From Antitrichia curtipendula (lineage: Eukaryota; Streptophyta; Bryopsida; Hypnales; Leucodontaceae), in the NCBI GenBank assembly GCA_951230915.1, contig OX579634.1:62001-126000 (forward strand): a DNA stretch of 64,000 nucleotides, in the 5' to 3' direction. The stretch's first letter is position 1. Every line of letters starts with the position of its first letter. The position numbers were made by a program, and so were the translations under genes. The notes under the pieces were generated by a model. The model saw nothing but the letters and a program-made list of their open reading frames with translations. It had not been told where the DNA came from and searched no databases. Shown in pieces: positions 1 through 64,000 of this stretch.

Positions 1-114
1 CTTGTCCTTGTGTTTCGATTGTGATGATTACTCACTCACAGCACCGTTAGCTTACTGTCAGCCACGGGTATTGCTTACTCTTGCGCTTACTCTTGAAGTC
101 CATCGCTCGGGGTT

Positions 115-460
115 TCTGATGAAGGTTTGGGTTTGTTTGGATTTGTTGAAGCTTGGGGTTTGCTCGGGGTTTGTTTGTTTGGAGTAGGATTTGTGTTGAA
201 GGTTTGGGTTTGTTTGGATTTGTTTAGGTTTGTTGAAGCTTGGGGTTTCCTCGGGGTTTGCTCGGGGATTGTTTGTTTGGAGCAGGGTTTGTGTTGAAGG
301 TTCGGGTTTGTTTGGGTTTGTTGAAGCTCGGGGTTTGTTTGTTTAGAGCAGTTTATTTGGAGCTTGTTTGGAGTAGGGTTTGTGGTGAAGGTTTGGGTTT
401 GTTTGGGTTTGTTGAAGCTCAGGGTTAGCTTGGGGTTTGTTTGTTTGGAGCAGTTTATTC
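115..460. repeat. GT-rich degenerate minisatellite
   Basis: The segment is built from irregular copies of a G/T-rich motif of the type GGGTTTGTTTGG followed by TTGTTGAAGCT, with interspersed TTTGTTTGGAGCAG blocks. Unit length varies between about 50 and 110 bases. Open frames on both strands here (up to 129 codons) are low-complexity by-products of the repeat and are not called as genes. The left part of the window (1-114) shows nothing recognisable. Confidence 0.75.
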
Positions 461-650
461 GAATCATCCTAAGCATGCGTTTGTCGCATGAGCTAGTTCC
501 TTAGTAAAAGTTACATTCTTTTTCGTCCGTGAGATTTTTTTCCTAACTTAGGTTTTTATCACAGATCAGTTTTTAATGAGGTAACTATTGATTGAGGAGG
601 AGCATTAAAGTAGTGGCTAAAATTAGAATAGTGAGTGATATTCTTAGGTG
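461..650. other. Short spacer, nothing seen
   Basis: Unique AT-rich sequence between two minisatellites. No ORF, RNA or repeat could be supported. Confidence 0.5.
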
Positions 651-834
651 ACAGTACTCCCAGTGAATTGTCATTAAATAGAGCGATCTACTAGTTATCT
701 GAAACTCTCTGGACAGTACTCCCAGTGAATTGTCATTAAATAGAGTGATCTACTAGTTATCTGAAACTCTTCGGACAGTACTCCCAGTGAATTGTCATTA
801 AATAGAGCGATCTACTAGTTATCTGAAACTCTCC
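651..834. repeat. 62-bp tandem repeat, three copies
   Basis: Three almost identical copies start at 651, 713 and 775, each beginning ACAGTACTCCCAGTG and ending in the CTGAAACTCT block. They differ at about one internal position (GAGCG versus GAGTG) and at the junction bases. The near identity points to recent tandem duplication. No coding potential. Confidence 0.9.
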
Positions 835-979
835 GCCTTATCCACACTTAAGAATAGGTATTTGGAATAATATATATACTATCATCTTCCCCATATTGAG
901 GCGGTTGTATGTTTTGCTCATTGGTGTTATATGTTATGTTTAGAACCTTTGCCTTCTTCTTTAACACGCTATCAATACG

Positions 980-2057
980 AAATGAATTTCTTTTTGAAGA
1001 ATTTTAAACTTTAAAAAAAAAGAAAACAAAAGGTTTCTTTTGTAGTTTGTTTTTTTGAGTGAAAATTGGATTACATTGAAGTCTAATGTTGTTCTAAATT
1101 CTATATTTTTGATATGGCAAGTCCTAAAGAAAGAGTGAAGGGAATGCTTTGAGGAAGTCATATGATTTACAAAGGTACGTGGATGTATTACAATTTTGAA
1201 TCCTGTTTCAATTCAATTGCTCCAAGTTTTAGCGTTTCAAACGTACGGAATCCGTTAAAGGATTGATTTCATTTTTCATTTTTTTTGAAGTTTAGAATCC
1301 TCGATGGATTGAAGTGAATTGGCGCCTAGAACCAATCAGGTTCCGGGCTGACATTTCGAATTCATTTCTTTTTGAGGAATCTCGAACTTCAAAAAATAAA
1401 AATAAAATGAAAGATTTCTTTCATAGTTCGGTTGTTTTGGGTGAAAATTGAATTGCATTGAAGTCTAATGTTGTTCTAAATTCTATGTTTTTGATATGGC
1501 AGGTCCTAAAGAAAGAGTCATGGGAATGCATTGAAGAAGTCATATGATTTACAAAGGTATGTGGATGTATTACAATCTTGAATCCTGTTTCAATTCAATT
1601 GCTCCAAGTTTTAGCGTTTCAAACGTACGGAATCCGTTAAAGGATTGATTTTATTTTTCATTTTTTTTGAAGTTATGATTCCTCGATGGATTGAAGTGAT
1701 TTGGCGCCTAGAACCAATCGGGTTCCGGGCTGACATTTCAAATTTATTACCTTTTGAGGAATCCCGAACTCCAAAAAATAAAAAAAAATGAAAGATTTCT
1801 TTCATAGTTCGGTTGTTTTGGGTGAAAATTGAATTGCATTGAAGTCTAATGTTGTTCTAAATTCTATGTTTTTGATATGGCAGGTCCTAAAGAAAGAGTG
1901 ATGGGAATGCTTTGAGGAAGTCATATGATTTACAAAGGTATGCGGATGTATTACAATCTTGAATCCTGTTTCAATTCAATTGCTCCAAGTTTTAGAGTTT
2001 CAAACGTACGGAATCCGTTAAAGGATTGATTTCATTTTTCATTTTTTTTGAAGTTAT
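980..2057 (+). repeat. Array 1a of ~381-bp units with a 54-nt exon-like cassette
   Basis: Three units of a ~381-bp repeat (cassettes near 1113, 1502 and 1884). Each unit contains an AT-rich, intron-like stretch, then a pyrimidine/AT tract ending TTTTTGATATGGCAG, a 54-nt cassette starting GTCCTAAAGAAAGAG and ending TTTACAAAG, and then GTATGTGG or GTATGCGG. The flanks therefore look like a 3' splice site and a 5' splice site. The first unit has CAAG instead of CAGG and is more diverged. The cassette carries a stop in each frame and a tiny ATG...TGA uORF, so it would be a leader exon rather than coding. The same unit recurs at 2850-5230 and 12784-14420, upstream of a TET/JBP-like gene. Confidence 0.85.
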
Positions 2058-2770
2058 GATTCCTTGATTTTTTTGAGCATTGGTGTTTTTTGAGGTTTAG
2101 GATTTTGTTGTGTGGATGGCAGATGTCTGAGATGGATGGTGCCATTGTCACTCTCTTCTCGGATTAGGATTGGTCCTATTTGCAATTTTTTAGAGCGTTT
2201 TTTTTTTTTTTTGAGGTATAGGATTTTGTTGTGTTCATGGTAGATGCCCGGGATGGAGGGTGCCATTGTCACCCTCCTCTTGGGTCAGGGTTGGTTATGT
2301 TTGCAATTTTTTTCAATGTTGATGTTTTTTGAGGTTCAGGATTTTGTTGTGTGGATGGCAGATGTCCGAGATGGAGGGTGCCATTGTCACCCTCTTCTCG
2401 GATTAGGGTTGGTCCTATTTGCAATTTTTTTCAATGTTGACGTTTTTTGAGGTATAGGGTTTTGTTGTGTTCATGGTAGATGCCCGGGATGGAGGGTGCC
2501 ATTGTCACCCTCCTCTTGGGTCAGAGTTGGTCATGTTTGCGATTTTTTTCAATGTTGATGTTTTTTGAGGTTCAGGATTTTAGGGTGTGGATGGCAAATG
2601 TCCGAGATGGATGGTGCCATTGTCACTCTCTTCTCGGATTAGGATTGGTCCTATTTGCAATTTTTTTCAATGTTGATGTTTTTTGAAGTTCAGGATTTTG
2701 TTGTGTTGATGGTAGATGTCCGGGATGGAGGGTGCCATTGTCACCCTTCTCTCGAGGTCGGTCATATTTA
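2058..2770. repeat. 118-bp satellite with alternating A/B units
   Basis: Six units of about 118 bp (marker near 2117, 2236, 2355, 2472, 2590 and 2709). Odd units read GATGGCAGATGTC and are followed by TCTTCTCGGATTAGG. Even units mostly read CATGGTAGATGCCC and are followed by TCCTCTTGGGTCAG. This gives a higher-order period of about 236 bp. The block is inserted within the 381-bp array, since the cassette repeat stops at a GAAGTTATGATTCC boundary and resumes near 2850. Short ORFs here are repeat artefacts. Confidence 0.85.
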
Positions 2771-2849
2771 TAATTTTATTTAATAATAGCGAATGTTATG
2801 TACAATTTTAACGTATCCAAGAGCTATTTGCAGCATGGAGTTAGAGCGG

Positions 2850-5230
2850 GTTCTAAACTCTATGTTTTTGATATGGCAGGTCCTAAAGAAAGAGTAATGG
2901 GAATGCTTTGAGGAAGTCATATAATTTACAAAGGTATGCGGATGTGTTACAATTTTGAATCCTGTTTCAATTCAATTGCTTCAAGTTTTAACGTTTCAAA
3001 CGTACGGAATCCGTTAAAGGATTGATTTCATTTTTCATTTTTTTTGAAGTTTAGAATCCTCGATGGATTGAAGTGAATTGGCGCCTAGAACCAATCAGGT
3101 TCCGGGCTGACATTTCGAATTCATTTCTTTTTGAGGAATCTTGAACTTCAAAAAATAAAAATAAAATGAAAGATTTCTTTCATAGTTCGGTTGTTTTGGG
3201 TGAAAATTGAATTGCATTGAAGTCTAATGTTGTTCTAAATTCTATGTTTTTGATATGGCAGGTCCTAAAGAAAGAGTCATGGGAATGCATTGAAGAAGTC
3301 ATATGATTTACAAAGGTATGTGGATGTATTACAATCTTGAATCCTGTTTCAATTCAATTGCTCCAAGTTTTAGCGTTTCAAACGTACGGAATCCGTTAAA
3401 GGATTGATTTCATTTTTCATTTTTTTTGAAGTTTAGAATCCTCGATGGATTGAAGTGAATTGGCGCCTAGAACCAATCAGGTTCCGGGCTGACATTTCGA
3501 ATTCATTTCTTTTTGAGGAATCTCGAACTTCAAAAAAAAAAAAAAAAATGAAAGATTTCTTTCATAGTTCGGTTGTTTTGGGTGAAAATTGAATTGCATT
3601 GAAGTCTAATGTTGTTCTAAATTCTATGTTTTTGATATGGCAGGTCCTAAAGAAAGAGTCATGGGAATGCATTGAAGAAGTCATATGATTTACAAAGGTA
3701 TGTGGATGTATTACAATCTTGAATCCTGTTTCAATTCAATTGCTCCAAGTTTTAGCGTTTCAAACGTACGGAATCCGTTAAAGGATTGATTTCATTTTTC
3801 ATTTTTTTTGAAGTTTAGAATCCTCGATGGATTGAAGTGATTTGGCGCCTAGAACCAATCAGGTTCCGGGCTGACATTTCGAATTCATTTCTTTTTGAGG
3901 AATCTCGAACTTCAAAAAAATAAAAAAAAATGAAAGATTTCTTTCATAGTTCGGTTGTTTTGGGTGAAAATTGAATTGCATTGAAGTCTAATGTTGTTCT
4001 AAATTCTATGTTTTTGATATGGCAGGTCCTAAAGAAAGAGTCATGGGAATGCATTGAAGAAGTCATATGATTTACAAAGGTATGTGGATGTATTACAATC
4101 TTGAATCCTGTTTCAATTCAATTGCTCCAAGTTTTAGCGTTTCAAACGTACGGAATCCGTTAAAGGATTGATTTCATTTTTCATTTTTTTTGAAGTTATG
4201 AATCTTTGATGGATTGAAGTGAATTGGCGCCTAGAACCAATCAGGTTCCGGGCTGACATTTCGAATTCATTTCTTTTTGAGGAATCTCGAACTTCAAAAA
4301 AAAAAAAAAAAATGAAAGATTTCTTTCATAGTTCGGTTGTTTTGGGTGAAAATTGAATTGCATTGAAGTCTAATGTTGTTCTAAATTCTATGTTTTTGAT
4401 ATGGCAGGTCCTAAAGAAAGAGTCATGGGAATGCATTGAAGAAATCATATGATTTACAAAGGTATGTGGATGTATTACACTCTTGAATCCTGTTTCAATT
4501 CAATTGCTCCAAGTTTTAGCGTTTCAAACGTACGGAATCCGTTAAAGGATTGATTTCATTTTTCATTTTTTTTGAAGTTATGATTCCTCGATGGATTGAA
4601 GTGATTTGGCGCCTAGAACCAATCGGGTTCTGGGCTGACATTTCAAATTTATTACCTTTTGAGGAATCCCGAACTCCAAAAAATAAAAATAAATAAAAGA
4701 TTTCTTTCATAGTTCGGTTGTTTTGGGTGAAAATTGAATTGCATTGAAGTCTAATGTTGTTCTAAATTCTATGTTTTTGATATGGCAGGTCCTAAAGAAA
4801 GAGTCATGGGAATGCATTGAAGAAGTCATATGATTTACAAAGGTATGTGGATGTATTACAATCTTGAATCCTGTTTCAATTCAATTGCTCCAAGTTTTAG
4901 CGTTTCAAACGTACGGAATCCGTTAAAGGATTGATTTCATTTTTCATTTTTTTTGAAGTTATGAATCTTTGATGGATTGAAGTGAATTGGCGCCTAGAAC
5001 CAATCAGGTTCCGGGCTGACATTTTGAATTCATTTCTTTTTGAGGAATCTCGAACTTCAAAAAAGAAAAAAAAAAAAAAAATTTCTTTCATAGTTCAGTT
5101 GTTTTCAGTGAAAATTAAATTATATTCGAGTGTAATATCATTTTGAAATTTATATTTTGGATATTGCAGTTTGCAAAGGAGGATTTTCAAGATGTTCATG
5201 TGAACTTGAACAATTTTAAGAAGGTATGGA
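2850..5230 (+). repeat. Array 1b of ~381-bp exon-cassette units, with terminal variant
   Basis: Six further units of the 381-bp repeat have cassettes near 2879, 3262, 3643, 4025, 4407 and 4789, spaced 381-383 bp. A seventh, diverged terminal unit follows at 5170, with acceptor TTTGGATATTGCAG, cassette beginning TTTGCAAAGGAGG and donor GTATGG. The terminal cassette is also exactly 54 nt but is open for 18 codons, suggesting it is close to the ancestral coding or leader exon and that the others are an amplified, diverged version. Neighbouring copies are highly similar, differing mainly in poly(A) tract length. No TET/JBP ORF follows this array. Confidence 0.85.
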
Positions 5231-5839
5231 ATTCTTCTAAAATATTTTCAAGATGTGAAGTAGAAACTGCAACTATCTGAGAAGCAAAAAAGGATTTGAC
5301 TTACTGATTGTTGGTTGGTTTATAAGTCGAAACAATTTTTAGATTAGATGAAGGTACAATATCCTTTTATCAATGTTCTATTCATTTATGCAAATTGTAC
5401 ATTAAAGCTTTAACTTTTTGATGTGATTTTGTAGAGGCCACTTAAATGTAGCTTCACTATACATTTCAAACAATGGTCTCTTTTTTCTATCAAGAATAGA
5501 TAGAAAGTGGGATTAGGCAGACTAGACTTGATTTGAATATTAGAACATTGCAAGAAAAGTTATGCACTTGGTTATTTAAAGCTTGAAAAACAATTGGATT
5601 GCAAGGTGCCATGATTATCAACTATCAAGGGATGGCACAAACCGGGACTACTTAAAGCATTTGAGAGAGATTTTCAAGCACACATTATAGAAGCAAATAC
5701 CTTGAGCTTATGATTTGATACAATATCGAATATAGATGATGTGTATGAAAAAGAGAATGATTTGGATGATCAAGATCTAGAGGAGTTGTTTGAGGACTCT
5801 GATATTTTAGATTTGATGGCCAACCTATTAGCATGAATG
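5231..5839. other. AT-rich spacer after array 1, nothing firm
   Basis: Unique AT-rich sequence. A short acidic reading frame ending before 5837 (D/E-rich stretch near 5735-5830) is visible, but there are stops on both sides and no recognisable domain. It could be the tail of a decayed transposase. Confidence 0.4.
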
Positions 5840-6330
5840 CGATGCCATACATTATAATTGTGTACACCAAAGATGATATTTAGTGTTGAGTGACATTTAG
5901 TGTTTTTACCCCCCTACTAGCTACAACACTAAATCTGAACTTGTCCACAATTAGTGTTAGACTTGAATGTGCCGGCTGCAAACTTCAGAGCCTTGTAACT
6001 TTTGCAAAAGTTCTTCAAATCAGGAAAATGAGATGTTTTTCGGCATCTACAGTTTTTGTAGATGCTGAAAAACATCTCATTTTCCTGATTTGAAGAATTT
6101 TTGCAAAAGTTACAAGGCTCTGAAGTTTGCAGCCGCCTAGCCCTAATCGGTCCGATTCTGTCCGTGAACAGTGATATTCCGTCTGATATGACAACTCTGG
6201 TTCACATTTAGTGTTTGAATTGACATTTAATGTTACTTACTTTCATAGGGTAATTGGCTTTTAGTGTATGCCTTCGTATTTAGTGTACAAGACACTAAAT
6301 ATCATCTTTAGTGTAGTTGTATGCTATGCC
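5840..6330. mobile_element. Foldback MITE with perfect internal hairpin
   Basis: Outer inverted repeats of at least 23 bp (5864-5886 and 6292-6314, one difference) share the block AAAGATGATATTTAGTGT. Inside, 5973-6050 and 6058-6135 form a 78-bp inverted repeat separated by only seven bases. By eye the arms pair fully, with two G-U wobbles and no mismatch. The motif TTTAGTGT recurs several times in the flanks of the hairpin. No ORF encodes a transposase, so this is a non-autonomous element. The perfection of the hairpin suggests a young copy or selection on an RNA hairpin. Confidence 0.8.
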
Positions 6331-9300
6331 ATTCCATTATATATTCTATGAACTTTTTACATTTCTAAAGTAGTCACCTTGGTATGTATATTATTTTTTA
6401 TGTTTCATCATGGTTTAGGTGAGAATCAAGATTATTTTAATTAAAAAATTCCTTCACTATTTGATTATGCCGCTTGATAATTTCTGAAAATTTCATTCAA
6501 TAAAATACTTAATAATATTTTGAATTTTTTTCAACAGATATGATCCAAGCATAGAGTAGGATTCAATAGTTCAACCTCTTTTTGTGCTACTAGTGAACCT
6601 CATTTAAAATTTAAAATTTTGAGGCCTTGTTGTGAGTTTTTGAGACTATGGCAATGAGAATTTGAAGCCCACATGGATGTGGAACCCCGGAAAGAGTGGT
6701 CCTTGGTATAGGTCGCCTTATGCGGTAAACAAGCATGCAATGGAACAATGAGCTCAAATAAAGCATGAAATACAGTCACAATGGTCCTACACGTGAGTTG
6801 ATGACAGGCGCCAATGGATAAAAGAATGTTAAAAAACTTTCTTCATTGGTTCGGTGAATGACATAGTCAAATAAATCCATTCCTATAAAAATAATATGCA
6901 ACATAAAAGTATAATTTTCTAATTAATTCATAAGTATAATAATTCATAAACATGATCATAAACAAGATTTTTTTTTTAAAATTCCTTTCCAAATTTTGTA
7001 ACAATTCAACAATTTCATTGTAAAAAATAGAATGAATAATTGACTACATATTGTCTTCAATTTTTGCATCACTTTTGAACAAATTATTGCTTAATTCCTA
7101 AAAGTTTTAAGGACCACTTCTAACCATGCATTTGCTTGTATATTAGTGTATGTATTTTGATACTATTCTAAGGTAGTCTGATTTCAAAGTGACCTTTTAA
7201 AAGTTGATTGCATTTTGGAAGAAAATAAACTCCTTGAAACAGTTTTAAGTAACTTTTCGTAGGAAGAAAAATAGAATTGGCATCTAATCCAAGTTGTTTC
7301 ATATTTTGGGGCCCTTCATAGAATTAGTTATGAATTTTTAGAATTATGTAGATTGAATTTTTCTAATTTGGGGATTTTAGTTCAGTTTTTACCTATCACA
7401 TGTGAAAACATTAGAAGACAAGAAGTTTCCAGTGCATTCCCAGCCTAGGAACTTTACCACATGCACAGTCTGACGTGGTCATGATTGTGCCATGTCAAAA
7501 ATAATAATATTAATATTTTAATATTTTCAAATGAAATAAAATAAAACATTTTTTTAAATATTTAATAAACTAATAAAATTTTATTATTTTTAACTTAAAA
7601 AATATTCTAACTGTTCCTAGCAGTGGAAACAACCTTGAAACGGCCCTTTGGAGGTCTCAAATCTTCTCTAAGGTGGGGTGTTATTTGATTGCTTTTGTAT
7701 GTCCAAATTGGAATGATAGTATTCTGGATGGAATGGTGACCTTACTTGGTATTTTAGTAGTGCCAATTTCAAAGTTTGAATTCTAATGGTTGGGTGTACA
7801 CTCAATTTGGTAATTACACCCTTTGGTAGGCCGTGGTATTTAGCCAACTTTTTCTAATTATTTGGATTTTCACCCACTTCTTGAGAGAATGTGCAAGTCT
7901 AGCTAATGTTGGCTATTTGTTTCTTTTCATAATTAATAGAGAAAGTTGATAAATGGGATTTTGGCCTATATTTATTGTATATTGTGTTACTATATTTGTT
8001 GATGTGATGTGCAATGCATATATCTGTGTCAAGTTGCGGATGTCGAGAGTTCGTCTTGCAACTATGTGCTTAATTATATGTTGAATTAGAATTATTGTGC
8101 TTGCTAAAGTTGTTGGACTCACATGATTAAAATTAATTGATGTTGTTGCTTGTGCTGTTGTCATCCTAATTGTTTGATCAATTTTGCACCTAAGTTGAAA
8201 ATTATTGTGTATTCATGAATGGAAAATGTTGTGGAGTTTGTTGTCCCAATTGGAATTTGTTTGTGATTTCTTGAAGGTGATGTGTCTACGTATCTAAGTT
8301 GATATATTAAAGTGAGCAAGAGAATGTATCAATTGAGAATGTGTGCCCAAGTTAGAACAAGTGATTTGTGCACATATAATGATGTTGAAATCTTTGAAAT
8401 GGATGATAAATTCAAAGATAGAAATTTAAAGAGAATAGTATAAAAGTCTCATGAATTTCTAAAACAAAAAGGAAATTTAAATAAGTTTATTGCCAAGTTA
8501 TATGATTAAGAATGAGCTAGTTAAACGCCAAGAGAAAGGATTGTACTGTACTTGTGGAGAATTTAATAAGCTAAGTAGGAAGTAGAATTATATTAAGCAA
8601 GTAATTAGAAGAGATATGCTCGGAGATATGAAGGAAATGAGTCCAAGTTAGTGTTGGAAAATGATGGGTTTTGTTTCAAAAGAAGTCATGTTAAATGAAG
8701 TTTGCAGTTTGTGTACGTGTTCGAGTTAAGTTGGTGGTATAGCTGAAGAAAAAAAAATAATCAATTGTGCAAAAAGATTAAAGCTGATTTGGATGACAAC
8801 AAATTTGAAAAGAATGCAAAATAAGAGATAAAACAAACTAACCTTTGTGGCCATAATTAAGAGTAGAGAGTAGATTGCAATTAAAATTAGTTGGTGAAAA
8901 ATGTCTTCATTATTGTTGGATTGTATTGCCTAGTTTGGTAAGGAATTAATTAGCATAGCTTTATCCTACTTAATTTTTTTCATGGTTCAAACGTAGTATG
9001 CTATAGAATAATTATGTTCTATTAGGATATTATTCTGTTTCTACAAGTTGAAATGAATGGTCACTAAAAACAACCGCCTCCTTAAATGTACACTATTGGT
9101 AAATTGAAGAAAAGAAAATGTATCTTTGTATTAGTACATGGTTGCTTTTAGAGTTGGATTGCTTTTAGAGTGCCCTACCGTACTTCCTACATTGTCAAGT
9201 TAAAGTACAAATTTTGAATTATTGATATTTTTATCAATTATATTTTAAATCATTGATATTTTTATTTATTAATAATAATTAGTTACAAATTTTTGAAATA

Positions 9301-10440
9301 AAAAGATACATTGTAGAACTGAAAAATAACTTTCACACCCCTATATTATATAAGAAAAAATTGTCTAAAAAATGAACAAAAAATTCCGAAAAATGACACT
9401 CTACTGAAAGCTCATTTTGAGTTGAATATTGATTCAATGGTCATCTAAATGTGTTCTCTATAATTATTTGAGTTGCAAAACATGCCATTTTAGTTCATTT
9501 TCAACCTCTTTTAGAAATCATTTCATATTTTAATTGAGTTGGCAATAGGAACCTATAGTCATTATTACACAATGCTTACAGTTTTAGGTTGAAATTATAG
9601 TTTATTAGAAACCATTTGTTTGCACATGGTTTGTTGTAGTAGAACTAAGTGCCCCCTCTAAGTGTTGAAGATCCAAACAACAAATAGATTTAGACTCATG
9701 TTTTTTTTCTAATTATTGCTTGGATGAAAGTCATCCTAATTTGTGGAGATACTTTATGATGTTGTTGTCCTATAATCCTATTTAATAGTTGGATTTGTAT
9801 CACTAGAATATGTATTTTTCTAAAATTACAAATGTGAAAGTATATCAAATGATGACCAAGCTAAAATTGCATTGATTCTAGTTTAAAATTGGATTTGTAA
9901 AAATGAGATCATAGATATAAAGAACACAAAGATTTCAAAAAATCACCATGCCAAGAGAACTTCTTTTGAAATCCATTCCAACAATTACTCCAAAAATGAA
10001 AATATTTTAGTTGGTTTGCAATCAAATTTAGAGGGAATTAAAAAAAATTCTTTCAGAATTTATGAAAAATATATTGGTGATAGCACTGATAAATCTAACC
10101 ATACATGTAGAATCTAAAAAATATTCTTCCAAATAATACTTTTATCAATTGTCAATTCTTGAGAATACTCAAGTAGAATGCGAAACATGTCCTACGAATT
10201 GGACCCACCAAGGTGAATCTTGTGTTTTGTATGGTAATTTTGAAAAAAAGTTTCCTATATATAGCCATGTTAATTTTGTATTCTCCCATCTAGCTAGGGG
10301 CATCTGATTGCTCCTATGAATTCAAAATTTGCAAATTTTATCATGTGTGACAATTAAAAAAATTCCTGTGTTTTCCCAGGGGTAAATTCACCCTGCTGGG
10401 CCCAGTTGTACACTCTAAATATTTGAGTTATAAATAGTTA
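6331..10440. other. 4.1-kb AT-rich region without genes
   Basis: Strongly AT-rich sequence with no ORF longer than about 83 codons and no recognised domain, RNA or tandem repeat. The only candidate reading frame (7913-8164, minus) is low-complexity I/T-rich and unsupported. Probably old, decayed transposon and intergenic DNA. Confidence 0.5.
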
Positions 10441-12783
10441 TAATAGTTATATTAATTTTTTCGGCGATCGCAATTAGCGGGGAAACGGTGGGATCCAGAA
10501 ACGCCGTCCAGCCCAGAACGCCACCACGTGTCACCACCAGGGGTACCTTTCCCCAAACATGGGACTGATTCACTGCATGGGCCACGAGCGAGCCATCGAC
10601 GGTCCGACCATCGACACCGCACGATCCCACCCACATCGTGAGGCGCATGTCGTATCATCTTGCCACGATGCCATCGCAATCAATCTCTGCCGCAACCAAC
10701 GCACCTCGGGCGAAGATTCTCAGCGTTTTTGTAAAACTTCCAGTCCATTTTGATTGGGACACGTTGCAAATTTTCTTTGAATTTGGATTCTCAAACAGTT
10801 TGCAAATCTTCTGATCTCCCTCAAGGCGTCAACTTCAATAATTTCATCCATAACGGGCTCTGTATTTTATTCCGGAGCCTCTGTTTTTGCAGTCAACAGC
10901 AGTTGCAGCACTGCCAGCAAGCTGCGCTTTTCCTTCGATCATTGCGACTTTGGAAGTTTCTGGACCGGGGCAGTTCGAGATTTGTCGCGGCTGTATAACT
11001 CGGGAAGTTTGAAGGTCAGCTTGTAAAACGTAGAATGTTCTTGGCGTTCTGGTAGTCGTTGATCTTGTTGGTTCTGAAGAGCGATATCCCTTTTAGTGTG
11101 GGTCCATTGATTTGCAGTAGTCTGGGGTTCAGTTAGTTTTTTCGAACCAGGGTTGGAAAATTTTAGACCTGCGCGTGGATCACGGATTTTTGAGTTACAA
11201 CTGATCGTAGCTTAGCAGCAGCCCCAGTTTGATCTTGGAAAGGGGGTGGGTTTTGTCGACATTTTGACACTTAGTGGTGCAGAACTTCGTACGTCAAACG
11301 GCCTCAATACTTTGAAAAGAGGAACTGATCTAAGTGAACATTTGATTACTTTGACACTTTGTCGATCAAATGTGATTGTCGATCGCCCCGAGTCTACCAA
11401 GCGTCAGTAAGTTGTATTGTATGCCGCCGTTGGAGGAAGATATTGTGGTTCTGGAGAAACCAAGACAGGTGATTGGATTGAGTGGCGAGATCGGCAGTAC
11501 CCAAATTGCGGAAGTGTGATGCGAGGCAATGATGGTGGGGAGGAGTGCCAGTGAGCCGATCGAGGAGAGATAGAAAAGCTGCTGTGATTTCGACTTCAAT
11601 CTTCAACTGCATTCATATTATTATACCCGTTACGAAGCACCTTATTCTTTACGGTATTATACTTGTCCACATTTCACACAAAAGTGTTATAAACCATTGT
11701 CTGACTTCTCCACAATGCTAGCTCTTGATCCTTGAGCTCGATCGTCAGGCTCTTGATCCTGACTTGAGCTGTAGTTGCTTTCGGCAGATCTGAATGCTTT
11801 CCCTCGTTAGCTCTGGTCATATTTTAATTTGTTCCCCTATTGAGAGACCTTAATGACCGCACAAGAATCTGTTTCATTGGTGATGCTAAACTTCTAACTG
11901 TTTCGCTGTTGCTCTGTTTCAATGAGGATTTTAAGATGACGATTTCGTATGACGACGTCTTATTAGGGGTCCTTGGACCGAGCTGACAATGAGTATATGC
12001 TTCTGCCTTTTCCAAGTCACGTGTGTACCTCGATCCACGTTTTAGGTCAAAATGTGGTAATGGATCGGTCATCAGAGATTTAGTTTCGTCTGCTGGAGTA
12101 AAGTTAATGGTCTCTACGTGAGGTGCTTACGCAGAACAGAGTCATCCTGCCTGTTGGTAATATTTCTGTAGCCATAATGTCTCTGTAGGCTTGGCTGCTG
12201 CGCATTTCTATGCATGCGGCTACGGAAATATTACCAACTCAGTAACTCTGTTAACAGAATGATCCTCTTATTCACGTGAAATAGGGTATTGGGGTTCGGG
12301 AAGTCAACGAATCGAACCTCTCACATATTGTTCTTGCTCTGCGAATCTGATTAGCTTAGGTTGCAGGGGCTAGGGAGGCATGCATTGATGAGATTAATAA
12401 CGTGGTAACTGAAATTGTGCTTGGGAATGTACCGCACATTAGATCGAGGGTGGTTTTGAATTGTTACCAGATAGGCATTCCATAATGACTACCAAATTCC
12501 GAGGACCTTGCTCGTACCGTCATGAATAGTGCTCCACTTGGCATGCTCTCCCCGCCGCTGGTCCTTGCTTCAACCAATCTCGAGTGGGAGAAGCAGTCCT
12601 TGCGTGGCAATAGCGTCCAAAGTCGTTATGTTTGACAGCTCTGTCTGTTCTGATCGCGATTTAGGGTACATGGGGCCACCTACACCTGGGGAACCACGCC
12701 AGCAGTCGATCTGCAGACCATCCTCATGCTCTTTATGTGTTCTTGCCTGTCATATTCAACTCCTCCTCGATCTTGAATGTTTT
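10441..12783. other. GC-richer segment, possible promoter and first exons of an unknown gene
   Basis: Base composition changes sharply at about 10,455: CpG-containing, GC-richer sequence continues to 12,783. This is typical of a plant promoter and 5' transcribed region or a decayed gene, but no ORF exceeds 88 codons and I recognise no protein. The region ends abruptly at the start of cassette array 2, where the 12-mer CCTCGATCTTGA occurs at 12765-12776 and again at 12784-12795, overlapping the junction. That could be a short duplication made when the array or element arrived. Confidence 0.35.
12153..12238. repeat. 21-bp inverted repeat (possible small hairpin element)
   Basis: GTTGGTAATATTTCTGTAGCC at 12153-12173 is matched in inverted orientation at 12218-12238, with one difference and a 44-base spacer. 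It may be a relic MITE or a transcribed hairpin. No target duplication was identified. Confidence 0.6.
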
Positions 12784-14420
12784 CCTCGATCTTGACATTT
12801 CGAATTCATTTCTTTTTGAGGAATCTCGAACTTCAAAAAAAAAAAAAAAAATGAAAGATTTCTTTCATAGTTCGGTTGTTTTGGGTGAAAATTCAATTGC
12901 ATTGAAGTCTAATGTTGTTCTAAATTCTATGTTTTTGATATGGCAGGTCCTAAAGAAAGAGTCATGGGAATGCATTGAGGAAATCATATGATTTACAAAG
13001 GTATGTGGATGTATTACAATCTTGAATCCTGTTTCAATTCAATTGCTCCAAGTTTTAGCGTTTCAAACGTACGGAATCCGTTAAAGGATTGATTTCATTT
13101 TTCATTTTTTTTGAAGTTTAGAATCCTCGATGGATTGAAGTGAATTGGCGCCTAGAACCAATCAGGTTCCGGGCTGACATTTTGAATTCATTTCTTTTTG
13201 AGGAATCTCGAACTTCAAAAAAAAAAAAAAAAATGAAAGATTTCTTTCATAGTTCGGTTGTTTTGGGTGAAAATTGAATTGCATTGAAGTTTAATGTTGT
13301 TCTAAATTCTATGTTTTTGATATGGCAGGTCCTAAAGAAAGAGTCATGGGAATGCTTTGAGGAAGTCATATGATTTACAAAGGTATGTGGATGTATTACA
13401 ATCTTGAATCCTGTTTCAATTCAATTGCTCCAAGTTTTAGCGTTTCAAACGTACGGAATCCGTTAAAGGATTGATTTCATTTTTCATTTTTTTTGAAGTT
13501 ATGAATCTTTGATGGATTGAAGTGAATTGGCGCCTAGAACCAATCAGGTTCCGGGCTGACATTTCGAATTCATTTCTTTTTGAGGAATCTCGAACTTCAA
13601 AAAAAAAAAAAAATGAAAGATTTCTTTCATAGTTCGGTTGTTTTGGGTGAAAATTGAATTGCATTGAAGTCTAATGTTGTTCTAAATTCTATGTTTTTGA
13701 TATGGCAGGTCCTAAAGAAAGAGTCATGGGAATGCTTTGAGGAAGTCATGTGATTTACAATGGTATGTGGATGTGTTACAATTTTGAATCTTGTTTCAAT
13801 TCAATTGCTTCAAGTTTTAGCGTTTCAAACGTACGGAATCTGTTACAGGATTCATTTCATTTTTCATTTTTTTTGAAGTTATGAATCTTTGATGGATTGA
13901 AGTGAATTGGCGCCTAGAACCAATCGGGTTCCGGGCTGACATTTTGAATTCATTTCTTTTTGAGGAATCTCGAACTTCAAAAAAGAAAAAAAAAAGAAAA
14001 ATTTCTTTCATAGTTCAGTTGTTTCAGTGAAAATTAAATTATATTCGAGTGTAATATCATTTTGAAATTTATATTTTGGATATTGCAGTCTGCAAAGGAG
14101 GATTTTCAAGATGTTCATGTGAACTTGAACAATTTTAAGAAGGTATGCAAATTCACCTAAACCTTGAATCTTATTTATATTGGAATGTTTGAAATTTTTA
14201 TGTTTCAAATGTATAGGATTTATGGAGGGGTTCATTTTGTTTTTTTTGAAGTTATGATTCCTTGATGGATTGAATTGATTTGGCGCTTAGAACCAATTAG
14301 GTTCCGGGCTGACTTTTCAAATTCATTTTTTCTTAAGGATTTTTACTTCATAAAAAAAGAAAGTGAAATATTTCATTGAAGATGAAATTTTTAGCGGATT
14401 AATATTATTTTGTTTTTGGT
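12784..14420 (+). repeat. Array 2 of ~381-bp exon-cassette units leading into TET/JBP-1
   Basis: Three standard cassettes (near 12946, 13327 and 13708, spaced 381) and one terminal variant cassette (14089-14142, acceptor TTTGGATATTGCAG, donor GTATGC) precede the TET/JBP-like gene. About 280 bases after the terminal donor comes a further acceptor-like TTTTTGGTAG at 14413-14422 and then the TET/JBP start codon. The coding exon thus occupies the position of the next unit of the array, and the intervening intron (14143-14422) is itself recognisably derived from the same repeat (GAAGTTATGATTCC, TTCCGGGCTGAC). Left boundary as noted at 12784. Confidence 0.85.
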
Positions 14421-14436
14421 AGCAGGAGTTAATCAA

Positions 14437-15537
14437 ATGGGAAAGAAAAGAAGAGGTTCTAGAGGGAAAGGTTCGAAGGATGTTTATGAGAAAGAAATTC
14501 GAAAGAGGCGAAAAGAAGAAAACATTGAAGACGCGAAAATCCGAATTGGAGGAACCAATCCAGTTTTTATTTATGAAAAAGAACGACAACTTGAAAATTT
14601 CAAGGGAGAGCGCATGGACAGAATTCCAGAAGATTATACCCGAATTTACCACGGCAGAGTTGCGGTTCAAGATAGAGAAACCAAAGAAATAGTTCTTATG
14701 GTACGGTTCTCTCCTTTCAAGGATATGATGGCGAAAGATCGAAAGGATCTAGCGAGATCTATGAAGACATTGATAGAACTATCGAAAACGAGTAACAAGA
14801 TCAAAGGAAATGTGAGTCACAAAAATGGAGATGGCGTGATGTACGCGTTAGGTTGGAGAGGAGGATACGATGCAAATTTCTCCTTGGGAAGATATGTACC
14901 TGTTCCCGCGGTTCAAAAATCCAAAGCAGCTTTACGGAGATGGCAAGAAGCTCAGGAAAAGAAAGTGGCTGAGATCGGCAATGTATACCGAACCCGGTTT
15001 GAAGATATGGCTTCGGAACTTTTTCGTAAAGTATCCAAAGAAGCAATTGAAGCCGGAGTTCCTGATTTCTCTCAGACCGAATTTCTTGATCTGGAGCCCA
15101 TAACAGAGGTATTTGCCAGTAACTTGACGTGTAGCTTTCAAGACTTTTCGAATGCATTTCACAAAGATAAAGATTATAACTCTTATTCCTATGGAATTTG
15201 GGCTCCATTGATTGCAAAGACCGGAGATCTAGCTACCGTAGGTGATGGTTTTAAATGCAAGGGTGGAGAATTTCTTATACCCACTTACAAAATCAACGTC
15301 GATTTCAACGAGTGCGATGGTATTGTGGAAATAATTTGGAGGGGGAAGCAGGATTTTCACGCGACTTCGAAATCTGAAAGTTCAGAGGGATTTACCCGAT
15401 TGGGTACTTCAGTTCAAATCAGTCGCAGTTTAGTTTTTAGACTCTGGAATACTATAGAAGAAGAAAATAGTATTGAAGGGGCAAACAACAGAATACGCGG
15501 AGTGCAACAGATCGTCATGGAGAAAGGAGGGATTTAG
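14437..15537 (+). CDS. TET/JBP-like 2-oxoglutarate/Fe(II) dioxygenase, copy 1 (intact)
   Basis: The 366-residue protein probably oxidises the methyl group of modified bases in DNA (5-methylcytosine to hydroxymethylcytosine and beyond, or thymine in JBP) using 2-oxoglutarate and Fe(II) in the nucleus. Seen: a basic N-terminus (residues 1-28, KKRRGSRGKG and KRRKEE, NLS-like), and a C-terminal double-stranded beta-helix region with HKD at 242-244 (metal HxD), GIWAP at 253-257, GGEF near 276, a DFHAT distal His at 308, and a candidate 2-oxoglutarate-binding Arg at 321 (FTRLGTS). The pattern HxD ... GW/P ... GGxF ... HxT ... R is that of fungal TET/JBP proteins. Start: ATG at 14437; an in-frame upstream extension to 14410 lacks an ATG and contains an acceptor-like TAG. 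No introns or stops are needed. The closest relative in this window is the frameshifted copy at 51347-52461. Family assignment is by motif recognition only. Activity and substrate are inferred. Confidence 0.78.
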   Translation: MGKKRRGSRGKGSKDVYEKEIRKRRKEENIEDAKIRIGGTNPVFIYEKERQLENFKGERMDRIPEDYTRIYHGRVAVQDRETKEIVLMVRFSPFKDMMAKDRKDLARSMKTLIELSKTSNKIKGNVSHKNGDGVMYALGWRGGYDANFSLGRYVPVPAVQKSKAALRRWQEAQEKKVAEIGNVYRTRFEDMASELFRKVSKEAIEAGVPDFSQTEFLDLEPITEVFASNLTCSFQDFSNAFHKDKDYNSYSYGIWAPLIAKTGDLATVGDGFKCKGGEFLIPTYKINVDFNECDGIVEIIWRGKQDFHATSKSESSEGFTRLGTSVQISRSLVFRLWNTIEEENSIEGANNRIRGVQQIVMEKGGI

Positions 15538-17453
15538 TTCAGGTTTTTGCAGTATCTTATGTTATTATAATTTTCTATGATTACGTATCTACCGACTAAT
15601 TAAATTTTTTTTTTGTTTTAATACTTCCTCGTCATTGAGAATTATGTGAGTTGTATGTGTTTTTATTTTTTTCTTTGAAATTACAATAGATAGCTTGGCA
15701 AATCTTTTTTCGATTGTGCCATGCCGGTATGTTAACATTGCTTTGGGGACGACATTTTTTTTTCTATGTCTTCAAGCAACAGAAGAGAAAGAGCATGCCG
15801 ACTTCGCTGAGGAAGACGCATTCATTTATTAGTGTTTCATTTCAATTTATAGATAAAGAAATCAGAAGGTCAACTTTCGAGGATTAGGATAAACCGTGAA
15901 AATCTCGCTCCGGATGTGGAATTTGGCCAAGCAAATGGACGGGATCGCGCCTGCAATCAAAGCGTGCACATGAATTATTTTTTGTCGTTTCCGTCTGTTT
16001 CTTTTTGCAACAATTTTTGAACCAGGTGAAGCATACAATTGCAGGGAGATGTATTTCTCCTCCAGCCAATCTCTCTAATGCTTTTTTTTTTAACAGGGGA
16101 CGTACTTCACATGTGCATGCGGTGATGTAAGTGAGTCAGCTTCATGTTGAGATTTGTGAGATGTTTCACAGGATATTTTGTTCATTTGCCAGATTGAGGA
16201 GGCAACATATGTGAGATAATTAGCCCACTTCGTCCGGGGTCCGAGCGCGGAAGAGCATTTATTAGGGTTTGTGCGGCATTTGAGCTTGGGGAGCACGTTA
16301 GCGTGCACATTTATAGTATGAAACCTTGAGAGAGAGATGTTCAGCATTCTTGAAGGTACGCACGGTTCGAATCTTTATTCTTTCTCCTTGGGAGATTCAA
16401 ACATTAGATACAGAACGCAAGCGGGCGGTGGGATTCTTTTTTCTTTTGATAATACGGGATTGAATTTGGTGAGGCGGCTTGCAAGTGTCGAGCTTATCTG
16501 TCTGATTTGTTTTATCCCCTTCTAAATGTATAGCGTAGGGGCTTTTAAAGGCGGTCTGATTTTTAAGCGAGATTGTACGGCTGAATTCTGAGGAGGCGAG
16601 GTCTACCGGTTTCAAACAAAGCGTTTGACGTCGGGGAAAGGGCAAGAACTTAGATTTGATAATTATGAGATGCGAGTTGCAGTAATAGCTACGCATAAAG
16701 TTTTGGGTGGATCCGAAGCATGCTTTATAGATAGTCCAGTGACCCCCTTCCACTATCCTTCCCGTTTCATTTAAGAGGTTTTTTTATTCAAAAAATTTAA
16801 TTCTTAGACAAAAAATAAGGATTTCCAGGTTCATATTTTCATATCTCAATTAAATCTTCAGGCTTGGACTTCTTTTACCACGCATTCAACATAATATAAA
16901 ATAAGCGCATCATTCAAAATGTTGAATGAATGAGAGAATGCAGGGTGACAATATCAACATCATTTTTAAGGAAAACAACTTCTCCGATTTTATAAAATAA
17001 ATAAAGACATGCACGCATTCAAGTGTACAATAAAACATCTATTGTATGAAGTGCGTGCCAAAACATATGTAGATAATGAAAGGAAGAAAAATCGGAATCT
17101 AAACAGGAAGAATGCGAGGTACGATTATGTAATAATCGAAGGGCTAGACATGTAGAAATCGGTCACGTTGGTCCACAACGTTCGGGGGTTCTCCTTGTAG
17201 AAGGCTAGAACCAACAGCCTCATCCCAAGGTTTAGGGCGCATGTAAGCCGTCGCTGCTGATTTATAGGCCCCAAGTGGATATACGCAGTAATCCTACGCA
17301 ACAACCGTTTCATGTTTGTTGGCTTTTATACAGTCCCGGTCCGGGGTTCATATTAGCACTAACTTGCTTCTATTTTGTAGAAGCTTCTTATCTCCAGGGT
17401 TGTTTTCTCAAGTTTGTTGGCGTTGGAAGGGTCGGAAGGGCGTATCCAATCCC
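15538..17453. other. Downstream region of TET/JBP-1, no gene recognised
   Basis: 15538-15900 is the AT-rich 3' flank of the dioxygenase gene. 15900-16760 is more mixed in composition, with ORFs up to 118 codons on the minus strand that have no recognisable domain. 16760-17450 contains nothing firm. No inverted partner of array 2 was found, so the right edge of whatever carries TET/JBP-1 is unknown. Confidence 0.4.
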
Positions 17454-17753
17454 ATGAGTGAAGAAGTTGACCCGTATCCATGGGAGGCCGAAGAGGCGGC
17501 GTATGATCAATACTTGGAGCACCTTGCTTTCCTCCACATGGATTACATGTACTACTACAACCAAGCTATTCTTAGCACCCGAGCGTTTTGGCCGGAGACT
17601 ATGGACGATGCGTACAATAACAACTTGTTTGCGATCTCTTGGTTCTATCATGGATGTTTTGATTGTGAAACATGGGAGGCTGAATATGAAGAAATATTGT
17701 ATGATGAAGCCGAGATGCGAAGAGTCGAAGTGGAAGAGCCTTTTGACTATTAG
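17454..17753 (+). CDS. Hypothetical 99-aa acidic, Tyr-rich protein
   Basis: Unrecognised. From the ATG at 17454 the frame encodes 99 residues, rich in Glu, Asp, Tyr and Trp. There is a YMYYYN run near residue 31 and a single CFDC pair near residues 68-71. There is no signal peptide or membrane helix. An upstream in-frame extension to 17316 contains a TTTTGTAG acceptor-like site near 17383, so a 5' intron is possible. It lies about 1.5 kb past the 3' end of the recombinase-helicase gene, on the opposite strand, in the same GC-richer segment, and could belong to the same element. The skewed composition argues for a real protein rather than chance, but only moderately. Confidence 0.4.
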   Translation: MSEEVDPYPWEAEEAAYDQYLEHLAFLHMDYMYYYNQAILSTRAFWPETMDDAYNNNLFAISWFYHGCFDCETWEAEYEEILYDEAEMRRVEVEEPFDY

Positions 17754-19272
17754 GTGGTTTAGGGTTTAGGATTTAGTTACGCCGGTGAAGATATTTGCCA
17801 ATTACAAGTAGTTGCCGTTAGTTGGCAGCATGAATACAATGTAACTACACGCACGTGGCCAGGAATGAATCTAAATTTTGGGACCACGTGCTCAAATAGG
17901 TAAACCAAAGGATATTACAGTTGAATTTGTTAGTAAAAAATGTGGATGAAGATATTGACCTTTCTCGAAGATGAGCATTTTGCAGTCGTTCCAATGGGCC
18001 CTTCCATGTGGAAAAAGTTGATCCATGGTTTGGCCAAAGATTTGCGCAAGCACCCGGCCCGAATTCACTTTGAAGGACACCGACCGGGTTTTCATTGCGT
18101 CGCTTGTCACGGACGATTGGCCCTTCTGAGCCGAGTACTTCTTGGGATTCCTATTTGTATCCGGATTGTTTTCATTCTAATTTCGATCGTGTATCTATGT
18201 TTCGCACATTTTAGACCTGTTGACGTAAGCTCTTTTTTCTATAGTGCCGCCCATTTGACGTACAAGTGGTACCAAGCTAATGAAGGATGCAATGCAATGA
18301 TTGGAGCGTAAACTTGTTGATCTATGCGCGCCGAGCGTATGTTGCCCAAAGTTGATCATCTTGCACAGCCGATAGCCAATTAGAGACTTCAAAGAAGAGC
18401 ACCTACGTGCCAATTTCAATGAAAAAACAATGCGCCGGAGTGTCTACAACAAATCTGACTCCATTAGAACCCTCAAGCCTATTTAAGGCGATTGAGTGCC
18501 AGGTTGCCTCAAAATAGAACTTTTGGCTTGAAGCCCATGGAAAAGTAGGGGATGGTAGTGCGTGCAAAGGGCACAATTGAATAATCATGGCCAAGAACGT
18601 CACTGCCACAATGTTTGTTAGACCTCAATTTGTCCATTGTCCAAAGCCAACAACCTAGTAGGTATAACGATTGTGTGTTCAAAATTGCAAGATGTTCAAA
18701 ATGGCACGTACAACATGTCTCCTTCAGAACTGCATGTTCGAAATTGGCCTCCCTCTAATGAAGTCCCCCGGGTTGAATACGCCCCTACACAAAAAAACTT
18801 CTTGAAAGCGAGGCCGTAGGACCCGTGGCCACAACTGAGTGGAATAGTTTTGCCCTAGGTTGCCATGCCGGCATGCCCAGAAGACCAACCAAGTCGGTGC
18901 CTCTCTGCCCCATTTCCTAAACCGAAATTCCAAATGATAATATCTGCCTTGAACCCTGCCTACCCGATGTTCAACATTTTCCGCTAGTAATGCCGAAAGA
19001 ACTCGGATGCTCAACTCGTGAGCCCCCTTCTCTTTACCCTTCCATGGATTACAGTGGCTATGCCCATCACAATGTTCCACCCGAGGCCTGAATCCTACTC
19101 TTACGGACTATTCCACACAAATTGAGGCGAGTGTCCTATCTGCGACGCCGGACAAATACATTTCGCGTAAAGGGAGCTCCTTAGGATCCGTGAGGCACCG
19201 TTGATAAGGTCGCCGACGCTATATTTTCTAAACCCTAAATCCAAACCCATTGGAAAAAAACGTGGGTGTGTT
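17754..19272. other. Spacer with one weak ORF (17940-18311, +)
   Basis: The only candidate is a 123-codon frame beginning at the ATG at 17940, with a CVAC pair near residues 53-56 and a hydrophobic stretch at about residues 62-90. It matches no family I know and may be chance. The remainder is the 3' flank of the recombinase-helicase gene. No polyadenylation signal or element terminus could be fixed. Confidence 0.35.
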
Positions 19273-22200
19273 CTACTTCGAGATGAACAGTCCCTCGTTT
19301 CTGACGTAGGAGATGAACAAGGCAAGGACGTTTGTCTTGTACTTCATGTGTTCGCCTGCAAGCCACTCCGCAAACTGTGGATCCTCAAGATTTGGTGGAC
19401 AACCCGACTCGACAAATGCCTGGTAAAACCGTGCTGCATGCCTCCACATGTACCAACAAGCAGGTATCAGCTTGTCGTTGCCCTTGGATTTGCAACCCCC
19501 CTCGAATGTCTCTGGGTGCATTATTTCGGAACCCAGTTTTTTGGGCAAACCGCATCCATAACACCCTAAACCGCGGAAGCGCACCTTATTTGGGCACTCC
19601 TTACCTCGATGCCCGTCATTTCCCAAGCACTTCAAACAAAGACCTTTCAAGTGTGGGCACTGGAATAATTCGTGTTTGTAGTCCGGCACCTCGTGTTCAT
19701 CCATGGTGCAAATGATGCACTTGTCTTTCACTCCCGCAAGGTATTGCGTGACGGTCAATGTCATCAACAATAGATCCGAATGACTTTCCTGGGTCCCCTT
19801 GGCTGATTCAAAGAACAATGCATCCCCTATGCAAATCCTCTTTGCTGCCGGATTGTAATCCCCTTGCGTGCCCGGGGTGTCTCCATCCTCCGGGGTGGAC
19901 GCAAAGTCCATGTACTGACTTTCGTTCCAACGACTTTCACTAGATTTGCTGGTGGAAGAAGATTCCATCCGCTTGGCCGTTGTTAGGCTGGATTTGACGT
20001 GGCCGAGCAAAGACTCACAGACGTCGCATCGTTCCGATCCGGAAGAAAAGCAATCCAATCCTCGACCGTCGATGTACTCTTGGAGCACCCAACGTCGGCA
20101 CTTTGTCCCGTCAAGATACTCCGCCAACTCGGTTTGCGCTCCCATGGACCGTGACAATAAGATGATGTGTTTGCCGGAAGATCCATCACGGCCTCCCCGG
20201 CCGCTCTCTTGGGCAAGATGGATCATCGAGTATGGCTCGTTCAAGTGCACCACCAGACGAACCCCGGGCAAGTCGATGCCCATGCCGAATGCTCCTGTTG
20301 CCACCATGATGTCCGCTTCCCCTCTTGTCCACGCGTTGTGGGCCGCATTCCTAGCCTGCATGTCTAAATCTGCGTGGTAGTGCACGGCGGTGAGACCACG
20401 GGCACAAAGCATTTCTGCCATTTCTCGTGTTTCGTCCTTCCCCCTACTAAAGATGATGGACTTTGGCGTCACCGGTTCCGATGATAGGACCGCCAATAGG
20501 CTTGCACCTAGGTCCCCGTGGACTTTTCTCACTTCGTACCTGAGGTTGGTACGGGTCGTGGGACTCCGGAGGACGGAGAACCGGGAATTGAAAAAGTCCC
20601 TCATTGGATCCTCGAGGCTGGGAGGCACCGTCGCTGATAAGAGGAGGAGTTGAACGGGTGCTTTTCGAACGTGTTGAATGCCGTGTAGTACGGGACGCCA
20701 TGAGTTGTCTTTCAATGCCACATGGCACTCATCCAAAACAATCCTTCTAAGTTGATCTTGTGCATATAGGTATGCCAGGTGAGTTTGGAAATTTGGCAAC
20801 ATGCAGTGCTCCACGGATACCAACAGGATGTCAACTCCATTGAGGGGCGTGTGTTCCGAGTATACTTGCATGGAAAGGTTTGCCTCTGCCACACGATGCT
20901 CCATCTCGTTTCTCAACGCCACAAATGGACAGATGACAACGGTGGTATAACGCCCACGTTCCACCACTGCAGGCAAGAGGAACAATAGAGTCTTGCCTCC
21001 TCCGGTGGGTAGCACTACCAACAAATCCTCTCGACGCTCCAAGATTCGGTGCATGGCTTTGGCCTGCTGTGGACTCTTGAACTTGGTGTGTCCTAATGCG
21101 GCCAATCCCAACAGGACTTCTTTGGAACAAGTGAGGGATAGTTGATCGATACCCGTGTTCCCTTCGCAGTGGACCACCTTGACTACATGGTGGTGGTGAT
21201 GGTGGTGGATTTTGGTGGTTGCGGTGGCCACCAATTCGGATTGTCCAACCCTCAATCCCGGGTCGAATTCCCGGCCTACCTCATCCGTTGGGCTTTGACG
21301 TCCAATCGTTGGCATGATGGCATTCACATTGGGAAGGACTCCATCGGTGCGGAGGCCTAAAAGTCTATGCCACTCCATGGATACCCACCTGTACAATTGG
21401 AACTCGTCACGTCCGATGCTAGGATGGTCAAAGTTTGACCGAGCGTAGCAATTACTAGCCACGCGTTGTGAATGGCCGGCTTGCCTGTCCATAACGCCAT
21501 TGCCGGTGAGCTCCAGCACGCTTGTGTATTTTAGGAACCTGTGCATCCATGCGATGGCCATGTGTCGCCAAGGTTTGAGAGTCACGTACACGTTCAGGTG
21601 CTCCAAGAAGATACTTGCAATTCCATTGGACAAGTCGCGGCTACACATTGGCTGACCTCCCTTGACCGCCAAGAGGCGATTGTACAAGGCTGTTTCCGGT
21701 GGGCCATACAAGACTCCCGAAGCTACAATCTCCATTTCTCGCACATAAGTGAGATAGTTTATCAAGAGAAAAGAGGTGTCCTTACAAAGGAACCTTGCGA
21801 TGGGTACTTGGCTGCCACGTATACTGTCTCCTTTCCCGTAAAGGGTCAACAGCATGACAAGACCATCCACAAGGTACACGCCGCGGATTTGAGTTGGTGT
21901 GTTGCGGGTAGAGCAAGCAATTAGTTCCACGCCACGCGCCGGTTGGCCTGCAATGAGGTGTATGATGGTCATTAGTTTTTGGAGCCACTTTCCCACCCGG
22001 CACATCCATTTGTTCAATGCATCCTTTTTCCATATGATTTCTTGGGTACCCTCTCCTTGCACCGAGTCAATGAACCTGCCGTGTAAACTTGGAGTACGAG
22101 CAATGTGTAGAATGAGGTCGAGGGTATATCCCGAACAAAGATTGTTCTTATTGCCAATGAACCAGTGTCCATTCCTGTAGTCCGAGAGGTTGTCATGCAA

Positions 22201-24195
22201 GAGCCCTCCAAATTTGTTGTGGAGTATGCGATCTCTATTCAAATTGTATTCGGGCATCCCCAATAGCAGTCCCTCTTCTAATTCCTTGTGAAGTTCTCGG
22301 ATGGAGCAACGAACAAGCCGTGACACGTCCACAATATCCACATGAACACCGTCTATGAGTTGGGCATCTCCCACCCATGTAACCTGTGGGAGTGGAGTCT
22401 CATTCTTTGTGACCGCCCTCACAAGCCTCTTCACCTCCATTATTGCTGCAAATGGTGTTCGTTGGTCTTCACAAACATACAACAAAAACTCCGCTTCCAC
22501 CTGGACCGGGTCATATTGTGGGTTGAGCGGGTGATGAACAATCTTGTGTAGTATAAGAGAACGACACCAGTACATCATCCTCGAGACGCGGTGGGTCACA
22601 TCATCAGGTGTCAATACGCGGCGGTGTTGTACGGATGAAAAAATCACAAATCTAAAAACCAACAGCGATGCCTCCGGGATGGCATGCGATGACCGTGTTA
22701 TGAAAAACAAGGCTTCTAAAACTTCTACGCAATGCAATTTGGACTGTTCCAATTGATCCCCTCTGAAGTGTCCACTTGCACCCACCTCTTGCAATCCATT
22801 CCACAAGCGTTGTAAAGAAAGTTGCACTTTCTCCTCCAACGGAAACAACATGCATCGGATGTCTCCCGTGTTGTCCTCCGCATTCTTATTGTCGAGGGCT
22901 CTTAGCAAAACAAGCAGGAGGTGTATCAACTCTTTGACATAGTCTTGGCACGATTGCTCCAACCTTGAGAAGGGTTTGGGAGAGATATTGGTGGGATTTG
23001 TAGACCTAACCTTCCTCCGCAGCAAGGTTTCCGCGGCCGCAAGGGTGGATTGAAAATCCGTCATTAGCGAGGTACACGCTTCCTGTAGATGATTTGGAAA
23101 AAAACGGACGTCCCCCGGTTCTTGAGCTGTTAACAGTGGAGCCAAAATCGCTACGTCTATTTTCAACTTTTCTAGAAAAACATCCCAGTGTAGCACCTTT
23201 ATGAACATAGGCAATTGCCTAAGATCCTTGTAGGGTGCCACTAGGACTTCTTCCTCCCGTGCCATGGCTGCTTTTGTAATAATATCATGTAAGAGGCAGT
23301 GTGGGCCTTCCTCTTGTGGGATACACAAAGGTGTGGTCACCCCAAACCAACTATTACCTTGTGGACTTAAAGAAAGCCTTTGCACGGAGCATCTCTTGCC
23401 ACAATGTTCGATGGGATGGCTAACTTCCTTGTGCTGGTTGAAGACGTGTTTTTTGAAGGTGCTAAGTTTGGCTGTGTAAAAGGTACACAGCGTGCACATG
23501 TATCCATCCTCCACCAAGAGGCCTTCGATAGGATCTTTTAAGGTGCTGGTAGCTTCCAAGTATTCTTCGAGCTTGTTCATGCCTTGATCGAGTTGAAAGC
23601 GTTGGATGTCCATTGCCAATCGTTGCGTGTCTACATTCCTTTGGTTACGCACTCGGGTTGGATGGCAACGTGACGTGTGGGTCCATATGGATCCAACCTG
23701 GATCCATTGCAGGCAATCAACACAAATGGCTATGTGGAGCTTTTCATTCACAAAGTATCCCAATTCGAAGAGGTATGACCCGCTCTCGTTGTTCTTTGGA
23801 AAAGTTGGATGCCCGGGCGGATGGATTGCCGACGGTAGGATTATAGGATCGAAATCTTCTCCTCCCTTGCAGACTTTGCAATGCTGTTGGAGAGTTCCGG
23901 CTTTCAAGGTCTTATAACTCAAGCAACGAGTACAAACAAATAAGTTTGTTGTTGGGTCCCATTGTATGCATCTTTCCAGCGGCTCCCCAAGGCCTTCTAC
24001 CGGGAACTTCACCATGCATTGTTGCGAATGGATCCTTCGATGATTCTTGAACTTCCCCTCCGTAGGGAATGGTGGTGCGTCACATTTCTTGCATTGCCAA
24101 GCCATTTTCTTGCTTGTTTGGAATGGAGGCTCGTTGTTCAAAACCACTCTATCATCCAAACAAGTTTTATTTTGCATTAGTAGGAATGGGTACAT
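19273..24195 (-). CDS. Zinc finger - tyrosine recombinase - RecQ-like helicase fusion protein
   Basis: A single 1640-codon frame from the first ATG (24195; the open frame extends to 24291 but starts there with GTG). Residues are numbered from 24291. (1) Four C2H2/C2HC-type fingers: C67/C70/H84/H88, C120/C123/H137/C141, C190/C193/H205/H210, C266/C269/H282/H287. (2) Tyrosine recombinase core: R786 (PARGVEL), K820, R909-H910 (KPWRH), H940 (QAGHS), Y949. (3) SF2 RecQ-like helicase: PTGGGKT 1095-1101, DECH 1187-1190, SAT 1219-1221, ATGAFGMGID from 1331, QESGRGGRDG 1361-1370. (4) C-terminal Cys/His knuckles (CLKCLGNDGHRGKEC at 1552-1566 and a CYGCGLP block at 1577-1583). The order resembles fungal proteins with OrsD-like fingers and telomere-linked RecQ helicases. 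A site-specific recombinase plus helicase suggests a Crypton-like mobile element. All catalytic residues seen are intact and there is no frameshift. A short His tract (1029-1035) lies between recombinase and helicase. Confidence 0.82.
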   Translation of the reverse strand: MYPFLLMQNKTCLDDRVVLNNEPPFQTSKKMAWQCKKCDAPPFPTEGKFKNHRRIHSQQCMVKFPVEGLGEPLERCIQWDPTTNLFVCTRCLSYKTLKAGTLQQHCKVCKGGEDFDPIILPSAIHPPGHPTFPKNNESGSYLFELGYFVNEKLHIAICVDCLQWIQVGSIWTHTSRCHPTRVRNQRNVDTQRLAMDIQRFQLDQGMNKLEEYLEATSTLKDPIEGLLVEDGYMCTLCTFYTAKLSTFKKHVFNQHKEVSHPIEHCGKRCSVQRLSLSPQGNSWFGVTTPLCIPQEEGPHCLLHDIITKAAMAREEEVLVAPYKDLRQLPMFIKVLHWDVFLEKLKIDVAILAPLLTAQEPGDVRFFPNHLQEACTSLMTDFQSTLAAAETLLRRKVRSTNPTNISPKPFSRLEQSCQDYVKELIHLLLVLLRALDNKNAEDNTGDIRCMLFPLEEKVQLSLQRLWNGLQEVGASGHFRGDQLEQSKLHCVEVLEALFFITRSSHAIPEASLLVFRFVIFSSVQHRRVLTPDDVTHRVSRMMYWCRSLILHKIVHHPLNPQYDPVQVEAEFLLYVCEDQRTPFAAIMEVKRLVRAVTKNETPLPQVTWVGDAQLIDGVHVDIVDVSRLVRCSIRELHKELEEGLLLGMPEYNLNRDRILHNKFGGLLHDNLSDYRNGHWFIGNKNNLCSGYTLDLILHIARTPSLHGRFIDSVQGEGTQEIIWKKDALNKWMCRVGKWLQKLMTIIHLIAGQPARGVELIACSTRNTPTQIRGVYLVDGLVMLLTLYGKGDSIRGSQVPIARFLCKDTSFLLINYLTYVREMEIVASGVLYGPPETALYNRLLAVKGGQPMCSRDLSNGIASIFLEHLNVYVTLKPWRHMAIAWMHRFLKYTSVLELTGNGVMDRQAGHSQRVASNCYARSNFDHPSIGRDEFQLYRWVSMEWHRLLGLRTDGVLPNVNAIMPTIGRQSPTDEVGREFDPGLRVGQSELVATATTKIHHHHHHHVVKVVHCEGNTGIDQLSLTCSKEVLLGLAALGHTKFKSPQQAKAMHRILERREDLLVVLPTGGGKTLLFLLPAVVERGRYTTVVICPFVALRNEMEHRVAEANLSMQVYSEHTPLNGVDILLVSVEHCMLPNFQTHLAYLYAQDQLRRIVLDECHVALKDNSWRPVLHGIQHVRKAPVQLLLLSATVPPSLEDPMRDFFNSRFSVLRSPTTRTNLRYEVRKVHGDLGASLLAVLSSEPVTPKSIIFSRGKDETREMAEMLCARGLTAVHYHADLDMQARNAAHNAWTRGEADIMVATGAFGMGIDLPGVRLVVHLNEPYSMIHLAQESGRGGRDGSSGKHIILLSRSMGAQTELAEYLDGTKCRRWVLQEYIDGRGLDCFSSGSERCDVCESLLGHVKSSLTTAKRMESSSTSKSSESRWNESQYMDFASTPEDGDTPGTQGDYNPAAKRICIGDALFFESAKGTQESHSDLLLMTLTVTQYLAGVKDKCIICTMDEHEVPDYKHELFQCPHLKGLCLKCLGNDGHRGKECPNKVRFRGLGCYGCGLPKKLGSEIMHPETFEGGCKSKGNDKLIPACWYMWRHAARFYQAFVESGCPPNLEDPQFAEWLAGEHMKYKTNVLALFISYVRNEGLFISK

Positions 24196-27100
24196 CGGAC
24201 CATTGTGGAGAGTTTGACCATCAAGACCATATAAATGAATAGAAAATATGTAGCACTGCCATTGCGTTGATGATAATCTTACCGCGGGCACTCACTCAAA
24301 TTTTGTATCCATCACACAACACTCATGGATTCAGCAAATATAATGCTATTTTACATCATGTTGATGGTATGCATGGTCAAATCACGATTGAGAAGAAGAC
24401 AATAATGCGCCAAGAAGGTGAGAAAAAACCCCCACGGGGAATCGATAGCACTTGCTTGATGAGTTGGTTGAGAGTTATGGCCCTATACTTCACGCCCGGG
24501 ATAATGGTAGACTAGGAACAAGACTTTGCAATACCAGCCACTAGATGTTGTATCCTCAATCCCCATGAGGTTGTGGCCTACAGTTCAAAGTGACATGGAG
24601 CGTAGGAGATGAAGGGAAAATTGGAAAAAAGCAATGGCACCTTGGACTACGCTTTGGTGGCATACTTGAAGTTGGTTCATATGAAATTTTTGACATCATC
24701 TACACCCGAAACCAAAGGCTCTCTTCAACTCATAATTTATTCAACTACTCACTCATCTAATTGATGAGAGGATCAAAACTTGTAATCCACCATCCTCGGA
24801 AAGTAGGAAGCCCAAATACATAACAACTCCAACTGAAAAAATGGACAAACGACAACAAGGAGTTGGTCTTCTATGTCCTCTTTGCACTACCGGGTATGTT
24901 TTCATGAAAAGGATTCTTTCACTACCGGGGTTAAACACCAAAGCATGACATTTTGAAGCATCAACAAAACAGGTTTGCATCCCTACAACATGGGCAATGG
25001 AATGACCCCTATTTTTCATCACCATTAACAACTATGACATTTTTGTTAATACAAAATTATATCATTCACACGTGCTTGATGCAAACCTGGTTGTGATGTT
25101 GGTTGTTTGTTAGGAAATCGACGAGCACTTGTTCCCTTAGAATTGCACCGTCCACTCCACTGCCACAACTGGTCCTCCACCCGAATAAAAGAGGTACTCC
25201 TTGTACTCCTAAGTGCACTCTTTTACTATCCTTTGTTGAACCGTAGGACTTAGAAGAGTACACGTGAAAGATGGCAAGGCCTCTAAAGGTGAAGAATGTG
25301 CAATAGACGAGGGAGGTGCACAAGTGGAGGAATAAAGACTGGCAATGGTACACAAAGATGCACATGGGTCTTTCTCTTTGCCAGACTTGGGATTCCTGAC
25401 AACCATAAAACACCTCTACTTGCCTCATTACACCGGGTGTATGACAGCATTTCTAGAAGGGGATAATCATAAAGACGCAATTCCAATAGTATCATGGTGC
25501 TTAGCCCCCCCCTTGGAAAGTGTACCCCACACTTAATATGGAGTCTGGTAGCATTAAGAGTGCGCGTACGAGATTGTGAAATGTAAATGTCCTATGATCT
25601 AGTAAAAGTATTTTCACCCTTTTATTGGGATAGGAGCACAAAGAACCCGATGTGATGGGCTCAAAGAAAGAAGAAAACATAGGAGTTGGACTCGGTCGGT
25701 CCTCAATCCTAGACCTCATGTTTTTTCTTGATTCCCGACCTTCTTTGTTGACCGCCCGGCACTCTATGCCGTACGGGGACCGGATTACTACCGTACAGAG
25801 AGGGCCGTGGTTGTAAAGAGTCGCCTAGTATGACTATATTGCAAGGCATGCTTTCACCGGTGGTTGCTTGCTCTTACCGGCTTCTACACAGTTAAAAGAA
25901 TTTTTTTATCATTTATGTGGCATCTATGGCTTTGCATTGCTTCCGTGTACTATATACTCATATATAAATATTCATACGTGCATACTTGTTTTTACAAAGT
26001 ACCGGTTATGCAATCCTTGGCTTCCTCTCTCGGTACAAATATCCATTTGTAAATTACCATAAATAAACCTCCAATGAGTGGTATACCCTAAAAACTATTG
26101 CATTATTCTTAAGAATAGACATGATGTGCACGCCTACGTCTCCTATTCAAGATAATTATTTTAAATCTTGTATATGTCAAAGCAAATCCCTCGTTTGCAA
26201 TAAAAACAACCATGGAAAAATTGAAGTGTTTGGTTTTGAAAAAGGGTGGTGAATACCAAAATTAAAATATAGAGTACACATCTTTAGAAATACTCAAAAG
26301 TGAACTAAGAATTCCCTACCCGTATTACAAACAGAATGAGTCACTGAAAATCATTGCATGTGGTTGTAAATGATAACCCTAATTTACGCCAAGTTTTGAT
26401 GTCTTCACTTTTCATCTGTGACTTCTAATTCAATTTGAAAAAAATAGGTGAAGTGGACAAAAAATATGGCCGACTACACCATGAAGATCTATGCGCTCTT
26501 GACATTGGCGTTCACTATTATAGTCCTTTGCTTGATGCGGGAGATGGGCGCCCCAAACAAAGGCATGGAGTGCATCTAAAGCTCTAAAGCCGGACCTCAT
26601 TAGCTTGAATCTATGCGGTATGAGTTTGACAAGCTATGATCATAGTGCTTGGTGGTTGCTCCTTGTCTCGGAAACCACATCAGCTGAAAGGAGAAAGGTC
26701 CCGGTAGCCGCTTGTTCATTTCTCAATTGCTTTTGCTTTGCGCCTTGGCTCTTTGGCTCTCCGATGGTTCTAAATCTTGGCCTAGTCTTTTTGCGTTGTA
26801 CGGCGTGTTGTTTTTTACGAGATGGATCAAAACATAGCTTTGAACATCAACTTTACCATTTTTATCCAACAAAAAACTAACGACACATCTTTTAAATCAC
26901 CATTGAAATTACTGGATGTCACTCGCTTTTGAAGCTTAGTTGAGGCTCACCCTTCACTAACACGAACATTTGGCAACCATGTCCAAGACTACGCATTGCT
27001 TTTCTAGGTCCAAAATGATGTTGTTAGCCAAAAGGAATGAAATGGTAGCCCTTGCAAATGTTTATACCCATGCATAGGAGTTTGATTATTTATTAAACTT

Positions 27101-27325
27101 GAGGGGAAAAAAAAGGCTAGAAGTGTCCATTGTGCAATATTGTGCACGTCATTGGTGGCGTGACCTAAGTCACCGAAAACAAAACGCTAAACCTTGGCCT
27201 TCTAAAAATTGACTCCATGGTCTAATCGAGAGCTTTTGTATGCAAAGTACCTATCTAACATGAAGGGACCCTAGGACACTATCCTGGCACCTTTTGAACA
27301 TCCTCACTTAGAATTTCTTCAGTCA
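24196..27325. other. 3.1-kb spacer between two minus-strand genes
   Basis: No ORF over 120 codons and no recognisable domain. The first few hundred bases are presumably the promoter of the recombinase-helicase gene (minus strand), but no core element is clear. Composition stays less AT-rich than at 6-10 kb. 25066-25719 shows overlapping minus-strand frames without homology that I can name. Confidence 0.4.
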
Positions 27326-28438
27326 TCACCTATTAAAAGGCTTTAACACTTGCGATCCAAATGGTGGTCTATGTGAACTCCAAACATCACCGGAAGTGCC
27401 GGAGGTCCATGGGGATGGTGCACTTCCAAATGCTCCCGGAATATGCCGGGCTTGCCTTCCGTACCTTGACTTACACTCCGGAGGACCTTGGTAGAGAAGT
27501 TTGGTGTAGGACAGTTTGTAATCTGATGGAGTCACCTTTGGATGCAAGGGAAATGCATACGGTTGATGGCACTCTTGCTTGGGCTTCACTGCTGGATGCT
27601 TGTTGCCAATTCGTACTTCTTTGCCGTCCTGCACCATGCCCATGCTGTAGGGCCTGGTTGCAACCCCTACGCCCTTCCAATCCGTGAAGCGTGGAGTTAA
27701 TTCATCTTGAATTTGCCGCCTCATGCCATGCTCATCCTGGTTGTCCATCTTCCCTTTGGACCGCGATAGCACAATTGGTTCAGGAAGTCGAAGCCTCTTG
27801 CGTGTGGTTGCATTCTCTGCACGCTTCCCATCTTTGGTGCACGGCGCAATCTTACGTTGAACCGGATGCCCGTTTTTGTACTTGTTGTTGTTCTCTTTCT
27901 CCTCCGGAAACTCCACCAACATATCCGATTCAAAAGATCCAAAAACACTGTCTACAGATAAGAGCTTCTCATCATGCTTCTCTTCCAACAACGAGACACT
28001 ATTGAACGCATGCACGTGAGGAGACATGTGGTCCATTGAGCTAGCCCCTTCTATGAATTCAAATCCATTTGGACAATGCGGAACAAGCTCACCGCCAATG
28101 CAATCGTCAGTTCCATGCTTCGCTTCCGGATTCCCCATCTTCCCTTCCAACTCTAGAACCGGCTCAAAGGGTCCGAAATTGTCGTCCAGAGAGATCACCT
28201 CCTCACCCGAAAGGAAGGCCCTAGTGACCGCATGCTCTCCAACCATATTGTTCATGACGGCGCGTGCTAACACTCGAGATGGGGACGAGCGGGGGAAGAG
28301 CGTTTGGATGTGCCCGATGTATTCCCTTATATGGCGTGCCCACCCTAGACGAATACAAGATTTGAGACAATCCCAAATACCGTGTACGTTGTGAATGGTT
28401 GCTAAACCAAAACCAAATGGCTTTCGTGAGGTCACCAA
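27326..28438 (-). CDS. Unrecognised protein with three degenerate ~50-aa repeats
   Basis: A frame of 370 codons. No ATG lies at its upstream end (TTG at 28438); the first ATG is residue 62 (28255), so an upstream exon or the shorter start is possible. Three diverged internal repeats are visible at about residues 81-133, 158-212 and 216-262. They share the order FGxFE, then a (E)GKM/EKEN-like segment, then an HG or NGH, then ELVPxC / KIAPC / ELTPR. An RKRLRL basic cluster at 213-218 may be a nuclear signal. It shares strand and composition with the recombinase-helicase gene 3 kb downstream, so it is a candidate partner gene of the same element. No known family is recognised. Confidence 0.5.
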   Translation of the reverse strand: MVTSRKPFGFGLATIHNVHGIWDCLKSCIRLGWARHIREYIGHIQTLFPRSSPSRVLARAVMNNMVGEHAVTRAFLSGEEVISLDDNFGPFEPVLELEGKMGNPEAKHGTDDCIGGELVPHCPNGFEFIEGASSMDHMSPHVHAFNSVSLLEEKHDEKLLSVDSVFGSFESDMLVEFPEEKENNNKYKNGHPVQRKIAPCTKDGKRAENATTRKRLRLPEPIVLSRSKGKMDNQDEHGMRRQIQDELTPRFTDWKGVGVATRPYSMGMVQDGKEVRIGNKHPAVKPKQECHQPYAFPLHPKVTPSDYKLSYTKLLYQGPPECKSRYGRQARHIPGAFGSAPSPWTSGTSGDVWSSHRPPFGSQVLKPFNR

Positions 28439-29691
28439 GGATATGCTAAAACCGTCTTCATTATGGGAAGAAAAAAAAATGCAGAGTGTGAGCCACGATG
28501 GACCCTAATTTCAAGTTTGGAAGAGGACATGGACTTGGAATTCTTGCTGTCATTTGGATGCCATGTTGGAAGCTATGTTTCTTAAAAAATGGGACATACA
28601 TGTAAAAGATGGGAAAGTATACGTACATGTTATTGTTTGCCATCATCCTATCCTACTTATTATTGCATCATAGACTATATGCCAAAGTAATGTTTTTATA
28701 AATAACATTTCCAAACATGCGTAAAGTGGGCACATCCAAAAGCGCCACAAATTAGTAGGTCCGTGCCTATTTACCGTTGATTAGGCTATTCGGATTTTCA
28801 TATAGTGTTGCGGGCAAGTGAAGGCACTTTCCTATGCACCAAAGAACGCCGCATTTGGATTATACAATATGCCAAAGTTATTAATCCCTCAAGGACCACG
28901 CTATGTCTTTAGAGGCAATATACTGCATATAGCAATTTCGGACAACTCACTACAAATGGAATAGGTACGTAACTCATTCTAGAAATGAATGCAAACTATG
29001 GATGGCGCTTGAAGGTTACTTCCTCGGGTGTGATTTTAGATGTATCCGCCTTCGTGTATCTGCTTGAAATTTTACAATCTACGCGGTGAGGATAAATCGG
29101 GTAGTCAAGTCCGGTTTGAAGGCCCATCCTACCCTTAACTCTGAAATTAGGTTGGCTTTGCAAATAGGCTACCTTATCTTGAGAAACTTACTATACAAGC
29201 TATCAAAGTCAATCCTAAACCCTTCTACAAATACTTCTATGTGTGCACGTGGAAGTCCACAAGTTCCAATTAAACCTACAACTAATCTAAAGGTAGTTCT
29301 TAATTATACAATAACAATAGATTTTTAAACAGTGTGGCATATCAAGATACTAGTGAAGGACAACCTAATTTTGCTATTCGGCGTAGGCGATTGGGTAGCA
29401 ACTACTGATCTTTTGTAGGCTGGATAAAAACCTACATGTAAACTAGGGGTAAACCCATACCCTCGCGGAAGACTGAAAGCTAATATGGAAGGCTTACAAA
29501 CTCTACGGGTCATAGGGTGAAGGAATCCGGGTTAGAAGACCACGCACCAAGGGACTCTACGGGCAATGTAATTTGGATTGGGCTTGCCTTATTAACATTG
29601 CTGTTATTCCAAAATTGGATTTAGTTGCATTGCAAGCTTACTTCTAAACTCCCTAGAATTCATAATTTCAAATACTCCAAGGCGCACGTGG
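28439..29691. other. Intergenic, nothing recognised
   Basis: No ORF over 80 codons and no tandem repeat. It may contain the right end of the recombinase-helicase element, but no terminal repeat matching sequence near 17 kb was found by eye. Confidence 0.4.
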
Positions 29692-29697
29692 ATGCAA

Positions 29698-29741
29698 TTT
29701 TTTTATTTTTTATTTTTTATTTTTTATTTTTTATTTTTTGA
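29698..29741. repeat. (ATTTTTT)n microsatellite
   Basis: Six or so imperfect 7-base units of A followed by six T, ending at the TGAAGTAAGC boundary. Simple sequence repeat upstream of the following ORF. Confidence 0.9.
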
Positions 29742-29783
29742 AGTAAGCAAAAGGAAATTCATTGTAGAGAGAAAGGAACAAAG

Positions 29784-30233
29784 ATGCCGGCCACAAGCGG
29801 CCCGGCAAGGAATGTTTACGACGCTATGGAGGCCCCAAAGCTTCACGCACACGAGTCGCCTGAACTGCTCTCTGTCCTTCAATCTTTTCCAATTCCCACA
29901 GTAAGATACGCCCTGACATTATGGGTTTGGATACGTGGACCCAATTGGTCAGCAATTTGTTCTTACATCCTAAACCATAAATATACAAAGTCGGCTGGCG
30001 GCTACGTGCACTGCTCCGTGCACGGTCGGGCAGGATGGGGATCTAAGGGGTGGTTTGTATCGAGCCTCGGGCCAGATGGAAGGCCGGTCGGATTTGCCAT
30101 CAATCCGGCCTTTAATCCGGCCGCAATTGTTCCATTCGGCCCTACTCAATGTAAAGCCCTCGAGTTGGATTCTAAGGCCCAATTTCCAATTCATGTGTTC
30201 TTGAATTTTTTCAGTGGTCAATTAAAAAAATAA
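29784..30233 (+). CDS. Hypothetical 149-aa protein
   Basis: Unrecognised. The ATG at 29784 sits in a fair context (AAGATGCC). The predicted protein has a GYVHCSVHGRAGWGSKG stretch near residues 72-88 and a Pro/Ala/Phe-rich segment (GFAINPAFNPAAIVPFG) near 102-118, and ends in LKK. There is no signal peptide, metal-binding set or transmembrane helix. It is flanked by repeats on both sides, so it may be an old element fragment or a chance frame. Confidence 0.3.
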   Translation: MPATSGPARNVYDAMEAPKLHAHESPELLSVLQSFPIPTVRYALTLWVWIRGPNWSAICSYILNHKYTKSAGGYVHCSVHGRAGWGSKGWFVSSLGPDGRPVGFAINPAFNPAAIVPFGPTQCKALELDSKAQFPIHVFLNFFSGQLKK

Positions 30234-30549
30234 AACAATATGTTGTTTATCTTTTTCTTCTTTTTTTTTCTATTTAAAAAAAAAATAGTTTTTTATCCGA
30301 GTTATTTTATTTCAGTCCTAAAATAGATTTTAAATTTGGCTTCAATTTTTGGATGTTTAAAAAGAAGACGGAGGACTCTACTAAAATTAAATTGACATGC
30401 CGCTAATTTTCAAAATTGATTTCTCAAAAATATGAAGTATCTTGGGTTAAATGCCAAATTCAATATTGTGATCCCTACAATTTATCAAAAATTGTTTGAA
30501 GGAGTTCAAGATAGATAAAGATAGATAAAAACTCTGGTCTTTTGGATAA

Positions 30550-30836
30550 AAGGCCGGCATGAATAAAGTGTCTGTTCATAATGACAATGGGCCCGTGTCC
30601 ACCGGATCAAGGGCCATTGATGCAAAACTACTCTGCCCTTGTCTTCCAACTGCCATAGGTGTCTTACGCCTTGGCGGGGCGGTTTACGCCCTGCCTGTTG
30701 ACGTTTTAGCTGTAATTGTGCCCGTGTCTGGTTTGTGTCTTTTTGCTCTCCCCGGGCCGTTTGCGGCTGGGTCCTTGTTTCCTTTTTTATTGCGGTATAG
30801 GTCACTTTACTTGTGTCAATAAAAAAAAAAAAAAAA
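30550..30836 (+). mobile_element. Possible poly(A)-tailed retroposon 3' fragment
   Basis: A GC-richer, T-rich-ended segment stops in CAATAAA followed by a run of about 15 A (30822-30836). The pyrimidine-rich tail before it resembles plant L1-type LINE 3' ends. No reverse transcriptase is encoded and no target-site duplication could be confirmed. A processed transcript is equally possible. Confidence 0.35.
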
Positions 30837-30927
30837 TACTCTTCCCTTTCGAGAATAGACACTTTTGTACCAGTAACTAGATAAAAGTAACCAAGATTGA
30901 GGTTGTTGGATGAGTACGGGTGATAAA

Positions 30928-31060
30928 TGTGAAGCGTAGTGGTGGAGAGTCACCGAATCATGAGTTTAGAGGTTGGTTGGAGAAGGACCAAGTATTACGA
31001 CTACATGGTCCGGGTTCAAACCCCGTAGAGCATTAGCGTGATAATCATGACTTGGCGCTG
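30928..31060 (+). mobile_element. tRNA-like SINE head
   Basis: A B-box-like GGTTCAAACCC at 31013-31023 lies in a convincing T-arm (four of five stem pairs). Upstream, AGCGTAGTGGTGGAG near 30932-30946 resembles an A box. The A-B distance (about 75) is longer than in a functional tRNA and no cloverleaf forms, so this is better read as a tRNA-derived SINE than a tRNA gene. No poly(A) or target duplication is identified downstream. Confidence 0.4.
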
Positions 31061-31139
31061 CTAGTGAGAAAGAGTTCAACTTCTTCAAAAAGGCAACACG
31101 ACCTTAGATGGTTGCTTGAAGAGTTCATTGTCTTATTTT

Positions 31140-31770
31140 GTCTCTTTTGGATTCAATTCATTTCATATTTCTTTTGTTTTTAGAAGTTTAGGGGGCCAAT
31201 CTTGTCCTCTCTTTTGGGTTCAATTCATTTGATATTTATTTTGCTTTTAGAAGTTTGGAGAGCCAAGCTCGCCTTCTTTTTTGCAATCAATTCATCTTAT
31301 ATTTTTTTGTTTTTAGATGTTTGTGTTCAATTCATTTTATATATTTTATTCTACAAGTTCCAGCAAGCTCCCGCTCCTTTGGGTTCAATTCATTTTATAT
31401 TTTTTTGTGTCCGGAAGTTTAGGGGGCTAAGCTTGCCTTCTCTTTTGGGTTCAATTGATTTTAAATTTCTTTTATTTTTAGAAGTTTGGGGGACCAAGCT
31501 TGCCCTCTCTTTTGGATTCAATTCATTTGATATTTCTTTTGTTTTAAGAAGCTTTGGGGGGCCGAACTTGCCCTCTCTTTTGGATTCCGTTCATATTATA
31601 TACTTTTTTTATAAGTTTGTAGCGAGCTCCCGCTCCTTTGGGTTCAATTTGTTTGATATTTTTTTTGTTTTTGAAGTTTAGGGGGCCAAGCTTGCCCTCT
31701 CTTTTGGATTCAATTCATTTTATGTTTTTTTTGTTTTTAGAAGTTTGGGGGGCCATGTACGTGGAGGCTG
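31140..31770. repeat. ~60-70-bp tandem repeat (TTTTGGATTCAATTCATTT type)
   Basis: About nine units, each with TTGGRTTCAATTCATTTxATATTT followed by TTTTGTTTTTAGAAGTTTGGGGGGCCAAGC and CTTGCCCTCTC. Spacing varies between about 55 and 70. The 159-codon plus-strand frame here is a by-product. First layer of the stacked repeat block 31.1-35.3 kb. Confidence 0.8.
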
Positions 31771-32420
31771 CGCTACGGTGGTTGTTATTGAACTTCTTCT
31801 ATTTCCGTTAGGAGCTCTCCCAATGAACATTTTTGCTAAGTTACTCTCAATTTTATGATTTCTATCAAGAGAACTCCTAATGAACATTCTCACCGCATTG
31901 TGCCTTGTATCATTTCTATTGGAAGATCTCCGGATGATCATTCTTGTCGCATTACATCGCTTTTGAATCATTTCTATTGGGAGATCTCTTAATGACCGGG
32001 CCGTGGTTGTTACCAAATTATTTTTATTTCTGCCGGGAGCTCTCCCGATGAACATTTTTACTATGTTATTTCTCTCAATTGTATGATTTCTATCTAGAGA
32101 TCTCCCAATGAACATTCTTGCCGCGGTATGCTATCTTGTGTCGTTTCCATCGGGAGGTCTCTTGATGATTGAGCCACGGTTGTTACCGAATATATTTTAT
32201 TTCTATTGGCAGATCTCCCAATGAACATTCTTGCAACATTATTCTTGGTTTTATCATCATTTCTGTTGAGGGACCTTGAACCAATGACCCGCTTGTTGCT
32301 GAAAATTATCTATTTCTATTGGGAGATCTCCCGATGAACATTCTCGCTACATTACTTTCATTTTTATGATTTCTATCGAGAGATCTCTCGATGGCCGGAC
32401 CGTGCTTGTTACCGGACAAA
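31771..32420. repeat. ~60-bp tandem repeat (GAGATCTCCCRATGAACATT type)
   Basis: About ten units centred on ATTTCTATTGGGAGATCTCC followed by CGATGAACATTCTTGCCGC or GACCGGGCCGTGGTTGTTACC. Related by its core to the 62-bp repeat at 43.1-43.9 kb (CTATCGGCGGATCTCCCGATG). The 131-codon minus frame is repeat-derived. Confidence 0.8.
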
Positions 32421-32479
32421 CCTTATACTTTAGAAAAATGTGATGGTGTACTTAGCTATAGGCCGGGCTACTTTGGTGT

Positions 32480-33870
32480 AATTCGATGGGACCAATAAGT
32501 GTAATGGTGTACACCAGGGTTGAAGTACACCAGTGTAATTCATTCAAACAAGGTAGCGTGATGGTGTACTTGGAGGCCTGGCTACACCGGTGTAACTCTT
32601 TAGGACCAAAAGCGTGTGGTGTATCCACAGGCCAAATTACACCGGTGAAATTCCCGGAGATCAAGAAGCATAATGGTGTACTCGAAGGCCGAGCTACACT
32701 GGCGTAACTTCTTGGGATGGGGTACTACAATGGTGTACCTAGGGGCCGAGCTACAATGTTGTAACTTTCTTGGACCGAGAAGTGTAATGGTGTACCCGAG
32801 GGTCAAGCTACACAAGTGTAACTCTTTGAGATGGGGCAATGTAACAGTGTACCTAGAGGCTAGGGTACATCGGCGTAACTCCCTAGGACCAAGAAGCGTG
32901 ACGCTGTATCCACGGGCTAGATTACACTGGTGTAATTTGCTGGGATGGAGAAGTGTAATGGTGTACTCGGGGATCAAGCTACACGGGTGTAACTCTTTGA
33001 AACAGGGCGGTGTAACGGCGTACCTCAAGGCGAGGCTATATTGGTATAACTCCCTAGAACCAAGAACCGTGACGGTGTATCCGTGGGTTAGATTACATCG
33101 GTGTAATTCGCTGGGATCGAGAAGTGTAATGGTGTACCCAGGGGTCAAGCTATATCGGTGTAACTCTTTGAGAGGGGACGGTGTAACGGTGTATTTGGAG
33201 GCTAGGATACATCGACATAACTCCCTAGGACCAAGAAACGTGATGGCATATCCACGGGCTAGGTTACACCGGTGTAATTTGCTAGGATTGAGAAGTGTAA
33301 TGGTGTACTCGAGGGTCCAGCTATACAGGTGTAACTCTTTGAAACGAGGCGATGTAATGGTGTACGTGGAGGCGAGGCTGTATTGGTGTAACTCCCTAGA
33401 ACCGAGAAGCGTAATGGTGTATCCACGGACTAGATTACATCGGTGTAATTTGCGGGATTTAGGGTAGTGTAATTGTGAACCCGGGGGTCAAGCTACACCG
33501 GTGTAACTTTTGGAAATGGGGCGGTGTAACAGTGTACTCAAAGGCTAGGCTATAGTGGTGTAACTCCCTAGGACCAAGAAGTGTAATGTTGTATCTACGG
33601 GCTAGGTTACACTAGTTAGTATATTTCAATGGGATCAAAAAGCGTAATGGTGTACCCGGAGGCCGGGCTATGCCGGCGTGGCTCTTTGGAACAAGGCAAT
33701 GTAATGGTGTCTTTGGAGGCCGGGCTACACCGATGTAACTTCTTGGGATGGGATAGTGTACCGGTGTACTTGGTTGTCAAGCTACACCGGTGTTACTCCC
33801 CATGATCGACGAGTGTGATGGTGTATTTGGAAAGTGGACTTGGACATGTCCGGGTATTTGAACCTATCCG
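32480..33870. repeat. 57-bp minisatellite organised as a 171-bp higher-order repeat
   Basis: Units of 55-59 bp contain GTGTAATGGTGTACxxGGGG and CTACACxGGTGTAACTC. Successive units rotate through three types (ACTCGGGGATCAAGC, then a GGCGGTGTAACGGCGTAC type, then a GACGGTGTATCCGTGGG type), so similar units recur every ~171 bp, for example 32955, 33126 and 33296. Because 57 is a multiple of three, frames stay open on both strands (264 codons plus, 182 codons minus). I regard these as repeat artefacts. Confidence 0.85.
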
Positions 33871-34329
33871 GATTGATTTCTCTTCCTTTTTCCAGTGGTA
33901 CAAGTCTTGAAGTCTAATTCCTTACCGATCAAAAGTAATGGCACAAAAAAGGGTGGAATGGTGTACCCGTGTTGACTCCCTACACCCCCTCCTTACTTGA
34001 ATCCATCTTATACCTTTGTGTAGCAAAGGTTTTTAACCCAAAATAAGGTGTAATGGGATAATGATGCTTCCTTTCATCAATGGAAGAGCCCCCGTATTCC
34101 TAGTTTCAGTGTCTTTCACTAAAACCAAAAGGAATGGGTTCCTCAACCCTCGAGTTGCCTAAAGCCATGAAACCCTAGAATTCTAAATTCGCAATCATTT
34201 TCGACAATCGAGGAATTCAAGGCCACGCTTTATACCACTGGACAGAGGAAGAGAAATCAGTGAAGATGCACACCTAAATTTGTCGAATCGGGCAAGAACT
34301 GCTTGAGATACAAGTTGTCCAACCGGCTA

Positions 34330-35260
34330 TCTGTAGTGATAACCATGGCCTAAAAACAGTCATAACTTTTGAATGGTAACGAATTAGACTTTGAAATTTG
34401 TACCGTTGGAAAGAAGAGGAGAAATCAGTCAAAACATATTCAAAAAAAATTTCAATTTGGGAAAGAACTCATGAAGATAAGGGTTGTCAAACTAGCTCCC
34501 TAAACCCTAAATCGTGGCCTAAAAAGGGTTATAATTTTTGATTGGCAAGGAATTAGACCTCGAGACTTATACCATTGGAAAGAAGAGGAAAAAGCGATCA
34601 AGATAGACACAAAATTTCTCAAATAAGGCAATGGTTGATGAAGATATGAGTCGCCGAAGTTCTTGTGACCCGCAAAAAGAGCGACCTTCAACCCCCTCTA
34701 ACTTTTGATTGGCAAGGAATCAGACCTTAATCCTTGAGCGCCCAAGCTGTGTTTGCTAAAAATTGAGACCCTTCTCAACTCTTTCCTATGTAATGATCAC
34801 TTAAAAGATATCTATATGAATTCACCGTACTAATTGGTAGGGTGAAGCGTGCTCGGAGCTTAAGGGAAAAGTACACGTCCTTTGACCATATAATTGAAAA
34901 GACTATAATAGTCAAAGTTATTTGTCCTTCATTGTTGAAGAGCCATATTTGAGGCGCCGAGGTGCTTAGGGATTAAGACTTGTACCGTTGGAAAGAGAAG
35001 AAAAAATCAGTCAAGATAGGCTCAGAAATTTCTCAAATCGGGCAAGAATTGATGGAGATAAGAGTCTCCAAACCATGAGCCCGCATTGAAATTTGCGGCC
35101 TAAAAGGGGCCATAACTTTTGATCTATAATGAATTAGACTTTGAAACTGGTACCGTTGGAAAGAAGACAAAAAATCAGTGAAGCTAGGCTCTAAAATCTC
35201 CAGATTAGAGGAAGTCGATCCAGATTAACAAAGGATAGTTGCGTGTGTGTACTTCCTTTG
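34330..35260. repeat. ~169-bp degenerate tandem repeat (CATAACTTTTGAT type)
   Basis: Units carry GGCCTAAAAAGGGCCATAAC, then AATTAGACCTT, then ACCGTTGGAAAGAAGAGGA, then AATCAGTCAAGATAG. The marker occurs at 34362, 34531 and 34698 (169 and 167 bp apart) and again around 35116. The block closes near 35325 with CATTCCCGTGCATTCTATC. The same repeat and the same closing motif occur at 45.2-45.79 kb. Confidence 0.75.
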
Positions 35261-38200
35261 TTAACGGGTATAACAGTTTATACTGAATGCAGCACATTCC
35301 CGTGCATTCTATCTATACACTAGTAGAAAATTGATGACCAATTTAACAAAAAATGAACGGAAAATTGCTTTAGTGGATAACAACTTGGAGTGGCCTCGGT
35401 CAAGTTGACGAGGACACTACCTAACCAAAAACTACTCAATTTCTATTATCTTGAACGGTGTCAAACAACAAATTGTTAACTCTTGGTTGTTAAATGCCCA
35501 CACTAGTGAAGCACTTACTACTTGCTGTCCATACGACTTTGCACGGGATGACGGTGATGATAGGCTTCAATACCGGGGACGTGATTGAAGCATCATCCTC
35601 TTGCCATGATTCATGAGAGTGACTAAGGATGTATGCTCACTTGAAATTTCCTTTGCTAGTACGCCTTTGGCCTGTTGCACTTTGTACATATCTATGTAGA
35701 CCTCCTGGGTGCAAGCAATCAAACAAGGGAGTGCCAGACACCCACATCCACATCCACTTGCCATCACCAAGAACGTTGACCTATACACAAGCAGACAATA
35801 TAAGAATCAATTGCACGGCCGACTACCATAAGCAAATCATCCCATAAACTAGCTTCATAAAAAAAAAAGACTCCCTCCGGCTGAAATAGCAATTGCAAGT
35901 AATTTATACTGACCTGAAACATTGAGGTCCAACACACTTTTGAGGCCTTGACAAAACTTGTCCTTTTGCTGTTGCCATGGTTAGAAGAGAAGCCACTTGT
36001 TGGTCTTGTATATAGCCGGCAAGCTTTACAAAGAGCAAATACAAATCGACAGTAGCCAAGATGCCGCAATCAAGGGAATCAAGTTTCAAAGGAACTCAAC
36101 GTTTCATTGAGTGGAGTTGCTATGTAAAACAAGCAAGTCTTGATAACAAATGTATGTGGCGGTATGATTAGAAGTATAAAAGAAAGGAAACTAACTAAGC
36201 TTGTTCCGTCTAGCAACGGACCTACAAACCTTTCGTGCTTTCAACCTTCCAATATGACCACGTAACAAAATTCTTTGAACGTACGTAGATTTATTCGCGT
36301 CATATAAGAAAATCACTTTAATATCAAATTATTATGAAATGAAATTGTCACTTGAATACGGATATGATCAAGATTTGCAGATCACTCTTACAAGATGTAC
36401 ATAGTAGAAGGTCTCAAACCTGAGTGTATTGTAGAGAGCTCTAAAATTTGAAAGTCTTATCCTAAAACCGCTTAGAAGACATAGCTACCATGAATGTTCA
36501 GTGAGTTCCATGAGCCAATCCAATCAAAATGGAAGCCGGGCATAGCATTGCTGGCATTGATCAGAAGTCCCGGCCAAACATTATAAGATAACTGATTAAC
36601 GTACAATGGAGATAAATGAAATGATAGGTATGTCTAATAGGGATTCACAACCGCATAGATCATTCATTTTCCAACCTTGCACAGATATTACACCTAAAGA
36701 TGCAAATACAAGGTGAGCACAAGCCATCACGGCTTGCACGCGGAAAAGGAAAACTAGCCTTGGAGTTGCATACTGCTTCATCTAGTGCTCTGAAATGTAT
36801 ATGCAAGTCCAGAAAAAGTGTCAACTAAGAAAGGCATTCACACGAGGGCATGAGGCGTTACACAGTTGCATATGTCCAAAAAATGCAATAATTTGTGAGA
36901 GGATGTCAACGCTATGAGCAAAGGTAACACCCTAAGCATTTTCTTTATAAGACTTTCAAATTAAGAGGTTCTTCAAGTCATACCCAGAGCCTGGCCTGCC
37001 CAAGAAATTCCAAATGCTCACTAGATCAACAAATGCTTCAACACTCTTGGACCCAAGAGATTCAACCATCTGAAGACAAGCCCAAACAACCGTTGCAACT
37101 TCAAAATCGCAGCCATTTCAAGGAGACGGGAATTTGCTCTCAACTTGGTATCAAATACAATAAAATTACAACAAGATAATTGACTCATTATTAAGACAAT
37201 GTAGGATTAAATTCATGGTTTGTTAGTATTTGATTTATTACTTGTGCAAGGTTGTTAATTGCTGTTAATCCACTGCCGGTACCACGACCCATGGCAAAAA
37301 AGAGCAACATACACAAATCAAAATCCAAAGATTCATATCAGCATGTAACAATTATGGAACACCGGTGTACTAACAAACGGCCGGCAATTAAAAATCAAAA
37401 ATGGACTTCCGAGTTGTTTAAACCAAGTAGAATGTAGAATGATTCTGTTTCTACATAAATTTCTTTAGTTAAACGGACCTCAGATAGGTCACTGTTTGAA
37501 GAATTTGACCCGGTAAAGGAAAAGCAGGATGCCGTTTGCAAAGTACACCCACCAAGGACCGGGAGAATCCAAGTAAGTTTCTGAGGTCCGCCAATTTACT
37601 TTAGGATTCTCTTAAGGAAGTCCTAAGCCTCGAACCTCATTCAAATTATACCTACAAATCCTTCAAGTCTCTTTCTATATGACACGGAAATTCATCGAGT
37701 GTCAAGGGAGGTAAGGGCAGACATAGCTCAAGAAATACGAAGAGCAGATGAATCCAAATCCAGTGAAAGTAATTTGTCATATCCACATAGTAATAACAAG
37801 TGCAAAGTCAGCATGCTACATGTCAAAAGATGGCTAGAGCATTCATTTTGTGCATCTTTTATCCATTGCTGTTCAAATTGAAATCCAATTGTTGCATTAT
37901 CCTAGCAAAACATTAAAAAAACAAAAATGTACTATGTTGGCATTGAAGAATTGCACATGAAGTCAAATCTAGAGCCATCAAAACAATGATAAGAGTCATA
38001 AAAGGTGGCTAGAGCAAACTGAAGATCCACCTTCTAACCCAAACCATAGCCCGGAAACCACTACAAACATCCAAATCCAACAAATGTCCAGAACTACTAA
38101 AAATCTGAACAATGATCTCCTGTCGACACTTACGACATCCACATTGGATAGAAAAGGACACAAAACCGCCGGAATGGTTGGAAGACCCATTGGCCAGATA

Positions 38201-38986
38201 TAAATTATTGATTCTGCTATACGTATAGTGTTTCAGCGCTTCCATGCCATGCTTCCCAACGTAGCCTATGGTTGCACCTCGGTGTCAAGCTCCAACCTTC
38301 AAACAATCCCAACAGCAAACTGGAGAGTTCCATCCAACACGTGAGAGATTTGGAGCTTCCGGGAAGAAAACCCAATAACTGAAGAACTTAGAGGCTTGGA
38401 GTCGCATGTAGGGACACACCTATGTCATAGCAAAGCCGTGAGTACCCCAAAATTTGAAACATGATGACAAAATACGTGCCATTAAAAAATTTCTCCTAAT
38501 TAAACAAATAAGCGAGGATTCATTGTATAATACTACCTAAAGCTCTTAAGAGTAAACTCGGAAAACCTATGGCATCTTGATAATTGCAATAGAATTCTTG
38601 CATTCCTTTCCCGACATGCATTGGCAATCGACCCAATTTGACCTAAAACGAATGCAGAACTCGTCCGATTGCAATATGATGAGACCGGAACAAATAACAA
38701 GGGACAGCTCTATATATTGAAAGATTGCTGCCTTAATTATTCAAATATAAGAAAAAAAACACGGTTAGCAAGCAAGTGATAGAGTACATCTCAAAATTCA
38801 TAAGGAAGAAGACGCCAAGTCAGGGAATGACATTACTCGGCGCTTCCTATCTTAATCTCCGTTTTCGCGACAATTGTTGTAAAAAACAGAAGAATGAGAC
38901 TGTGAGCGCGTTGGAGGCTATGTTTGGAACATGCACATGAATCAACATGCAGATGGCTCATTAACCGTCTGAAATTTACCTGCAGA

Positions 38987-39417
38987 AGACATAATATCTT
39001 CAAGGTCCTTGGCAGTAAAACTGTAAAAGCAGTGGAGACCAACAAATTTAAAGATTCATTTTGCTCAAGCTTTGCAAGAGCAGCATCTCCTGCTTTGCCT
39101 CTTGTTCTACATGGCAACATGGGGTTCTGCATGGCCATTTGGAAATACTGGGCTCCACCAGAAAAAGCTCCATTGATCACAATCTCTATTAAAACACATT
39201 GCAATTTACGCTAAGCATTCAAGGAAAAATCTTCATTAATGTAGTGCACAAGTAGGGGCAAGACTCCAACTAGAGTTTTCCCACTGAAACCACCTTTGGC
39301 TTTGAGCTTTGCAAAGACTAACAATCGGCATTTGCCAGATAATTTGGGTGTAGGTATGAATAGAGTTCCGTGTCCGCCGCTAAGCCATTGTCCCCCACCT
39401 AAAGACTCATAGCACAA
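38987..39417 (-). pseudogene. Unrecognised coding remnant split by one in-frame stop
   Basis: Two minus-strand frames, 39417-39211 and 39204-38833, lie in the same reading frame and are separated by a single TAG at 39211-39213. Read across it, they give about 140 residues of ordinary, non-repetitive protein (KAKGGFSGKTLVGVLPLL on the first part, TRGKAGDAALAKLEQNESLN on the second). The frame meets a GTAAATTT donor-like site near 38980. This pattern suggests a decayed exon of a formerly real gene. The family is not recognised. Confidence 0.35.
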
Positions 39418-39516
39418 GCAACATTACCAGCCGTTCTGAATACCGTTGTGAATCATGGTCTACACAACATTGGCTCATTAAATCGGCAATTTGCAGAACA
39501 ATCTGAAACCCATTTA

Positions 39517-39723
39517 CCATTTGCATTCAATAGAACAACAAACTAGCATGAAATCAACAACCGGTTCCTCTTCTTGAAGTTTATTCAAATCAGTTGGTGT
39601 CCGCATAGTTTGGTAGGTAATTCCCTGGGTGAAAAGGGTATTTATGGTTTGGTCTCCACTATGGGCATGAGCCTGTAAATATTTCTGAAGATGATCCATA
39701 GGACTATGTGCAGAAATCTCCAT
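39517..39723 (-). CDS. Candidate exon, unknown protein
   Basis: From an ATG at 39723 a 69-codon frame (beginning MEISAHSPMDHLQKYLQAHA) runs to a donor-like ATGGTAAATG. Composition is ordinary, amphipathic protein rather than repeat. It lies 100 bases upstream (minus strand) of the broken frame 39417-38987 and might be the preceding exon of the same gene. No family recognised. Confidence 0.3.
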
Positions 39724-42668
39724 ATGAAACCCTTAGGACCACCCAAGTGAGCGGAGGAAAGTCAAGAGTCTTCAGGAGGAGAAAGGGATTCATGTTTGAT
39801 GGTGAAGAGAATTGCTACTAATCTGTACATGAAACCGATGTTCATCAGTGACACGCAAAGAAGTGCATGGAAATTGCATAGAAAATTTTACTTCACAAAA
39901 GACAGCATTAGCTTTTCGTCTACCAGATGGATGTTTCTGATATATAGAATAGAACGCGAGTTCATCGTCTCACCCTAATACATCATGGCTACAAGAGATC
40001 CAAAGAGAGAGGTTTGCGAACCAGATGAAGTCCCCGCAGTGTAAAGCCAATTTTGAAGATGAAACACTTGTGCTTGTTTAGCTAAATCAGCTAGAGCACT
40101 CATGAATTGTGCATCTCTTGCAACCAAAATAGCAACAAAATATGTAAAAAAATTGCAAGCAAAGAAATTGATTCGAATATTGCAGTAGTCATGACGCTAT
40201 TGTGCATTGTCTCAATTGCTGCACTTAGGAAACTAGGAAGCTAGGAAGCATACCAATATCAAATTGGGTAGACTAGGTTGCCATTGAAACGGCCGTCATA
40301 CCATAACTGAACCCAAAAGGATAGAGGAAGAGGCTTGATTTTAAGTCTATACCTTGCGGCATGCAAGATCCTAAAACTCAATAAAGTGGGTGCGACACAA
40401 CGGCAACAACGTGAGACATGAAGCTGGCGATTGAAGGCACTAAATGCTGATATCCATGGGAGTTAGTGCTCGAAAAATATTTTTTAAGTCTGCAAGTACT
40501 CTACTCAGCAAGACATTCGAGACCAACTGTTGAGATGCCCCAACCCTAACAACTAGATATCATTACACCAATCATGACGAATAATCAAGTTTTGCTAAGT
40601 AACGTGCACTGAACTCCAACATCCATAGAAATGCTAAAAATTTGATTACAGATAGATAGGCCGAGGTTTAAGCCCTAAATCTATGAAGAGAAGTTGCCTA
40701 CTCACCAATGGTTTGAAATATACTATAGATCAGATGAGAGCTCACGAGAGTCGCAATAGCAAAGATGCAGGCATCGTATGATTGAGTCGCACCCTCGCTA
40801 TAAAAGCCTTAAGTATCCTCCAACCCAATTCGTGAACCATCTTGACCGGTCATCTTCTCCCCGGGCACCATTCAGATCCATACTCCCCGTATCTCGGGAT
40901 GTGGTACAGCAGCAATAGTGAATCCTCGAGTGGAGTTGAGCAGCATGTTGAGTAGGAAAAACTTTCTGTTGTATCATTCCCAACCAAGAAGATTAGTATG
41001 AAAGAACACAACATGAGCAAACCAAGGTAGAGTCTATAACAAGCTGCTAAAATGGAAGGGATGCCTGTTAAATTACTTTCAGTATTCATTTTTGATACGA
41101 TGATTCTCAAATGAAGTGGCAATCATCACTTTAGGGTTCCGCCTTTGCTGAATACGGAGTACAATTTATATAGCAATTAATATTCCAAATTTAACAAACC
41201 ATGAATCCAACCAATAGGCCAGTACTCATGGATATGTCTCCAAATTCATTTTATAGGACCGTAGATAACAAAATGAATATCCAATCCCCATACTATGAAT
41301 AGAGTCATTGCACGAACCCTTAACAAGGAGGGGACATAGAAGAGGAGCATAGATCATGTACTAATTGTAATGAAAAACCAAGCGGCAAAAATACTACCTG
41401 CGGTAAGGACCAACTACAAAGACAAAGGAGAAAGGCTCCTGAATAGCGGGCAGTTGCTCAAGCCCCATCTAATGAAGATCCAGCTGATCGTGATTTGCTC
41501 CTAGCTTCAACAACTGCATCGTTCGGCCATCGTCGATAGAAAACGTCACCCTGGGTTGCACACTAATGTGATTGGAATCCGGCTCCACTGTGAGTCCACC
41601 ATACATGGTTGTTTCCTCCAATATAGCGTGTGGGGACACAGATAATCCTAAAACTGCAGACATCCTAATGACACAAGATGAGAAGCACCAGAAATAATCA
41701 TGTGGAAAAAAGCACCCCGAGTCTACGCACTTCCCTAAACCTCCAATTAATGTAGTCCTGCGCATCCCAAACCCCATGACGAAACGATGGATTAAAAACA
41801 AAGATGAAACCGGTCCATCGCCCTCAATCACACAAAAAGACGAGACCTTGAATTCTAAAATCCACGGAACTCGGATGAAGCAATGGAAACCCTGAAATCG
41901 ATAAATCCTAGAACCATATAAATGCCAAAACCTGATTTCAATCCAACATTCACCAAGTGATCAATAACCTAAACTCTCGAGGAAAATTTTAAAATGAAAA
42001 AACAATAACCTCATTGTGACTACTGCTAAGGAGGTATGATCTCTCAATGAATCAGATTCCCTTGAATGAATTTATCACGGAAATCTTTGTTCCATACTGT
42101 GCCCCATGTTTCCAAACCGGATCAAGTAATGCAATTGGCAAAAGACAATATCTATTGCCTAAACCATGAATGTCGAAATCAGATTTCATTCAGCTAGGGC
42201 TCAACCTTCAATATCTCCATAAATTCTTCCAATAAAAACTCCAAAAATAAAATGATACAATTGGTAGAAGCAAATAATGGAAACGATTCTCAACCTTCCA
42301 CGAACTTGCACATAAGCGTCATACCGAAGAGGCGGCTTTCTTACTTGCCCCTCTATTAGAAGCAAAAGAAAATTTCATCAGAAGACGCGGAACAAAAGCA
42401 GAGAGTGGGCAAATTGCAAAACAAAAGCATAGAGCGTGAAGATGACCAAACAGCCGATGTGCAATTCAAGTCACTGGTGAAGGCGGTGGTTTTGGTTTCC
42501 TGTTCGGAAGAAAGAGCTTTGAAACGGGTTTCAAGGAATCCAATGCTAGAAAATATTCCCATGTCGCATTTTCACCAACCCATAGTCTTGCAACTCCAAA
42601 TATTCGGGAATAAATTCACGGGAACCCTAAAAACCCAATAGAAGAGTCTGAACCAACCTAAACTCACC

Positions 42669-42810
42669 TTTGTTGCACGCCATGGTTACCGGCGTCCGCT
42701 GTTTGCAACCAAATTTTTTTTCAAGCTCCTCTCGCTGCCGCTGCAATTCTGCAAGAATCAAAGATGGCGTAGTCTTGAAATGCAAAGTACCTAACAACAG
42801 AAGACAGACT
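42669..42810 (-). CDS. Candidate exon, unknown protein
   Basis: A minus-strand frame encodes ILAELQRQREELEKKFGC, then a short Cys-containing stretch, then meets a consensus GGTGAGTTT donor. The helix is charged and coiled-coil-like. The upstream boundary is unclear (TTAGG acceptor near 42790-42800 possible). Not recognised. Confidence 0.3.
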
Positions 42811-43079
42811 TTGCGTATGATCATGTTTGATACTTAAAGATGACCGGTTTGATATCTGGAGAAGCCTTGTTTGATATCCAAGTGAGATTGATATGTTCTT
42901 GGATCAATAAAAATTAGTTCCATTTGCCAACCAATATGTCACACCCAAATCAACAAAAATATGATGCGTTCTTCATCAACATCTACATATTTCACATCTA
43001 TATGTGAAAGCAGTCAATGCTGTATTCAAATCAATAAGAAAATGTTCATCTTTTGTTGATTTGGACGCCATTTTCTAGA

Positions 43080-43890
43080 AGCCTTTCTCCTTCCCCCACC
43101 CGTGCTCATTTTTCTCTTTTCTATCGACGGATCTCCCGATGGGATGTGCCTTCTCCCCCCACCTGTGCTCATTTATCTCCTTTCTATCGGCGGATCTCCC
43201 GATGGGATGTGCCTTCTCCCCTCACCTGTGCTCATTATTCTCCTTTCTATCGGCGGATCTCCCGATGGGATGAGCCTTCTCCCCCCCCTGTGCTCATTAT
43301 TCTCCTTTCTATCGGCGGATCTCCCGATGGGATGAGCCTTCTCCCCCCCCTGTGCTTATTATTCTCCTTTCTATCGGCGGATCTCCCGATGGGATGAGCC
43401 TTCTCTCTCCCCTGTGCTCATTTTTTTCCTTTCTATCCGTGGATCTCCCGATGGGATGAGCCTTCTCCCCCACCTGTGCTCATTTTTCTCCTTTCTATCG
43501 GCGGATCTCCCGATTGGATGTGCCTTCTCCCCTCACCTGTGCTCATTATTCTCCTTTCTATCGGCGGATCTCTCGATGGGATGAGCCTTCTTCCCCCACC
43601 TGTGCTCATATTTCTCCTTTCTATCTGCGGATCTCCCGATGGGATGAGCCTTCTTCCCCTCCTATACTCATTTTTCGCCTTTCTATCCATGGATCTCCCG
43701 ATGGGATGCCCTCACCTATGCTCATTATCCTCCTTTCTATTGGCGGATCTCCCGATGGAATGAGCCTTTTCCCCTCACCTGTGCTCATTTTTCTCCGTTC
43801 TATTGGCGGATCTCCCGATTGGATGGCCCTTCTAAGCCCATAGCTCTTTTATTCCCCATTCTATTGGTAGATCTCCCAGTGACCATTTTA
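43080..43890. repeat. 62-63-bp tandem repeat (CTATCGGCGGATCTCCCGATG type)
   Basis: About twelve units; CTATCGGCGG recurs at 43121, 43184, 43247, 43309 and 43371 and onward. Each unit is GATCTCCCGATGGGATG, GCCTTCTCCCC, then CACCTGTGCTCATTATTCTC. Overlapping frames in all phases are repeat artefacts. It is the counterpart of the repeat at 31.77-32.42 kb, but far more homogeneous. Confidence 0.9.
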
Positions 43891-43964
43891 GTTACATTTT
43901 TTTGATTTTTTTCACTTGTATTGGGAGATTAATTCATGGCCTAAACCCCGCTTGTTATTCCACA

Positions 43965-44760
43965 ATAACCCCCAAAGGTTTTTGACTATGTACCCTCCTA
44001 AACCGCTCCTAAACTGCCATTTCAAATACAAGTACCAAATTTCAGAAAAAAGACATTTTTGGACACATGCAACCGTAGGATCTTGTGGTAAACCGGTTTG
44101 AAAAGGTGTGGAAAAAATTTCAGAATTTTCCACCATGTAGATTGCAAGATATTAGTGTTTAAATTGAGCCAAAGCCTTTTTTTTTGTCCCTACAAAAAAC
44201 CGAGCAGCCGCACTTCACAAGGTCACATTTGATTTGTATGCAAAAATGTCCAAAATGGTGGTTACTCTTTGGATTCATTTTTGAAGTCAAGTTGGCCATA
44301 TGCTTGAAAATGTTTAGATCATTTGGAATTGTACAACATATAGGACAAAAAAAGTAAGTAGAAAAAAATAGAGAATGATTCAAAACACCAAATTGTTAAG
44401 AATTTAATTATAGGATTGAAAAATGCCAATCCCAATGGTGATAATGTTGTAATAATCTATCTACACCCAATGTTTTTATTTTTTTTCAAAAATACCCTGA
44501 ACTGAATTAAATAAAGGACTTCAAAGTTTATTTTAGAGTAGGAAATGCACAACTGCCTGCAAACTAGAACACCTCATAATTTTGATATCATAAATCAAAA
44601 TGGAATAATTCCAGACTTAAAGTTGCATATATAGATCTATAAAATTGGTTTCAAATTTTCAATTTTCTTAAAAATGATTTCCTTAGAATTTTTTGAGCTG
44701 CCCACCAAGCAATGGAAATCACATGTCATACGATAACTTTTTAATTGTGGGGTCAAAAGT
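43965..44760 (+). mobile_element. TTAA-type MITE family, copy A (5' end plus body)
   Basis: The start reads ATAACCCCCAAAGG, close to the TTAACCCCTAAAGG ends of copies B-D. The body (44235-44760) aligns in the same orientation with 53341-53850 (shared landmarks CTTTGGATTCATTTTT, CTTGAAAAT, TTTGGAATTGTACA, AATGCCAATC, TCAATGG) and the first 600 bases align with 50213-50780. No coding capacity. It ends in DNA continuous with the 44.76-45.15 kb repeats. Confidence 0.6.
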
Positions 44761-45789
44761 TATGAGGTGTGATGGTGTACTGGTGTTAACCCATTACACT
44801 TGAGTCCGTGTTATATCCTTATCCTAAACCCTACTACCGCCTTACACCTTCTTGCTCCAAGGAGGTACACTTGTGGAAGGGTGTACATGAGTGTTAAGGA
44901 GTGCACCTTCACTGCAACTGTACACCATTACACTTCACGCATTGGTGTAAAATCCTCACCTAGCAGTGTAATGGTGTAGGTTTGTTGACCCTGTGCACTC
45001 CCGTACACCTTTCTAAGGGTGTACCTCCCCGGCCAACGAAGGTCCGAATTGTACCAGTGTCCACTCATTACACCTAAATTTACAACACCCCCTCGTTGTC
45101 ATGTAGCTCCCCGACATGACAAGGTGTAATGGTGTAAGAGTGCACCGGTGTTTTTAGTTTATTTTTTATTTTGCTAAAACCCAAAGAAATAAGGCTGTCA
45201 ACCCCAGGTGGATGGTTGCCGCGACACCCCTAAACCCAAAAATAGGCACAATTTTTGATTGTGGAGGAATTGAAGGCGTAATTTACGTTGTTGGAAAAAA
45301 GAGGAGAAATCAGTAAAGACCCGCCCCCTAATTTATCACATTGAACAGAAATGGATGCCAAACGAGTTGCCGAAGTTGCCGCAACCCATGAAAACCTCCA
45401 CCTTCAATCCCCTCTCATTTTCGATTGGTTGAAACTGAGCCTTCCAGATCACTACCGCTAGAAAGAAGAGACGAAATCGGTCCGAACCCAACTTGAAATT
45501 TCTTGCATTGGGCAAGAATTGCATGAGATTTGGGTCGCCGAAGTTGCTGCCAGCAAAAAAAACTGCGACCTAAAAAGGGCCATAACTTTCAATCGGTAAG
45601 GAATTAGACCTTGAGAGTAGTCCCGTTGGAAAGAGGAGGAAAAAATCAGTCAAGATAGGCCTATAATCCCCTGCATTCTTGGAGGTCGACCTGCATTCTC
45701 AAAGGAAATCTTACACTGTGTAAGCCCTTTGTTAAAAGGTGTAACGAAATACACGGAATGCACTGCATTCCCGTGCCTTCTTCCTATAG
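44761..45789. repeat. Second copy of the stacked repeat block
   Basis: 44761-45150 consists of GGTGTAATGGTGTAC-type units (as at 32.5-33.9 kb). 45190-45710 consists of CATAACTTTT/CGTTGGAAAGAAGAGG units (as at 34.3-35.2 kb). 45758-45789 repeats the closing motif GCATTCCCGTGC seen at 35300. Order and orientation match the 31.1-35.3 kb block, so both are copies of one larger composite repeat. Confidence 0.7.
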
Positions 45790-45936
45790 GCTTGCTCTAA
45801 TTTATGGCCTCCAAGTATGTGGGGACGCTTTGGAAGTCATCCTTCACACAATGCACATACCTCATACTTGGGAAGCACTTTGAAAATTCCTAAACCAAGA
45901 AGGAGGGAAATGAAAATAAAAAAAGAAACCATGAGG
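45790..45936 (+). repeat. Tandem partial duplicate of the outer end of the long inverted repeat
   Basis: About 147 bp beginning GGCTTGCTCTAATTTATGGC duplicates the sequence starting at 45937 (GGCCTGCTCTAGTTTATGGC) and includes the first ~95 bp of the left inverted repeat arm, followed by a short A-rich filler. The right arm has no such duplication. Confidence 0.8.
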
Positions 45937-45949
45937 CCTGCTCTAGTTT

Positions 45950-46783
45950 ATGGCCTCCAAATATGTGGGGACGCTTTGGAAGTCATCCTTCACACAATGC
46001 ACACACCTCATACTTGGGAAGCACTTTGAAAATTCTTAAAATGAATTAGAACAAAAATTTACATTTAGATTTAGTAACCTTGTAAGAGAGTACTTATATA
46101 TATTTAGTAGAAGCAAATATATAGATATAAAAATATATGGAAATATAAAATGAAACTCTATACATATATAGTGTTTACAAAGTAAAAGATTAAATTTTAT
46201 TTTTAATCTCCATGTTATTTTTGGATGTGAGGCCTAGAGTTAGTTCAAATTTTATATTTAGAGCAAGTATTTTCAGTTATTCTATATGTGTTTTCTGAAA
46301 ATTCAAAGGTATTCAATTGAAGATCCTAATCTTTAGTGATTGTCCAGTAACTTTAGAGAGAACTTTAGAAATAATTAGGTTTATGAAAAATTTTCAGATT
46401 TTTAAGTTCATCTAATTTTCAAAGAATACTCTCATACTATGTATATAATTCATGTGATTATTACAAAGCAACTATACCAAATATAATGAAAATTATCAAT
46501 CTCAATGGTCACAAAGTGAAAGAATTCTATTATAAAAGGATTGTTTTATTTTTCAAAGGTGAAATTATTCTAATGTTAATGGTTCCTTTCATTTTTCAAT
46601 AAAGTAAAAGAACTCCAGTGTGAAAAATATCTTTTATATTTCAAAAACTTAAAAGAACTCTAATGTAAAAGGTTGCTTTTACTTTTAAACATAAGTGTAT
46701 AAAAGAATGGCAAGAGCCATAGAAAACATTATTTGCGTTTATCACATTGCATTTATTTACAATTACTAGTTGTTACCAAGTTC
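45950..46783 (+). repeat. Left long inverted repeat arm
   Basis: Starts ATGGCCTCCAAATATGTGG and ends GTTGTTACCAAGTT. Reverse-complementary to 52503-53337 along its whole length with few differences (for example CTCCATGTTATT versus TTCCATATTATT near 46210). AT-rich and non-coding. Confidence 0.9.
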
Positions 46784-47510
46784 GTGTAGAGCATTACTTT
46801 GAGTAGAGCATTACTTTGAGTAGAGCATTTCAGGTGAATAAAAAAAATAAAATGTGTGCAATGCAAGTTTTGTCCATTTGCATTGGTATAACTAGTTTTT
46901 TGCTTCTAAAGATTATTGCATTCTTTACTTCCCAATTTGAACCCCTATATATGCAATCCTCATTCTATTCTTGATTTATAGAGAAATTTATAGATAATTC
47001 TTATATGTTTTATTATTGATATTTTGGTTTTTCAAACCTTAGAAAATCACAATAATTTGTTTTTCTATCCAAATATATTGAAAAAAATGACATTAGTAGA
47101 AAATGTTTTTCTTCACTACACAAATATATCAGAATTTCATTCATGTATTCTATGAAAATCTAAACTTGGTTGGATAGTCGAATTCCACTTGAAGGTCATT
47201 GTTGAGCCCATGGCTGTGAAAATTGAAATGAACCATGGAAAACTATTTGCAATACTCTTCATTATTATTTGCATCTCTAGCTTGTAAAAAATCCTAACTC
47301 ATTTTGATAGTTCTTCCTTTTTTTAATTTTTTCCGTTTTATTATATGCAAAGAAGTGCTTACAATTACATATTTGAAGTAAACAAAGCAAAAAAATTCAA
47401 AGTCATTTATAATGCAAAGATAGAAGTATTAGAAATATAATATTTTGGTTCGAATACAATTTAGAAGGTTGTATTTAGCTCAAAGAAGATGTTAGACCAC
47501 TTCGCAATGT

Positions 47511-49262
47511 ATGAACAGTCCTTCACAATTTTACGCAAAACTAAAACCTTCCTCAGGTCGTGGCCGCGGAGGTAGGGGTGGAGGTCGGGGAGGCCGTCAT
47601 GGAAGGGACAAAGGTGGTGCTTTAACTTCAGCGTCTAGTAAAGACAAGATAAAAGAAGACTATGGCCCAAGCAAATGGAACCAGAGGTATATGAATTTCA
47701 AGCCCCACCCTAAACCTTTTAGTGGTCCATCTTCGGGCTTGACTGAAGAGTGGGACCGGGTCCCATCTTTTCTTCAATTATTTGGACAGTTCTGGTCTAT
47801 TCAGACATTGAGGCGTATATGTGCCGAAACAAATAGATACGCAACAGAGGAACTAAGGAGGGTGAAACATGGGATTGAAAATGCTACATGCCCCAATGAT
47901 TATGAAACCTACACCCGTGGGGGCACTGGGTGGAGATCGATGGATGTAGGTGAACTGAAGGCCTTCATTGCAATCTCTTTATACATGGGCCTAAAGAAAC
48001 TCCCGAATGTACCCATGTACTGGCAGAAATCGGAACCATTTGTTTATTGCCACATCATATCCCAGCTTATGTCACGCAATCGATTCTTGCTTCTATCAAA
48101 GTGTCTTCATGTCACCAACCTAGCTTCTATATGCTTAGATCGAAAATCCCCGACTTATGACAAAGTTAACAAAGTGAGGTGGTTGTTGAATGAGCTTCGT
48201 GATCGTTGCAAGGCCCTATGGAATAATGGAGAGAAAATTACCATTGATGAGATGATGGTTCGTTATAAAGGTGTGTATTGTCCCGTGCGGCAATACATGC
48301 CCAACAAGCCTGAGAAATGGGGACTAAAGATTTGGTGTCTTGCGGATTTTGTATCACACTTTGTTAGCAACTTTGATGTTTACTGCGGAGCATCTATAGA
48401 AACCGTGGGGGCCCCTAAGTCAAAGAAAGGAGAGCCAAAGATGGGACAAAGGGTAGTGGAGGCATTGCTTCAAGGATTGGAAGGTCAAGGCCATGTTGTT
48501 GTAATGGATAATTTCTTCACAAGTGTGGAATTATTCCGTGATTTAGAGCAAGGTGGTACATATGCCACGGGCACTCTTCAAAGCAACCGCATAGGACTCC
48601 CAAATTTTATGAAGGAACAAAAAGCATTCAAGAAGTCCACGCAAGGAAGTTTGGAGTGGGCAATGCATGACTCACAAAAGATGTGTGCCGTCATGTGGAT
48701 GGACAAGAAACCAGTCCTTTTATTATCGACTAGTGCTTTGCCACTATCTTTTCCATGTGAAGTTGTTGAAGTCCCACGCCAGGTAGGTGGGAAAATTCAC
48801 AAAATCAAGACATCACCGGTTCATTTGGAGTACACTACTTTCATGTGTGGTGTTGATGTAGCGGATCAGCTTTGTGGTTCTTATTCTTGCCAAGTACGTT
48901 CCCATAAATGGTGGCACCGTCTTCTATTTTTCCTCATTGATACAAGTGTTGTAAACATGTGGATCCTCTACAAGGTGATTTTGAAGGGAAAAGGACGTGA
49001 AAAAGAGTCCTTGTCACATTTCAACTTCATATTAGCACTTTGCAAGGCATTGACAAGGAATTGGGTAGGCCAAAAAGCAACCATTTCACTACTATGGGAG
49101 GACATGCCCCGAATTCATTGCCCTCAGAAAAGTAGGTTGCGCCGTCGATGCATTGTGTACAAAAGGAGGACAAATACTTATTGCGCATTATATTCATTCC
49201 ACTGGGTGTGCTATACACGTGGGTGCTACATGAAAATGCACCATCCTAGTGGTACTTTTTGA
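47511..49262 (+). CDS. piggyBac-family transposase (DDE_Tnp_1_7)
   Basis: A 583-residue protein in one uninterrupted exon. It would cut and paste TTAA-targeting elements in the nucleus. Seen: an RG-rich N-terminus (residues 17-32, RGRGGRGGGRGGRHGR), the piggyBac core with TIDEMM (D246), VMDNFFTS (D333), CGVDVADQL (D449, D452), and a HKWWHR segment (465-470). It ends in a Cys/His-rich tail (C547, C558, C567, C572, H576/H577), like the C-terminal cross-brace domain of the family, preceded by RLRRR. Length matches typical piggyBac transposases (550-600). The start is the first ATG of the frame. The three catalytic aspartates and an unbroken frame suggest a potentially active enzyme. piggyBac elements are well known in animals and rare in plants. 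A TTAA-ended MITE family close by is a plausible substrate. Confidence 0.93.
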   Translation: MNSPSQFYAKLKPSSGRGRGGRGGGRGGRHGRDKGGALTSASSKDKIKEDYGPSKWNQRYMNFKPHPKPFSGPSSGLTEEWDRVPSFLQLFGQFWSIQTLRRICAETNRYATEELRRVKHGIENATCPNDYETYTRGGTGWRSMDVGELKAFIAISLYMGLKKLPNVPMYWQKSEPFVYCHIISQLMSRNRFLLLSKCLHVTNLASICLDRKSPTYDKVNKVRWLLNELRDRCKALWNNGEKITIDEMMVRYKGVYCPVRQYMPNKPEKWGLKIWCLADFVSHFVSNFDVYCGASIETVGAPKSKKGEPKMGQRVVEALLQGLEGQGHVVVMDNFFTSVELFRDLEQGGTYATGTLQSNRIGLPNFMKEQKAFKKSTQGSLEWAMHDSQKMCAVMWMDKKPVLLLSTSALPLSFPCEVVEVPRQVGGKIHKIKTSPVHLEYTTFMCGVDVADQLCGSYSCQVRSHKWWHRLLFFLIDTSVVNMWILYKVILKGKGREKESLSHFNFILALCKALTRNWVGQKATISLLWEDMPRIHCPQKSRLRRRCIVYKRRTNTYCALYSFHWVCYTRGCYMKMHHPSGTF

Positions 49263-50212
49263 ATAAATGGAAGTAATTTTTTCTAGGAACTTCATCCATG
49301 CATACAAAATATATGTTCATTATTTTGGTTTCACTTTCAAATTTTTTTGCCTATAGACTTGGCATTCCATATTTGGCACTTAGCTTGACCTTTTGCAAGG
49401 GCTTCTACCTTTGCATTTTAGTTGTAGGCCTTTGGTAGACTTTTCTACATTAGCATTTGTGCCTTACATTTTATATGTGCTGCAAACTGGCTTTATTTGA
49501 AGGAGAGGCTTATGGTTTTCCTTTACAAAGGGAATATATGCTATATTTATGTAATTTATTTTTGACATATGACTTTCTAAATTTTCCATTTGTATTTCTA
49601 TATCTCAAATTTGCGGTTTCAATTGTATTTTTTCTTTCTACTCATGCGGCTTTACTTCTTATATGTGACTTATGGCTTTAGTGCTTTTTTTCTCGCTCTG
49701 GGCTATTCATTAGTTCTGAATGTTGTAGCTTCATTTTTTTGTTTTCCCTAGTAGCATCTCCATTTTTTAGCGGCTTTAGGCTCATCACATAGGAAGTGGC
49801 ATTTGGCTCTACATTTTTTTTTATATTCTCATTTTTTTTTAAACTTTTTCTTAGGAGGTAAGATAGCTTTTCGGTCTACCTTTGTTGAGCAGCTTCTGCA
49901 TGCCCACTTTGTACTTGGAAAGTGTCATTATCTTATGGTGGCGGTGGAGATTGGGGGGGCTTCTCCCTTTCCTTTTTTTTGGGCTTCTCCCTTCACAGTT
50001 TTTTCTTGGTGTTATCCCTTTATATATTTTTTTGGCTACTTCCTTTATATATTGTTGTAGCTACTCCCTTTAAATTTTTTGTTAGCCTTCTTCCTATATG
50101 AAGTTTCTTTTGGCTTCTTCCCTTATAACTAAACTTGACTTCTTCTGTAACATCTTTTTGGGCCCCAACGCTTCACCATTTTGGCTTTGCCTTCTTCTTT
50201 TATATGTAATTT
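49263..50212. other. Pyrimidine-rich 3' flank of the transposase gene
   Basis: T- and CT-rich sequence with loose repeats of CTTCTCCCTTTATAT / TTTTTTGGCTACTTCC (49960-50150). No gene. Probably the 3' UTR and spacer between the convergent genes. Confidence 0.5.
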
Positions 50213-50800
50213 TTAACCCCTAAAGGACCGAGCCCTTTTCTCTGCCAAAAAACTCTCAAAACTACCATTCCTAGAGCAAAGAGTAAAAATATTTGAAATT
50301 TTTTTTTCACATCTAACCGTAAGATCTTACACCTAACTAGTATGAGAATGTGTGGAAAAAATTTCAGAATTTTTAACCGCACAGATTGTAAGATATTTGC
50401 ATTCGAAGTGAAAAAAAATAGTTTTTCAACACATTCTGCGACTGGATTTTATGATTCAGAACATTTTGAACATTAAATTTTTGCACTAGAGAGTTTTGAG
50501 CTTCTAATGTTTATAGTGGAGAATTGAGTTGAAAATCTAAGGAAAAAAAAATATTAAAAAAAAAATAATTTTCAGCAATAAAAAAATTGTTGAGTAGAAG
50601 TAGGTATGAGATAGAAGGAAAATCTGAAATATTAATATCTTTTATATGGAATTAAAAATCAGTCATCCCAATGGTGAGATTATTCTAGCACAAAAAAAAA
50701 ACACGTGGAACTTTTTTTTTTTTTAAATTCTAAAAATTGCATTCAGAAATGAATCTTAGAAGTTATTTTTTTCAGGAAGATGCTCTAAGTGCCCGACAAC
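50213..50800 (+). mobile_element. TTAA-type MITE family, copy B (5' end)
   Basis: Begins TTAACCCCTAAAGGACC at 50213-50229. The next ~570 bases align with copy A (shared landmarks: TGTGGAAAAAATTTCAGAATTTT, split here near 50353, the CCAATGGTGA block near 50672, AACCGTAAGATCTT at 50317). It lacks the far end of the family unless that is represented by 53990-54006 (see findings). Confidence 0.6.
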
Positions 50801-50939
50801 ACACACCCAGACTATTATAAAGGCAAGCCAAAAAAGTATAAAAGGTATTTAGAGGTAAACACAAAGGTTAGGATACAAATATTAAAAGAAGTGCAAAATT
50901 GTAGAAGGTAAAAAAAATTTAAGGAGCTACAAGGAAAAA

Positions 50940-51190
50940 ATTTGATGATAAGTAAAAAATAAATTGGGAAGCTAAGGGAAAAAAATGGGAAGCTTTTGGA
51001 CATATATTACCCTTCAAGTGGTTTAGGGAAAAAATATGGGAAGCTAATGAAAGAAATTGCCATTCAAATGGTTTAGGAAAAAAATGGAAAGCTAAGGAAA
51101 GAAATTACCATTCAAGCGATTTAGGAAAAAAATGGAAAGCTAAACCATTTGCCATTCAAATGGTTTAGAGAATAAAATGGGAAGCTAAGG
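50940..51190. repeat. ~50-bp minisatellite downstream of TET/JBP-2
   Basis: About five units of AAATGGGAAGCTAAGGAAA, then GAAATTACCATTCAA, then TGGTTTAGG. It lies between copy B and the 3' end of the minus-strand dioxygenase gene. Non-coding. Confidence 0.75.
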
Positions 51191-51346
51191 AAACAAAATA
51201 TGATTCAACTAGAAGGGTTCACACAATTGAAACAAAAACAATCCATTATAATATACAATAGTTTCAAATTAGACAACAAATAGGTAAGCCACTATATTTT
51301 TAAGGTTGATAAGTTCCTAAAATGTCTTATTAGAAACTATAGTATT

Positions 51347-52461
51347 TTATCTATTATCATGTAGTTTCTGCTTCTTTTGCTCAACAATTTCTTTCAGTCC
51401 ACATACTTGGGGATTCACATCTTTTCCATCTCTTTGCTTTTTTATCAAACTTTTTACTCTATCTACCAAACTTTTAGGTATTTGCGTAGATGTGCCAACA
51501 CGTGTAAATCCTTCTATTGTTCTTGATTGTGAAGTAGCGTGGAAGTCAGTTTTTCCTCGCCAAATTATTTCAACAATGCCATCACATCTTCCAAAGTCAA
51601 CATAGAGTTTGTAACTTAGAATAATAAAGTGACCTCCATTACAATAAAATCCATCATCTACTTTAGCTAATCTTCCATTTTGTTCTATTGTAGGTGCCCA
51701 AATTCCATACACATAAGAATTATGGTCTTGATCCCGATGGACGGTATTGTAAAAATCATCAACAGTGTAAGTGAGCGTGCTTGTGAATCCTACAAAGTTA
51801 TGTTCTAGATTTATAAATTCTGTTTGGCCTAATAATGGAACGCCAACTTGCAATGCCTCATCAATAGTTTTTCCATACATGCATGGCCCTAGTTCCATAA
51901 ATCTTGATTCATAAAATTCCGCAATCCATTTGACCAACTCCACTTGGTCTTTTTCCCATTCATTTATAGTGGTTTCAGAATTTTTAATACTACGCCCCAT
52001 GACATAGTGACCCATGGTGTATCCTCTATCCATGCCACCTCTCCATCCCAATGCAAACATTTTTCCATTAACTTGGGCCTTATTGTTTTTTATGTAGCCC
52101 GAGCCTCCCTTCCTCAATTTGGCTAGAGACATTGTTAGTTTCTCGAAGTCTTCATATTCTTTAGAGGATTCAATGTCTTCAAATTTTGTGAAAGAAATCA
52201 CTAGCACTATTTCTTTGGTACTCTTATCTTGGATGGCTACTTTTTTTTTGTGTAGACTAAATAGTCCTTTGGAACCTCATCTATAATTGTTCCATCTAAA
52301 GCATTGTCTTCCAAATTGCGAGGTAGTGAAATCAATACGCATTCATTTTTTTTATGTGGACCTATTCTTTCAAATGTTTTCTTCAAAGTTCTCTCATATC
52401 GTGCTTTTGCATGAGCCTTGTTCTTTAGGCTCACATTGCCTTTTCCTCTCCCTTTTGTCAT
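51347..52461 (-). pseudogene. TET/JBP-like dioxygenase, copy 2 (one frameshift)
   Basis: Two minus-strand frames, 52461-52237 (74 codons) and 52207-51347 (286 codons), are co-linear with the intact copy at 14437-15537. The N-terminus is basic (TKGRGKG, compare KRRGSRGKG) and VPKDY matches IPEDY. The second frame carries HRD (H157/D159), GIWAP, GGHF, DFHAT (H223) and FTRVGTS (R236), so all expected metal and co-substrate residues are present. The break is in a run of nine A on the coding strand (52249-52241), one base short of what the homologue implies. It may be a true mutation, a homopolymer sequencing error, or slippage. Overall similarity to copy 1 looks moderate, so the paralogues are not recent duplicates. 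The ATG is 41 bases from the right inverted repeat arm, which therefore must hold its promoter. Confidence 0.75.
52241..52249 (-). other. Homopolymer at the frameshift of TET/JBP-2
   Basis: Nine T on the plus strand (nine A in the coding sense) directly follow the codons for VYT. The upstream frame ends KKK-stop. The downstream frame resumes with codons matching VAVQDRETKEI of copy 1. A one-base length difference in the run accounts for the break. Confidence 0.85.
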
Positions 52462-52502
52462 TGTGGATTTTCTATAGTTTTATAAAATTGAAATCTATAA
52501 TT

Positions 52503-53337
52503 CAAACTTGGTAACAATTAGTAATTGTAAATAAATGCAATGTGATAAACGCAAATAATGTTTTCTATGGCTCTTGCCATTCTTTTATACACTTATGTTT
52601 AAAAGTAAAAGCAACCTTTTACATTAGAGTTCTTTTAAGTTTTTGAAATATAAAAGATACTTTTCACACTGGAGTTCTTTTACTTTATTGAAAAGTGAAA
52701 GGAACCATTAACATTAGAATAATTTCACCTTTGAAAAATAAAACAATCCTTTTATAATAGAATTCTTTCACTTTGTGACCATTGAAATTGATAATTTTCA
52801 TTATATTTGGTATAGTTGCTTTGTAATAATCACATGAATTATATACATAGTATGAGAGTATTCTTTGAAAATTAGATGAACTTAAAAATCTGAAAATTTT
52901 TCATAAACCTAATTATTTCTAAAGTTCTCTCTAAAGTTACTGGACAATCACTAAAGATTAGAATCTTCAATTGAATACCTTTGAATTTTCAGAAAACACA
53001 TATAGAATAACTGAAAATACTTGCTCTAAATATAAAATTTGAACTAACTCTAGGCCTCACATCCAAAAATAATATGGAAATTAAAAATAAAATTTAATCT
53101 TTTACTTTGTAAACACTATATATGTATAGAGTTTCATTTTATATTTCCATATATTTTTATATCTATATATTTGCTTCTACTAAATATATATAAGTACTCT
53201 CTTACAAGGTTACTAAATCTAAATGTAAATTTTTGTTCTAATTCATTTTAAGAATTTTCAAAGTGCTTCCCAAGTATGAGGTGTGTGCATTGTGTGAAGG
53301 ATGACTTCCAAAGCGTCCCCACATACTTGGAGGCCAT
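52503..53337 (-). repeat. Right long inverted repeat arm
   Basis: Reverse complement of 45950-46783. The outer end reads TACTTGGAGGCCAT and meets TATTATGAAA of MITE copy C. The inner end (AAACTTGGTAAC) is 41 bases from the dioxygenase start codon. Confidence 0.9.
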
Positions 53338-54006
53338 TATTATGAAAAAATTTCCAAAGTGGTTGTGGTTCTTTGGATTCATTTTTCAGGGCAAGTTAGC
53401 TACATGCTTGAAAATTTTCAGACCCTTTGGAATTGTACAGCATGTAGAAAAAAAATAGTAAGTAGAAAGAAGTAGAGAATGGTCCAAAACATTAAATTTT
53501 TAAGAAGTTCATTATGGAATTAAAAAATGCCAATCTCAATGGTTGCAATTTTGTAATTTACACTTTGCATTCTACAATTTTATTTCTTTTGGAAAATATT
53601 GAAAATTGAGTGAAATAAATGACTTCAAATTTTATTTTAGAGTAGACAATCCACAACTGCCTAAAAACTGAAAATCCTCAAAATGTTTGACTCATTCATC
53701 AAAATGGAATGTATCAAAGCTTTCCATGTATACATAAATATAATAAACCAACGTCAAATTTTTATTTTTGGAAAAAGTGATTTTTTTTATCTGCCCGGAT
53801 TGCTCAAGTTGAGAAACAAACTACAAATCATGCAATAACTTTTGACTCGTATTTCCAAATGTCATGAAATTTTTGGCATACAGAATATATTCCTTGTCCC
53901 CACCTTCTATAAAAATTCAGCCCAAAATTTACAAATCTCTAATCACACGTACTTGCCTATAATTTCTATGTTGCCCAAGAATGCATGTTGGTCCTTTAGG
54001 AGTTAA
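53338..54006 (+). mobile_element. TTAA-type MITE family, copy C (5' truncated)
   Basis: Aligns from its first bases with the interior of copy A (44235 onward), so the 5' ~270 bases are missing exactly at the end of the right inverted repeat arm. It ends GGTCCTTTAGGAGTTAA (53990-54006), the inverted counterpart of the 5' end of copy B with one difference. Confidence 0.65.
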
Positions 54007-55149
54007 AGTAATCTTTCATTATGGCAAATTTGATAACATTGTAGTAAATAAAATATTTGAATAGCTCTCATGTAAGCAAAATTCAATAAAAGATTAGGCA
54101 ATAAATTACATTGATTATCCTAGTGAAGTGTGTTACAAAAAGAACTTATAAGTGAATATAATATGATTATAACTGTTTACGAGGAGGAGTAATTTTACAA
54201 GGGAAGAATCCTTTATAAATGTTATAACCATATGTAAGTTCATTTTGAAACATACGCTAATATGACAAATCAATGCAGCCACAGGGGCTAGAGCAAACGG
54301 AAGAATGTCAAAACACAAAAACTGCATGACTATACTAGCTGTATAATCCCGCTTTATGGTAGGATGCTCTAAAAGCGACCAGCTTTTTCAAATCAACCCC
54401 ACAAAACGGTACTGAATAGATATGAGGTGGTCTTGAAATGGACCACTTTAATCATTGATTGATCCTTCCAAAAGAGCTTGATATGATGAAATTAAGCTCA
54501 ATTTCCATTGTGCTTATCCCATAGAGAATAAAAAGAGTAAAATAAGAAGAAATCGAGTTGATTTCCAGGGATCAATCGGGCTGATTTTTCAGGGATCAAT
54601 TTGGCTTTTTCCATCCAGATTTTAGTTCTCAATCGGGACTCAGGAGAGCCAGCCAGCTGCAACGTCAGACCGCGGCAAGTGGCGGCCGGGGGACAAGGAG
54701 CCGGCTCAAACGGACCCTTCTGCTTTCAATTTGGACCATGATTGCCTAACAAGGAGGGGCAAGTGGTGGCCTCAGGGGCTGGAATTTGAATTCCTACATT
54801 AGGAACTCAAGGCATTCAACTGCCTTCGGGGGGGGGGATCGTGGCAAGCGGTGGTTGTGGGGCGCACTACCAGATGCAAACATGTGGTGGACGGCAGGCT
54901 TGCTGTAAGGATGGACACGATATTGAAGTACGAGGGTGCCTTGAAGCCACAACATTCAAATTTGTGAAAAAAAATCAGAGGTTTCCCAATTGCAAGCCTC
55001 ATATAAAATAGCTAATTATGCAAACAATTTTCGAATTTTTTATAAAAGTTTTATCATGTTCATGCTTGATCTATGAGTCCAAAAATGTTGGCATTTGACT
55101 CAAATTTGCAAAAGTTACAGGCCTTTGAGTGCAAGCTGCCCAGGATTGA
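54007..55149. other. Spacer, nothing coding recognised
   Basis: AT-rich to 54560, then a GC-richer patch to about 54980 with a run of nine or more G near 54829. No ORF above 67 codons. No RNA gene seen. Confidence 0.4.
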
Positions 55150-55376
55150 ACTTCAGAAAAATGGTCTGAAATTGAACTTTGAATCCATTTTTTATAAAAT
55201 CCGTACAGTCAAATGATCTAAAAATTTCAAGGTATGTTGAACACAACAAAATACACAAGATCCAACGGTTACATTTAAAAAAAAATTGTTCTAAAATTTT
55301 CTGGCCTCTTTATTCTAAAACGGCCGTTTTGGGACAATTCTGGAGCCTCCCCCCCCCTTGGACGTTTAGGGGTTAA
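55150..55376 (-). mobile_element. TTAA-type MITE family, copy D (one end)
   Basis: Read on the minus strand it starts TTAACCCCTAAACGTCC (55376-55360), followed ~100 bases later by AACCGTTGGATCTTGTG, as in copies A (AACCGTAGGATCTTGTG) and B. The far end was not found. It contains a run of nine C near 55350. Confidence 0.55.
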
Positions 55377-56702
55377 TACTAATTTTTTTGCAATGGACAT
55401 CAATGCCACAACATAAGAAAGCAAAATAACCATATAGGTAACCACCAGATAGAGAGAATATTAGGAAATGGGCCCCATCAATCAAATAACTTATTCTAAT
55501 CTTGGAGAAGTATTATCGCTCTCCCATTTTGAACTTCAGTTTTATTTAGTAATTTATCGTACAAAATCTTTATCTCTACATAGACTGCACACTTTGATGA
55601 CCAACATTTTTCTTAAAGTTGCAATTTATTATTTAATTCATTTACTTCTTTCAAAAAAATACTTCTGTTTTTTTTCAAGCATTAATTTTAATATGAATTT
55701 TTTAGGCCCTCGTTATTGTAAATAAAACATTACATTGTATACACAATCTATTATTATCATTATAATCATTTGAAATTATTTTAGTGTAATTGTACAAAAA
55801 ATGTAAATAAACAATTTTAAATATTGACATACTAAAAACAACACAATAAACTTTATTAATTAGCATTATTAATTTCATTTTTGCAAATAATATGCTATCA
55901 ACTAAAGCACAAGACTTAATTTTGTAATGTCACAAGATTGCTTGAATCAAACTAAGTTTGCAACTTCATGCTGAAAGAGGCTACCAATATCAACAAGTCT
56001 CATTCTACCCTTGGGTAAGTTTGCATTTACAACAGTTGGAGGCAAGTTTGTAACTTCAATCAGTAGTGACACCATTGTTTTGACAAAAGGAATGATTTGA
56101 TTGCCATGAATCTTATACATGTCTATTATTCAGAAATTGGTCTCCAGAAGTAGTGATGTTTTTCATCGAGATTCAAATGTAATCTTTTTCTGTAGCTAAA
56201 AAGAATCTAAAGCTCTAGTGGAGGGAGATGATATCCACATTTTCGTCAAGTCACTTGACTTCTCAAAAGATACACACAGTTTTTTTAGCAGCCCCATAAC
56301 TATTAGCACAGAGGTAGGCTAGGAAAATTTTAATATCTCAGATCACAATTTTTTATTGAAGCTACTGGTAACTTTGTGAGTCACTCGGGTATGGATCTAA
56401 ATAAACTGAGCTATTGCCGTTGTTTCGAGTGACTACAAATGAAGGGCTGTTGGTACGTTGAGAATTGAGCCTAATGCTGCCATAAAGCGTTAAAAGTTGC
56501 TAGAAATTTAATTTGAATTTTAGGGAGTTCTAGCATGGTTTATTGTACTAATGTCCCTAACACTATGTAGGTGCATTAGTGGAGTGCAAATACTGGACTC
56601 AATGTGTACAACCTTCAAAAGTCTCGTAAAGCTGGAGAGAGATTTGAGATGCAAAACCTTATTTTGAATTTGGAAGGCGAGCCTTAAGAAGCGCTGGACG
56701 GG
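55377..56702. other. AT-rich spacer, nothing recognised
   Basis: No domain, tandem repeat or RNA recognised. A plus-strand frame at 55468-55725 (85 codons) is very F/I/L-rich and most likely chance. Confidence 0.45.
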
Positions 56703-57156
56703 ATGGAGGAAATATTGGATGTTATAGTAGTCGAACACAATGAGTTCCAAACACAGTTTGAGAAGTTGCTTGAGAAGCTAGAATTGATGCGAGAGAAAGT
56801 GGCTCGCAATTATAAACTGAATAGTTTGGTTATGGAGAACACTTTCTTGAGGGACCAAATTTGTAGGTAAACTTCGAGTATTGGTTGTATTTGGTCCTCT
56901 TGTATTGTTGACAATGGTAATATGCATTTGAATTTTGCATTTCTGCAATCTTGGAAATTTATGGTTGTTGACGTTTTTCAGGCAAAAGAAAGAAAAGAGT
57001 GATTTAGAGAGAGGATTTCTTCAACTTTCGCTTGAAAATCCCACAAGCATTGAGAAGATGAGATGCGATACAATTTTAGTTGAAAGCTATTCCATGCTTG
57101 ATGATTATTTCAAGCACGTGGATGAAAAAAACAATGTCTTTGAAGTGCAAGAATAG
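56703..57156 (+). CDS. Small coiled-coil protein, two exons (possibly a fragment)
   Basis: Exon 1 at 56703-56866 and exon 2 at 56982-57156 join in phase (Arg codon AG|G) across a 115-bp intron with a GTAAAC donor and a TTTTTCAG acceptor, giving 112 residues. The protein is strongly helical: EFQTQFEKLLEKLELMREKV in exon 1, then QKKEKSDLERGF and a YFKHVDEKNN end. There is an in-frame stop upstream (56685), so either this ATG is the start or an earlier exon joins inside. The function is not recognised. The matching splice phase supports a real transcript. Confidence 0.45.
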
Positions 57157-57649
57157 AGTGGTTTGAATAGAGTGGTTTGACTCCTAAACTATGAAAATTC
57201 AGGTAATTTGAGTTTGACTTCAATAGAAGAAGACTCTCTGGATGGGGAGAGTTGGCTTTCTCTTCAATTTGAAGTAATCGGCAACAACAGGAAAAAAACT
57301 TATAAAAAGTGAACGAAAGAGCAAGTCTTATTGCAAAAACATGCCTGAATGCATTGTCTATATTGAAGGGTTTTGGTTGAGGATTTAAAAAATCTATTGC
57401 ATTTTATGCAACATGACTTTGATTATTTTGTTGGGTGAAAAAAATTTATTGAAGTTGATAAACTATTTGAATGAGTTGCGAGGATATGAAACAATTTTTA
57501 TTGTGACAAAATGCCTCCTCAATTGCATAGGCTTGGTATAGTAGTCACAGTCTTAAAAAAACATCAAATAAATGCCATCTCCAATGCGTAGATTTAGCAG
57601 AATATTTGGATAAAGGTTGTTTTATGTTTATTTTGAAATAATTGGATTT
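57157..57649. other. Spacer, nothing recognised
   Basis: AT-rich and without open frames. It may be intron or 3' flank of the coiled-coil gene. Confidence 0.4.
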
Positions 57650-59600
57650 TTTATTAAAATTAATGAATTTTAAGGTTACATGGGTATCCTATGAGTTGTT
57701 GTCATCAATTGCAAGAAGAATATAGATGAGTATTTGAGCAGCGACAAGCATCGAGCCAAAGTTAAAGAGGCTAAACGATTTCAGAGTGCGTTGCTGTACT
57801 TAGAAACAATTGGATTTGGTAAGCTTTACAACTGTTTTAATTTTTATCAAGTATATTTTAGATATTTATTCATTTTCTTAATTCTTTGTTTGAATTGAAG
57901 ATTTGGTTGATTTTTATTTTATTTGTGCAGATTGGGATGAAACAACAAATATTTTATTGTGTCAAGTATGCAACTTCAAAGTTAGAAATACTTTGCCAAA
58001 AGTAGCTGATTATTCCAATTCAAAGAAACACATGAGCATTTTGCAAAGTTAAAGAAGAAACTTGAGTGCAATTGGTGTGATGCTAAACCAAATACAACAT
58101 GCATTGTTACAAGGAACTATTGTTGAAATTGTTGCTCAAAGATGTGAGCCAAAGTCATATTATTTGGATCCTTCTATTAATGTAAATTGTGAAATTTTAA
58201 GATATAAAAAGTTTGTAAACTCTATTGTTCTAGTAGAAGAGGGGAACTTTGATAATGTAATAGGCTTGTTAGATTTCAATGGTTTATTTGAAGATTACGT
58301 CAACAAATTGATGGATGAAGCCATTGTTTTTGAGGAAATGGATAAGCCATGCATATGTGTAATTAGCAAAAAAAGTTTTTGCATGTGTTTATATAGATGG
58401 CGGTTTGATTATAAAAACATTGGAAGATATATATTTATATCCTTATTTTAAGTTTAATGTTGTTTTTAATGAATTTTTTAATGTTTATTTGATTATATTA
58501 TAAACTTACTAATATTTTGTGGATACATACATGTTTAAAAAGAAAAGCTAAATCATTGTGCTGACAATTTTGCTACAACAATGTATTATTGTTTAAAGCA
58601 AATTTGTCCTATATGGATTGAAAAGTTGAAAAAAGAACACCAAATTCAATTTATGAAAGAGAATGAAGGAAAGATCGGAGAATCTCCTTTCACAACATTA
58701 GCTGTGACAAAATACTATCGCTCATGTGCACATTTAGATCAAGATGATGTTGGATTTGGATTTTTCGCTTGGTTTGAAAGAGGTATCTTTGGACTTTGAA
58801 TGAAAGTTTTAATGTGTAATTATGATATTGAATCTCTAAAGAATCTTTAGGCAATAACAAAGAAGAAGAAGCATAAGTTTTAGTGTCACTTGGACCAATG
58901 AACGCATCAACAACACCAAAGGTACTTTGAGTGACAACCATTGAAGAGACTACTTGTGATGAGTCACAATGGCATATTGCACAATTGGCAAAGACATCAA
59001 CTAAGGCTTATTTTGCCTTACAAACTCTTCCAAAGAAGAAGTGTATTGCAAAAATTGTGCAAGACAATAAAGGAACTTTAGCACCTTCTTACACAAGCAA
59101 CATGAAAATTTATAAGAAGAATAGGATTGAAGTGATGCAATTTTTTTTCTGCAACAAAGACATTGAGCATTGCGTCAAAGGTTTAAAGCAAAAATTGATT
59201 CTTTCAAAACTTGGAATACCAAGCATTTGGCCAGTGAAGTTTGGAACTAATCTAATACAAAAAGAGATGATGGACCTTTAGAATGCAAGATTCCGTCTTC
59301 CTAAGTGTATTGAAATCTTTCCAACGAGGCTATTTGGAGATCACGAACTACCTGTTGATGTATTGGAATTCCAAGTCTTGACTTTTCTTGCAGAATAGCC
59401 TAGTACAAGATTTGATAAAAAAATCACTAGGAAAGAGAAGGCTGTGGACAAATTACAAGCATTTGTATTACATATTTCTTGTCATATGTCGCCTTAATGT
59501 AGAAGTAGATATTTTCAATCATATTTCAAGCTTCAACTTCAATGACCTCAAACGCATTCTTGAAAGTGACATTTTGAAGTGTACAAGCAATTTATAGGTG
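57650..59600 (+). pseudogene. Decayed multi-part coding region with a 2OG-dioxygenase-like fragment
   Basis: A series of plus-strand frames interrupted by stops: a CQVCNF... KKH motif near 57960-58040 that resembles a BED/C2H2 finger; 58062-58451 (129 codons); 58581-58799 (72 codons), with AVTKYYRSCAHLDQDDVGFG, where the H51-x-D53 pair in this setting looks like the metal site of a 2-oxoglutarate dioxygenase; 58931-59281 (116 codons); and 59281-59395. Composition is AT-rich, as in old transposon genes. Introns could explain some of the breaks. No distal His/Arg could be placed for the dioxygenase-like part. Likely a relic of a mobile-element or dioxygenase-family gene; the identity is tentative. 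Confidence 0.35.
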
Positions 59601-60384
59601 AGTGTAATTAGCGATCCTAAGTAATTGGTTAGTGAAGAGGAAAACCAAAAAGTGCTTATTGTATTCCAATGCATTTTATATATGTAGTGAGAAAAAGGGC
59701 CACTACTTCATTTATAATATCATTGATTTTGTGTACTTTGTATTTGAATGTTTTTTTTATATGTATTCTACTCTTTTGGCATGGTTTATTTAGAGATTCA
59801 CTACATTGTATGTGCTCCCGAAATAATTTGACATATGTATTATGTGGAAACGTTGTCATAAAAAATGTAGAATTCTATAAACCCTAGAAATGTTTTGAAC
59901 CCTTTAGATTTCCTTGGACTTAAGATAATTACAGGTCCAAAACAAATTTTGAACTTTTATGTAACATTTCTTTGATAGTTCATTTCCTTGAATTGTTTGC
60001 ATGTAAAAAAATATTTTACAATAGATAAATATTACAATAGGTTACAGTTTTTATATTAATAATTTCTAAGATACTTCATTCTACAAGGTCTTAGGTCCAT
60101 GGTTATAGGTTTCAAACCTACAACTTATAAAATTTCAAAATATTTTCAAATTTTCTATAACATTGTCATTTCTTTTAAACAAAAATAATATTTCAAATTT
60201 TTTGAATTTCTAGCTCAGGCTTTTATGCTCCACGCTCCCGCTAGTATACTAGCTTCGTTGAGGGCTAAAGAAGGTTTTTACACTTCGAAATTTGGAACTA
60301 CGTAGTGAACTCTAGCATTACCCTGAACCCTAAAGTTCTGTTTTCTTGAGTCACGGAATGATTTGAGAGTAAGCTTGCATCAGA
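59601..60384. other. AT-rich spacer upstream of SAC3
   Basis: Nothing recognised up to about 60210. Base composition becomes more balanced after 60220, approaching the SAC3 5' region. Confidence 0.45.
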
Positions 60385-60952
60385 ATCAGCGTCGGTGAAC
60401 GAGTGCGGGACAACTGAAGTGAAGGGTTGGATCCGTTACGTTACGTTATCATACTCCAAATTTGTTCTGTCGAAGAGCGAGAGCCAGCCCTGCCCGCTCC
60501 GGAAGCAAGTGAGTGGGATGGTCTTCCCCTCTCGAAACCCTAGAATTTTGTGCAATGTGTGCACGCACCACGTTGCCTCCCCTTCTCTAGGCTTTCTTTG
60601 GCCCGTCTGCCCCTCCTGTCCAGATGAGCAGCGCTGGTTGAAGTCCTCCGTTCCTGCCATTGCCACTGGGTACGGCAACTTCCTCTCATGTCTCGAGCAA
60701 CCGATCTTACCGCCTACAGCAGCTTGATATCGTTACTCCGAGCAATTCTCATCTCCTCGTATCGTCTTTCTTGTCATGTTTGGATATTAAGCGCGACTGG
60801 ATTGCAGCCGTGAGGTTTTAATCCATGTTCCCTCGGTATCCTCTAAATTTCCCTTCTGCAATGGTCTGTTTCAACCCTCCTGTTCACCCACATGGATGAG
60901 CCGACGATTTTCGTGCTGTGGTTTTGATCCTCACCTCCTTATCGTTCCAGCG
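60385..60952 (+). promoter_or_regulatory. Probable promoter / 5' UTR of SAC3 gene
   Basis: GC-richer, T/C-rich sequence typical of a plant leader precedes the start codon. CTCCTTATCGTTCCAG at 60935-60950 directly before the ATG at 60953 looks like a 3' splice site, so an intron in the leader is likely. The 110-codon frame at 60395-60727 has no recognisable domain and is treated as leader sequence. Confidence 0.4.
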
Positions 60953-63900
60953 ATGGATTCGTCGGGTTTCAACACTGGAAGGGCTGTTGCAGTCCCATTG
61001 GTGCCACGTCAGGGAGTCGTCTTTGGCAAAGCAGCTGCGGCAGGAAAGCCTGTAGTTGGAACGGCTGGGGACAAGGCTGTTGCTGGATTATTGCCTGGAT
61101 CGGGATCTGGCCTTGGCAGGCCGACGGTTAAAGGTGCTAGACCAGGTGCACAGGTTTCCAATGCGGACACTGAACAAAATGTGCACGGCAGGAAGCCCAG
61201 CCCTGCTCGCATGCGGAAGTCAGCCTCGGCTTCTGCTCATCCTCCTGTTAAACAGAATCTGGGTGGAGCAATCTTCAGCGATGCCGAGCTGCAAAGGTCA
61301 GTAATATCTGCTCAGTTGAAGGTAGAGCGAATAGACAAGAGGACAAAATAATAAATCAGTCGTATTGGGTTGTGTTAGTTTTGATGCCTGTTCTTTCATT
61401 TAGGTTTTATGCCGTGTTTTTGGTGCAGAGAAGCGAATGCAAAAGCTCAGAGACTTCTACGATTTTCGCAAGGTCAGGAAACTTCCGAATTAGCATCACA
61501 GCCGACTATTGGCCGTGTCTCAGGGAAGGCAGGACATCGATTTCCCCAGCGAGAATCTCGACAGCCGAGCCAAACCCTAAAGCCCTCAGTGGACAATGCA
61601 CAACTTGACACAATGGAAACGGAGGCCCTTGGGGAGGACTTCAGCTACACAGAAGCAATTGTCGGGACTTGCGATGACATGTGCTCAGGTAGTTTTTCCT
61701 TAATGATTTTTAATTTTCACTTGGTTCTGCTTTCCTTATTCAAATGCGGTATGTCCAAGGTCAATTTTAAATTAGAATTGCGAGACTGAACCTTTTCTGA
61801 AACGTAATTTAGGGTGTCACTGGCTGCTCCGTGTGAGATAGGAGTCAAGCAAATTGCAAAACAAAGTAGGGCTAAGGACTGACTGAAGGTGCTTAACTTG
61901 CGTGCTGTGGATGTTTTCAAAGAAACCGAACGACACGAACGCGAGAGAAAAGGTGACCTTGACAAATTTGAAAGAGTAGATGGTGACCGTAACCTGACCA
62001 GCGTTGACTTGGCAATTAAGAAGGTACATACGGTTTAACAGGGTATTGTTATCTGCATTGGCTTAGCTAGTCTATTGTCACATGCACCTGACCATGAAGT
62101 CATTCGAGCTTATCTATTTCGAGCTCAAGTTCACTCCTGACCCTTCAAACCTGTTTGGAGCAAGCTGAAGTGAGTTTGAGTTCGGGGTTCCTGTATCTTA
62201 AATGCACATTCTAGCTTTTGTCCGTCTTGCTAAGCATCTTTCCAAACATGTATGTCGATCCTGTGTGATAGTATGAAGTTTGGTCGTATGTGTTCTTGAT
62301 TATCCGTAAGTCTAGAAAAGACTCAGCTGACTTTGCGTTAACAATGCCATTGAAGTTTGTTCCCTAATAAGTTCTTGGCCTCTGGTGATCCTGCAGTATA
62401 CAAGGACTCCTTCTCGAGAACCTCACTTGATTCGTCCTCTTCCAGTTCTTCAAGTGACTATGAACTATCTTTTGTCGTTGATCAATCAAGTTTATGATGA
62501 ACGACTCTTAAGGCTCCATAGTTTTTTATGGGATCGAATGAGAGCAGTGCGCATGGATTTACGAATGCAGCATATTTTCAATCGTGAAGCCATCACCATG
62601 CATGAGCAGATGGTGAACTTTTAACACCACGAGTGTAGCTTATCTTACCGAATTTCTTTGATAGCGATGAATATTTTTTGCTGGGAAGAGGAGCTTTGCA
62701 TGCATCTTGTCCGAAAATTTAATATTCGCAGTTTAATTGTTATTTTAAATTCCGTAAGGATTCTCTTGTGGATTGTTTAATTTTTGTATTAGTGCAAAAT
62801 CTTGTTTTTATTAGACATTAACAATTTAGTTTGATGTTATTTTCTCAGATCCGGTTTCACATTCTTGCTATGCACGAGCTTTGCGAGTACAAGAAAGGGG
62901 AAGGTTTCAACGAAGGGTTCGATGCTCATCTAAACATTGAGCAGATGAACAAGGCCTCTGTAGATCTCTTTGAGATGTATGATGATCATCGAAAGAAAGG
63001 AATTCAAGTTGAAACAGAGGCAGAATTTAGAGGCTATTATGCTCTGTTGAAACTTGACAAGCACCCAGGGTACTCTGTAAGTGAACCTAGCCACCCAAAT
63101 GTCTGCCATAATTTATCCTTCTATTTTGTGGAGGCATTCTGGCTTTGGAAATAATAGAATTTAACACTATTCTGAAATTCTGTAGGTTGAACCTGCGGAG
63201 CTATCTTTGGATCTTGCAAAGATGACACCAGATATGCGGAATACTCCTCAAGTTGCGTTTGCTCGGGATGTTGCCAGGTCTGTCACCTTTGTGTCTCTTG
63301 CATCTCTAGATATTAATTTATAATAAATCCTCCTCTTTAGTTTGCACGTATTCGTTAGTTTGGTGGTGGTGCCACTCGAAGTAATCTTAAATTGCTGATT
63401 TGATGCTGTCCCTAACAAGCATATCTGTATGCAAAAATCGTCATTTTAGCTCTTGCAACTTTAAATGGGTCAAATTTTGTAGAATCGATTAGGTCATCCC
63501 TCTATTCAGGTGTCTTGGAAGAATATGTTCAAATTTGCACATCTCCAGAAGATGTGCTTCAGGGATGTTTGGAGTTTGCGATCCCCATCTTGTGCGAGGT
63601 GTTATTTTCTTATGGTTGTAGTTTGCCAATCCTATTGGTGTTCTTAATAGCCAATATTGCAGGAAGGCAATTAAGAGAACTTGATCAATATCCTCCTGGA
63701 GTTTGGCAGTTTCTCAAAGCCTGCATCATCGTTGGAAGCAATTGAAGAATGCATATTTGGACTTTGCGGAAGGATGCCTTATTGGTGTAGTCTTTGTTTG
63801 GGCACGACTTACAGTGTACGAGATGGAGGCAGCTCTTGTGCTCTATACTAATGCGCGTTTTCTTGACAGACATGATTATTTGATGAGTAGTTTTTCCGCT

Positions 63901-64000
63901 TGGGTGGGTGTGTAAACTGGATTTGTCAGGGCTTGCCGTGGGGGCAACTATATCTCATTTTTCCGTTTAGCGAGGAAGTCCACGTACCTTCAAGCCTGTC
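60953..64000 (+). CDS. SAC3/GANP-domain protein (TREX-2 mRNA export), 3' end beyond window
   Basis: Scaffold of the TREX-2 complex, which couples transcription to mRNA export at the nuclear pore. Exons by splice sites and phase: 60953-61296, 61429-61688, 61923-62023, 62397-62612, 62849-63076, 63186-63277 and 63930-beyond the edge. All introns are GT-AG and all junctions keep frame (for example CAA AG|A, TCA G|AA, GCC AG|G). The protein begins MDSSGFNTGRAVAV, then a basic, low-complexity region. The SAC3 core follows: VGTCDDMCSETERHERERKG (plant CPDMCP motif with CDDMCS here), YTRTPSREPHLIRPLPVL, FLWDRMRAVRMDLRMQHIF, AMHELCEYKKGEGFNEGFDA, YYALLKLDKHPGY, and ACRGGNYISFFRLARK. It closely resembles plant SAC3B-type proteins, and all expected blocks are intact. 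An ATG further upstream at 60896 is less likely because of the acceptor between them. Confidence 0.95.

Follow-up and report, generated by a model that had tools for sequence, protein, structure and literature searches.

The window, by which we mean the whole stretch of 64,000 nt that was analyzed, harbors two convergent genes, a piggyBac-type transposase ORF on the + strand and a TET-like dioxygenase ORF on the − strand, enclosed by two inverted arms. This layout, including the near identity of the arms, had been reported in the initial annotation and was confirmed here, with arms of 833 bp each sharing 99.04% identity. Coordinates without a contig label are positions within the window, and the features referred to are the following:

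45788..45894, + strand: additional copy of the left arm's outer tip, a tandem unit with a 146-bp period
45950..46782, + strand: left internal inverted-repeat arm, upstream of the transposase gene
47511..49262, + strand: piggyBac-type transposase, 583 aa (PF13843, E 1.7e-77)
50213..50229, + strand: piggyBac-type terminus inside the element, TTAACCCCTAAAGGACC; L031, a transposase-less TET element, has the same sequence as its left end
51013..51193: tandem repeats of 48 bp, downstream of the TET gene
51347..52461, − strand: TET-like 2OG-Fe(II) dioxygenase gene (PF20515) with a one-base frameshift
52505..53337, − strand: right arm of the internal inverted repeat; 43 bp separate its inner end from the TET start codon
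53338..55372: right terminal region with the piggyBac terminal inverted repeat (TIR) ...GGACGTTTAGGGG at its end
55373..55376: TTAA target-site tetranucleotide of the right junction
60896-63742: SAC3-like exons, which we take to be of the plant SAC3B type

The transposase is intact, as previously described: it matches PF13843 and its 583-aa frame is open, being the sole stop-free one among the four copies of the element family to which this locus belongs (family A). In an alignment of 12 sequences D246 and D333 are invariant and D449 is nearly so; the window protein has all three residues, presumably the piggyBac catalytic triad, as well as a Cys-rich C-terminus. In the protein database 113 rows matched this transposase, the nearest of them JGI proteins, and no relative was detected in the viral contig collection.

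The presence of a TET/JBP-like gene was also borne out, since PF20515 (“Tet-like 2OG-Fe(II) oxygenase superfamily”) is the only Pfam family matched at E≤1, but the gene is not intact. Its catalytic part (51347-52207, − strand) is open and matches PF20515 with an E value of 8.1e-43, with the HxD motif and the distal H present, while the N-terminal ~70 codons (from 52461) are out of frame, the window copy having one base fewer than the other three. The putative Fe-binding triad corresponds to H157-x-D159 ... H223; both histidines are found in 12/12 aligned TET sequences and the aspartate of HxD in 11/12, two of these sequences being derived from the window. No PDB sequence matched the TET protein and its AlphaFold model is poor (pLDDT 37.7), thus the label “TET” is based on PF20515 and the motif residues. 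Relatives in the protein database, all from environmental or unnamed assemblies, amounted to 3 and 15 rows, none of them with an NCBI or UniRef name, and none was detected in the bacterial genome contig collection.

Among the arm matches scored, four dispersed loci of the genome carry arm pairs, each spanning 7.37-7.39 kb. The order arm-transposase-TET-arm, whose presence at several dispersed loci the initial annotation had named as support, is common to all four; the similar spans and shared gene order mean that the arm pairing at the window locus is not due to chance. Three of these copies are complete (13,359, 13,404 and 13,103 bp, both TTAA included), their aligned pieces being 98.1-98.5% identical pairwise and their flanks unrelated. 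They occupy C7:13395982-13409340, C1:42470433-42483836 and C10:19889709-19902811, respectively. All three have TTAA, the junction sequence anticipated earlier, on both sides, and their termini, TTAA-CCCCTAAGCGC...GCGTTTAGGGG-TTAA, are of the canonical piggyBac type, with short TIRs that begin with CCC and are alike in 10 of 11 positions. When the genome was searched with this TIR pattern allowing up to 2 mismatches, 324 sites were recovered compared with none for the reversed-pattern control; the only three exact sites are those of the complete copies.

The arms, on the contrary, are not the boundary of the element as had been supposed. No TTAA is present at 45950 or 53337, and family-A homology continues past the arms up to the TTAA-flanked ends, ~3 kb outside the left arm and ~2.4-2.6 kb outside the right one in the complete copies, so the arms were rejected as termini and are internal. 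A 3-bp target site of the PIF/Harbinger kind, located at the ends of the arms, was also considered, and abandoned once the genuine TTAA ends had been found. In their full extent the inverted arms reach 1127-1128 bp in two of the complete copies and 893 bp in the remaining one; at their outer ends, copies of a 91-bp tip recur with a period of 146 bp. The window shows the right end only, with the terminus at 55372 adjoining TTAA; homology with the three other copies starts at 45788, which puts the truncation point at about that position, and ~2.9 kb are absent from the left side. The left part missing here contains, in family A, a third ORF (241-338 aa) for which no Pfam family was found above the cut-off. 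Both the transposase and TET frames are fully open together in 0/4 family-A copies.

Moreover, the same genome contains a second TET-carrying piggyBac family (B), which shows that the pairing is not a one-off rearrangement, the outcome that had been named as fatal to the initial proposal. At C1:44583296-44595174 this family is 11.88 kb long; it has TTAA at both ends and TIRs CCCCTAAAGG / CCTTTAGGGG, and carries a TET closely related to that of family A; in one copy the TET (371 aa) and transposase (606 aa) frames are both open. TTAA was seen on both sides in two of the four family-B copies, those with both ends in the fetched DNA, and only the right end was seen in the other two. Open TET genes are kept in two family-B copies lacking the transposase, and TET without transposase also occurs at one family-C locus and one C8 locus. 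In addition, a subtelomeric helicase ORF has 28 copies, 26 of which have a TET no more than 12 kb away; in this 1672-aa ORF a tyrosine-recombinase domain was suspected by eye, and Pfam finds none even at E 10.

Comparison between TETs of families A and B yielded a dN/dS of 0.19 (Fisher p 7e-18), and between TET of family A and that of the C8 element a value of 0.22. For the transposase, a sister of the transposase part of family A was located elsewhere in the genome, having neither TET nor arm in the 10 kb examined around it, and the dN/dS between both is 0.075. The TETs of families A and B (dS 0.37) are far less diverged than their transposases, which share just 46-48% protein identity; together with the dN/dS of 0.19 this indicates that TET moved between piggyBac lineages under selection.

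The genome searches scored 75 of 1177 transposase, 136 of 361 TET and 40 of 168 arm candidates, so that some pairings could have escaped and no absence is established. A TET was present within 12 kb at 6 of the 75 merged transposase loci, all six belonging to the two families, and no scored TET was found within that distance of the other 69; the pairing is thus a feature of two families and not of piggyBac at large in this genome. Of 36 arm loci, 11 had no scored TET within 8 kb.

The copies also bear a mutational signature. In the element DNA, 151 of the 220 singletons among family-A copies are C>T/G>A changes, with rates per site of 12.2% for CG, 8.2% for CHG and 3.7% for CHH, against 0.5% for AT>GC, even though in absolute numbers CHH accounts for the majority (97/151). 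Family B displays the same context order (C>T/G>A 15/22). As far as sequence can tell, this CG>CHG>CHH pattern is the footprint of 5-methylcytosine deamination in a plant; such strong decay of the methylation type implies that TET, if active, gave no long-lasting protection.

Taken together, we interpret the window element, with a probability of roughly 85%, as a truncated copy of a 13-kb plant DNA transposon of the piggyBac superfamily carrying a TET-like dioxygenase as cargo, a putative anti-silencing factor. The earlier suggestion of a plant piggyBac element that acquired a putative base-modifying enzyme is thus supported by the four loci, the TTAA ends and the second family. The transposase would mobilize the element by TTAA cut-and-paste, and the TET protein may oxidize 5-methylcytosine on element DNA, weakening host silencing; such removal or alteration of methylation would fit both the deamination footprint and the purifying selection on TET. 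Between the end of the arm and the TET start there are 43 bp in family A and 51 bp in family B, which suggests that the arm is the 5' regulatory region of TET. With the inverted second copy upstream of the transposase, a single sequence may drive both genes of family A inward. As for the TET module, it may originally have been a piggyBac-type element with TET only; its left end can still be recognized at 50213, and the terminus at 50213..50229 is the likely seam where it joined.

A broader proposal, for which we see about even chances, is that selfish DNA in this land plant has a DNA-oxidation programme of its own: at least two piggyBac lineages, transposase-less satellites and the subtelomeric helicase unit (some 26-28 copies) would carry TET-like enzymes exchanged between piggyBac lineages, kept by selection and countering host CG/CHG methylation, with the arms and the variable 146-bp units as shared promoters and recruitment sites.

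The element resembles the piggyBac superfamily (e.g. piggyBac of Trichoplusia ni), among the most used transposon tools, in its PF13843 transposase, conserved Asp residues, TTAA target and CCC...GGG-type short TIRs; however, usual members measure a few kb, whereas this one has 13 kb, a TET cargo, further ORFs and long inverted arms that lie inside the element and contain 146-bp tandem units. DNA demethylation in plants is thought to use DNA glycosylases, and to our knowledge no TET enzyme has been recognized in plants. CMD1 comes from the alga Chlamydomonas, and VANC is carried by Mutator-like elements. By description, CMD1 is likewise a TET-homologous enzyme of the green lineage, one which generates 5-glyceryl-methylcytosine (PMC12730594). 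VANC of Arabidopsis VANDAL is a sequence-specific anti-silencing protein (Hosaka 2017, PMC5735166); both systems would be plant DNA transposons with an anti-silencing factor (proposed in our case) and variable tandem repeats, although here the factor is a 2OG-Fe(II) dioxygenase family enzyme on a piggyBac element.

The closest parallel, a transposase and a TET/JBP-like dioxygenase in one DNA transposon, is found in fungi, where ten TET-carrying lineages (Dileera, hAT, Harbinger/PHISTA, IS3EU, EnSpm, ESTA, Helitron, Kyakuja, Zisupton and Plavaka), most with target-site duplications, have been described (Kojima 2025, PMC12730594). There too TET moves between transposon lineages and an anti-silencing role has been proposed; in contrast, our element has a piggyBac transposase, never mentioned in that paper, and a plant-type host, and its TET also occurs in transposase-less piggyBac-type elements and beside a subtelomeric helicase gene. 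No plant or piggyBac TET-carrying transposon was found among the papers listed in searches of the open-access literature. If true, our reading would add plants to the hosts of such transposons, so far fungi, and piggyBac to their superfamilies, and a plant transposon-borne TET would be an enzyme that counters RNA-directed and maintenance methylation as a defence of the element. That unrelated transposons captured and exchanged TET both in fungi and in a plant would indicate a solution of general use in this arms race.

Alternatively, TET could be a passenger, or could serve the host or other elements by acting on transposase-bound DNA or marking DNA. Its travelling without a transposase and its association with the helicase ORF agree with this possibility, which we nevertheless consider rather unlikely: transposon-borne TETs are under purifying selection and repeatedly associated with mobile elements, the methylation footprint supplies a direct reason for anti-silencing, and a selfish demethylator acting in trans also predicts transposase-less carriers. 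We regard as unlikely, too, that the enzyme acts on RNA or on another base (6mA, thymine as JBP, or 5-glyceryl-methylcytosine as CMD1), creating a new mark instead of demethylating; for the TETs of fungal transposons, two types have been described as possibly having another activity (Kojima 2025, PMC12730594, section 3.4), but the host footprint is of the 5mC type, which indirectly makes 5mC the obvious substrate.

That an ordinary piggyBac merely neighbors an unrelated TET gene within a duplicated or palindromic segment is highly improbable, even considering the large inverted arms, the local tandem duplications and the numerous TET genes of this genome (at least 137 rows): both genes lie inside TTAA-flanked ends in 3/3 complete family-A copies, whose flanks are unrelated, as well as in the diverged family B, ~0.6 pairs within 12 kb would be expected by chance versus the 6 observed (representing two families), and element borders shared at dispersed sites refute it. 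Contamination by a fungus is scarcely credible, although the published TET-carrying DNA transposons found are fungal: the contigs bearing the four family-A copies measure 25-56 Mb, the paper on the fungal transposons is silent on piggyBac (PMC12730594), the C>T signature is plant-like (CG, then CHG) and contigs C2 and C1 begin with CCCTAAA arrays. These plant-type telomere arrays comprise 210 and 117 units in 1500 bases, respectively, and none was seen at the other two contig ends examined (C5 and C1), that is, two of four ends were positive; on these arrays and on the SAC3-like exons in the window, a fungal (rust) host was rejected.

The initial annotation had suggested that the locus may be a plant piggyBac element that acquired a base-modifying enzyme, and this proved correct in kind: the locus belongs to a family of piggyBac transposons that carry a TET-like gene as cargo, and the genome is of plant type. 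As that annotation described, two near-identical arms (99.04% over 833 bp) enclose both genes in inverted orientation:

45950-46782, inverted relative to the right arm: left arm, 833 bp
47511-49262, + strand: transposase ORF, 583 aa, PF13843 piggyBac-type domain (E 1.7e-77)
51347-52207, strand opposite to the transposase: TET-like ORF, 286 aa, PF20515 Tet-like 2OG-Fe(II) oxygenase superfamily (E 8.1e-43)
52505-53337, inverted relative to the left arm: right arm, 833 bp

The transposase is intact, no stop being found in its 583-aa frame. The TET/JBP-like assignment is supported by the domain match and by the iron-binding HxD and distal His, both present in the protein. The frame is broken in the window: the gene extends past the 286-aa ORF, its ~70 first codons starting from 52461 in a different frame, and the frameshift amounts to one base fewer than in the three other copies of the family.

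Full arm pairs enclosing both genes were found at four dispersed loci genome-wide (spans of 7.37-7.39 kb), here called family A, namely the window and contigs C7, C1 and C10 of the same assembly. Unit borders were obtained by aligning 30 kb around each of the three non-window loci; the complete units measure 13,359, 13,404 and 13,103 bp (both TTAA counted), show pairwise identities of 98.1-98.5% over the aligned pieces and lie in unrelated flanks. In 3/3 complete copies the left end reads TTAA followed by CCCCTAAGCGCTCGAG and the right end GCGTTTAGGGG followed by TTAA, with differing sequence outside, which is the piggyBac signature. The arms are thus real, but they are internal inverted repeats, since the TTAA-flanked unit runs beyond them. 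Their length is 1127-1128 bp in the C7 and C1 copies and 893 bp in the C10 copy, and they are lengthened outward by tip copies with a 146-bp period whose number varies among copies. The window copy keeps the right element end at 55372 and its TTAA at 55373-55376; homology to the other copies starts at 45788, so that it lacks ~2.9 kb, in which the complete copies have their left end and a third ORF of 241-338 aa. Transposase stops number 0 in the window, 1 in C10 and 2 each in C7 and C1; TET is frameshifted in the window, has one stop in C7, no stop and no ATG in C1, and an N-terminal frameshift in C10, so that both frames are complete in 0/4 copies. The window also holds three diverged copies or part-copies of an AT-rich repeat (44056-44606, 50213-50790 and 53341-53710); by appearance this repeat is subterminal to elements of the piggyBac group described here.

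The assembly comprises 400 Mb in 303 contigs. Within it the window is C2:62001-126000, which places it at a distance of 62-126 kb from that contig's telomeric end. CCCTAAA, the plant-type telomere repeat, occurs 210 times in the first 1500 bases of C2 and 117 times in those of C1; the last 1500 bases of C5 and of C1 contain no such unit. Frames at 60896-63742, ~5 kb beyond the element, resemble a plant SAC3B/GANP gene. The attribution to a plant stands because of these contig ends and SAC3B-like frames; a bryophyte would be no more than a tentative guess. Among the papers listed by our searches of an open-access library, none reported a TET+ transposon in plants or in piggyBac; fungi are known to have TET+ DNA transposons, of 10 lineages (PMC12730594).

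The four family-A copies carry 220 singleton substitutions on 9,222 gap-free sites, with direction taken from the 3:1 majority and counted on element copies alone; 151 were C>T or G>A vs 32 in reverse. Changes per site were 31/254 for CG, 23/280 for CHG, 97/2640 for CHH and 32/6048 for AT>GC. Such a footprint would be expected of 5-methylcytosine in CG and CHG, i.e. of plant silencing; it suggests that family-A copies were methylated in the end, and would give the TET gene a job.

The TET search revealed four further loci at 86-87% TET identity (family B), including:

C1:44583296-44595174, all ORFs on one strand: family-B unit, 11.88 kb, start TTAACCCCTAAAGG, end CCTTTAGGGGTTAA

In this unit the frames of TET (371 aa) and of the piggyBac transposase (606 aa) are both open, and there are two more ORFs. 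At C1:3.466 Mb the transposase is likewise open, but TET is interrupted by one stop. TET is open in the copies on C5 (5,954 bp, flanked by TTAA on either side) and C4; no match to the A or B transposase was found there, over 17.5 kb examined for C5 and 8.0 kb for C4. Both ends were observed in 2/4 copies, the left ends of those on C4 and at C1:3.466 Mb lying beyond the stretches examined. In this family 15/22 substitutions were C>T/G>A with the context order of family A, numbers being small.

Because the A and B transposases are only 46-48% identical while the dS of their TET genes is just 0.37, TET has moved between piggyBac lineages; in fungi, TET genes are likewise reported to move between transposon superfamilies (PMC12730594, Kojima). 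Between A and B, TET shows 67 synonymous changes/232 sites and 59 nonsynonymous/881 (dN/dS 0.19, Fisher p 7e-18), and dN/dS was 0.22 for the family-A TET against that of an element on C8 (76% identity) and 0.075 for the family-A transposase against a TET-less sister. Both proteins were under purifying selection during divergence.

That sister (82%) lies at C2:15237645. Its left end is related to that of family A (70%), the third ORF finds a match in it (71%), and its transposase is 80% identical in DNA; neither arm, TET nor right end was found in the 10 kb examined, which reach ~4.1 kb past the transposase on its downstream side. Family A contains a second, internal piggyBac terminus, TTAACCCCTAAAGGACC, located at 50213 in the interval that separates transposase and TET. 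All 17 bases of it recur as the left end of a TET-carrying element on C10 (L031, C10:11429500-11439499), and the two sequences remain weakly similar over the next ~200 bp (66.7%, E 1e-8). Within 10 kb, L031 showed neither the A nor the B transposase. Together with ~20 similar loci it forms family C, with one arm and a decayed TET (43-50%) whose stops largely recur from locus to locus, which would fit amplification of an element with an already dead TET. We read family A as a probable fusion of a transposase-bearing left part and a TET-only piggyBac-type element. Because the arm ends 43 bp (A) or 51 bp (B) before the TET start, and TET lies within 8 kb at 25/36 arm loci vs 0.19 expected (the 36 result from merging the 40 longest among 107 arm matches), the arm behaves as the upstream region of TET and may be a promoter; family A has a second copy of it upstream of the transposase. 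Its tandem units are perhaps reminiscent of the targets of VANC, described in PMC5735166 as sequences that "often form tandem repeats".

Genome-wide, the transposase search gave at least 77 matches (75 loci after merging; 75/1177 candidates scored) and the TET search at least 137 (133 loci; 136/361 scored), both lower bounds. TET was found within 12 kb at 6/75 scored transposase loci (4 family A, 2 family B; ~0.6 expected by chance), therefore it is no general feature of the scored piggyBacs. At least 24 TET matches at 47% identity have an open 375-aa frame, and at least 31 at 44-45% one of 380-383 aa; on contigs of known size, all lie on small contigs or ≤0.7 Mb from a large-contig end. The window contributes one of the 31, beside a helicase:

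14410-15537, + strand: second TET-like gene, intact, PF20515 (E 2.4e-48)
19273-24291, - strand: OrsD/DEAD-helicase ORF, 1672 aa, convergent to this TET

Among 105 helicase candidates, 28 near-identical copies were scored, with stops in 0/28; 26 have a TET within 12 kb, at chromosome ends and on small contigs, and TET and helicase would thus form a subtelomeric unit. An interstitial TET of subtelomeric type (53%) occurs at C3:10476500-10486499, with helicase and piggyBac genes absent from the 10 kb examined; beside it lies sequence with 72% identity to the region upstream of TET in family B. Arrays of a 382-bp tandem unit occupy 1053-5121 and 12793-14024 of the window, on the telomere side of the helicase and TET genes. 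Other window features are a 163-bp palindrome at 5973-6135 (self-complementarity 94%) and tandem arrays of 171 bp x4.9 (32777-33613) and 63 bp x12 (43093-43833).
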